DNA of 64,000 nt from Lotus japonicus (lineage: Eukaryota; Streptophyta; Magnoliopsida; Fabales; Fabaceae), in NCBI RefSeq assembly GCF_012489685.1, contig NC_080045.1:66114722-66178721 (forward strand), given 5' to 3'. This document shows, piece after piece, positions 1-64,000 of this stretch (its first letter is position 1; each line of letters starts with the position of its first letter). The notes beneath the pieces were generated by a model. The model ran no database searches. It saw nothing but the letters and a program-made list of their open reading frames with translations, and was not told the DNA's origin. The position numbers and the translations under genes are program-made.

Positions 1-47
1 GCCCACAACAGTTGCATAGCTTGATCAGGTTCCTCCTCACCATTATC
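1..47 (-). CDS. Possible internal exon of a gene extending left of the window
   Basis: Read on the minus strand, a pyrimidine-rich tract ending in TTTTGCAG at 48-55 is followed by an open frame reading DNGEEEPDQAMQLLW to the window edge. This looks like a 3' splice acceptor and the start of an acidic coding exon. Fewer than 16 codons are visible, so the family cannot be named. It could equally be a chance match. Confidence 0.25.
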
Positions 48-1186
48 CTGCAAAACAGAGTAAGCACTATTAGTCGTATAAGGCCCCCTTGGTTTGGGGA
101 CCACTACCACTTATCACATTGGTTTTCTACCAAGCTCACACCACTCACTGACTCACACATATTTAGGACCCACCCCTGCTCTCTCTCACTCAAATTGCGC
201 CTCCATTGAAAATTCCAAGACCACGCCCCATCCACCCAACCACCCACCTGAGTAATAGTTCTCTGTATATTGGAACTCATAAGAGAACTTATGCGACATA
301 CATCATTAAAGATGCTTGAGTAGTTTCCGTGAGTAATTAGCTTTTTCAGGAATTTTGGTACTAATTTGTTGTTTTACATTTTGTTTTTTTTTAATTGTAG
401 ATATAAAAAATGAGTAAAATACATGATTTTTAATTTAAAAAAAAAACTAATTTTATTGATAGGGAACTCATTTAATAATAATTTAAATATATAAATTATT
501 AAATACTAATTAATGTATTTTTTTTAAAGTATTAATGGATTGAATATCCATTCAAAAAGTAATTAATATCAATAATTTTGATTGATTGAATATCTATTTC
601 AAAAATAATAAACTCAAATTTAATTTATATTTAAATATGGAAGTTCATGAATCCTTCCTTCATTAGAGAAAAGTTGACCACATAATTTATCCAAGATTAA
701 TCACACTAATTTAGTATTTAGAGACTAAATTAACTAACTTAAATTTGATTTATATTTAAACATGGAAATTCATGCCACCTCCCTTCTTAAGAGAAAAGTT
801 AACGACATAATTTATTCAAGATTAATTACAGTAATTTAGTACTATTTAGAGACTAAATTATTATATTTATATAAAAGAAGTTGACAACATTGTTATTATC
901 CATTGGACACAGAAAAACATAGTCAAATAAATCTCTTGTTCTCTCTCTGTCACTCTTTCTCTCCCTCTCATTGCACAGTTCTTGCATCTGCAACTGTAAC
1001 AATCTCTCTGGTCGCTACAACCCAAAATACGGTGTCGTTTTCAGTTCGTTTAACCATCACCATTCCCCATTTTCTCCTTCTTCTTCTTCCAAATACCGGT
1101 TTCTTACTCTAATCTCCAACCATAACCAATACGCTAACACCTTCTTCTTCTTCTTCACCTTCGTTTTCTCTGTCTGCAACCAATCA
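48..1186. other. AT-rich intergenic DNA and promoter of the hemerythrin-fusion gene
   Basis: No convincing gene is seen. The stretch is strongly AT-rich from about 350 to 900 and becomes pyrimidine-rich (CT and TTC runs) from about 930 to 1180, as is common for plant 5' untranslated leaders. It contains a tandem duplication, listed separately. Confidence 0.6.
616..860. repeat. Tandem duplication of a ~120-bp AT-rich unit
   Basis: Two diverged copies lie head to tail with an offset of about 125 bp (about 616-732 and 741-860). Both run from an AAATTT-ATTTATATTTAAA start, through GAGAAAAGTT and ACATAATTTAT, to GAGACTAAATTA. No coding potential is visible. Confidence 0.65.
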
Positions 1187-2911
1187 ATGGGAAACTGTTT
1201 CGGCAAGTCGGAGAAATTGACGGCGGAGATTGTACCTCACGGCGGAGCTAGAGTGTATCCGACGGTGAGGCTATACGGTTCGCCGAAGAGCATTCTCGCC
1301 GCTTACATTCGTTTCGCTCTCCTCCACAAGTCCGTTTCGCCGGACTTCGTTCCATCTGACAACCGGGCTGACCCGGTTACGCTCCAGGTTGGATCCGAGG
1401 TTGTTTCGGGTTCCCGCGAAACGCTGCTCCGGTTCATAGACGAGCGGTTTCCGAGCCCGCCGTTGGGTGGTGGTGAGGAGGAGGAGGGGGGAACGGCGCC
1501 GGTGATGGTGACGGTGACTAGGCTGCAGCATAAGAGCATGTTGTGGCATGTGGAGAGGGTGTTGAGGTGGGCGGAGGATCTGGCGGCGCGTGGAGGGAAG
1601 AAGGCTGTTGATCCGTCGGTGGGGACCCCGAAGATGGAGGTGAGGAAATTCGCGAGGAGCTACTCCGAGCTGCTGGAGGTGATGATGGAACATGCTCAGA
1701 TGGAGGAGACTCTCCTCTTCCCTTTGTTTGATTCAGCTGATCGAGGTAACAATAACATAACACTTTCATATAGAATAGATTTTGGCCCGGAAGAGCTTAT
1801 TTGAGTTTATTGAGGCGCTTATTCGAGTTTAAGAGTTTATGTAAATAAATTGTTTCGAACTTATTTTCATAAGAGGTTCATATTAACTTATTAATAAGAG
1901 CTTATACTAATCCAAAATCTATGCTCAGCTTCTTTTAATAAGATTTTCTAACTAGCTTGTGAATAAGTGCTTATGCGATAAACACTTAATTAAGCTTTTT
2001 ACCCAAACTCACCCTTTTTGTTATATTTTTTTTCAATTTTTGTTTATTTGCTATTTTCATGTTTTAATTTGATTATTTATTGATGAATTTGGAACTTGAA
2101 AGTACATACATAATTTTGCTTTATGTTGATTTTTCTTCTTGTTTTGTTGGTGAGAATCTGAGGTAGTAATGGTTGTTACTTGATTTTGTGAGGGAGAAAG
2201 TAAGAGGTTTGTTGTGAGTAACATATGTAAAAGGTTTAACTTGTCTATGAAGCAATGCTCTGAATGAATATATTAATTATGTCTGTAATGAAAAAAAATG
2301 CAGGGCTCTCTAAAGCTGCAAAAGAGGAACATGCTAGGGACCTACCTCTCATGAATGGCATCAAAGAAGTCATCAAATCTGTAGGGGTTTTGAACCCTGG
2401 GAGCCCTGATTACCGTGAGGCTCTGTGTAACCTTTCTGCGCGGCTCAAGTTATTGCAGGTAAGGTCAACTCCTATAATGATTTTAGCTATGTTTGGATAT
2501 TTGTTAGCACTGGTTTGGCAAGCGGTCATTAGCACTCACTTTAAAATTGTGTCTTACACCATTGGCTTAGTGAACATTGATTATTGTTACTAGCATTTTC
2601 ATGATCTCTGATTTTTTTATTTGGGACCCTCATTTAGTTGTTTAATATGTTATTAGCGGCAGTGCAAGCTACATTTCAAGGAGGAGGAAGTGGAATTACT
2701 TCCACTAATGGAGGCATTGGAGCTGAGCAAAGAGGGAGAGGAGAGTGCACTGGAGCAATGTTTTGATGTGATGCAAGGAACACATGGTCGTTTGTTTAAG
2801 TTCCTTCTTGAAGGGCTCCGACCTCGTGATGCTATGAAGTACTTGGACTTGATCAGCAAGTGTAGGGACAGAGAACGAATGGAATCCATGCTTCAAATGA
2901 TAGTTAAGTGA
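1187..2911 (+). CDS. GST-N-like/hemerythrin (HHE) domain fusion protein
   Basis: Three exons: 1187-1745, 2304-2458 and 2657-2911, about 322 residues. The start MGNCFGKSEK fits N-myristoylation (Gly2) plus palmitoylation (Cys4), so peripheral membrane attachment is likely. Residues about 24-95 (YPTVRLYGSPKS...LLRFIDERFP) resemble a thioredoxin/GST N-terminal fold. The rest is an alpha-helical HHE domain with candidate ligands His115, His121, the H-x(3)-E of EHAQMEE (His169), the H-F-K-E of CKLHFKEEE and the His of QGTHGRLF. HHE domains bind a di-iron centre. In plants such proteins are linked to iron or oxygen sensing, but the substrate of this fusion is not evident. An upstream in-frame ATG at 971 reads through low-complexity leader and is rejected. 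Exon 3 has two in-frame acceptors six bases apart (exon start 2657 or 2663). Intron 1 holds a MITE-like repeat. Confidence 0.85.
1780..2012. repeat. MITE-like repeat with AAGCxCTTATx motifs, in intron 1
   Basis: The sequence repeats forms of GAGCTTATTTGAG, AATAAGTGCTTATG and ATAAACACTTA on both strands and ends in TTTTTACCCAAACTCACCC. Similar sequence occurs at about 11838-11958 and 47335-47601, so this is a dispersed non-autonomous element family. The ends are eroded and no target duplication could be fixed. Confidence 0.45.
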
Positions 2912-4670
2912 CTACAGATCTTGTTAATGGCTTCAATTATTAAGCACACATGGATGAGCTGTGAAGCCTGCTTAGTCAATAGATGTAAAATTGAGTTTTT
3001 CTTCTTTTTGATCAAGTCCATCTTCTCAAGGAAGCACCCAGCACATGGGTAGAAAGACAATCTCATAGTGTACTCTGCTTTTGTGGTATGGGACATTGTT
3101 CTCGAACCTGTCAGCCTGGCCTTTTGATTAAGGGAACAGAAAGCAGGAATAGCATTTGGAAAAGCAGGGAGCTTTCCTTTTTCCTTTTCCTCATGATAGT
3201 TTGGATAAGGTGGTCATGAATATATTCTCAAGTAATGTACATATGCAAGTGAGTGCTCCCAAAAAATTTCAATAGTGCTTGGAGTATACTAGTTTGCTGG
3301 TTTTGATTGGTAATACCATAATCTGTTGAAATTTGTTTAACCAAGTCCTTGTTTGTGTTTGTCCTTGTCCACTAGCTGATAGGTTGCAACCCAGCTTCCT
3401 TCCTACCTAAGTATTTGTTTGGATCTATTGTTCAAATTCCATAAGTGAATAAGTAATAGGAATTGAAACTAAAAACTTTTTTTTTAACTAATACATGTAT
3501 CCTCCACAATCATGTTCCAATCCTGTTCATGGTTGATATTTTTTTGGGTCTAATAAGGGTAGATATAAGAGGTAACTCTATTCAAGCAAATAATGAAATA
3601 TGTATATGGATATATGATATATCTATTATATCACATGAATCAATCATTCCGATTGTATAAAAATGATAATTTAAGTCAATAATAAAAGGAAAAACATGTT
3701 AAGTTTTTAAATGAAGATTCATTCTTGTAATAATAGCGCAAAATTTGATTAGCATAGCATCAAAATGCTTCACGTCTCTCTCAAGTAGTCATATGTAACT
3801 TGAGAGGATTCTTTCCCTCATGATCATTCACATGGGCCATTGACAATACGGCACGGTACTACCACCTTCTATTATCTCTATACACCACCTCACTTTTCTC
3901 CACCTTCATAATTTTCCTTTTGGTGTTGCCAGGTTGATTTGTATCTGCTATCTTAATTAACCACCGCACTGCCAATATTAACAATCCATCATGGTTACCT
4001 TGTTATATTACTTGCATTTCACTCATCTTTATTACAATCACACTATCACCGAACAAGCTTCACTATCACTAGAGCACCACTCTAACCACTTACCATCCCT
4101 TTCAATACTACCAAACTCTCACCTTTTATTTGTGAAACTCTTTATAAATTTGATTGTTTCCTTTGCCCTAATGATGAACTTATCATTAAGGAATGTTTTG
4201 CATTGCTTTTACTATTTTATTTAACTCTTGAAAAAATAAATCAAACACAATAAGTGTGTTAAAGTGTGTCTTTAAAAGAGTACGTTAGTAACACTCTTGG
4301 TTTTATAATATTTGTGTATTATGTTGTAACTTTTCTTTATTAAATAAAAGTTTGGACGAATTCGGCTCCGATTACCACCATGAATAAGCGCATGCCTCCA
4401 ATATTACATATTGTTTACAAAGTACTTAACACAACTCTAATATCAGCAGCGAGAATCAACACACACAATCTTGTAAGAGAAAGTGTTCTGTCTATATCAG
4501 CTGAGTCAATATGTATTAATCGTGTCATGTTGTAATTAGACAACAATTAAAAACTCATTTAAAAGGTTAGAGTCTAAATCCCACGGGAGCCGAAACTCAA
4601 GTTAGTAATGTGAAGTTTAATTTTGAGAAAGAAAGTTGCCCTAATTGCATCACGCTCGCTCTAACCAAGC
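2912..4670. other. Intergenic region, 3'UTR then AT-rich spacer
   Basis: The first few hundred bases are probably the 3' UTR of the hemerythrin-fusion gene. The remainder holds short open stretches without codon structure, a palindromic ATATATCATAT-type patch near 3600-3640 and AT-rich DNA. No gene is supported. Confidence 0.5.
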
Positions 4671-4679
4671 AGGTTTAAT

Positions 4680-4687
4680 GGCGGGAA
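4680..4687 (+). promoter_or_regulatory. E2F-like site GGCGGGAA upstream of RNase H2A
   Basis: GGCGGGAA, followed by TTT, lies about 125 bp before the start codon. It fits the E2F/DP core (reverse complement TTCCCGCC). E2F sites commonly drive S-phase expression, which suits a replication and repair gene. Function is inferred from sequence only. Confidence 0.5.
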
Positions 4688-4729
4688 TTTGAAAAGCTCT
4701 TCTCAATTGAGAAGAAGAAACCGCGCTTC

Positions 4730-4762
4730 CTTCTTCTTCTTCTTCTTCTTCTTCTTCTTCTT
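4730..4762 (+). repeat. TTC trinucleotide microsatellite in 5' leader
   Basis: About ten uninterrupted TTC units lie 50 bp before the start codon of the RNase H2A gene. Pyrimidine repeats are frequent in plant 5' leaders. Confidence 0.9.
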
Positions 4763-4811
4763 TCCCTCTTCCATTGAGCACTGAGTAGTAGTAGCTGAAC
4801 ACAATCGGAGA

Positions 4812-7536
4812 ATGGGATCTGAAGCTCTTGTTCCGAAATGGGCATCGAAGCCTTGCATCATGGGAATCGACGAAGCTGGAAGAGGCCCTGTTCTAGGTTT
4901 TCACTTCACCACCACTCTTCCTTCTTCTTCCGCATTCTCAATGCCACTTTTCACATGGTTCTTCGTTTCTTTGTTTCAGGTCCCATGGTCTATGGTTGCT
5001 TGTACTGTGCTCGCTCCTACCAGAACACCCTTTCCACTTTGAGTTTTGCAGGTACAACACCCATTAATCTACATTCATTCTCAAATTGTGAATCTGGAAG
5101 CTCCAAATTACCTTCTCTCATATGAATTTTACTTGGAGAATGGTGTTTGAATTGAACAGTTGCTTGAAAGTTGAAACAATGCATAGATTAATTAGGGTTC
5201 ATCCATAGAATCACACACACTCACACACACATTTTAGAAGGTGCAGATTGTTTGTGGGGTTTTTAAACTTACGGTGTCGAATTTGCGACTTTGTTGGTGT
5301 AGATTCTAAGACATTGAAAGAAGAGAAGAGGGAAGAATTATTTGAATCTTTAAAAGCCAATGATTCTATTGGATGGGCTGTTGATGTCATTGACCCCAAG
5401 GAGCTCTCTGCTAAGATGCTCAAGAAGTAAATCAACAAAGCTTAGTGTTTTCTTTTCAGTTTTTCTTTCTATGTTGGGTTTTTTTCTATTTGCTAAGGGA
5501 TTTCCTTGTTATAATTTTGACAGGAATAAGATAAACTTGAATGAGATATCACATGACTCTGCCATGGGCCTCGTCGATAGGGTGCTAAAAATGGGGGTGC
5601 TTCTAACTGAGGTAACACTGTCAAATTTATGTTTAATATTAACTTTAAGCTAATTTATCTATAGCTCAATGGGCATACAGTGCTTAATTTCTTCCCTTGG
5701 GAGCATTTAGTGAAATTAAGTACTGAAAGAGAGTGTTTAAGCCTTGTGGTTATTATTTAGTACTTAGTGTTGGAAGCGATATTTAGCAGATAATAATACC
5801 ATTACAAAGGTGGGAAATATTTGATCTGTGCTTTTCAGGTTTATATAGACACAGTTGGAGATCCAGGGAAATATGAAGTGAAGCTGTCCAAAAATTTCCC
5901 ATCTATCAAATTCGTGGTTGCAAAGAAGGCTGATAGTCTTTATCCTGTTGTCAGTGGTGCAAGCATAGTTGCAAAGGTATTCTGTCTCTCTCTGATGGAA
6001 TAAGTGCATGTTTAGAAATCTTTTTCTTAATTCTAAAATCAAAATCGATTCCAGGGAGAAATTTCTGTGAGTAGCCTATGGTTGAATTGATTTTGAGGAA
6101 AAATTAGCTGATTCAAACATGCTATAACAACAACATTTAACCCAACCTTTCAGGTCACGAGAGACCAAGCTATAAGACAATGGGTGCTTGAAGAGACTGC
6201 TGAAAACATGCACAGGAATTTTGGCTCTGGATATCCTGGAGGTGACAAGGCCACAAGTCCATCTCATGTGATGTCTATCATTCTGATTAACATTGTACTT
6301 ACGACCAATCTGGTTTTTTGTTTTTATTTGTGTAGATCCCACGACCAAGTCTTGGCTAGAACATCACAAAAATTCTGTCTTTGGATTTCCAACATTGGTC
6401 CGGTTTAGTTGGGGGACCTGCACCACTTATTTTAAAGATGGTGCTGAAGTCTTATGGTATGTCTGTTTTCTTAAGCTTCATGGAAATCTGTGACTATGCA
6501 GCACTCGCTTCCTAAGTTTATTCCATTTTATGTGCTTACATATTCTTCTCGTCTTTGCTTTTCTGCACTTTCCATTTGCCTACTCGAACAACGCCTGGTT
6601 AACTACAATGGATAATTCTGTAATAATGCTGACGCACTGGCAGGTTCTATTCATAATCACCACACACAGCCTTAGTCTGATGTTAAGTTCAACTTAACAC
6701 TAAAATTAGTTTCGACTTTCGACTATCATTTTCTTTTATTTTTCTTCTTAACTTCCGTAGAAGCCTATTTTTGTGTTTTGAGGTTCATTTCATTCCAGAA
6801 TAACTATCTCAAATCTTAAGCTAACCTCACATCTGTAATTTTTGGAATTTTCTCTTAGGTGGTCTTGGCACCACTACACACATCATTATGAAATTCAAAA
6901 TTACTTGTGAGGTCTGCTAATTGTTTTCAGATTGATAAGTAGAATCTTTTTCTTTATTTTTGTAGTGTATTTTATTGTAACCATCCCTGATGTTAAAACA
7001 CCATTTTCTCCTGCATTAACGGTGCAAGAGGTCAGTTATACCTTGTGCTGTAAGTTGATTATGAAGAAAATGGGCAGGAAGAATCTAATTCGTGACCACT
7101 TGGTAAACCATGTCAAAAACCAAACGCCCCCTTCCCAGACCTGTTCTCTTTTTGCTGTAAACGGATTAAACTTTTTAAAAAAGCCGGTTTCTTTGCATCA
7201 TATCTTTGATTAAGGATGAATTCAAATAATTTGCATGGCCATCCATCCTTCATATGGGGCAGATCCCGGTTTTTGTATTTCATTTTTCTCTAATTTTATG
7301 TCCCAAGCTTTATACGAGAGATGTTTCTGTTTATCTCCATAACATTCATAATTCTTTACAGGGAGGCTGACAAAGATGAAGATGAAGGCGGCAATAATAA
7401 TAGCCGCAAGCGACAACTGAAATTAAGCAATGTGGGTTTCACCACATCCAAGAGAAGTGAAGAAATAGAATCAAGTGGTAAAGGACGCTCTAGGTTTTTT
7501 CAGGCTCGGAAACTTGAGCACCTAAGTCATTTCTGA
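4812..7536 (+). CDS. RNASEH2A: Ribonuclease H2 subunit A (catalytic)
   Basis: Eight exons: 4812-4896, 4980-5051, 5303-5426, 5524-5611, 5839-5976, 6154-6241, 6336-6456 and 7362-7536. The spliced length is 891 nt, 296 residues, normal for the family. The type 2 RNase H catalytic set is present: Asp20-Glu21 in GIDEAGRGP, Asp127 in YIDTVGDP and Asp155 in [18 protein letters not shown]. The typical [15 protein letters not shown] and [13 protein letters not shown] blocks follow in order. The enzyme cuts the RNA strand of RNA/DNA hybrids and removes single ribonucleotides from DNA, acting in the nucleus with subunits B and C. The C-terminal tail (residues about 240-296) is acidic, then basic, and poorly conserved. 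Every junction is GT-AG and keeps frame. An E2F-like site lies upstream. Confidence 0.95.
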
Positions 7537-8158
7537 CAACGCTGATGCTTACTTTATTCATCTCTCTTTGTCTTGCACAACTTTAGTAATTTCTAGCTCT
7601 GTGAAATTTTGAAATGTTTCATTTTCAGAGAACATCATGTATTTATACCTTTCTGGGGTCTAACCAGATTTGTACTAGTGATGTGCCAGTTTAAGGATGT
7701 TACTCTCAAACCCTGTCAAACTAGAATTGTACTAATAATGTGCCAATTTAATTAGTATAGTTGATATTTGTAAGTTAAACATGTATTTCTATGTGTACGA
7801 TTAAGGAGATTGATAAAATATTGTGAAAATGCCAAGTTGCAGAACTTTGTTTGATGTTAAATTCATTTATCGTGTTATTACCAATTGAATTTGAAATTTT
7901 CAAACTTGCAATTGAAGTCTCAGTAAACTCGATTGGCTTTTTACGCGTTTAGTTAATTTGATATTTTAAGTGTCAACATTCCTTGCAAACTGAATAAAAC
8001 ATCTTATTCATCATCATCACTAACTGATTACATTCTGCATGGTGTCACAAATTCAAATTGAACAAAATAGTACATCATTAGGTCCTTAGAAAACACTATC
8101 GTTGAAAAGAACCTGTAACAGTTGTTGCATAATATACAATAAACTGTTATTGTGCTTT
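7537..8158. other. Intergenic, convergent 3' ends
   Basis: This stretch lies between the plus-strand RNase H2A stop and a minus-strand terminal exon. It is AT-rich 3' UTR-like sequence with no coding structure seen. Confidence 0.5.
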
Positions 8159-8404
8159 CTATATTAGCAGAAAAACAGTATGAGAAAATAGACAAAAAGT
8201 CATCATAAACATAGTAGAAATTTTGATTTTGTTAAGATTGCAGGCAGCACCGCGATGACTCTGATGTTGTTTTGCAGCCCCCGCTGCATATATAGGCATA
8301 ACTGCTCCTCCCCCTCCATGTGACTGGCCACCATGACTGCCTCCATGAGCACCGCCTCCTTCTAACTTGCGTCCATATATTCCCTCATCTTCTAACTGCC
8401 TCCT
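8159..8404 (-). CDS. Last exon of a small Gly/His-rich secreted-type protein
   Basis: The minus-strand exon begins after a TTTGTGCAG acceptor and reads RRQLEDEGIYGRKLEGGG, then a Gly/His-rich block (AHGGSHGGQSHGGGG), then MPIYAAGAA, and ends in a hydrophobic stretch before the stop (81 codons). I recall small plant proteins with a signal peptide, an RQLED-x-GIYGRKLE region, a Gly/His-rich middle and a hydrophobic C-terminus. The function is unknown. The first exon, with the expected signal peptide, was not found. A longer reading from a Met at 8461 is possible but lacks a signal peptide. The exon may be real or part of a decayed gene. Confidence 0.45.
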   Translation of the reverse strand, partial: RRQLEDEGIYGRKLEGGGAHGGSHGGQSHGGGGAVMPIYAAGAAKQHQSHRGAACNLNKIKISTMFMMTFCLFSHTVFLLI

Positions 8405-8461
8405 CTGCACAAATTCTGTTTCAACAGAAGTCTTACTAAAAAGGTGTATACTCATGAACAT

Positions 8462-11400
8462 CTATTTCTTCAATATGTTGAAGAAAGAAGCTAACAACAT
8501 TGATTCTGTAAATAAAAAGATTTGTGTTTCTTCTCCAATGAAAAATGCAGGAGCATATGGTGTGGTTAGTTAGCACAAACACTACAAACTTACACTTGTT
8601 AAATATCTTCATCTTATGTTACAGTATCAACTGCAAAGTGGACCATTTCACACTGGAATCTCACCTTTCTTAAATTGAACAATGACTGCTGTAAGCAAAT
8701 AGTATTATTAGATCCTTTCACCTTGCAATGTTAACTTATTTAAGTGTTATTATACCGTAAGATCTGAACTTGCTGTACAAAAGCACGTAAATTACTGAAG
8801 ATGAGTAGATACTTAAGTGTGTATTTAGATTCCGGTTGAGTGTAACGTAAACAGACATTTAATTCAATCCATAAATAGAGTTATATTCACTTTTTGTCTC
8901 GAAGTAAAGACTAATATTCGTTTGCACCAGTGCTAACTGATATCCAAAGTTTGAAAAAATAAAAGCTAGTGGTGAGACATATTTTGAAAGCGTACTCTTT
9001 CTTCTAAGTTCTAACACATGTACAGTAAAGTTTATGTCTTGTCATGCAAAGGAATCTCAGCCAAATAGCATCTGAAATTTTTACTGGTGGGAGTCAAGGA
9101 ACTTAGAAAAGGTATCAATGCAAAAATTCATGCTTTGCACCCTCCATTAAAAATCAAAGGTACTTTGCTGTTCCTATCGATACCTTAATTGGAATTTTAT
9201 CAGGAAAGATCAAGACTAGAGAATCACAACAGTATCATGAAGAGAAGATGAGAAGATACTTATGGATCAGGAAAAAGGGCCTGTAAAGAAACTCTTGATA
9301 AAGAATAACAAAAAATGCTTCTATGCTGGGAAAAAAACAGGTTAATCATCCTTCTTCAAAAGGGAGTTTTGAAAAATCAAATTGCTTTATGATAAACTTC
9401 CCTAAGTTACAAGAACTTAGTAGTGTTTCTGAACAATCAGCATGTACATGTAAAGACTATATATGGAAGGGAGTGGCAACATAACATATGAGTCAGAGTT
9501 CAGGGCATCTTTAATTATTTTTATTTTACATAGAAGAAAAGAGAGCATAGGACTGTACCAGATGGCAAGGTCTTCTGATTAGGATGTGAAGATGCAGGTT
9601 CACTGAAATAGACAAAGATCATAAGAAAAGAAAATGCTAATACTCTGAAACCCATTTGCCTGTTCAGCTAGCAACCGATGCAGATGATGGATGACCTGAA
9701 CCTCACTGATTCGACTATTATACGATTCTTCTACCTGCAGCTTTTCACTGAATTGGATGTTCTTGCAGGTTAGAATGACTTAAGCAGAACATTTGAGAAA
9801 GGAAAGTTTGGCCTTATCTTTATCAAAAAGTTCCCTTATTTGTGAATGAAAAGTAGAGTGAGTGGTCCAAATATAAAAGGTTAAGTGCGGTGTTTTAATT
9901 TTATTATGTGTCACATGATTTTGTAATTATTATTGCTTATAGTGAATGATAGAACAACATCTGGCAGCTATATGATACCTCATTTATTTAGTATTTATGA
10001 TCCCCCAAACTATTTCCACATGTCCTGCGTGTTGAACTGAGCTGTTCTTGGCATTGGTCAGTTTCAGTGTCTGTATATCAATTCTTGATGTGTTTGTTTG
10101 TTTGAATTATAATAACAGATCTTGTTGCTGACTCAAGATATGATTGTGGTGTCGCATTCACTTGATACGATTTGAGTACAGCCATAAAAATGAAAATTGT
10201 TGATGTGAAAAGATCAAAGTACTCTTCCAAAGTACTAATAACGTATTGGTGTATAGTTTTACTAATACGTACTCCGTCAACATCATTAAGTGGTTAAGTT
10301 TACCCAAGTTTACTTAATTGTTCATAAATTTGAGTTAGAAACGTGAGATACAAGGCTTGAACATGAAGTTCACTTCGATGAGATTATATTGTTTGAGCCT
10401 TCATGTGTTGAGTGTTATAGTAGCAGCAGAAAATGATAGATCAAATACCTGCCATGATTAACAAGCTCATTAGAGTGTTTGGTAATGTAATTAAGTAGTG
10501 CAAAAAAATTAATGTTAAAATTTTAGCGTTATCTAATTGGTAAATCGGGAAATTTCACAGGGAGAGCACAAATCTAACAAAGAATCAAAGATTACATTAC
10601 ATAAAATAATGCATGGCCCAACAAAGATTCCATCATTATGATTTCATCATGTGCTGGTTAATGTGGAGATATTTCTTGGGATCAAGGCATGTGAAGGAGA
10701 TGTGAATTGTGAAGTGGAAAATGCAGATGGTGACATATCACAGATCTAGTACTAGCCACTGAAGCTTACTCTTGTCCTGGTCCTTTCTTCACCTAAGTAC
10801 ATAAGATTTTCTTTTTCTTTGTATTTCAAGGAAATCCTTTTCTAAAACAAACAACTTATACGAAGGCAATGAACAAGTTGTGGTCTTGAGTTTGCATACA
10901 ACTGCTAGTGAAACAAAAGGATTAGGGTTAATTTTGTTGATTGAAGCTCAAACTATCACCAAATCTTAATGATATAAAGGACTACGTTTGAATTTGTTAA
11001 GTGATATAGAGAAAAGTGGAATGGAAATTGAATAGAAATATACAAGTTCAATTATTGGAATTATTTAAAATAAGACAGAATACAATAAAACATTGCCACA
11101 TTGGTGGGATACAGTTCTATTTATTCCACTCAATATCTTTCTTTTCCTCCTTTTCACTCTGGCAGGATTGGGATAGTATCATTATTTTTTCCATTTAATA
11201 ATGAGTGTTCAACACCCTCCATAAAATATCTACACAATGAAATGATAACTTTTACTTTAACTTATTGTGCTTCATTTCATTGTATTGTAACTTTTTTACA
11301 ATTGCAGTTTATTTAAAATGAAATAGAATGGAATAAACTGATAATAAGACAGGCACATAAAAAAACCAAACTAGACATAAACATAAACATAGAGAGTTAA

Positions 11401-11582
11401 GTTAATAGGATTTCAAAAACATAAACGGTTGATGCAGAGCACATGCCTGTTCAATCTCAGGGAATAAACATGTACATTATATATAGCTCCTACTATTACA
11501 TTGTCAATACTAAGCAGTAAACAAGTGCTTTGAATTTTGAAATGAAAGCTGCAACTTCACACCATCCAGTTGCTGAATGTCC
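8462..11582. other. Long gene-poor region
   Basis: About 3.1 kb with no complete gene. Two short coding-like minus-strand segments near 9559-9761 are listed separately. A diverged 5' exon of the Gly/His-rich protein could also lie here, but none was recognised. Confidence 0.5.
9559..9761 (-). CDS. Two possible coding exons of an unrecognised minus-strand gene
   Basis: Minus strand 9761-9660 reads NIQFSEKLQVEESYNSRI... and continues to HHLHRLLAEQ without a stop. It has a charged, coiled-coil-like composition. Minus strand 9602-9559, after a CTATTTCAG acceptor and before a GGTACA donor, reads EPASSHPNQKTLPSG. The composition is coding-like, but the donor of the first segment is not canonical and no further exons were recognised. 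It may be a gene relic or a non-coding transcript. Confidence 0.2.
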
Positions 11583-12410
11583 CTAGAGAAACAGATTCTT
11601 GAAATCACCATTTGCTAGTTGGCATAGCTGATTGTAAGCATTGGTATCTACAAAATAAGGGTGAATCAAAACCAACATAAGTACGTAGCATCAGACCAAT
11701 TGAAATTTGAAATACCAACCAAGTAGAGCACATTTTAATTTTAATTGTATTTATTTTTACCAGATTTCAAAAGCTTTAGAGGCTTGATCATTCAAGAACT
11801 TTAAAGGATTATTCCATGAATCTAATTTGGAATTCAGAATGCATTTGGATAACAGCTTAATAAGCACTTATGAAAATAAATGCTTATTGCATAACACTTG
11901 CAATAAGGTCAAAATAACTTGGTTAAGCATAAGTGCTTATTCATAAGCTTACCCAAACATCTTCATAAATGTTTATGCTGTAATGTTAACTCAAATTACC
12001 TATTCCAAACACAAGCTTAAAATGTTGCAACTTGCAACTAAACATTTACTTCACGTGAATCATTTGTTACTTCAGGAAAAAAGAAGTAAATCTATTGACT
12101 GACAATGAGCAGAAAAATTATAAATAAACATTGTAATGGTTCATCATATCATACCAAATGTGTTGCCAAAGTCAGTCCATATTTCAGCAGCAATAGAGTC
12201 ATTACTTTCAGCAATACCAATAACCTCAATATAATTCATGAGAGGAACTTGTGGCAGCCCCTTTATGGTTAGCTGAGAATCATCAGTGGATTTTGTGGTG
12301 GTAACCTCACCATCAGTGCCATTCACCTGAACCACAGTTCGAACTTTCTTTCCAACAAAATTGGGAAGAGCCTCAGCATTCACAAATGCAGCAGGGTTTG
12401 AAGTGTCCAT
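11583..12410 (-). CDS. RPA3: Replication protein A 14-kDa subunit (RPA3)
   Basis: Two coding exons, 12410-12155 and 11647-11583, splice to 321 nt, 106 residues. The protein starts MDTSNPAAFVNAEALP, shows the single OB-fold pattern (FVGKKVRTVVQV, GLPQVPLMNYIEVIGIA, IAAEIWTDFGNTFD) and ends NAYNQLCQLANGDFKNLFL, typical of plant RPA3. RPA3 is the smallest subunit of the trimeric single-strand DNA binding complex used in replication, recombination and repair. A 5' UTR intron is likely, because a TGTTTCAG acceptor lies three bases before the ATG and a donor-like AAG|GTTTCT lies near 12811. Upstream DNA carries E2F sites. Confidence 0.93.
11838..11958. repeat. MITE-like repeat in RPA3 intron
   Basis: Starts with GCATTTGGATAACAGC and ends in AAGCTTACCCAAACATC, with AATAAGCACTTATG and its complement inside. 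A short member of the family also seen in the hemerythrin-fusion and TBCD introns. Confidence 0.5.
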
Positions 12411-12955
12411 GATCTGAAACAAGAAGAGACATGCAACTAAATGTAAAAAAGAATCAAACTTTTTGAGTCTACCTTAAATAACAGACATTTCTGCTTAATG
12501 GGTCACCAATAACAATTGAACATATCACAAATCTGAAAATTCCAGTTCAAAACTTTAAACTCATACCATATTAGAGTAAACAAAACATTGAGCATGATTA
12601 TAGGGGGCATAAAAATGAAGAAATGAGCGATGTCAGTGACACATACTAAGTCTGTGAGGAATTTCAACAAACACTATGAGTGCATGGAAAAACGAAATCA
12701 GACCATTGTGTGGAGAAAATCCCCTTAAGCAAAAGAAATGACAGTAAATCATACAATGAAACAAATCTCAAAGGAAGGAATTGAATGGCAGAGAGAGGGA
12801 GGGAGGAAGAAACCTTAGTTTGTTGTTTTCCCTTTGCGATTGCGTGGTTTGAATGAATGTGAATGAGTGTTTGAGGAACAGGTAATGCTACAGAGTGATT
12901 TGTATTGAAGGAGAGGACTGAGGAGAGGGAGTGAGAGAGGCGGAAAAGAAATAAA

Positions 12956-12994
12956 GCGGGAATTGGTCAATGAATTTTGGTCTTTGGCGGGAAA
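12956..12994 (-). promoter_or_regulatory. Paired E2F sites upstream of RPA3
   Basis: TTTGGCGGGAAA at 12983-12994 matches the canonical E2F/DP consensus. GCGGGAAT at 12956-12963 is a second core match, and GGCGGAAAA at 12939-12947 is weaker. They lie at or just upstream of the probable transcription start of RPA3. This fits E2F control of an S-phase gene. Confidence 0.65.
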
Positions 12995-13148
12995 CAAGTA
13001 TTGCTCAGTTCATTCATTTTCCTAAATGGGTCGGATTGAGTTATCTAGTCAGTAGCTTTAAGCACGTAAGTGTTGAGTGTATTGAAATCATTTGGTAATA
13101 ACTACTATGTTTTGTAAAGGTAGTTTGACCTGATTTTTGGGCACTTAA

Positions 13149-13165
13149 CCGGATCCTTATAAGTT
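13149..13165. repeat. Left target-site duplication of the LINE (17 bp)
   Basis: CCGGATCCTTATAAGTT here is identical to 16922-16938. It borders the poly-T (poly-A of the minus-strand element). Confidence 0.95.
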
Positions 13166-16100
13166 TTTTTTTTTTTGAAGACAAAAGTAACCAAATATAT
13201 TCAAATCAATGAGAATCTACATCAGGAGAATCAGCAGCTAAGCTAAGTAAAATATCCACAGGTGGGTTATCCCACCAAGTACAATCTTTATATGTAAAAC
13301 TATTTGCTGCTAAAGTATGGACCACTCTATTAGTGCCTCGAGGTTCAAACATAAACTGAAAAAAAGAAAAATTCCTGGCTAAACCCAAACAATCTTGTAA
13401 CAACACAAACAGTGCAGGGAAACTCTGAGGCTCTGCATACGCATCCACCAGCTGCTTGCAATCTGAGGAGAAAATCACATCATCCAACCCCCAATCCACT
13501 ACCAAATTCAAACTCCACCTGAGACACAAAGCTTCAGCCAATAAAGGGTCCATCCTATAAGGGACATAATGAGCCGCAGAAGCCTGAAACTTGCCCCTTT
13601 CATCTCTTATCACCAGACCAAAACCAGTCCCTTCCTTCCCAGCCCACCCAGCATCAATATTCACTTTCAGTTTGCCCACCACAGGGGGAACCCACACAGA
13701 AGAAACCTGCCTACTCCCTGCAGTAGCAGCAGGAACTTGATGCTGCAACCATTCATTCCACAAAACCACAGCCATCTCAATAGTACCCACCCGATCTGGC
13801 TTAGCTTTATTAAACAAGCAATTATTCCGAGTCTTCCAAATGCTCCATAGCAGCATAACAAACAGTTCAAAATCCTCCGCTGGCAAAGCATTCCTTAGCA
13901 TGTTCACCCAATCACCCACACCACTACTGAAGCCACCCGATCTTAGAGCTAGAGGAGAAGAGAACCAGACCAATCTTGACCAACCACAAGATAAGAAGAT
14001 ATGAGAAGAAGATTCATCCACACATTCCCCACACAACTGACAGAAAGGATCCAAAAACACCTTCCTCCTCTTGAGACTATCTTGACAAGGCAAGGCATTA
14101 TTTACTAATCTGAACAAGAAATGTTGAACCTTTCTAGGCACCCTTAGCTTCCAAATGTACTTACTCCCCGAAAAACCCTTAGAAGAAGAAGCTTCTTCTG
14201 CCATATGAATCTGGATCAATCTAGAATATGCAGACCTCACAGAAAAAGAACCATGTCTAGTATAGTTCCAGATCAGCTTATCCTCACTTGGAACCCAAGG
14301 TAGAGGAATCCTCTGAACTAGAGCAGCCTCACTCTCATGAAGAACTCTGCCCAACAGATCCCTCTTCCACAACCTTGTGTCAGGGTCAATAAACTCCTCC
14401 ACACTAACATTCTCAGGAACATCCTTAACAGGACTTAGAATCCTACCCGACCCAGGTCCAGGAAGCCAAGCATCATGCCAAAAAGCAACTGATCGTCCAT
14501 TCCCCACCCTCCACCTTGAACCATCCTTCACCACATGCCTAACTGCACAAATGCTTCTCCAAGAGAAACTTGGCCTGAAACCAACATTAGCATCCATGAG
14601 AGAGCATCGTGGAAAATAGCGAGCTTTGAGGCACTTGAACATAAGAGAATCCTCCCTCTGAAGTAACCTCCACACTTGCTTAGCTAACAAAGCTTCATTA
14701 AACCTCTTGAGATCCCTAAAACTCAAACCCCCACAATACTTAGGCCTGCACAGATATGACCACCTCATCCAATGGATTTTCCTCTCCTCTTTTTGCTGAC
14801 CCCACCAAAAATTAGCCATAAGAGCTTCCATAGCATCACACACACCACTAGGCATCCGGAAACAGCTCATAATGTAAATGGGTATCGCTTGAGCTATAGA
14901 CTTTAGCAACGTTTCCTTACCGGCTCTAGACAGTGACTTCTCCTTCCACCCTTTCAATTTTTTTGCCACCCTCTCCTGCACATTCAAGAACACCCGCTTC
15001 TTAGATCTACCAAGAATCGTGGGCAACCCGAGATATTTGTCATGAGTCTCGACAGCCTTCACCCTCATCCTGTTCCGGATCTGTATTCTAACACATTCCT
15101 GCACATTTTGGCTAAACGACAACTCAGTTTTTTCAAAATTCACCCTCTGCCCCGATGCCTCTTCATACCTCTTGATAACAGCTAAAATACAATCAGCTTC
15201 CACTGTATTTGCTCTCATAAACAGCAAGCTATCATCGGCGAAGAATAAATGGGAAATAGCGGGAGCCCCCCTTGCAATTTTAAAACCATGAAGCTTAGAC
15301 AAAGTAACTTGCTCCTCAATCAGCCCAGCAAACACCTCAGCACACAAGATGAAAAGATAAGGAGACAAGGGATCCCCTTGTCTCAACCCCCTCTTTGGAA
15401 AAAACCAATCTCTTGGCTTTCCATTTAGCAAAATAGCATATCTCACAGAACTTGTGCACCTAAGAATGAGAGCCACCACATGTGTAGGGAACCCCATAGA
15501 AATCAGAACATGCCTTAGAAACTCCCACTCAATTCGATCGTACGCTTTTGACATATCCAACTTTAAGGCCATCCACCCTTTCTTCCCACCCACCCTCTTC
15601 TTCATGGCATGAAAAACTTCCATCCCAATAAGTGCATTATCGGTAATTAACCGACCCGGCACAAAAGCGCTTTGGGATTCCCCCACCAACTTAGGTAAGA
15701 TAACTTTCATCCTATTAGCTATGCACTTAGTAATTATCTTCATAAGAACATTGCACAAACTAATAGGACGCAAGTCCTTAGGGGATTGAGGCTTATTCAC
15801 CTTAGGAATCAAACAAATGAAAGTCTCATTCAACTCTGAGATTTCCCTCCCATTATTCAGAATTTCCAGCACATAACTTGTTATATTCCCTCCAACCAGT
15901 CCCCAATAGTGCTGATAAAACAATGCTGGGAGCCCATCAGGCCCTGGTGATTTCAGCGGATGCATATGATCAATGGCCTCTTTGACCTCCTCTTTGCTAA
16001 AAGGAACTCCCATAAAATCCATCATTTCCCTAGACAGCTTATGTCTGACTCTGGTTGAAGTATCCTGAACATCTTGAAGCTCAGAAGAAGAAAAAACCTG

Positions 16101-16921
16101 CTCAAAATGTTGCTGAACAATTCCAGCCACTGCCCTGTCCCCAAAAACCCAATCACCATTCTCATTCATAATCTTTTTGATCCTATTATGAGTCTGCCTC
16201 TGAGAAGCCTTTTTGTGAAAAAATGAGGTATTTTTATCCCCATCTTTCAGCCAAACTGCCCGTGAACGCTGCCTCCAATACAATTCTTCCTTCTGTAAAA
16301 GATCATTAAACTCACCCTGTGCAACCCTCCTCTTTGCAACATTCTCATGAGTGGCACTCATCTTCTCCAATCTACCTACCTCCTTCTCCTTTATCTCAAT
16401 CTGCTTCCTCAGACTACCCTGCTTTTTCCCAAAGAAAGTCAAAGCTTCTTGAATAGCTTTAACTCTCTCCAGGCAATCTGCCCCAGGTCTGAACCAAGAA
16501 TCATGCACCACCTGGTCACAACCATCAGTCTTTATCCAAGATTCCTCAAACCTGAACACCCTCTCACTCTTCTCACCTAATTCACCAGCCTCCACCACAT
16601 TAAGCACAGACACAGCCAGAGCAATATGGTCTGAACCATACCTTCCCAAATGAAATACAGAAGCTGATAAAGAAGACTCCAAGAAATCCTTATTTACCAA
16701 GCACCTGTCCAGCCTTTCCCTCACATTATGTTCCCCCTCTCTACCATTATCCCAAGTAAAAGGAAAACCAGAAAACCCCACATCAGCTAGGCCACACTCC
16801 TCCAACCCTTTCCTGAACATTTCCATATGTGCAAGATTACCAGACCTGCCCCCAGATTTCTCATTCAGCTCACAAATGAGGTTAAAATCACCCACACACA
16901 ACCATTTACCTTGATACTCTT
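13166..16921 (-). mobile_element. 5'-truncated L1-type LINE retrotransposon
   Basis: The element lies on the minus strand. Its 3' end is the T run at 13164-13176 (a poly-A tail) and its 5' end is at 16921. A perfect 17-bp duplication flanks it, as expected of target-primed reverse transcription. The 5' truncation falls inside the endonuclease domain, so ORF1 and the start of ORF2 are missing. The remaining frame has no internal stop across 3.7 kb, so the insertion is probably recent. Confidence 0.95.
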
Positions 16922-16958
16922 CCGGATCCTTATAAGTTATAATCACAAAACAAACCAA
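13206..16958 (-). CDS. LINE ORF2 polyprotein, truncated: endonuclease/RT/RNase H
   Basis: This is a 1250-codon open frame. Residues 1 to about 12 come from host flank and target duplication, not from the element. Next is the C-terminal part of an exonuclease/endonuclease/phosphatase domain (VGDFNLI; YGSDHIALAV at about 108-117). The reverse transcriptase spans about 320-620, with LKLDMSKAYDRIEW, GLRQGDPLSPYLF and the catalytic FADDSLLF (Asp575-Asp576). A zinc-binding RT-associated region with CQLCGE-type cysteines follows at about 930-1020. A C-terminal RNase H-like domain starts at NIDAGWAG (about 1100). Without the N-terminal half of the endonuclease it should not be able to mobilise itself. 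It overlaps no host gene. Confidence 0.93.
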   Translation of the reverse strand: MVCFVIITYKDPEEYQGKWLCVGDFNLICELNEKSGGRSGNLAHMEMFRKGLEECGLADVGFSGFPFTWDNGREGEHNVRERLDRCLVNKDFLESSLSASVFHLGRYGSDHIALAVSVLNVVEAGELGEKSERVFRFEESWIKTDGCDQVVHDSWFRPGADCLERVKAIQEALTFFGKKQGSLRKQIEIKEKEVGRLEKMSATHENVAKRRVAQGEFNDLLQKEELYWRQRSRAVWLKDGDKNTSFFHKKASQRQTHNRIKKIMNENGDWVFGDRAVAGIVQQHFEQVFSSSELQDVQDTSTRVRHKLSREMMDFMGVPFSKEEVKEAIDHMHPLKSPGPDGLPALFYQHYWGLVGGNITSYVLEILNNGREISELNETFICLIPKVNKPQSPKDLRPISLCNVLMKIITKCIANRMKVILPKLVGESQSAFVPGRLITDNALIGMEVFHAMKKRVGGKKGWMALKLDMSKAYDRIEWEFLRHVLISMGFPTHVVALILRCTSSVRYAILLNGKPRDWFFPKRGLRQGDPLSPYLFILCAEVFAGLIEEQVTLSKLHGFKIARGAPAISHLFFADDSLLFMRANTVEADCILAVIKRYEEASGQRVNFEKTELSFSQNVQECVRIQIRNRMRVKAVETHDKYLGLPTILGRSKKRVFLNVQERVAKKLKGWKEKSLSRAGKETLLKSIAQAIPIYIMSCFRMPSGVCDAMEALMANFWWGQQKEERKIHWMRWSYLCRPKYCGGLSFRDLKRFNEALLAKQVWRLLQREDSLMFKCLKARYFPRCSLMDANVGFRPSFSWRSICAVRHVVKDGSRWRVGNGRSVAFWHDAWLPGPGSGRILSPVKDVPENVSVEEFIDPDTRLWKRDLLGRVLHESEAALVQRIPLPWVPSEDKLIWNYTRHGSFSVRSAYSRLIQIHMAEEASSSKGFSGSKYIWKLRVPRKVQHFLFRLVNNALPCQDSLKRRKVFLDPFCQLCGECVDESSSHIFLSCGWSRLVWFSSPLALRSGGFSSGVGDWVNMLRNALPAEDFELFVMLLWSIWKTRNNCLFNKAKPDRVGTIEMAVVLWNEWLQHQVPAATAGSRQVSSVWVPPVVGKLKVNIDAGWAGKEGTGFGLVIRDERGKFQASAAHYVPYRMDPLLAEALCLRWSLNLVVDWGLDDVIFSSDCKQLVDAYAEPQSFPALFVLLQDCLGLARNFSFFQFMFEPRGTNRVVHTLAANSFTYKDCTWWDNPPVDILLSLAADSPDVDSH
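16922..16938. repeat. Right target-site duplication of the LINE (17 bp)
   Basis: Identical to 13149-13165. It marks the 5' end of the inserted element. Confidence 0.95.
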
Positions 16959-17189
16959 GAATATATTAGTAGTCTTAAAATATAACTTTATTATATGTAT
17001 GCATATGATAATTAAATCTTTAAAATATTAATTCACACGTGATGTGAATATATTTAAAATGTTAAAAGAATTTGATTCGAAAAATCAACTATATGTTACC
17101 ATGTGAGATATAAAAGAGACTGCATCACATTTTTAGAGATTGTGTGTGTGGAGTAGAAGAGTTTGGTATTTATCAATGTTGGACATGAA

Positions 17190-17600
17190 TTTTTGAAATT
17201 CTTGCCAAAGCTCAAACTGAAAATGCTGAACATGTTTGTGCGATATGCTATCATATATGGAGAGCTCCAAATCTCTTTTGCTTTGAGGGTAAGACTTTTG
17301 ACACATTTACCACTGCCTCATCTGCCTCCAAGAAGTTGTGTGAGTATCAACAACTTACACTTGGATTTTGCTCAGATTTCGCAGGTGATGCACCAGCTCC
17401 CAAAGCATGTTTGGCATCCTCCACCATCCAACTTCCTTAAACTCAACGTCGACGTCAACGTGTGATGAGAAAGTAGTGGTTGTTGCAGTTTCAAGTGATT
17501 GAGTGGACTTAGGGATGGATTTCCCTGAAGCTACGAGAATAAAGAAAAGTTTGAAGTTTGCTATTGAGAAATGTTTCTCACTGTACACGCAACAACAATA
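17190..17600 (+). pseudogene. Decayed retroelement RNase H-domain fragment
   Basis: The plus-strand reading PKHVWHPPPSNFLKLNVDVNV resembles the linker and first strand of plant LINE-type RNase H domains (W-x-PP-x(3)-LKLNVD). It is followed by a stop and a frame-broken KVVVVAVSS-like stretch. No intact frame remains. Confidence 0.45.
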
Positions 17601-17927
17601 AAAATCAGCAACCTTTCAATAGGGTAAATGTTAAAAATGAATTCCATTAGTGAAATCATTTGGCAGCAACAACTTGGAAACTCTCAAGTTTGAATCATTG
17701 ATTTCTCAGTGATATAGAACTGGTAAACCAGGCATAGGTTTTGGTTTCTTTCTATGGGAGGATGCAAAGCTTCAACGTCATTTGTTTTCCTCCTCTTTTA
17801 ATCCCAGATGTTGTTGAGATAACATAAATATGAAAGAGTGAGCATGGATGAGAGTGAGGAGGCTAACAAAACTCAAAGTTGTAGGGAGCCAAAGCTGCTT
17901 AAGTAATGTGTCTATGCAACTCACCAA

Positions 17928-17978
17928 GTCCCACATTGGTTATTCAGCAAGTAGGAGTAAACTGTTTGTGCTATATAA
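17928..17978 (+). promoter_or_regulatory. U-snRNA promoter (USE + TATA), U5 copy A
   Basis: GTCCCACATTG at 17928-17938 matches the plant upstream sequence element RTCCCACATCG with one change. TATATAA starts at 17972, exactly 33 nt after the USE. That longer spacing is the RNA polymerase II class; U6-type Pol III promoters are about 10 nt shorter. Confidence 0.9.
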
Positions 17979-18000
17979 GATGGATGAGTTTCATTGTGTA

Positions 18001-18127
18001 AATAACGGAGCTGTGAGTTATGCACAGAGCGAACTATTCTTTCGCCTTTTACTAAAGAATACCGTGTGCATGTCTCATTAAGCAGCATATGCCTATTTTT
18101 GGAAGGGTTCTCCTTATGGAGGACTCT
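18001..18127 (+). ncRNA. U5: U5 spliceosomal snRNA, copy A
   Basis: The conserved U5 loop I is present (CTTTCGCCTTTTACTAAAG at 18040-18058), closed by ATTCTTT/AAAGAAT and an outer helix TGCACA/TGTGCA. An Sm site ATTTTTGG lies at 18095-18102, followed by a terminal hairpin GGGTTCTCC-TTAT-GGAGGACTC. A plant 3'-box-like CAATATTAGTTCAT follows. U5 aligns exon ends in the spliceosome. The 5' end is set from the distance to the TATA box and may be off by a few bases. Of the three good copies this has the best Sm site and hairpin, so it is the most likely to be functional. Confidence 0.88.
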
Positions 18128-18139
18128 GCAATATTAGTT

Positions 18140-19236
18140 CATATTTTCAGTTCTCTATCTCCCTAATTAGTTGCATCCACTTTTGATGTAACTGATGTGG
18201 GAATGGAGAAGCAAAAAATTTCTCTGATTCAGCGACCTTAGATAGGAGGGAGTTCTTATGCTAATAACAGCTGCTTATAAAATCTGCGCACTGGTTGATT
18301 ATTTTTAAGCAATGTTTAATTGTTTCTCTATCATTCATTCAACAGATTGTTAGTTAACTTATGGATATGATTTATTGTTAGATCATAACCCTTCTCCGTT
18401 TGCTGCGCATCAAGTCTGAATCATTGATTTCTCAGTAAAATAGAACTGGTAAAGGTTTTGGTCTCTTCCTTGGGAGGAAGCAAAGATGTTGAGCTAAAAT
18501 AGGTGAATGAGAGAAAGTTAGCATGAATGAGAGATAGGGGGCAAACAAAACTCTTGAAGTCCCACATTGGTTCCTTTGTACATAGCAGTAATCTGTTTGT
18601 CCTATAAGAGGGAAGAGGTACCATTTACAAACCTACGAGATTATTTCTCGTTTAAGCAAGTTCGAGTCTTTGAAAGGGTTAAAGAGACGGACATGTGTAT
18701 GAGAAGTGATTATAAGAATATCACTTCTCACCCACTTCCCTAAACTTGCAAACAAAGAGAACCATACAATATGAGTTAAAATTTAATGGAATTTTAAAAG
18801 TCAAATATGATTCATTATATCTTTTCTTTGGGCAATTTTAATGAAGGGATATAATATATTTTAAATTATCCAGTTTAGCTTTGTGTTCCAAATTATAAAC
18901 AGAAAACAAATTACTATGGACAGTCATCAACAACCACCTAGAGATATAGAATGAATAACATAAGATTTTCGAAATGTTTGTAACAAAGTCTGTCAGGTAA
19001 TGCACTTTATTGGATAACCATGATACATTGAGAGACCTAAATGAGCTAAATGTATATCAAGAAGTGATCATAACCATTATCAGACTTCTGAAAGTAGTAA
19101 AACAAAACTTTATTTAGTTTATGGACTTATTTGCTTAGATAATACGTCGATATTAAGGAATTCTAACTTTACACCACTACAGTTAAATATGTGGTGTAAT
19201 CATGCACCATATATCTGCAAAATTACAATTTTTTAG
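18140..19236. other. Spacer with relic snRNA module
   Basis: AT-rich DNA containing the degenerate promoter module D (listed separately) and the 3' flank of the first P450. No protein gene is seen. Confidence 0.5.
18559..18608 (+). promoter_or_regulatory. snRNA promoter module D, body degenerate
   Basis: USE GTCCCACATTG at 18559-18569 and TATAAG at 18603, again 33 nt apart. The downstream sequence (GAGATTATTTCTCGTTTAAGC) is at best a heavily decayed U5. No loop I or Sm site is preserved. Confidence 0.65.
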
Positions 19237-21044
19237 CTAGAGATGTTGTCTACGAGTGATGGGAATCAAGCAGAGGTCATTTACTTTACTTAGAGTTAAC
19301 CCAAATGACTCAGTCATGTCGATTTCTTCATTCTTCATTCCATTGGGAAGCTTCCAATCAAAGTGGTAAAGTAATTTGGCGAGTGGCAGCTCTATGTTGG
19401 GTAAGGCAAATGCAATGCCTGGACATATCCTCCTTCCAGCACCAAATGGGAGATATTCAAAGTTTGTGCCTCTGAAATCAATTTGGCTATTGAGAAACCT
19501 CCCAGGTTTAAATGTCTCAGCTTCATCCCAATACTTGGGATCCCTTCCAATTGCCCACACATTGATATTGACCCTGCTCTTAGCTGGTACCTCATACCCA
19601 TTGATTTCACATCTCTCTCTACATTCTCTTGGAACTAAAAATGGTAAGGGTGGGTGGAGCCTCATGGTTTCTTTGATGACACACTTTAAGTATATCAATT
19701 GGTGCATCTCTGTTTCATCCACATCCCCCTTGGTATCAAACACCCTTCTTACTTCAGCTTGTGCTTCTTCCATCACCTTTGGATTCCTTACCATTTCTGA
19801 CATCACCCAAAGCACAACCTCTGAAATTGTTTCTCCACCGGCAGCGAACATGTCCTGCAAATAGGTTAGTAATATCTATTATCTAAATAGGCATGCATTT
19901 GTCTTTCACTTAGCCAATAACATGAAGTTCTTTGATTTCCCTTAAAAAATCTATCCAAGAACATAACAATTTGATTCGTTTTCGGTTATATAAGAAAAGG
20001 CAAACCTAGTGCTACAAAGCTCTCACTATGCAATTTCACATGACAACAAACTTACCATGACAACAAACTTACCGTTGCGCCAAGAGAAAAAAAAAAGATG
20101 TTTGAATTAATATATTTTACATTTTATAGACTAACCTGAATGACTGCTTTAAGATTGTCATCAGTCAAAGCATATTGATCCGGTTCCTGCTGCTCCTTTT
20201 GAAGCCTAAGAAGAACATCAACTAGATCTTCACTCCCTTCAGCTTCCCTGAGCCTGCTGCTACTCATTTCATTTCTGTGATCATCAATGACGTCTTGCAA
20301 TATCCTATCAACCTCTCTGTGCATTTTTTCCATTTTGACCTTATCCTTACTCATCCCTTGAAGCACTCCTAAAGAAGGATAGAGATCAGCAACACAAAAA
20401 CCTCCCATCAGACTCAATTGCTCCTCAATAGCTGATTTGAACACTTGATGTCTGTTTTTCTTCCCGAAAGCTACGCGCGCTACTATCCCATATGTCAGTG
20501 AGAAAATCTTCTCACTGAGATTAACAACTGATCCTTCATCACTAGCGGATATTGCTTTAACAATTTCTGACACCTCTTCTTCTCTTATGGATCGGAAGGA
20601 TTGTACACGCTTTGCGCTTAACATCTCCATAGTGCATATCTTTCGTAGCTGCCTCCAGTATTCTCCATATGGAGCCGAAGCTATGCCTGTGGCATTGTAA
20701 GAACATATTGTGGATAAAAGGGGGTTTGTCCTGTCACAAAAGTTAAGATCATGTGTTTTCATAACCAGTTCTGCAATTTCTGGTGAAGTGACAATGATGT
20801 GGGATACCTCTCCTAGTTTGAGGTGCATTAAGGGTCCATAATTGCTTGCCAAATTTCTGAAGCTGTGATGCGGCATCGAGCCTCCAATCTGGTGTAAGTT
20901 TCCTATGAGAGGCAGTGTCCATGGTCCTGGTGGTAAATTGGTGTTGGAGCTGCTAGAAGTTGATCTTTTAAGCAACTTGAATAAGATGATGAGAAAGAGA
21001 ATGAAGGAAATGGAGGAAATAGAGAAAGGGTGGTTAAGCTCCAT
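19237..21044 (-). CDS. Cytochrome P450, CYP71D-type, copy A
   Basis: Two exons, 21044-20136 and 19854-19237, with one phase-0 intron at the usual CYP71 position; 508 residues. An N-terminal anchor (residues 11-25) and proline-rich hinge LPPGP (37-41) point to the ER membrane. The I-helix motif is AAGGETIS (307-314), ExxR is KETMR (364-368) and the heme-binding loop is FGAGRRICPG with Cys447. Two motif positions are unusual: Ile313 replaces the expected Thr/Ser, and FKPGRF (418-423) has Gly421 where PERF has Glu. The ExxR-PERF triad is therefore altered. CYP71D enzymes oxidise specialised metabolites such as terpenoids and flavonoids; the substrate cannot be predicted here. The frame is intact. 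Copy B at 23471-25364 is its duplicate. Confidence 0.9.
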
Positions 21045-21900
21045 GGTGGTAACTCTAATATCTAATTAAGGATAGATTGGATCCTCTGCACTTTCAGGAA
21101 AATGTAGATGGTTTTTAAAGACAAATTTTTCTCTTGTTGGAAAGGGAAAAGACAAAACATTGTCAACCATAAACTAAACAAATATAGAAGATAATTCAGT
21201 GCAGAATAAATTCCTTGTCAAACAACCAATTTCAGTTTTCAACTATATAATGTAATGCATGTCCATGTGTTTGATAAGGACAAGCGTTGAAGTTAGATAC
21301 ATGGTGACACACACATATTACACTTCTGTGTAGCTTCAACGTGTTAGAATTGATTTTAGGAAAAATATAAATGAACCCTTCTTGTCTTTGACACTCATCA
21401 TGTCTCTTATTCTCAATTTCTTCTCTCTGTCTGGGGTTAATAATATCCTGTTCTTTCAGGCACTACCTCCTTCAACTAAAGACAGCAACGTCCATGTCAA
21501 ACAAGCAATTTTCAGTTTTCAACTATGTACAATTTCAATATGTTTTACTGTTCATATTTTATAAAGTAATTCAAGGAAATGTGTGGGAGTGATTACAATT
21601 TCAACATGTAAATCTTCCTAATTCTCACTGTAAACAACAACAATAAAAATCAGAAACCTATAAGTGGGATTACTGTTAAAAATGAATTCTATCAGTGATT
21701 AAAGAGGAATTCAACTGAAATCATTTAGCAGCAACAACTTGTAAACCAGGCATAGGTTTTGGTTTCTTTCTATGGGAGGATGCAAAGCTTCAACGTCATT
21801 TGTTTTCCTCCTCTTTTAATCCCAGATGTTGTTGAGATAACATAAATATGAAAGAGTGAGCATGGATGAGAGTGAGGAGGCTAACAAAACTCAGAGTTGT
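21045..21900. other. P450 promoter and duplicated snRNA 5' flank
   Basis: The first part is the promoter of P450 copy A and resembles that of copy B. From about 21720 it becomes the duplicated flank of U5 copy B. No protein gene is seen. Confidence 0.5.
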
Positions 21901-21945
21901 AGGGAGCCAAAGCTGCTTAAGTAATGTGTCTATGCAACTCACCAA

Positions 21946-21998
21946 GTCCCACATTGGTTATTCAGCAAGTAGGAGTAAACTGTTTGTGCTATATATAA
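21946..21998 (+). promoter_or_regulatory. U-snRNA promoter (USE + TATA), U5 copy B
   Basis: USE GTCCCACATTG at 21946-21956, then a TATATATAA run starting at 21990, 33 nt downstream. The TATA box has one more TA than in copies A and C. Confidence 0.88.
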
Positions 21999-22020
21999 GA
22001 TGGATGAGTTTCATTGTGTA

Positions 22021-22147
22021 AATAACGGAGCTGTGAGTTATGCACAGAGCGAACTATTCTTTCGCCTTTTACTAAAGAATACCGTGTGCATGTCTCTATA
22101 AGCAGCATACGCCAATTTTTTCAAGGGTTCCCTTGGGGAGGACTCTG
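22021..22147 (+). ncRNA. U5: U5 snRNA copy B, Sm site degenerate
   Basis: The 5' stem-loop I is identical to copy A, including CTTTCGCCTTTTACT. The Sm region is changed to AATTTTTTCA, so the G that normally ends the Sm heptad is missing. The terminal hairpin has shifted to GGGTTCCCTTGGGGAGGACTC. Sm-ring assembly is likely to be weak or absent, so this is probably a recent pseudogene or a poorly assembled variant. Confidence 0.75.
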
Positions 22148-22150
22148 CAA

Positions 22151-23470
22151 TATTTAGTTAAAGCTTAATTTATAAATTTGTATTCACAAAACTAATTTAT
22201 GTTGTTGAAATTTAACCAATCTGTGGCAATTGTAGTCACTCTAAAGGAGGCAGATTTTAATGCAAAATGCTTCGGACATATTCTTAACAAAGCTAAAGAT
22301 TTCATGGAAGGTTGCTCTCATAACAAGGTAAATGTCAAACATCCCGTCAATGAGTTTCTAAGCTTGTTCATATTTTAGTGATTTTAATGAAATGTGTGGA
22401 AGTGATTACCATTAAAACATGTGATGTAAATCAACCTAATTCTCACCTTACCCAACAATAAATATCAGCAACCTTTTAATTGGTTATTGTTACAAATGAG
22501 CTACATCAGTGATTACAGAAGGATCGAACTATAATCATTGAAAGTCTTAAGTCTGAGTCTTTGATTTCTCAGTGATATATAGAACTGGTAAACTAGGCAT
22601 AAAGGTTTTGGTCTCTTTCTATGGGAGGAAGCAAAGCTATGTCAACTGTTTCTTCTTGAATCAGAGATAATGAGATAAAATATATGAAAGAGAGAGCATG
22701 ATAAGAGAGAACACTAAGTGGACTAGATTGTGGGGAGCCAAAGCTGCTCAAGCTATCTGTGTATATGACTCATAAAGTCCCACATCGGCTATTTTGTAAG
22801 TTGCAGTAATCTGTTTGTGCTATAAGATGGGAGCGTTTTGTTCTATAAACCATACAGCTGTAAAGAATGTTGAAATATAGGATTATTTTTTATTCTTTTA
22901 AGCACTTTCTTTCTATTCAGCACAGCTTTCTGTTGTATTCAACAGGTGAGGAGTGGTGAAGAGAAAAAAAGTCTTTAACTTGCATCAATACAACAGGTGA
23001 GGAATGGTGAAGAGAAAAAAAAAAGCAAAGATGAGTTCTTAAGCTATAACTTAAGTCTAGGGGAAGCTTGTGAGAAGTAATTTTAATAAGGGTATGAGGT
23101 ATTTTAAAAAATTCCTCTAACACCTCTCATAAGTCTTCTCTTTTTTTCAAACAAGGATCACCCTGCAGTATTAGTTAAAATTAACAAATTGCTATGGACA
23201 TCAACCCCCTAGGGATATAGAATGATTAATCTTAAAAGATTTGTGAGATGTTTGTAACGAAGTCTATAATGTAATGAACTTTATTGGATAACCATGATAC
23301 ATTGAGAGCTAAATGTATATCAAGAAGTGATCATAACCATTGTCTCATTACAAACTACTGAAAGTAGTAAAACAAAACTAGTTTATGAACTAACTTCACA
23401 GTTCACACCAGTGAAGTTAAATATGTGGTGTAATTATGCACCATATATCTGCAAAGTTACTATTTTTTAG
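22151..23470. other. Spacer with relic snRNA module and AT-rich DNA
   Basis: It contains promoter module E (listed separately), a short tandem repeat of CAACAGGTGAGGAnTGGTGAAGAG near 22942-23015 and the 3' flank of P450 copy B. The segment 22238-22335 may be a decayed coding fragment but has no recognisable family. Confidence 0.5.
22777..22826 (+). promoter_or_regulatory. snRNA promoter module E, perfect USE
   Basis: GTCCCACATCG at 22777-22787 is an exact match to the plant USE consensus. TATAAG begins at 22821, 33 nt later. The expected U5 body is not recognisable downstream: only CAGCTGTAAAG and ATTCTTTTAAGCAC-like traces remain. Confidence 0.7.
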
Positions 23471-25364
23471 CTAGAGATGTTGTCTACGAGTGATGGGAAT
23501 CAAGCAGAGGTCATTTACTTTACTTAGAGTTAACCCAAATGACTCAGTCATGTCGATTTCTTCATTCTTCATTCCATTGGGAAGCTTCCAATCAAAGTGG
23601 TAAAGTAATTTGGCGAGTGGCAGCTCTATGTTGGGTAAGGCAAATGCAATGCCTGGACACATCCTCCTTCCAGCACCAAATGGGAGATATTCAAAGTTTG
23701 TGCCTCTGAAATCAATTTGGCTATTGAGAAATCTCTCAGGTTTAAAAGTCTCAGCTTCATCCCAATACTTAGGATCTCTTCCAATTGCCCAAACATTGAC
23801 ATTGACCCTGCTCTTAGCTGGTACCTCATACCCATTTATTTCACACCTCTCTCTACATTCTCTTGGAACTAAAAATGGTACTGTTGGGTGGAGCCTCAGG
23901 GTTTCTTTGATGACACACTTCAAGTATATCAATTGATGCATCTCTATTTCATCCACATTCCCCTTGCTATCAAACACCTGTCTTACTTCAGCTTGTGCTT
24001 CTTCCATCACCTTTGGGTTCCTTACCATTTCTGACATCCCCCACAACACAATCCCTGAAGTTGTTTCTCCACCGGCGGAGAACATATCCTGCAAATGGAT
24101 TAGTACCATCTATTATCTAAATTGGCATGCATTTTTCTTTCACACAACTAATAACATGAAGTTCTTCTATTTTCCTCCTAAAAGCTATCCAGGAACCTAA
24201 TAGTTTGTTTCTATTTTATTCTAGGTTATATAAAAAAAGGAAAACATGGTGCTATAAAGCTCCCGCTATGCGCGAGGGTTTAGGGAGGGGCTGGATCCAC
24301 TTTGTGGATCTAATGTAGGCTGTCTTACCTTGCAATTTTGCAAGATGCTGATTCCATGGCTCAAACTAGTGACCACTAAGTCACATGGCAGCAATCTTAA
24401 CGTTGTGCTGAGATACAAAATATGTTTTAATTGATACATTTTTCATTTTATAGGCTAACCTGAATGACTGCTTTAATATTGTCATCAGTCAAAGCATACT
24501 GATCCTGTTCCTGCTGCTCCTTTTGAAGCTTAAGAAGAACATCAACTAGATCTTCACACCCTGCAGCTTCCCTGTGCCTGCTGCTACTCATTTCATTTCT
24601 GTGATCATCGATGATGTCTTGCAATATCCTATCAACCTCTCTGTGCAGTTTTTCCATTTTGGCCTTGTCCTTACTCATCCTTTGAAGCACTCCTAAAGAA
24701 GGATAGAGATCAGCAACACAAAACCCTCCTGACAGATTCAATTTTTCCTCACTAGCTGATTTGAACACATGTTGGTGTTTGTTTATCTTCCCAAAAGCTG
24801 CGCGCGTTGTTATCCCATATGTCAATGAGAAGATTTTCTCACTGAGATTAACAACCGATCCTTCATCACTAGCAGATATTGCTTTAACAAGTTCTGACAC
24901 TTCTTCTTCTCTTATGGACCTGAAGGATTGTACTCGCTTAACAGCTCTATCGTGCATATCTTTCGTAGCTGCCTCCAGTATTGTCCATATGGAGCGAAAG
25001 CTATGTTTGTGGCATTGTAAGAACTTATTGTGGATAATAGAAAGTTTGGCCTGTCACAAAAGTTAAGGTCATGTGTTTTCATAACCTGTTCTGCAATTTC
25101 TGGTGAAGTGACTATGATGTGGGATACCTCTCCTAGTTTCAGGTGCATTAAGGGTCCATACTTGTTTGCCAAATTTCTGAAGCTGTGATGCAGCATCGAG
25201 CCTCCAATCTGGTGTAAGTTTCCTATGAGAGGCAGTGTCCATGGTCCTGGTGGTAAATTGGTGTTGGAGTTGCTAGAAGTTGATCTTTTAAGTAACTTGA
25301 ATAAGATGATGAGAAAGAGACTGAAGGAAATGGAGGAAATAGAGAAAGGGTGGTTAAGCTCCAT
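23471..25364 (-). pseudogene. Cytochrome P450, CYP71D-type, copy B, frameshifted
   Basis: Exon 1 is 25364-24460 (905 nt against 909 in copy A) and exon 2 is 24088-23471 (618 nt, same as copy A). Exon 1 has lost 7 nt near 24935-24939, just after RKICTIELLS, where copy A has AAGCG-CA-AAGCG and this copy has a single AAGCG. The frame breaks at about residue 145 and the normal frame resumes downstream in another phase. A 3-nt insertion elsewhere accounts for the rest of the length difference. Exon 2 keeps standard motifs: SAGGETTS, KETLR, FKPERF and FGAGRRMCPG. Unless a sequencing error is responsible, it encodes no full P450. Confidence 0.88.
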
Positions 25365-25621
25365 GGTGGTAACTCAGATATCTAATTAAGGATGGATTGG
25401 ATCCTCTGCACTTTCAGGAAAATGTAGATGGTGTTTAAAGACAAATTTTTCTCTTGTTGGAAAGGAAAAGGACAAAACATTGACAACCATAAACTTATCA
25501 AATATAGGAGATAATGCAGTTCAGTATATACTCTAGATTGATAATACTCTAGAGGATCCATGTCCATGTGTGTGATAAGGGCAAATGTTATCAAATATGT
25601 GGTGCTCTATTGTTTGAAATA

Positions 25622-25624
25622 TGA
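25622..25624. repeat. Probable 3-bp target duplication TGA, left
   Basis: TGA directly precedes the GGTTGTGTTTGGATG terminus and is repeated at 27351-27353 after the right terminus. A 3-bp duplication fits the PIF/Harbinger (Tourist) superfamily. Confidence 0.5.
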
Positions 25625-27350
25625 GGTTGTGTTTGGATGGGGGAATATTTGAGGGAAATGTAATTTTAGAGGGTATTTCAAATCCCTTCAATTAAAATAC
25701 CTTGTTTGGATATCTAATGTAGAGAATTTTCAAATTACTAGTAATTAAATGAGGTATTTTACTCAATAGAATTTAGGGTAATTGAAATCACCTCAAAATA
25801 GGAGGAATTTCAAATTCTTCATCTCTCCCTTAACCCTATCTAAATTCAGTAAAAAAAATTAATCTCGGCTAAAAACCCTAAAATCGGCCATAAACTCGAA
25901 AGTCAACCAAAAACTCAAAAATCGGCCCAAACCCTAAAAATTGGCCTGACACTAAAAAATCGGCCGAAAACAGAAAGATGGTCTTGAACCCTAAAAATCA
26001 ATCAGACTCTTAAAAATCGGCTGAAAACTCGAAAGTCAGCACAAAACCCTAAAAATTTGCCGATAACCCTAAGAATCGGTCGAAAACGTGAAAGTCGGCA
26101 TGAAACTCAAAAATCGACCCAAAACCCTAAACTCGGCTGAAAACTAAAAAATCGGCCGAAAACTCAAAATTCGGCCGAAAACTCTAAAATCGGCCCAAAA
26201 CCCTAAAAATCAGCAAAAAACTCAAAAATCAGCACAAAACCCTAAAAATCGGCCTGACACACAAAAATTGACCGAAAACCCAAAATCGGCTCATAACTCT
26301 AAAAATTGGCCGATAACCCTAAGAATCGGCCGAAAACGTGAAAGTTTGGCCGAAACTCAAAAATCGGCCCAAAACCCTAAAATCGGCCCAAAACCCTAAA
26401 AATCAGTCTAAAACCCTAAAAATCGGCCCAAAAACTCAAAAATCAGAACAAAACCTTAATATCGGCCGAAAACCTGAAAGCTGGCCCAAAACCCTAAAAA
26501 TGGGCTCGATTCTCAAAAATCGGCCGAAAACTCGAAATTCAGCACAAAACCCTAAAAATCGGCCGAAAACCCGAAAGGTCGGGTTTTAGGTTTTTTGGTC
26601 AATTTTTGAGTGTCGGGCTGATTTTTAGGGTTTTGTGCCGACTTTTGAGTTTTTGGACGATTTTTTAGAGTCGGGCAATTTTTAGGGTTTTCGGCCGATT
26701 TTTGAGTTTTCAGCCGATTTTTGGGTTTTGGCGATTTTTGAGTTTCGGGCCGAATTTCACGTTTTCGGCCGATTCTTAGGGTTATCGGCCAATTTTTAGG
26801 ATTATGGCCCGATTTTGGGTTTTCGGTCAATTTTTTAGGGTCGGGGCGATTTTTAGGGTTTTCAGACGGCTTTTGAGTTTTCGGCCGATATTTGAGAGTC
26901 ATGTCGATTTTTAGGGTTATGGGCCTATTTTTGAGTTTCGAGTCGACTTTCACGTTTTCGGCCTATTTTTAGGGATTTCTTGTCGTTTTAGGGTTTTGTG
27001 TCGACTTTTGAGTTTTCGGCTGATTATTGAGAGTCGGGCCGATTTTTAGGGTTTTCGACTGATTTTTAGGTTTTCGGCTGACTTTCGGTTTTTCAGCCAC
27101 TTTTTAGGCTTTTATGTCGACTTTTAAGGTTTCGGTCTATTTTTGAGAGCCGGGCTGATTTTTAGGGTTTTCGGCCGATTATATTAAGATAAAAACAATT
27201 TACCCAAACAAAGAATTTTACAATTGAGTGAATTTCAACATTTTATCCAAACAATAAAATTTGAAATTCAAGGGAATTCAATTGAATCATTTGAATTCCC
27301 TAGCATTTAAAATCCCTTGAATTTCTACAATCCCTCATCCAAACACAACC
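25625..27350. mobile_element. Tourist/Harbinger-like foldback element
   Basis: The ends are inverted repeats: GGTTGTGTTTGGATG at the left, CATCCAAACACAACC at the right. Subterminal sequence (GGGAATTTGAAATT/AATTTCAAATTCCC-like) is also inverted. No transposase is present. The interior is filled by the inverted minisatellite at 25850-27180. Non-autonomous members with GTGTTTGG termini are common in plants. The superfamily call rests on the terminal GG and the apparent 3-bp target duplication. Confidence 0.7.
25850..27180. repeat. Head-to-head minisatellite palindrome (AACCCTAAAAATCGGCCGAAAA units)
   Basis: From about 25850 to 26578 the plus strand repeats variable units of about 17-23 bp built on AAAACCCTAAAAATCGGCCG and AAAACTCGAAAATCGGCC. 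From 26580 to 27180 the same units run in reverse complement (CGGCCGATTTTTAGGGTTTT). The switch is the perfect inverted repeat AAAACCCG-AAAGGT-CGGGTTTT at 26566-26587. The transcript could form a long imperfect hairpin. Open frames across it are repeat-encoded and not genes. Confidence 0.9.
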
Positions 27351-27621
27351 TGAGGCTTTTGCTGTTAAGGGAATTGGCGAACCCAACTTATGAAAAACCT
27401 GTGCAGTGGAAGATCCATATTGATCATAGTGTATATCCTGATCCATTGGAGTTCTGTTCAAGCTGGAGGAATCGTTGCATATTGTGAATTTGCATGTCAC
27501 AGCAAGGTCTGTCTACAAATATGGTTTTGATAAAGGAAGGTAGAGTGAGTATGGATGGGAGATGAGTCTAACAAAACACTAGATTGTAGGGAACCAAAGC
27601 TGTTCATATGCAACTCACCAA

Positions 27622-27672
27622 GTCCCACATTGGTTATTCAGCAAGTAGGAGTAAACTGTTTGTGCTATATAA
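27622..27672 (+). promoter_or_regulatory. U-snRNA promoter (USE + TATA), U5 copy C
   Basis: GTCCCACATTG at 27622-27632 and TATATAA at 27666, spacing 33 nt, with sequence between nearly identical to copy A. Confidence 0.9.
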
Positions 27673-27694
27673 GATGGATGAGTTTCATTGTGTA

Positions 27695-27821
27695 AAGCAC
27701 GGAGCTGTGAGTTATGCACAGAGCGAACTATTCTTTCGCCTTTTACTAAAGAATACCGTGTGCATGTCTCATCAAGCAGCAAACGCCACTTTTTGGAAGG
27801 GTTCTCCTATGGGAGGACTCT
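27695..27821 (+). ncRNA. U5: U5 spliceosomal snRNA, copy C
   Basis: Stem-loop I is identical to copies A and B. The Sm region reads ACTTTTTGG and keeps the final GG, but has C in place of the first U after A. The terminal hairpin GGGTTCTCC-TATG-GGAGGACTC and the 3'-box-like CAATATTAGTTCAA are intact; the 3' box is the best match of the three. Probably functional. It lies outside the duplicated P450 unit, next to the foldback element. Confidence 0.82.
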
Positions 27822-28770
27822 GCAATATTAGTTCAAATTTTTATTATATTTTATTTAATAAGTCTCAGGGTGGTTTGTCTCTTAAGCCCAAGAGGCTGTT
27901 AGAAGTCACATTGTGGTTATGTTATAGAATTATTCACACAAAATAATTAGTAACCAAAGAGTAGATTGATTGGAAGCATCAATGGCAACTCACAATGTCC
28001 CACATCGTGCAGCCAAGAGTTGCATCCAAGTGCATGTGGAGAACAGAAAAAATTACTCAGATTCAGTACTTATATGAAATTTAATGAGTCAAGGCACATC
28101 TTGTTCAAAGTGGCTGGAATTTTTTCTATTGATCTAAACATGCAAATAGTATAGCTTAGAAAAACTAAGCAATGATTCAAATTTGTGCTCCCATTCTTAC
28201 TACTCTCTCATTCATCCTTATGAGTCTAGTTTGCTTACCACTAAACCAACACCACTTTGTTGGTATTTTTTTATGCGCGCATATTAAAAAAGGTGTAAAG
28301 AAGATGATATTTTTATGGTTAAAAGTGAAGATAGTGAATAAAAATAAAAATATTTTTTCAAACGCAATATACCATTTCTTCTCTCTTTATCCAAAGCAGA
28401 TAGTCATAATGCTGTAAAATTACCCAAGGAAGTTCAGCTCTCAGTAACATGGTTAGAAAAAAAACTCTTAACCATTGTGTTCTTAGAAGATTGTGTAAAT
28501 CTATCTAATTCTCACCGCATCCAACAGTAAAATCGGTATCCTTTTAATGGTGTTATTGTTAAAAATGAATTACATCAGTGATTACAGAAGGATTTATCTC
28601 TATGGAAGGAAGAAAAAGTTCAATGTTCATCCACTATTATCTTCCTCTTTAATCTGAGATGTTGAGATGAAACATATAAATATGAAAGACAGAGCATGGA
28701 AAAGAGAGGACACTGACAAGACTAAATTGTTTGGAGCCAAAGCTGCTCAATGTATGTGTCTATTCTACTA
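27822..28770. other. Spacer with an isolated USE-like site
   Basis: Contains an exact GTCCCACATCG at 27997-28007 with no TATA box 33 nt downstream. No gene is seen. The end of the stretch resembles the 5' flank of the other snRNA modules. Confidence 0.45.
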
Positions 28771-28776
28771 GAAACA

Positions 28777-28826
28777 ATCCCACATCGGTTATTTTGTAAG
28801 TAGCAGTAAACTGTTTGTGCTATAAG
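28777..28826 (+). promoter_or_regulatory. snRNA promoter module F, perfect USE
   Basis: ATCCCACATCG at 28777-28787 is an exact USE match. TATAAG starts at 28821, 33 nt downstream. Confidence 0.72.
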
Positions 28827-28839
28827 ATGAAACTGAAGA

Positions 28840-28900
28840 GCTGCGAAAATTAAACTATTCTTTGAAACTTCCAAGACCATCTCAGATTTTGTTTGCTCTA
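28840..28900 (+). pseudogene. U5 snRNA relic behind module F
   Basis: GAGCTGCGAAAATTAAACTATTCTTTGAAACTT aligns with the U5 5' region and the left arm of stem I (GAGCTGTGAG...GAACTATTCTTTC). The loop I core CGCCTTTTACT and the Sm site are missing. Confidence 0.5.
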
Positions 28901-29524
28901 CAACTTCCTCCACATTTACTTATGCATACATTGAGATGATTTTTATGCTATAGTTGATGGGAAAGTTGTAGAGAAAAAATTACTCTGATTCAATGATCTT
29001 GTGTAAGATAATAGAATATATGGGCTTAAAACATTTTTTTTTTAAATATACAAGGGATGAAAAATCACATCTCATTTATTTTACAGATTAAAATGATATT
29101 TAGCCCTTCTTATTTTGTAAAAGTTAGTTATATTTCTTTTATGTATTTGATGAGCAAAGTCACATCTTGTGGCTGGACTTTTCTCTGTTGAACTAAACAT
29201 ACAATTAACATAGCTTAGAGAAACTAATCACCAGACAAGAATACAAGGAAGTGATTCTTGATGAAAAAAAAGAAATTGATGACAAGAGTTTTTAACTTAA
29301 ATATAAACTTAGACAATCTGGCTTCTGAGAGCACAAACTAGTACATGTAATGGGGCTTGCCCATAAAAGAGGCTTAGCTTAGATGATTGATTTGACCCCT
29401 CATATTGTACATGTTTGGTTGCACGTTTGGAATCGACCACAAAATTACGTTAAAACACAAGCTACAATATGAAGCTTGTGCGCTGACAATACACATCCAA
29501 ATATCATGGAAGAGGCTTTGTTTA
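28901..29524. other. Intergenic
   Basis: AT-rich DNA between the snRNA cluster and the 3' end of the WD40 gene. The last 100-150 bp are probably the 3' UTR of that gene. Nothing else is seen. Confidence 0.5.
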
Positions 29525-32500
29525 TCACTGAAACCCTTCAACCTCAAAAACACGAGCTGTACCATCAATGGAAGCCGAGACAAGGTAATCCCGATTCGCA
29601 GAAAAAGAAAGAGATTGAATGGCATCAGAGTGGCCCCTGAATGTTCTTACACATTCACCAGAACGGCTATCCCACAATCTCACATTTCCATCAACACACC
29701 CGGTAGCTACATACAATGCACCAAGCCATGCCAAACATGTCACTCCATCCTGGCAACATGCAAAATTCATTTCATCAGTCATACAAATGAAAGTATAATT
29801 GCAACCAGAGTTCATTTTGTTTCTAAATACATAAACATGATACCAGATAAAGCAAGATTCTAACAAACCTCATGCTCACAAATGTTCCGGGATAAGGAGT
29901 GCTCTACATCCCAGATCATCAGTTTTTTATCCATGCCTCCAATTGCAGCCCAGGAATCACTATCACACAATTGTAAGGTACAAAATTCCAAGTCAGCAGA
30001 TCATATTAAACAAGCCATGTAATTATTGCATTGTTGAAATGATGTAGATACCTTGGTGCGAACCCAATACACTCAATGGAATCTGAATGAGAACTCAGGG
30101 TATTAACCACCTGTCAATCATGATACTCATGTTTCTTAGAACCTAGCATCAAGCTAAATTTATATGCTCAATAAAATTTGGAGCATGCAGAGGAAAATGT
30201 AACAAATAGCACAATGGTCAATGGATAAGTGATTAAAGTGTTTTGGTCTGGGCTCAAACACCAGTACTACATAAGCTACATTCTGCAACAACATTATTTT
30301 TCTAGAATATACATTTTCATGTGATAAATTCAAAACCAGTTTGGTCGACAACTTCGAGCTCATGTATTGCTAGCTCACAGAACCGCCAACCCAAAATTCT
30401 GATTAATCAAATTTCAAGGATCAATAAAGAAACTAATATCTCCACATATTTGAGCTGAGCATAATATGCCGTTCTTGATCCATAATGGAGGATGAGCAGC
30501 GACTAGTTTTTGAATTGAAAATCACTTAGGATAGTCTTGCTATTGTCACAAAAAAAATTCAAAAAGGCTAGTCTTGCTTTTAAAAAATTGTTGACTCAAA
30601 TTGTTGGAACTAACATTGGATAAATTGTTGGAACTGACATCGGATAATGTCATCCTTTTAAATGCTAAGATATTCGACATCAATCCCTGAATTAGAAGAT
30701 TTTATGATCAACTTTTGCTTTAAGCAACTATCTCTGACATATTAGTAGACTTTAAAAGTTGTAAAACTAAAATTAAAATCAAATGAGCCACAAACATTAT
30801 TCCAGACAGAACATCATACCCCCAAGACAAAAACACAAACCAAGACAAATTCATCTAAGAAAATAGTGCAGTAAATAGCAAAAGCAAAGGAAACACATAC
30901 TCTTCCTGTAGTAATATTTACAATATGAGCAGATCCATCCTTGGAACCAGTAAGAGCAAGGGTTGAAGTTGAACTTATTGCTAAGCATGTTAATCCCTCA
31001 GTATGGTATGGATGACCTAGAGAGAAAATTTGCAGGAACTGATTTTAAGCATTGCACAAACTGCAGTCTGTATTTTTTTCCTTTGGAAATTCCAGAAAAT
31101 CTATTGAGAAGTTTTTAAAAATAAATTATGGAGAAATTCAAGAACTTAGATAATATGAATTAGATCAATGAGTAATTGACAAAACTCATTATTGAACTAC
31201 AGAAAGCTAAATAAACTTTTGCAGCGCCGAAGCTTCTAGTAAAAACATTTGTAAATGAATAAGTAATACACCATCCACACTCTTGCATAAGAGGCAGGCA
31301 GAGGTGCTTTATGCACGGATAATGGAAGGAAAAGATTGCATGTCTTCTGATAGATGTAAGGAGAGGTGTTTCCAGTGTATAAAGCTTCCTACACTTATAT
31401 TGTAGTTTCTAAAAAAATATTAATAAAGTTAATAATAATTAGACTAGCTCATAAAAAGCAAAGACACTGTTAAGTGAAATTAACATACCCTGCACAACAT
31501 GAATGTTTTCTCCACTTCTTGGATTCCATATTCTCAAGGTTGCATCATCAGAACCAGTACATATAATTTTCCCTAAGGTACCAAGCAAAAGGAAATTCAA
31601 GAATGTAAACATACATTACGTAAATGATAGAAGTTAATAAAAGATGCACCAAGATGAAAAGAAATTACTACCATCAGGAGTAAAATCACCACAGGTCACA
31701 CTACTACCATGACCAGCAAACATATTAAGAAAGGCAGCATGATCGGTATTCCACATCCAAACTGTGGAATCCTCAGAACCAGCTAAGAGTATGTGTCCTC
31801 TTGGATGCCACCTGAGCCACTACGGGTTTCATGGCAACTAGTTTAGTAACTACTAGAGCAGGAAAGCTAGAAGATTTAACAATCTCATTCTCACCTCAAT
31901 GCCCCCTCCAGGACCTTCCAGTGGACCTTTCAGATTTCCAAATTCATCCCAGACTTGAACAATTCCATCTAGGCTTCCTGATGCAAGAAACTTCCCATCG
32001 TAGCTAAAAGCTAAACTAGCTATAGAATCTGTATGACCTGCACAGAATTAAAAAACAGACTCACCTGGACATTCAATATTGCAATGATCTTGACTATATC
32101 AATCCTCCTGTTGCACTTGTTCTAAATAGAAAAATATCGATCCACCAGTAGTAGCTTTTTTATCACGAAAATACCTTGAAGCTCAGAAGCCCAATCTCCT
32201 TGGCCAATCCTCCAGAAAAATCCTTTGTCATCACCACCCCCTGTTGCCACCAATGTCGCATCTGTTGGGCTACAGGCAACAGAGTATAGTTCCCCTATAC
32301 AAGAATCCAAGAAAGTATGGAAATATCACAAACTCCTCGCGAATATCTTACATATATATGATACTTGACTTCGATATATAGAAAAGGAACAGGAAAAAAT
32401 TATCAATTGGTTAATAGCACTCGTAACAGAATATGTGCCTACTTAAAATTCTGGAGGGTGTTGATTTTAACACCCCCACAACAATTTCCACCCCCTTTAA

Positions 32501-33021
32501 AGTAGTAATTTCATTAAATGCCCAATGTTTAAGGAATATGTTTGTGGTGGATGAGAATTGTTGGTGGGGGTGTTAAAATCGACACCCAATCCTGGATTTG
32601 AATTTAATCTAGCTGAAGACTCAGAAAGAACCAGGATGGCATAAGCAGAAACATAAACCAAACCAAAACGTAGCTTACCAGTATGACCAGTAAATATGTG
32701 TACAGAATCATCAACCTCATCTGAAATTGTTAAAATAACATTACTATCAATACACTGAAAAAATAATCTTAATAGTAAGCAGTTTGAACATAGAGAAAGC
32801 ATATTAATACAAGCCTGGAAACATTAAAAAATATTGAAAATTGTGTTTAGAAAGATTAACAGCAAGCTCATACCAACATGTTCGGTTTCAGAATCATCAT
32901 CAGCATCAGGAAGATCTTCATTGTCGAATGAAACTTCATGCATGATGTCAGACTCATCAAGGAACACTTCATTGTCATCATCTTCATCATCATGGACATG
33001 TGGAGCATTTGGGTCACTCAT
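29525..33021 (-). CDS. AAMP-like WD40 repeat protein
   Basis: Ten exons on the minus strand: 33021-32874, 32720-32679, 32294-32175, 32037-31895, 31819-31672, 31572-31489, 31016-30901, 30110-30052, 29959-29869 and 29749-29525. They splice to 1176 nt, 391 residues. The first 50 residues are very acidic (VHDDEDDDNEVFLDES), followed by about eight WD40 units, including HTGELYSVACSP, HTDSIASLAFS, GSEDSTVWMWN, GSDDATLRIWN, GSKDGSAHIV, GGMDKKLMIWD, GCVDGNVRLWD and SASIDGTARVFE. Acidic N-terminus, length and repeat order match angio-associated migratory cell protein, a conserved beta-propeller scaffold with a proposed role in ribosome biogenesis. Exon 5 is read from a GTAG acceptor so that WLRWHPRGH is in frame. 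Intron 2 carries a Mutator-type MITE. Confidence 0.93.
32447..32596. mobile_element. Mutator-type MITE with 9-bp target duplication, in intron 2
   Basis: The element is 32456-32587 (132 bp). It has inverted repeats GGGTGTTGATTTTAACACCC at the left and the complement of GGGTGTCGATTTTAACACCC at the right, each continuing into CCCAC-ACAATT. Flanks AATTCTGGA (32447-32455) and AATCCTGGA (32588-32596) form a 9-bp duplication with one mismatch, as expected of MULE-type elements. Confidence 0.82.
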
Positions 33022-34584
33022 TGTAGTACTATTTTCTTAATTATCAATGTAATTTATTCAAAACCTGTGGGATAAAGCAAGAATAATCTACTCAGTAGAA
33101 GGAAGTGGCAATTAAGATAGAACTTCATAGGATGTATGAGGTGCTTACCAGGAATGAGAGGGAAGCTGGCTCTGACAACTGAGCGGCGCCGGCTAACTGA
33201 GAGGCCGGAGTGGCTGAGACGTGAGATGAAAGTGAGTCCAACAGTAAAGTTGTAGAAATTATTGTAATGGGGTACATGCGCAGCCTTATATAATACTTAG
33301 GTTAAGATTGAACTAGACTAGTATGAGTATGATTCTAATAGTGATGATTGACATCCAATATTCATGTTATATGAAAATTTATTTTGAAAAGATGATAAAT
33401 AAATACATCTTTATTTCTACTTTGAAACTCAAAAGTTGTATTCACCCCTAAGTTAGCATCAAGTGATAGAGTTGATAAATGAGTTCTCATTCACAAACGT
33501 TAAAATTGAACTATTAATTATTTGTTGAATAGATTTAGTGTTGTACACCTACGTCATCTCACTTAATTTAACTTTCAACCTTTGCTTGGAAAGAAGTGAG
33601 ATCTCACTTTCCATGAGGAAAACACGGCAGAGAACATAATCTTCCCTTAGCTTTCAATAGAAATCAATGAGGAAATAAACCTAGCGTAAATAAATTGAAA
33701 TAAACAAAGTTAATACAGGAATAATGTTGATGTTGTTTATAAAATTCTTTTTAAACTTATGAGTTTTAAAAACTTGGTTTAAAAAACTTAGATGTGCGGG
33801 AAGAAAGAAAATGCTAGAAGCACGCACGTTCAAGAGATTATAAGTTACTTATAAGGTTCAACATCAAAGTGCTACCTTAGAGATTTATTTCTTAAAGATT
33901 AAAGTGATCTTATAATGCCCTGTTTGGAAGAGGTTATGTGAGTTTATATTATAGCATAAACGCTTATAAAGTGTAACTAAAGATAAAGCAAACAATGTGA
34001 AAGAATAACAGCTACATTGTGATGCAACTACACATGTTTTCCATTTGAAGACATAATTTTGCAATATAATTTCCCGGACGTCTATTGTTTCATTAACACT
34101 CTCAGGAATAACAAAAACTAAACCTTATGCATGCAATGAACAAATTTAGCTTTGAACCATAGACAGTTAAAGAGTTGACATAGATCATAACATAAACTTT
34201 CCAAAAAAAACTACACTTAGTATCATTATCCATGGCAATTACACAATGAAATGATGTCTACTGAGGTTCCAGCCTTTTCACAGCATATGCAATCCTACAA
34301 TTCTACACGTCAGTTTCCAGAAACAAAACCAAATCAGAAGAAACTGACTATAGATCAATTTTACATTCATTTGAAACAGTAGTGCTAAGAAAGTAAAGTC
34401 ACAACAACAGAAGTTTAATCCCATCAAGTGAAGTTGGGTATATGGATCCTTCGACGCCACTGCGGTCGATAAAAACCAAATTTTGTGGAAAGAAAGTAAA
34501 GTCACAATGAGAATCTACTCTTTTTATCATACTGTGATCGACAAAAAGAATCGGAATTAATCAAGGAGCCCACACCCATATCTC
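33022..34584. other. Intergenic: promoter of the WD40 gene and 3' flank of the phosphatase gene
   Basis: The right side of the WD40 gene has a GC-rich start near 33150-33240, probably 5' leader with an intron. The rest is AT-rich, with a possible MITE remnant near 33920-33980 (TGTTTGGAAGAGGTTATG). No gene is seen. Confidence 0.45.
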
Positions 34585-36649
34585 CTACTTCGACAACCGG
34601 TGTCTGGACCACTCTTCAAGCGCCTTGCGATGGAGAGCATTCATCCGAATGTAAGGTCGTTTTTGCTTGATCAGTTTCTCAGCATTCTTCCAATCCTCTG
34701 TGATACCTAGTGCCACTAACAGTGCACACATAACAGCAACACTTCTGCCATGACCTTTAAACAGGGAAAGAAATGATAGTTATATTACAATCTTATAGGC
34801 AAGCATAACAATCTGGCTTGCAATTAAACAAAGTAACACTATAAATTGTGAGATTTCTATATTAACTAATATTGTAAATGTACTCATTTAAAATGTCATA
34901 TAATTCTATCTGATCGATAAAATTATGGCAGCCCTCATCATTCATTGCCCAATTTTTACAATGTATATCTAATATTCTAACTCAAATTACTTCCTTAGAC
35001 TAGCAGCTCGAAGTAATAGTAATAATGAAAGAGCAACCCCAAAGTGGTCAACACCCAACAAATAGGATGGGGAATCCTTAAAACTTAATGCATTGACAAA
35101 TAAGTTATGTTCCCAGTAAAGAAGGACAACCAGTTATCTTAATGTGGATAAATTACTAGTAACAATTTTCTTCTTGCTGGGCCCCAGATTTGCATCTATT
35201 AATCTTCACTAGACAGAAACACATACTCAACCAAAGGTAAGCTCTCAGACCATTTTGAACGAAGATCACCTAAAATCAGCTTTCCTCGATGAAGCCAAAG
35301 GGTCACTTCACTGGCAATTTTAAACCATAATTTTGTTGATGATAAAGTACACAACCCTAGTTCCCAACACTAGCATCATTATCATAGTGAGATTCTTCCA
35401 TCCAATTGTTGTCTCAATTGTCGGTTGTTTTCTTTTAGATTGTGGTGGTTCAAAAGATCTGTAAGCACTTATAAATCGAAAAGTGTTTTTTCTCTTTGGT
35501 TGGTTGGACTTCTCTTATTTGAAATGCATAACCAATATTTCCCTTTATTATCCCTCCCCTTCCCAAAATCCAGCAGGAGACATTTAAAGATAGAGAAAAT
35601 TGCAAGGGACCTACTTTGGTCTAGTATGCAAACAAAGAGAAAGACCATTTAGATAGAAAGCTTATTGCTGACCAACAAATGAAGTATGATCAGGTCCTTG
35701 ATATATCCTAGAACTTTTATTTTGAAGGAACCAGAATGTTAGGGAAACTAGGGGTTTCGATTACATTCTACTTTGACTTTACGTTCACCTGTCTTGTGAT
35801 TCAGATAGAAGATTTAGGACTTTGGATTATTGTATTTACTACTTGTAAGTCTTCTTATTCAATTTCGAAACCATTGTCTTATCATCAGAGTTCCCTCCTT
35901 GACAAAAACACAAGTTTTGAAAGTTCAAAACTCCTTCTAAAGTCAAGTGGTTTGTTAGGCCAACAGATATTAGCAGGATCCCTATAAATCACCATATTAT
36001 CACATAAATTAGAGTTCAACTCAACACCAAGAATGAATGAAAATCACACTTCAACTCCAACAAAAACAAGTTATTATTAGCAAAGGTAGTGAAGTGAATT
36101 ACCATAAGCACAGTGAACAAAAATGGGCCTATTGATCTCCCTCTGCCGAATCGCCCACTTCACAGCAGCTTCAATATCAGCAGGTCTCGGCGACCTCGTA
36201 TCCCACGTCGGAAAACAGCGATAAGGCATCCCCACAGTAAAACCCTTCACCCTGGGAAACTCACAGGTGCAGTCAATGATAGCAGGTCCTCCCGGCGGCA
36301 ACATATCCGGCGAACCAGGCCAGCCACCGACGTAAATCCCCTCATGAACCTCCGTGTAAGGAGCTTCCCCGCTTTTGAGCCTCCGCAGCGCGGAGAAGAA
36401 TCGAACGAAGTAGAGGTAAGGGCTGAAGATGATGAGTGACATGATTGGGAAGCTTCCATCGTGATTCTTCCCGAGAAGAAGGGGAAGATCGATGGATGGG
36501 TGTGATGCGATTGAGACTAGGAATGAGACTAGCGATGCGTAGAGTAATGGAATTGATAAGAGTGTGAAACCCAGGTTTTGAAGATACGCGAAGAGAAGCA
36601 TATAGATTGTTGCTTTCAGTGCGATCAACACTGAAATTCCAACACCCAT
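34585..36649 (-). CDS. Membrane-anchored dual-specificity protein phosphatase
   Basis: Two exons, 36649-36103 and 34754-34585, splice to 717 nt, 238 residues. The start MGVGISVLIALK at 36649 is preferred. An ATG 37 codons upstream (36760) would add an unlike extension. Two or three hydrophobic segments fill residues about 4-50 and 70-85, so membrane anchoring is expected. The cytosolic domain has EGIYVGGWPGSPDMLPP, IIDCTCEFPR, PTWDTRSPRP (likely general-acid loop) and the signature HCAYGHGRS with nucleophile Cys180 and Arg186. The end is MNALHRKALEEWSRHRLSK. It is a cysteine-based phosphatase of the YnbD-like plant group, with protein or lipid phosphate as possible substrate. A single long intron (1.35 kb) splits the Gly183 codon in the active-site loop. 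Confidence 0.9.
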
Positions 36650-36789
36650 CTTCTTCTTACTTACTGTGTGGATTTGGAATAGTAAGTAGCAGAAGAAGAA
36701 ATGAATGAAAAGCTCGGTTTCTGTGATGATTTTAAGTCTTTGCCTTGCTTTTGTGGTCATCTAAAAGCATCTTCAACGTGAACTGTCAC

Positions 36790-37220
36790 GACCTTTTGCG
36801 ACGGGAAACAGATCCATCACGAAAGCTTGCGTAGGAGTGTTGAAAACACGTCACAAAAAAAGTGATTGCGACGAAAAGTATCTGTCACTATTTTTGCGAC
36901 GGATGATGTCCGTCACTAATTTGTGACGGACATCATCCGCCGCAACATAGTGACGGAAAACGTTCGTCACTAAATTGCGACGGACACATGACCGTCACTA
37001 ACTTCTGACGGATAAAACACCGTCACTAAATCCGTCACAAAATTGCGACGGATAAAAGTACGTCACTAAGTTACGACGGATATGGCCGTTACTACGTTGC
37101 GACGGGTTCTGATCCGTCACAAAAACCTTGTGAACAATTTTGCGACGCATATATTTCCGTCGCTAATTCCACATCACACCAAGGTGTTTGTGACGGAATT
37201 ATTTTCCATCGCAAAAAACC
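36790..37220. repeat. CACTA-like subterminal repeat patch
   Basis: At least ten copies of TTGCGACGGA / TCCGTCACTAA-type motifs occur in both orientations, for example GCGACGGATGATGTCCGTCAC and its mirror. Dense inverted GCGACGG/CCGTCGC motifs are typical of plant En/Spm (CACTA) subterminal regions. No CACTA terminus, target duplication or transposase was found, so this is a fragment. It lies between two divergently transcribed genes. Confidence 0.6.
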
Positions 37221-37492
37221 CATCTTAATTCCACAATTGTTTTATTGATAATGATTTATTTTAAATGAATCTAATTAAATTCTACTCTTATTTTTTTTAA
37301 CAGAACCAAGTTCTACTCATAATTATTATTAATTAATAATTTTGATTAAAGGCAGATTAATGATTAAAAAAAACGTTTTTTTCCTTCTCTTGATCACCGC
37401 CCATAAACTCCATTACTTCGAAGAACTGGAACTTCATACTCCGCCGGCGGCGACATTTCTCTCTCTCTTTTCTTAAGATCCTTCCAAGCGTG

Positions 37493-47925
<10,433 letters not shown>

Positions 47926-50425
47926 TTGTGTTGGTGCAATGCAATCCCAGATTTGCTGTTGTACAATGTAACTTGCTAGAGTTGATATGAAATTTTCATG
48001 TGCATTATTCAACTTCCAATCCTATTCATGTTCTTAGATGATGTTATGCATTCACTGGATTAACTACAAGGCCATTATCTGTTTAGCCAAAAGATGGAAA
48101 AATGAATGGTGAAAATTTTGTGCAGGAGAATAATTGTTCCTACTCTATTCAGGATTTTAAAGTTAATCCAAATTACTATTAGTACTTATCACATGAACCA
48201 ATGATCAGTCTTCAAGTAATAACTCACAGAGGATGTTACAGAAATCCATACCATTTATAAATTATTTTAAATTTTAGATCTTCTTTACTTTATAAGTACT
48301 TTGTATTAACACCGCTTACACAGCATATTATAACTTGCGAAATTTCTAAGCAATTTCTCAGCCTAGAGCAGTTTATTCCGTATAAGAAATGCAAAGGCAA
48401 TCTTCTACTTTTTGTATCACACAATTTGCATTTTGCACTGATATATAGTTATATATGGAGCTTAAACATGTGACAACATACTCTTGCATCACACAATATG
48501 CATTTCTTTACTCCTAACCCTGAATAAACGGCCTTGGGGTTTTTTAAAAGTAACTCTTGTTCTATTACACGGCTTAATAGCTTTTAAATTTTATAATGAC
48601 TAATTTTTATAGAAGTTGTGTAGATATAATAATCATAATAATATATATACATTTAAAATAACACGAACATTGTAAGTATGAAATTCAATAACATATTTAT
48701 CAAATAAAGAAAATTTTAAAATAAATTTAATTTAACTTTTTTATTCATATCATAGAAGTACTTGTAAATTACACATGATAGCTACTAGTAATCTTTGATT
48801 TTCCTGTCTCAAAAAGTTTCAATCAAATTATTCCACTGAAAGACGAGTTAAGGGGTGGTCCGAATCCTTGTAAGTTTTTGTTTTTTGTTTATTTATTTAT
48901 TTTTACATCGGAAAGCATTTAAATTATCTTTCCAAGATCATGGACCTTCCCAGCTGAACTCATATGTCCTCAGCTCTTACAACTTGAGCTATCATTCGGA
49001 GATGAATCCTTGTTAGTTTTAAGTTGCTTAGCTATTTTATTATACACTTTTAACAACAACAAAAAATCAAATAATTCTATCCATGCTTTTAGTTGTGTTT
49101 TGATCAAATTTGGAAGGAAAATATTAAAAGATACGATAAGAAACGCAAGCAAGAAGTGACCATTCTCACCCGCTACCTCGTGATTTATGTCAAGGAGAAT
49201 GCTTGTTAACACGAGAAATTCTCTGACAAATAACGACAAAATGAATTGACTGGTTACAAATCTTTACTTTTACACGCAAGGAAAATAAGTTTTCGCCAAA
49301 GAACCAATTAATTATAATACACTTTTAACAAAAAAAAAAATCAAATAATTCTATTCATGCTTTGTAGTGTTTTGATCAATTTGGAAGCAAAATACTAAAA
49401 GATACGCCAGGAAACACAAGCAAAAGGAGACCGTTTTCACCCGCTACCTCGTGATTTATGTTAAGGAGAATGCTTGTTAACATGAGAAATTCTCCGATAA
49501 ATAACAACAAAGGAAAAATCCTTACTTTTACACACAAGGAAAATATGTTTTCGCCAAAAAAACCAATTAATTACCAACAAATGATTCTTCGTGTGTTTCT
49601 TTTAGGATATCCTTCCTTAAGTATAGTTTATAAGTTTATTGTTAATTTCGCCAGCATTTTAATTTTATGCATTTCTTACAACTTTCATTTATGGAGTAAC
49701 ATATATAACATTACTGAATTCAGTTGACTAGTACACCAAAGATGAAGTTCAATAAACTCATGGATCAAATTACACAACTCCATGAAAACTACATGAATAA
49801 AGAAGTGGATTAATCATAGCATTAAGTAATAATTGTTTACCAAACATTGGATCTTTTTCCGATAATCCGATACCTAGGATAGGACCTCTACATTTACTAC
49901 TTGAACCAGGTCTCATGATGGCATATCTAACTGCCAAGCACACATATGTTTCCTTTCATGGTACAGTTCTGCTGTCATCACTGTATAAGGCCATTGGCCT
50001 GAAGTTTCCTTTAGGAAAAAGCACCTTGTTCTTTCTTTCTGTCTTAGCGTAAAATGCCAAACCTTGTACCTTGTGAGACACGCACGTACCACACCAACCA
50101 ACCTTTCCCCTTATGAAAGGAGGTTTCATGCCTTGTCACAGCTTTGTTTCATAGACTCACACTTCTCATCAGCCATCTTTATGAACAAACTTCATCTGCA
50201 TTGCATAAGATCTCTATAAAGGATACTCATTTAGTCTTATAAGTATAGGGACTCTGAAAATAAAGTCACTACTCTGAAAATAAAGTCACTACCCCATTCC
50301 TCATTTTCTTCTGTTAATTATTTACTTGGTGGGAATTTACCTTTGGTGGTTAAAGTAACAAGCCAAACACCAACCTAGTAGGTTTCTCTCTTGTGTTATT
50401 TGATTTGATTTGACTAAGAGGCACT
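47926..50425. other. Intergenic region between TBCD and the DUF716 gene
   Basis: TBCD 3' UTR, then AT-rich DNA with one tandem duplication (listed separately). No gene is supported. Confidence 0.5.
49045..49580. repeat. Tandem duplication, unit about 270 bp
   Basis: About 49045-49315 and 49322-49580 are diverged direct copies. Both contain ACACTTTTAACA, CAAATAATTCTATxCATGCTTT, CACCCGCTACCTCGTGATTTATGT, GAGAATGCTTGTTAACA and GTTTTCGCCAAA. No coding potential is seen. Confidence 0.85.
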
Positions 50426-51610
50426 ATGCTTGAGGGGCATGTTTTTTTGGGGTTTGGCTTCTTTTTGATTGGTTTATGGCACCTCTTCAACCACATCAAG
50501 CTCCATGCTCTTTACTCCAATTCCTACACGTCAACCCTTTGGTTTCCCTTCAGAATAAGCAGACACCTCGAGCTCTATTTCATCATGGCAAGCTGCTCAC
50601 TCTTCATAGCCATGGAGCTCTTCATATCTCCCCTTCACCACCATCCATTGGACCCTGATGGAACCATCCCCTCTGACCACCTCCACAACTTTGAACACTC
50701 CTCAATGGCCCTGGGTTTCTTGGTCTATGCCACCTTTGCCATGGTTCTTGACAGAAAATGCATCAAAGCTCAACATGAGCTAACCCAATTGCTTGGAGCC
50801 TTGGCTTTTGTGCAAGAGTTTCTTCTCATCCACCTTCATTCTAGAGATCACACAGGTAGGGACGGATAGAGGTTCTAGCAAAATGGGGCAGTGGCCCCAG
50901 AGAAAAAGTTCCTTAATATAATAGTACTCAATTGTTATATTTGCTATTCCTGAAATATTTTATATTGAATCCGTCATGTTTTTTCCCGGTAGAGAAACTC
51001 TGATAAGTGTTTTTGTGTTTGTATCCAAACAAACACATCATCTCCTTTGATTAGTCGTTATTGATTTTACTTAATATGTTAACTTTCCACCTCCTTTATC
51101 AATTTTTTGATTTCGTCCTGACTGACATACACAGGAGTAGAAGGCCAATACCACTTGTTGCTGCAGCTTCTGATTCTTGTTTCTTTAGTCACAACTCTAA
51201 TGGGAATTGGGTTGCCAAAGAGCTTCATGGTTGGCTTTGTGAGATCTGTTTGCATAGTCTTCCAAGGTGTGTGGCTCATGGTCATAGGGTTAATGCTCAC
51301 CACACCTGGATTTGTAGCCAAAGGGTGCTCCATTCACTTTAAGGAGGATCCATATCTGGTAAAATGCAGTGATGATAAGGCCCTTCATAGAGCTGTCTCA
51401 TTGGTGAACCTTCAATTCAGCTGGTTGTTGATAGGAGTCACTATCTTTGCTATGTCTTTCTACTTAATTGGAGTCACTACAGGTAGAGGCTATGGTGAAA
51501 AGGTGGAGTATTTTTCACTGAGGAAAGAGGGACATTGCAGTGAAGAAGATAGCTTAAAGAATGACCTTGAATCTCAATCCCAAAAGACAAGCATGCAAGA
51601 GCAAATTTAA
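50426..51610 (+). CDS. DUF716 / TMEM45-family multi-pass membrane protein
   Basis: Two exons, 50426-50855 and 51135-51610, splice to 906 nt, 301 residues. The protein starts MLEGHVFLGFGFFLIGLWHL, where the family shows a GH-x(5)-G-F signature. It has about six or seven hydrophobic spans, interrupted by a histidine-rich loop (PLHHHPLDPD) and by HNFEHSSMALGF. A conserved HLHSRDHTGVEGQYH lies across the splice site. The C-terminal 45 residues are hydrophilic (KEGHCSEEDSLKNDLES). Plant members are reported to respond to infection and some to viral challenge; the molecular activity is unknown. Confidence 0.92.
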
Positions 51611-52118
51611 AGCACTTTGTGAATTATATGCTCCATTAGTGGACCAAAAAAATTGCTACAATGTATTAATTAAATTCAACTTGCAGAAAAGAGAATTGTA
51701 TCTAAATTAACTGCTGATATTTTATTTTTAAGTTTTTTTCGTTAAATTTGAAGTCATTATTGATGACCTGAAACAAATGTCGATATCCAAGAAATTTGTG
51801 TCAAAATTTGACTTTCCATTTGCAAAAGCAATGCTGTGGAGTTTTTAAGCATGGGAATGGGAAGATTGCATTGTTTTGTTAAGTATGAAGTAGATTAAAA
51901 CTCCTTGGAGAAAATGAGGCAAATTAAAATGTTCCAATCTTTTCACGTTCACATCAGATTTAAGTTTAACGGAACAGTTACAGGTATTTCATTCATTGAT
52001 TTCACAGGCAACATCTATCATTCCATAATATGTATGCCTCGAAGGTGATCTTGAGCTCACCCTTGCGATTGGGTACAAGAACCGTAAAATTGGCTTATTT
52101 TACAAGGTGGTTGATTCC
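51611..52118. other. Convergent 3' flanks
   Basis: Between the stops of two convergent genes; contains only UTR-like AT-rich sequence. Confidence 0.5.
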
Positions 52119-55100
52119 TCAGTAACTATCAATATCTGTCTCTGGTGTCCGGAGGTAGTAACGCAGACAGTTCACCAAAACCTGCTCATTCAAAAATAAA
52201 ACAAGAGATTGTTGAGCAATTTAATTTAGCAGAATCAATGCAATGATAAGATGTGTGTTTGGTTTCCCATCTGAAACGGGAAAACACACATCGAAATTTG
52301 CAAAAGGAGAACCAAAATATTGACACATTGACTTCAACAGAAATCTGAAGAAACTATGAACAACATGTAATTCCTTCAACCCCGATAAAAAACAGTCAAG
52401 ACACTGAGCAAGACTACATATTTAGGGTCTTAAGTCTCCATTTCTTTTGGACACAATGGTTACCTGAGACATTGAACTGTTTAATGCAGCTCCACCATAA
52501 CTGACATGAAATTTATCCTTAGCAATCAAACCCTGAGAGAAAAGTGGGTGAAATTAGTAAATGAAGCAAAAGAAAGACAGAAACGCACAGGGGACATCGA
52601 GGAAGAAGATACTTCTGTATCAATCTCAGCCGATTCAACATCAATGTTCACATCTGCAATGACTTTGATGATTTCAACTAGCAGTCCCGGCCTATCTGCC
52701 GTCTCTATGTACAACAAGCTGAAAAGTTTTGAATTAAAATGCATCAGATGACATCAAGCACCTACACATATCAGGTTGCTAATTATGCAAATCACTTGGT
52801 TTCCAAACAATGTTCATAATAAACAGTTCAAAAACTGTACTAAAAAAGTTAAATCTAGCTAAAAAAAAGGATTACATTCAGATATTATAAAGATGCAAAC
52901 CTCCTCTTAGGCCCATCTTCCTTAACTTGAATACGAGTTGCAAAATCAAGATCAAGCTGCACGAAACAATAATAATAAAGTTGATATTTAGAAGACTAGC
53001 GTGTTTGGATATCCGTTCACAAAGCTTAAAATCACTTTGAATGAAAATCCAGTTCTTACGAAGGATTGAAAAATAAAAAAGCTGGTTTTGTTGAATCATG
53101 AATGTGACTAGAAAACAAACAAGCACTAAGATTACGCAATGGACCCATAAAAGCATTTCATGGAATCAAATATCGCAACACTTTAACAAGTATAATTAGC
53201 CTCCATCTGCAGTCAAAATCTGGAGGCAGGTTCAAGAAGTTATAATTTAACTACAAAAATCACCATATAATTATATAAGAAAAAGTGAAAAGCATAGTCT
53301 ACTGTTAGGATGTAAAAAAAGGAAACTTAGCTAAGGGCTTTTATAGTAGTTAAGGCTGTTGTAGTTAGTTAGTAGTTACTAGAAGGGGATTCGTTAGATA
53401 TATAAATAGGGGGATGTGAGATTTGGTGCAACATCGATTGAGTTTGTGGAGTGGGAAAAAAATTAGAGCAGTGGCTAAGATGTAAGGGGCAACCCTTGAA
53501 GGAGATTACTCTTCTATTCTTTTCTTTCAATAACAGTAGATTCTTTCAATTCTGAGTCTTGGGATCCTAACATCTACGCTACCAGAAAGTAAATAGACAA
53601 CAACACTCTAATCATTTAATGGAAGAATGGTTGTTAACACAAGATTAGCTAAACCATCTACTGGGAAATGAAATGCTGACCAGGATGTATGAATAAATAT
53701 GATCTCAGGGTTTAAGGCCTAAAAATTCGTTCAAGCACACAAAACAACCAAATTCATCAGGAAAGTTTTTACAAATATTTTCAACCTTAATGGTAAAAAA
53801 ACAAAAGAAAAAACGAAGTAGAGGTCTCCCTCATAAAAAGCAATGTATATATCTATAGTAAAGGAAAGATGAAAGGAAAGACTACAAGTCTAGAAGAGTA
53901 TTATTCACCTTCTTCACTGGAGCCTTTATGCCAAACACTTCACCCATAGCTAATTGTTCACTGGATTCCTAGACAAGTAGGAGAGTAGAAAAAACTGAAA
54001 ATTAGGAGCAAAGTAGAAAGTATATTGACATAAATAACAAAGAAAGTTTGTAATAAGAAGAAACTTTAATTACTGGAATTCTGGAAAGGTTCTCATGTAA
54101 AATAATAAGAAATTCAGAAAAAAAAATAACATCTATCAAGCATACTTACAGGATGATACTTCAACAGATTGCTAATAATGGTAAGTCGAATTCTCTCTAA
54201 CATATCAGGATCTTCAACTTTGCGCCCAGTATTTCTGTGACAATATAATCAAATAAATCTGTGAAGACTAAATGTTTTAATGAAGAACTGAAAACATATC
54301 AGACAACCAATGATCAGTGACATTGCTACTGCTTCATATGTTCAAGATGCTCTACTAAATTGTCAGAAAGATACAAATAAGACTTACGATTGTGTAATAA
54401 AAAATTTGGTTTGCTTCACCGATCCCTCTGTGGAGACAGTTCCCTTTGATACATCCAATCCCAAATCTTTTAGTGCTTTCATCTGCCTTGATATGAACAA
54501 CGGACGACAATTATTAATAACTAATAAATACTTATAAAATCATGTAGACAGATAAAATGAGCTCAGAACATTAAAAAATTGATATAATTGATGCCCTTTT
54601 GTAATGTAGCAAAAGCAATAGTAATCTGGTCGCTGAATGTGCTCTGTTTAAACAATATTTCAAACAAGTTGTCTGTTGTCAGCCTTCCTACAGTCCTGAT
54701 AATGCCTTTCTTTTCTATTTCTTTAAAAAGTAAACCTAACAGATTACAAAGACTGGTATGTAGTTTTCAGGTGAATTCTATAAATGAGAAGCAAGGCTTG
54801 TTCACTCAGGGAGAAATGACTTAAGGATGGGAGAAAGGAGGAAAAAAGGAGAAGAAAGCCACTCCGAAGAAAATATAAAACTTTCATTATTTACATCTGT
54901 TCTATCAGATGTGCTTGTTTGAATAGTAGTGGTGAAACATAAATACATAATTTAATAAAACAAACTTTAGGACCTTCATAAAGAGAGAATATTTTCCAAG
55001 ATAACGCTACTAACTAATAAATCAACACTCAACCGAGTTTAGCATATGGATCATGATTAAATCCCAAATTCTACAACTAAGGTCACTACTCACAACATTA

Positions 55101-56621
55101 TCCTTTGGCGAATAAACCTAAGTAATAATACAGGAAAAGAAACTACTAACAAGAGAATATGATGTGGATCTCAGTCCTTTTAAAAAACATATATAAGGTC
55201 CACAATAATACTGCCAGTATCATTGATTCGTGTCATCAAGATTTGAAGTTTTTTATAACAGCTTGGAACAGGCTATGTACCGATTGACAAAACAATATAT
55301 CACATAGGCAGAGTAACAAATCAGATAAATATTCTCTAACTACCACGTAAGGAGGGCATCACTTTAATAACAATCATACTGCAACGATATCCCATCAAGA
55401 ATACACAAAGAGATTCAATTGGATTGAAAGTTTGAGAGGTTGTGATGGATGTCTGTTAGAGTTTAAGTGTCTATTAATAAGAGAGGTAGCAAGAGAGAGC
55501 AGCCTAGTCATTTTGAGTGCATTGGGGCCTTTGGGAATTAGCAGGCTTGTAGACCTTTGAAGTTCTACATTTATGAGTGTGTTATACTTATACCTTGTAA
55601 TTAGGGCTAATCCTTATTTAATTCTGATAAAAATACCAGTTCCTATCAGATTGAGCATGACTAAGTTTCCAATAGCCACATCACCGTGTCAATAAGAGCT
55701 CCAAGACGATCACCAAAGCTAAGCTGCACAATCGTTGCTTCAGAATCCGAGTCTTGATCTATCAAAACCATTGGCATGGGTACACTTTCATGATCCCTAT
55801 TGAACTTCTGCAGTAAGAATTCACCAATCAAATGTCATAAAAATATACGCAAAGCATACCCACCTACAAAACCCAGAGGCTACATGTAAGAAATAGTTAA
55901 CAAAAGCTCAGAACAGAAACTCACACTGACCAGTGAAGCTGAACCAACTGCATTCAAGTCATAAGCTGAAGCATTTAGAATATTCCTGCACAACATTTCA
56001 GCCAGCAGTAAGAAACAAGAGATATAGATACCAGGCTTGTTAATAGCGCGACATAGCGGTGCAATAGTGTAGCGCCTCGGGGGTTCACCGCTAATTCACT
56101 ATTCACCGTTATTTGCGGCTATAGCGCCACAATAGCGCTCGAAATAGCGTTTTTTTGGCTTGCCGCTATGCTGAATCGATTTTCTTCAAACTTCTGTTCC
56201 CCAGAGAGCAGAATCTAATGAAATTTCAAATTAAAAAAAAAATACTGATTGAAGCTATTTTGTTTTGTACTCTTTTGTTTGAAGATAATCAGTATGACTC
56301 TGATTTTATTCAATCCCTAATGAACACCACATTCCCATTATGTATCCATCAACTTTCATCTACATATCAATCTAACCAAACTGAAATTGCAGAGAGAAAG
56401 TAAAACACAGTATCGTTGACTCTGATAAACAGCGGTGATTGCAGAAAATGAAGAAAAGTGTAAGGGCGACGAAGTAAGAGGAATTCTGACTTGTTTCTGG
56501 AGAGGGAAGGTCGGGAGCGGAAGAAGGCGTCAGAGGGAAGAGGAATGGAGAGCGGATCGGAAACCCTACTGCCGGCGTGGACGGCGAATGAAGGAGCGAT
56601 GAAGGCATTGGTGAAAGCCAT
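52119..56621 (-). CDS. Plastid ACT-domain repeat protein, ACR12-like
   Basis: Ten exons. Exon 1 starts at 56621 and its donor is unresolved (after SLSRN near 56500, or near 56405). Then 55985-55925 (or to 55931), 55807-55685, 54482-54388, 54234-54150, 53968-53909, 52956-52901, 52718-52613, 52532-52464 and 52181-52119. The N-terminus [19 protein letters not shown], rich in Ser/Arg/Pro, looks like a chloroplast transit peptide. Two ACT domains follow: [10 protein letters not shown]...[14 protein letters not shown]...LGLDV and [20 protein letters not shown]...[20 protein letters not shown]. The end [20 protein letters not shown] matches the ACR11/ACR12 group, which binds amino acids and in Arabidopsis ACR11 modulates plastid glutamine synthetase. 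Expected length is about 285-310 residues. Intron 6 holds a solo LTR. Confidence 0.88.
53298..53577. mobile_element. Solo LTR with 5-bp target duplication, in ACR12-like intron 6
   Basis: The LTR is 53303-53572 (270 bp), beginning TGTTAGGATG and ending GGATCCTAACA (TG...CA with inverted TGTTAGGA/TCCTAACA ends). TCTAC is repeated at 53298-53302 and 53573-53577. A TATA box (TATATAAATAGG, about 53399) fits an LTR promoter. No internal retrotransposon sequence remains, so recombination between LTRs is likely. Confidence 0.87.
56030..56180. repeat. Degenerate AGCGCTA-rich MITE
   Basis: Contains many ATAGCG/CGCTAT motifs and TTTTTTTGGCTTGCCGCTAT, closely resembling the hAT-type MITE at 60677-60849. 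The CAGTGTTATC termini are not preserved. It lies in intron 1 of the ACR12-like gene. Confidence 0.55.
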
Positions 56622-57242
56622 GGGAAGAAGAAGTTGAAGTTGGTGACCTGTTCACAGTTTCGATCGATGACTGAGTCTGAAAGAAAGAAAGAAAGAAAGA
56701 AACAGAGAGAGTGGTTTTGATCTTGTTTTTAAATAAATATAAATATTGATTTATTTATTGAAAAGAGGTGATGGATGCGTGTGCGTGCTGAGTGTGCTGA
56801 TTTGATTTCATTAATGTTGAAAGTGACACATTTGGAGTGGATGGGCACAGCACGTTGGATCCAACGTTACTCCTATTCTATGGATTCCTTCATATACGTC
56901 ATGGCTAGACTATTTTTTCCGTGATCTAACCCTTGTCTGCCACCACCATTTGTCTGCTAACTCCGCATTTTACCTCATTTTTATTATGAATGATTATATT
57001 TCTAATATGTCCGTCAATGCAATTATTCCTTTAGGTCGAAAGCGTGCATGATGCACAAGTTTGGCTACCCTTTATTTTTGTTATTATGAAAAATTGTGTG
57101 CGGTAATGATAATTATCGAATTTTATACAAGTTAGATTGAGTGAATTTGTTTCTTTTATTTTTCAATTTTCAAAATGACATTTCCAACTTGTTAGAAACA
57201 TTCTCTTATATTGTTTGATTAACATTGATGTTTAAGAATCTC
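56622..57242. other. Promoter side of the ACR12-like gene and spacer
   Basis: A GAAA microsatellite lies near 56680-56702 (AAAGAAAGAAAGAAAG), in the probable 5' leader. Beyond it is AT-rich DNA. The last part (57120-57242) is the left arm of the duplicated segment described below. Confidence 0.5.
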
Positions 57243-58236
57243 CTAGTATGCACATATGTATATTCATGTGCGACCTCACACAAGGTTGGTTTGGCCCGTT
57301 TTGGTGTGTGGACGGGCTTTTCTCTATTTTAAATAAAATGTAAGTTATTATTTTTGCCTCAATTAATCAAATATATGCAAGATGACCAATTTTCTTTCTC
57401 GTTATATTACATAGGTCTCGTAATTTTTTATAATTACATATAATTTGCCCCATCATCTTCACCTACACTCATTACGGTGTTCATGTTGTCAAATCCGCCG
57501 CCGTTTTCATCTCGGTCGAGGAGGACGATAGCGATCTCAAAGAGAGTGAACCAGATTGAGGACGCTTTAACGTTGTTGATGCCCATATCTAGAAGAAAGC
57601 TCTTATCCCAACCACCACTTATTGTTAGTGTATTACAACTTTTGTGAATTATAAAAGAAAAAGGGTAAAACTGTCGCACCAAGAGAAGGAATGAGAGATC
57701 GAGTCAGTGGGGGGAGAGAGAGAAATCTTTGGTCATGGTTGTTGGCACGACAAAAGGCCATAATGGCGTCGTCAGGTCTCGCAGCAACAATGGAATAGGC
57801 ATGGCAGGTGGCTTCGACAAAGGCAAGGTTTGAGTTTGGGGTCCTTGAAAACCGTGACGAGGCAAGCCTCTGTAACCTCCTTGAGCGTAGCGTCGCGACA
57901 GTGAAGCTCTGAAAATGGATGTTGTGCGGTTTATGGTTTAGGTGGTTGTAAGGGAGATTGGGTTGTCTGGTTATTTATTGGGTCAATGTGGGCTATTGGT
58001 TGTGATAGAAGAATGATGGTGAGGAAGAAGGAGAAGCATATGCAAGGTTAGCATTGGGTCAAAGATTGATGGTGAGTTTGGGGTTGGGTCATCTAAACTA
58101 TATTTAATATTTTGAGGTCAAAATAGTAAATCATATTTTTTAATTAAATTAAAACATAGAAAAACCGGTAGACCCACCAAAGTGGGTCAAACCAGCCTTG
58201 TGTAAGATTACACAAGGAAATACATGTGCATACTAG
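57243..58236. mobile_element. Non-autonomous TIR element, about 1 kb
   Basis: Inverted ends of about 60 bp run from CTAGTATGCACAT through ACACAAGGTTGGTTTGGCCC at the left. The complement at the right reads CTAGTATGCACATGTA and ACACAAGGCTGGTTTGACCC. The interior has GC-richer, gene-like sequence (57470-57950) with no complete frame, perhaps captured. No target duplication was identified. Confidence 0.6.
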
Positions 58237-58500
58237 ACATGTTGATTGCGGATTGTTAATCTTCCTTAACGTCACTACCGTGTGAACCACTGCAAAAGGA
58301 CTACTAATACGAAGACTGATTTCGTTGTTAATTTAACTTTTGATTTTCATGATAATTTATGGACTGAAATTGATTCCCAAGATCTTATAGTTTAATTATG
58401 CATGATGTGAGAACTCCATCTTTGGCAAACTAATTTTTGAGATTGATGATAGTGCATGTATTAAAAATCAATATTGTATCTGCTACTGTAATTATGGATG
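58237..58500 (+). pseudogene. Truncated copy of the 58826-59287 gene-like segment
   Basis: GTGAACCACTGCAAAAGGAC and TTTTGATTTTCATGATAATT correspond to GTGAACCACCGCAGAAGGAC and TTTTGATTTTCATGATAATG at 59039-59123, with stops and indels. With the left arm at 57120-57242 it forms an older copy split by the TIR element. Confidence 0.6.
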
Positions 58501-58825
58501 ATGTGAGAACTGCATGACATGTATTCCACAGTGTCATGTATTTCCATTTAGATCGAGTTATTTTCTTTTACTTTTCATTTTTCAAAATGACATTGCTCAC
58601 TTGTCGGAAGAATCTTCTGTTTTGTTTTTACTAACGTTGACTTTCACCCCTGTAAAGAACTAGGTTGAATAAAGTCATCACACGAGGCGGTGACAGGTGC
58701 TCCACTCATTGTCTCGATTGGTAAATTTCAAATTTCAAAAGTTCGCGACATGTTTATATATAAGAATCATGCTTCTGTATCTTGTATCGTCTGATTGATA
58801 GTTGTAAGAACTCTGCAAGGTGCAA

Positions 58826-59287
58826 CTGAAGATGACGACTCACTTAATCTCTCGCGATGCATTTTCACTTCATTGCTTTTCGCATAACTCACTCGAGCTC
58901 AGGTTTTCCAATATCGAAGCTGAAACCGGTTGTTCACCACTCCACGAATTACAGAGCATGAGTCTTCCTCGCAACACATATTTGGACGTGCGGATCGCAA
59001 ACGGTAAATCTTCCTTGCCTCCTTTCCGCTACTGCAGCGTGAACCACCGCAGAAGGACCGCTATTGCGCGCGGGCCGGCGGCTGATCTAGTTGACAATCT
59101 TACTTTTGATTTTCATGATAATGTATGGATTGAAACCGATCCTCCAAGATCTTCTAATTCAATTCTACATGATATAAGAACTTCATCCTTTCCCATCAAG
59201 TATTTTTTTTGTAAAAAAAGTGCAATAGATTTGGCCCACCAACATATAGAATCTGAGTCCAGGAGGATTTGTCAACGTTGGAGTTGA
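58826..59287 (+). CDS. Unrecognised ORF, possible gene or gene fragment
   Basis: The frame is open from about 58820 to the stop at 59287. An ATG at 58832 gives MTTHLISRDAFSLHCFSHNS and a product of about 151 residues. It has an Arg-rich patch NHRRRTAIARG and a segment LTFDFHDNVWIETDPPRSSN. The composition is coding-like and moderately GC-rich against the AT-rich flanks. No family was recognised and no introns are evident. An older, broken copy lies directly upstream, so the segment has been duplicated. It may be a lineage-specific gene or part of a larger decayed gene. Confidence 0.35.
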   Translation: MKMTTHLISRDAFSLHCFSHNSLELRFSNIEAETGCSPLHELQSMSLPRNTYLDVRIANGKSSLPPFRYCSVNHRRRTAIARGPAADLVDNLTFDFHDNVWIETDPPRSSNSILHDIRTSSFPIKYFFCKKSAIDLAHQHIESESRRICQRWS

Positions 59288-60199
59288 CCATGACTACATT
59301 TCCCAATATCGGATAAAAGCCTCTGATTTCATGAATCTATTTCTTCCCCTTTTCCTCTCCCTCTCTACAATTTCTGCGCCGCGGGACCCTCTCTCTCTCC
59401 TCTCCACGGCGTCGCCGCTTGGAATTGCGGTGTTCTCTCTCTACATTTCCATCTCCTGCTCAGTCCTCTGGTCAATGCAGGTACTCTTCCCCTCACTTCC
59501 CCATTCTCTCATCATTCAATTCTTGTTTCTTTCGTCGTGAACGGTGTGGATTTTGCGTTTTCTTGAACCCTAGAATTTTCAATTTGTAATCGCATTTGGA
59601 TTCTGAGGCTGCTGAAATTTATTGCTTCCTTGTTTGCTGTTTGTTTTTTCAGGTGAATTCTGTTATCGTTCTGCGTCGTCATCTCATCTTTAAGCTCCAG
59701 GGTTCAAACATCAAGCTGTTCTTGTAGCTCCACTGTCAATAGCTTCTTTCGTTTTCAGGCAATGTGCGTTTTATTCAGTGATGCAATTCTACTTCACTAA
59801 TGTTTTATTTCTGTGCCGATGAACTACGCTGACACTCATGCTGAAATTTTAGTTTATCCCCTTTTTGTGTTTGGTATGTTAAAACCACTGCAATTCTGGT
59901 TTTCCAGCCTCTGTACATTTTTTGTAATGAATAAAACTAGTTTGAGTTTCAGAAAGGGTTGTTGAAATTTTCAATCATGTTGGTAGTGTATGCTGTATAT
60001 AGCATTGGCCATTCAGTCACTTCGTTGGGCTGTACATGCTTTCGTCGTCATACCTGTTGAGTTTTTATTAGATTGTATTTGTTAATTTTAGTGCGTGGTT
60101 ATTGACTTATTGTAGATACATTCCAAGTATCTTATTATTCATGCTTGTTCATGGTTTGCAGATACTCTACATATGTCGTGGTTTATTTAACGTTGACTT
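59288..60199 (+). promoter_or_regulatory. Probable promoter and spliced 5' leader of the nuclear protein gene
   Basis: A CT-rich leader (about 59330-59480), a donor-like CAG|GTACTC near 59480, an acceptor TTTTTTCAG near 59652 and an acceptor TTTGCAG near 60160 suggest a 5' UTR with one or two introns before the ATG at 60200. Plant housekeeping genes often have such leaders. Confidence 0.5.
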
Positions 60200-63100
60200 A
60201 TGGCGGGAAACAATAGATTTGATTTAAGCGCGGCTAGGCCGGAGAAACTGCCTTTCAAGGGCACCTTTTCAAATGGGCAGAAAAGGAATTTGACGAATGG
60301 CGCTTTGGACAGGTCTGCAAGCTTCCGTGAGGGTAATGAGGGGCAGACACGTGTGCCTGGTGCTATTCCGTTGCGGGGAAATTCTCCATCTTCTGGAGAT
60401 TCGGCTTCAGAAGCTAACTCTCTAGTGTTAGATCCAATAACCATGGGAGATCAAAAGTATACTGGGTCAGGTGAGTTAAGACGGGTCCTAAGGATCTCTT
60501 TTGGAAACACCCTTGAAGATTATGCTTTTGGAACTGCTAATCTGAAGTCTCCCCTTCCAGTGGCTCCGGAGGAACTGAAACGATTCAAAGCAAGCTTACA
60601 GGAGGCTGCTGCCAGGGCTAGGTAGTTTGAGAAACTTCATGCGATGCCATTAATTCTTTCATCAAAGCATACCAATCAGTGTTATCAAATAGCGGCGCTA
60701 CGCCGTTATAGCGTAGCGGATTTTTGGCTAATTGCGACGCCGCTATTGCCCACTAGCGCGCTATTCCCACTATTCGCCGCTAAATAGCGGCCGAAATAGC
60801 GGATTTTTGGCTCACCGCAATGGTCTGCGATCGCGATTTGATAACACTGATACCAATGTAATCTCACTTCTCATTTCGTATAATTTTGAATAAAAACTAG
60901 TGTGCAAGTGCAACTGAGAGCTTGTTTTTGCAGATAACACATTTGAATGCCTATCATTTTAATCTATTATTCCGTTTTTAGAATTAAATTGATGACTAAA
61001 TTGTCCAGAACTCTTAAAAATTAATCACTTAACTCATTTATTTAAAGTCACTTGAGTAGTCATTCTGTTCTGAAATTTTAAAATTCTTCACAGATGTAGA
61101 TCGAAAAGGTTGGATGAATCTTTACACAAGTTGAACAAGTGTTGGGAGACTATAAACTCAAAGAAGCAACTTCAGAACGAGTTGTTGCCGAATGAAAAGC
61201 TGGGTGGGTCACACTCTACCAAATTGGGAAGTCAGACTCATTGGGGCCCTTCAGAGCTCGTGAATCAGAGACTAGAGGACCGGCCTAAGAATGTCATTCT
61301 GAATAAGTGCACCCAGACATCAGCTTCTGAGCTACGGGTTTGTAGCTGGCATTTTTAATTCATCATTGCATTTCCTATAGTAAAGCTGTGGTTCTGTGAC
61401 GTGTTAGTTACTTATTATTGCATTTTTTTATTATAAATCCTAGGAGGATACAATTCCCGTTGCACTGAACAGTAGAATAGAATCTCTAGTGTATCGAAAT
61501 AATTTTTCGGCAAGGGATAGCATGACATTACATCTTCTCTTGATTCGGGTGCAACTATATTTCATCTTGATTTCACGTGCTTCTCTGTTGACTTAAAAGG
61601 CTCAGTCCTATGCCAATTGACCTGAATGGAAAACTAGAAGAATTCATGTTGCAACTGTTGTGGGTGAATTTTAAAGATACGTGTGGGTGAATTTTAATAC
61701 AGGCTGAATTTCACGGTTGTGGTTGAGGATGGTCTACTGGATATCTTTATAATTTGAAAAATTTCAATTATTGCTATTTAGGAAAAAAGATACAATTAGG
61801 GAAGAAAGGGGAAACATGTATAGGGAATCATGTCCCTCAAAGAGACTATTGGACTGGCCAACAGCAAGTATTTAAAGCACATACAACAAGACTATAAAGG
61901 GACATAAACAGAGTAGTTACTATCAAGAAGTGAGAGATTCTCTGCTTCAGAAACAATAGCAGATATACTGTTATTTTTAATTCTACTTCCACCGTCAATA
62001 GGTTTGCTGTAAGTATCAGGAAGAACTCAACTTAAAACTAATTTGGATTGCTACTGTAACTCACTGAAGTCCAGCACTTATGTAAAGACCATATAACTAA
62101 TTATTGCTTTGGCGTTTATCTTGGACACTGACTATACTACGTTCCTTGGTTTCCTTAATAGATACATATCTTTCTGCCTTAGAACTACTTTATTTACTTT
62201 GACATTTATATTTACTCTATATATTTTGTTGATAAACACTAGAACGGAGGTCAGAGTAATAGAAAGGATAGAGACAACATCAACGATAGTGGCAAAGGTT
62301 GTGATATTGTCGAAGAGAAAGTTCGAAGGTTACCTGCAGGTGGAGAAACATGGGATAGGAAAATGAAAAGGAAACGTTCCATGGGCAATGTTTTTGCCAG
62401 ATCGATTGATGCTGAAGGAGAGCTGAAAAGAGTTATGCGTCTAAAACTAGCTAATGAGTCCGTTCTGCATCCTTCTGATGCCCAAGGTTTGAGGTAATAC
62501 AAGTTCATGAAATGCTTTCATTTCTGATGTCTAGAATTGGCTACAAATCATAAGGTCTTGGCAGTGATCTGAGTAGCTGTAAAAATGAGTTGTGAAACGT
62601 GTCAATGCATAACAAGTCAAACATAACCAGCCTAGTTATTGGTTATGTTCTCATCATCTTGCATTCTCCTTTGAAACATTTGATCCTTCAGTTTGTATTT
62701 CTATGATTTACTAATGCTACGTAAGGTTGTTATGATCTTAAAATATACATTCGGCTATAACAAAAAAGAATAAAATGCTTGCAACATTATGTTCTCTCAG
62801 ATCAGGATATCCTTTGATATAACACTGTATTGTGAGTTTACTATTAATCTTTTCTTATTTTTTTCTTTTAGGCTTAACAGTTGTGACAACAATCATACTG
62901 GTGGTATTTATACATTGACAAAAAACAAACCCTCAAGGGCGCCTCAAACTGGCCATTTTATAGCTGGAAATTCATCTGTATCTCGTTCTTCTGAAACACC
63001 TGAAGCCTGGGAACAACCTTCAAGCGTGAACAATACTCATGCGGTACGTGGGACTACTAATCCTAAGCGACCTTTGCCTGTGGAATCATCTTTATCACCT

Positions 63101-63827
63101 ATGGCCCAATGGGTTGGGCAGAGACCCAACAAAATTTCTCGCACTCGAAGAGCCAATGTGGTCTCTCCTGCCTTAAACTGTGATGAGATGCATATGTCAT
63201 TTGAAAGCTGTCCCCCTTCTGATGTTGGTACTAGCATGGCTTCTAACACAACTAGTGGATCACTTATTTCCAAGGGGGCTATCAACAACATTCAAGTAGG
63301 TAGAGTGAAGCATGAGAATGTTTCACCCCCGAGTAGATTATCTGAAAGTGAAGAGTCCGGTGCTGGACAAAATGGTGAAAGTACATTAAAGGAGAAAGGG
63401 TTGGAAAGTAGTGAAGTTGATGCAAAAGCCATAAATTATTCTCATAATATAAGTTCGTCCTTGTTAGTGATGAAAAAGAAAAAAAAGCCCAGCAACGAAG
63501 AGATAGGAGATGGTCTGCGTAAACATGGAAGGGGTAGGGGCTCTTCAGTTTTGAAGGCTGGCATCTCATCCATGATAGAGAAGTTAGAGATTTCAACCTT
63601 GACAAAACCAATTAGAAATATGAATCCTGCTTCTGAAGAGAATGGAAGGTATAATCCTCTCTCTCTCTCTCTGGTAATGTAGAAAAAAAGATCCTTTCCA
63701 CAGAAGAATAAAATCGGTAATAATTTTTCTTTCTTTCTATGATTTAGTAAATCAAGGCGTCCTCCTTTGAAGAGATCACGGGGTAGGAAAGCTATTGCTC
63801 TAACTAGCAGATCCCCAGACATTGCAG
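60200..63827 (+). CDS. Plant nuclear basic/Ser-rich protein, 3' end outside the window
   Basis: Five coding exons are visible: 60200-60621, 61094-61337, 62243-62493, 62872-63648 and 63748-63827. The last ends in a donor, so the gene continues past the window. The first 591 codons start MAGNNRFDLSAARPEKLPF and contain SFREGNEG, SGELRRVLRISFGN, LKRFKASLQEAAARAR, ETWDRKMKRKRSMGNVF, ELKRVMRLKL, PMAQWVGQRPNKISRTRRAN and RRPPLKRSRGRKA. Many KR/RR clusters indicate nuclear localisation and the rest is low in hydrophobic content. I recall a pair of uncharacterised Arabidopsis proteins with this layout (At2g19390/At4g29790 type), but give no molecular function. Intron 1 contains a hAT-type MITE. Confidence 0.85.
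60669..60857. mobile_element. hAT-type MITE with 8-bp target duplication
   Basis: The element is 60677-60849 (173 bp). It starts CAGTGTTATCAAATAGCGGC and ends GCGATTTGATAACACTG (14-bp inverted ends). ATACCAAT is duplicated at 60669-60676 and 60850-60857. Eight-base duplications are diagnostic of hAT transposons. The interior is rich in AGCGG/CCGCT motifs. Confidence 0.92.
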
Positions 63828-64000
63828 GTATATCTATATGTTTGAGTAACTACTTATTGCATCAAAAAAGTTGTGCCGTTTATCATATTAGTTAATTTAA
63901 TACGATAAGAGTTTGTATATTTATCTGTTTTTATCTATCTGTACGCAGTAATGTAAACCTCAATACTGCGTTTTGGCTCCTCGTTATTTTGCTTGCGAAC

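Follow-up and report, generated by a model that had tools for sequence, protein, structure and literature searches.

U5 snRNA genes and their promoters

The window, a 64,000-nt stretch of Lotus japonicus DNA, contains three U5 snRNA genes (U5a, U5b and U5c) on the + strand and two cytochrome P450 genes on the - strand (Table 1). The U5 covariance model (RF00020) has exactly three matches in the whole window over the gathering cut-off of 40 bits, and no other Rfam family reaches its gathering score there. A scan of 15000-34000 at E<=5 gave 17 matches, three of them these U5 genes, with no fourth U5 copy. The outcome that the first-pass annotation named as refuting it, no U5 covariance-model hit above threshold, thus did not occur.

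U5 RNA acquires an Sm ring and becomes part of the U5 snRNP, in which the exon ends are held by loop I. Its Sm site follows the rule (A)AUUUUUG and is succeeded by a 3' stem-loop. The invariant loop I, CGCCUUUUACU, claimed in the first-pass annotation, is exact in all three copies, on its stem. The loop with its flanks, TCTTTCGCCTTTTACTAAAGA, has three exact occurrences (0.01 expected in shuffles allowing <=3 mismatches), and the first 70 nt of the RNA are identical among the copies. The ends proposed earlier (18001-18127, 22021-22147 and 27695-27821) agree within 0-1 nt with those in Table 1, and the starts lay 6 nt upstream of the RNA starts used here, which were set by eye, 2 nt ahead of the Rfam match start. 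The U5 loop had no matches in public viral contigs, a search that may omit records of the window's own genome.

The promoter motif RTCCCACATYG-N33-TATA occurs six times, at the six promoter starts of Table 1, and not once in 100 shuffles. The 33-nt spacing between USE and TATA, noted earlier for all six modules, is exact in each, and a separate re-measurement agrees. At 27997 lies an extra exact USE that is not followed by a TATA within 49 nt. In plant snRNA genes, such a USE-TATA spacing marks Pol II rather than Pol III. Each U5 gene has the plant Pol II snRNA layout: a USE and, 33 nt on, a TATA box, then a U5 sequence of about 120 nt and a 3' box. As far as excerpts of PMC5079582 describe them, plant Pol II snRNA genes have a USE, a TATA box and a 3' box of consensus CA(N)3-10AGTNNAA, elements that recur in Lotus, the differences being the 3' box of U5a, one base off, and the lack of a recognisable RNA in the second promoter modules (b modules) described below. 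The + strand of the window has 62 instances of this 3'-box pattern, which is therefore informative by position only.

Table 1. Positions of the U5, b module and P450 features in the window
Feature	Positions	Strand	Basis or remark
U5a promoter	17928..17979	+	USE GTCCCACATTG, 33 nt, TATATAAG; motif search and spacing measurement
U5a snRNA gene	18007..18127	+	Rfam U5 match 18009-18125, 91.5 bits; fold z -3.08
U5a 3' box	18129..18142	+	CAATATTAGTTCAT; 1 base off CA(N)3-10AGTNNAA, not among exact-pattern matches
b module 1	18559..18608	+	USE-33-TATA promoter, U5 body not recognisable; motif, Rfam and alignment searches
3'-box match 3' of b module 1	18767..18780	+	164 nt past its TATA (155 nt in U5a)
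P450a	19237..21044	-	Intact CYP71D10-like gene, 508 aa; exons 21044-20136 and 19854-19237
U5b promoter	21946..21999	+	USE, 33 nt, TATATATAAG; motif search and spacing measurement
U5b snRNA gene copy	22027..22146	+	Rfam U5, 88.0 bits
U5b 3' box	22148..22162	+	CAATATTTAGTTAAA; exact consensus match
b module 2	22777..22826	+	USE-33-TATA promoter; motif search
3'-box-like remnant 3' of b module 2	23160..23182	+	Weak match (E 0.06), 87% identity across 23 nt with the region of the U5c 3' box
P450b	23471..25364	-	P450a duplicate, exon 1 frameshifted; exon 1 part 7 nt shorter than P450a's
U5c promoter	27622..27673	+	USE, 33 nt, TATATAAG; motif search and spacing measurement
U5c snRNA gene	27701..27821	+	Rfam U5, 89.2 bits; fold z -2.80
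U5c 3' box	27823..27836	+	CAATATTAGTTCAA; exact consensus match
b module 3	28777..28826	+	USE-33-TATA promoter, body not recognisable; motif, Rfam and alignment searches

Condition of the three U5 copies

The folds of U5a and U5c are those of a U5 RNA. U5a has the Sm heptad AUUUUUG and an intact 10-bp 3' stem-loop. In U5c the stem-loop is likewise intact, and the heptad of its Sm site, ACUUUUUGG, starts with C instead of A. U5b has an altered Sm site, AAUUUUUUC, and a weakened 3' stem-loop, with a folding energy for the last 25 nt of -8.7 kcal/mol versus -14.8 for U5a and -13.7 for U5c. Every copy has a deviation somewhere (U5a in the 3' box, U5b in Sm site and 3' stem, U5c in the Sm heptad), which would fit three pseudogenes, with the working U5 genes elsewhere in the genome. 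This is unlikely, since all three agree throughout their first 70 nt, loop I and the promoters are intact, and the 10-bp 3' stems of U5a and U5c are perfect although their loop sequences differ. Such preservation is not expected without selection, though recent conversion could do likewise. From their sequences, U5a and U5c are probably functional, and U5b may be decaying, given its stem-loop and Sm site.

Second snRNA-type promoters

Downstream of every U5 gene lies a b module, with its USE 631, 831 or 1155 nt past the U5 USE. The first-pass annotation had listed these as three further modules with a plant USE and TATA box; both elements are there, but a recognisable U5 body is absent, and the modules are most likely dead paralogues. 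None of the three has a U5 covariance-model match, even at E<=5. Other RNA families were rejected as well, none of the 14 non-U5 matches in 15000-34000 (11 miRNA-type, two snoRNA, and SmY overlapping U5a) being at gathering score; three of the miRNA-type matches fall on the hairpin of b module 2 (22902-22973).

Local alignment of the b bodies to U5a was equalled or bettered by 40 (b1), 678 (b2) and 296 (b3) of 1000 shuffles, the b1 alignment being out of register, and alignment anchored at the TATA by 78, 167 and 594 of 1000. A U5 ancestry is thus not evident from the bodies themselves. Flank pieces and weak words kept in place suggest such an ancestry. Positions 18746-18783, which hold the 3'-box match of b1, are 79% identical over 38 nt to 23145-23182, and 28972-29000 at b module 3 retains pieces resembling the U5c and U5a 3' flanks; these short 3'-box and 3'-flank remnants have E values of 0.001 to 0.06. 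The words AGCTGT and AACTATTCTTT are weak and not significant alone; in b module 2, AGCTGT lies at 22856 and is followed by hairpin sequence without significant U5 similarity. Aligned 5' flank pieces of the b modules are about 70-86% identical, with no significant identity in the body.

Flank identity without body identity is unlike what would be expected from simple decay after duplication.

The b modules could instead be live, conserved snRNA-type promoters for other short RNAs, with selection on the promoter and not on the RNA sequence. The 33-nt spacing is exact in each of them, and in the 51 nt that start with the USE they agree among themselves at 43, 43 and 47 positions and with the U5 promoters at 38-43. 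Stretches of the b1 (129 nt, z -4.57) and b2 (121 nt, z -5.70) bodies fold better than all of 200 shuffles, and b1 has its 3'-box match 164 nt past the TATA. The b3 body folds poorly, however (z -0.55), and the b1 and b2 hairpins differ and resemble inserted inverted repeats. There is a weak likeness between bodies 1 and 2 and between 2 and 3 (equalled by 8 and 19 of 500 shuffles, uncorrected), but the b1-b2 likeness takes in the 3'-box end, and bodies 1 and 3 are not alike (147 of 500). No Rfam family matches the modules at cut-off. Flank pieces well upstream of the b promoters are also alike, and the promoter is therefore not specially protected. Live promoters are quite improbable. Only a slim chance is given to two related ideas, that these promoters form a retained class firing without an snRNA body and yielding short Pol II transcripts, free of sequence constraint, next to U5 genes, or that they serve as donors and acceptors keeping the U5 promoters uniform.

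P450 genes and the duplicated unit

P450a shares all of its 508 aa with a Lotus japonicus "cytochrome P450 71D10-like" protein (100% identity), and PF00067 (the P450 domain) matches P450a and the pieces of P450b, confirming the earlier assignment of the neighbours to CYP71D. The duplicated unit comprises a U5 gene and a second snRNA-type promoter plus, in the opposite orientation, a CYP71D gene; the tandem units are about 4.0-4.3 kb apart. Between units I and II, self-comparison shows the U5 part duplicated over 565 bp and the P450 part over about 2.3 kb, and the shared unit proposed earlier is confirmed. The proposed interleaving is found between copies 1 and 2 and between 2 and 3. No P450 copy shows 3' of U5c in the self-comparison up to 36000, nor in the Pfam scan among 16 of the 35 listed open frames, and the next gene found carries WD40 repeats, although a P450 may lie further off.

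U5b lies upstream of P450a and U5c upstream of P450b, each on the opposite strand. This twofold pairing might be kept for function, for example if U5 transcription or read-through regulated the P450s. Against this, P450b is frameshifted and stands apart from U5c across a foldback repeat some 1.7 kb long, no P450 was found past U5c, and tandem duplication of a segment with both gene types suffices to explain the pairing. A functional pairing is highly improbable; no functional U5-P450 link was found, and the P450 genes are probably passengers of the duplication.

The earlier view that the arrangement is unusual is not supported, since one duplicated segment with two gene types accounts for it, and excerpts of the ASRG paper (PMC545797) report a tandem U5 duplication in Arabidopsis, atU5.1/atU5.1b, and about a third of Arabidopsis snRNA genes near protein-coding genes. 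As described there, the atU5.1 pair resembles the Lotus genes in strand (same), spacing (about 3.6-3.7 kb) and possession of USE and TATA, with two copies versus three in Lotus. The second promoters without a U5 body are a Lotus feature in this comparison, which covers the atU5 genes themselves. The U1-U4 and U2-U5 clusters in the same excerpts likewise have several close snRNA-type promoters on one strand, but in them the partners are different snRNAs at distances of 180-300 nt or below 200 nt, whereas the Lotus partner has no recognisable RNA and a more distant USE.

Possible gene conversion and proposed origin of the array

U5a and U5b are identical at 241 of 242 bp upstream, while the P450 gene parts of the same units are 78-95% identical (exon 1, 839/902; exon 2, 587/618; intron, 217/277; 5' flank, 163/190; Fisher P against the U5 upstream region 5e-6, 4e-4, 6e-17 and 1e-9, respectively). 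This difference, on the basis of identity only, suggests recent gene conversion between U5a and U5b; promoter selection could contribute. U5a and U5c are identical at 59/59 positions from 15 nt ahead of the USE to the TATA, and at only 96/163 further upstream. Literature searches found nothing on U5 snRNA in Lotus japonicus or on snR-DPG, and nothing relevant by title on gene conversion of plant snRNA genes or, among the matches listed, on legume snRNA or on snRNA promoters and salt stress.

The locus is an ordinary local gene duplication, and very probably a small array in which ordinary spliceosomal U5 genes have undergone tandem duplication, conversion and decay, with P450 passengers. A segment that carried U5, another U5-type gene and an opposite-strand CYP71D gene would have been tandemly duplicated, and the second of the U5-type genes would later have lost its RNA body. 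Conversion may then have made U5a and U5b uniform in the promoter and in roughly the first 70 bases of the RNA, and, across a shorter stretch, U5c as well. By analogy with known plant snRNA genes, Pol II would transcribe the U5 genes and the DSP1 complex would cleave the precursor RNA at its 3' box; an Sm ring would be added, and the RNA would enter the U5 snRNP.

The locus leaves views of splicing and P450 biology unchanged; its interest lies in how such RNA genes stay alike and get lost, since it is a compact case in which U5 copies arise, become uniform and decay side by side. Protein-based annotation easily misses snRNA genes, and the copy-specific bases of the Sm site and 3' stem could let RNA reads tell the U5 copies apart.

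U5 genes and their promoters

The U5 snRNA genes U5a, U5b and U5c are present as the first-pass annotation had said: an Rfam covariance-model scan of the whole window gave three matches above cut-off, every one U5, at 88.0-91.5 bits against a cut-off of 40. Loop I and its flanks do not differ among the copies (three matches, 0.01 expected). The window contains six instances of RTCCCACATYG-N33-TATA, all of them within 17928-28824 on the + strand, against none in 100 shuffles; this bears out the six USE-TATA pairs with a 33-nt gap noted earlier. This spacing is a sign of Pol II, not Pol III, snRNA genes. In the U5 genes the USE starts 79-81 nt before the RNA start, as placed by us. The plant 3' box consensus given in PMC5079582 is CA(N)3-10AGTNNAA. 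An exact 3' box directly follows U5b and U5c, and that of U5a has one mismatch; with 62 instances on the window's + strand the pattern is common, and therefore informative by position alone. A further exact USE (GTCCCACATCG) lies at 27997, about 175 nt 3' of U5c; the 49 nt after it lack a TATA box.

Features and sequence matches (window positions)
Feature	Position	Counterpart	Score or identity
U5a, Rfam U5	18009-18125		91.5 bits
U5b, Rfam U5	22029-22144		88.0 bits
U5c, Rfam U5	27703-27819		89.2 bits
b1 promoter	18559		
b2 promoter	22777		
b3 promoter	28777		
U5a flank	17593-18002	b2 flank, 22453-22849	75%
U5a flank	17745-17982	b3 flank, 28593-28829	76%
b1 flank	three short pieces	U5 flank	76-81%
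Possible U5 3' remnant, b1	18746-18783	23145-23182	79%, E 0.001
Possible U5 3' remnant, b2	23160-23182	U5c 3' box region	87%, E 0.06
Possible U5 3' remnant, b3	28972-28992	U5c 3' flank	95%, E 0.001
Unit I U5 block	17575-18139	unit II, 21622-22159	88%
Unit I	18905-20031	unit II, 23183-24271	86%
Unit I	20041-21208	unit II, 24370-25528	91%
Unit III U5 block	27542-27841	unit I, 17835-18147	89%
P450a exons (-)	21044-20136, 19854-19237		
Foldback element	25624-27351		
LINE-type open frame (-)	13206-17027		
WD40-repeat protein (-)	29525-29869		
Tubulin-folding cofactor D, neighbouring gene (+)	38094-45467		
DUF716, neighbouring gene (+)	50414-51610		

Duplicated units

Interleaving of U5 and CYP71D P450 genes had been called unusual. 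Self-comparison of 13-36 kb of the window shows both the U5 and the P450 blocks duplicated. This is a tandem duplication of an ordinary kind. The third unit holds a U5 block and the promoter module b3; no P450 copy was found past 25528 in this comparison, and the next gene found downstream encodes the WD40-repeat protein. In Arabidopsis, 14 U5 genes are reported, all with USE and TATA, and a tandem U5 pair has been described (PMC545797). The present locus is comparable to that pair, with one extra U5 copy and with promoter relics. No papers on Lotus U5 genes turned up in a search of an open-licence library.

P450a, between U5a and U5b, matches 'cytochrome P450 71D10-like [Lotus japonicus]' with 100% identity across 508 aa; the one other Lotus protein among the best 120 of 5499 matches is 73% identical. 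Judged by this single protein, the window most likely comes from Lotus japonicus, a model legume. In its duplicate P450b, exon 1 is frameshifted, a part being 7 nt shorter than its P450a counterpart with the open frame switching there, and this may possibly be an assembly error. Between P450b and U5c lies a foldback element of about 1.7 kb. Its terminal inverted repeats start AGGTTGTGTTTGGATG, and inside them 19-20 bp units make up two inverted halves; the miRNA-type Rfam matches in the element are below cut-off (top MIR8562, 61.5 of 211 bits).

Condition of the U5 copies

RNA nt 1-70 are the same in all three copies, which diverge within the final ~50 nt. In U5a the Sm heptad is the consensus AUUUUUG, and the 10-bp 3' stem-loop is perfect (predicted -14.8 kcal/mol over the final 25 nt). 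U5c has the Sm site ACUUUUUGG and the same stem with another loop (-13.7 kcal/mol, likewise predicted). U5b has the Sm site AAUUUUUUC and a bulged stem (predicted -8.7 kcal/mol, last 25 nt), and predicted folding of its longer 3' part prefers an alternative hairpin. Whole-RNA folds give z = -3.08, -2.80 and -1.43 for U5a, U5c and U5b, equally good folds arising in 0, 1 and 24 of 200 shuffles. We infer that U5a and U5c are probably working genes and U5b possibly a failing copy.

Identity between the copies is uneven. U5a and U5b match at 241/242 positions upstream of the TATA box, at 70/72 over RNA nt 1-72 and 42/48 from nt 73 to the end, and at 91/181 in the 200 nt 3' of the gene, about the level of unrelated stretches. 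Against the upstream stretch, P450a and P450b are less alike in exons (587/618 and 839/902; Fisher p 4e-4 and 5e-6), intron (217/277; 6e-17) and 5' flank (163/190; 1e-9). U5a and U5c share a shorter identical stretch, agreeing at 59/59 positions between a point 15 nt upstream of the USE and the TATA box, and at 73/74 over RNA nt 1-74; the next 185 nt upstream give 96/163, with likeness still traceable to 17835. Since U5c is not comparably alike in the upstream stretch, strong promoter selection by itself is a less likely cause. The simplest reading of these alignments is recent gene conversion, with tracts spanning the promoter and 5' RNA.

The b modules

The second promoters b1, b2 and b3 carry the same USE-33-TATA as the U5 genes, and their 5' flanks resemble U5 5' flanks over up to 400 bp. 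No U5 body is recognisable in them, the sequence between 5' flank and 3' remnants having no significant U5 similarity. Most likely each is an old U5-type gene that has lost its body to deletion or overwriting. Decay of a dead copy leaves unexplained why flanks are ~75-80% alike and bodies not significantly so, since the body, conserved in the living copy, would be expected to match no less well than the flank. Inserted hairpin sequence could account for the mismatch in b1 (fold z -4.57) and b2 (-5.70), and a deletion in b3; alternatively, the b flanks could have been converted from U5 flanks. Within the b2 body, 22902-23025 has a hairpin and a direct repeat ~51 nt apart (CAACAGGTGAGGARTGGTGAAGAG) and looks like inserted repeat sequence. 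A perfect 11-bp hairpin lies at 18700-18730 in the b1 body.

Upstream of the locus, an open frame of 1273 aa encoding reverse transcriptase, RNase H-like and zf-RVT domains represents a LINE-type retrotransposon, its near end ~1 kb from U5a.
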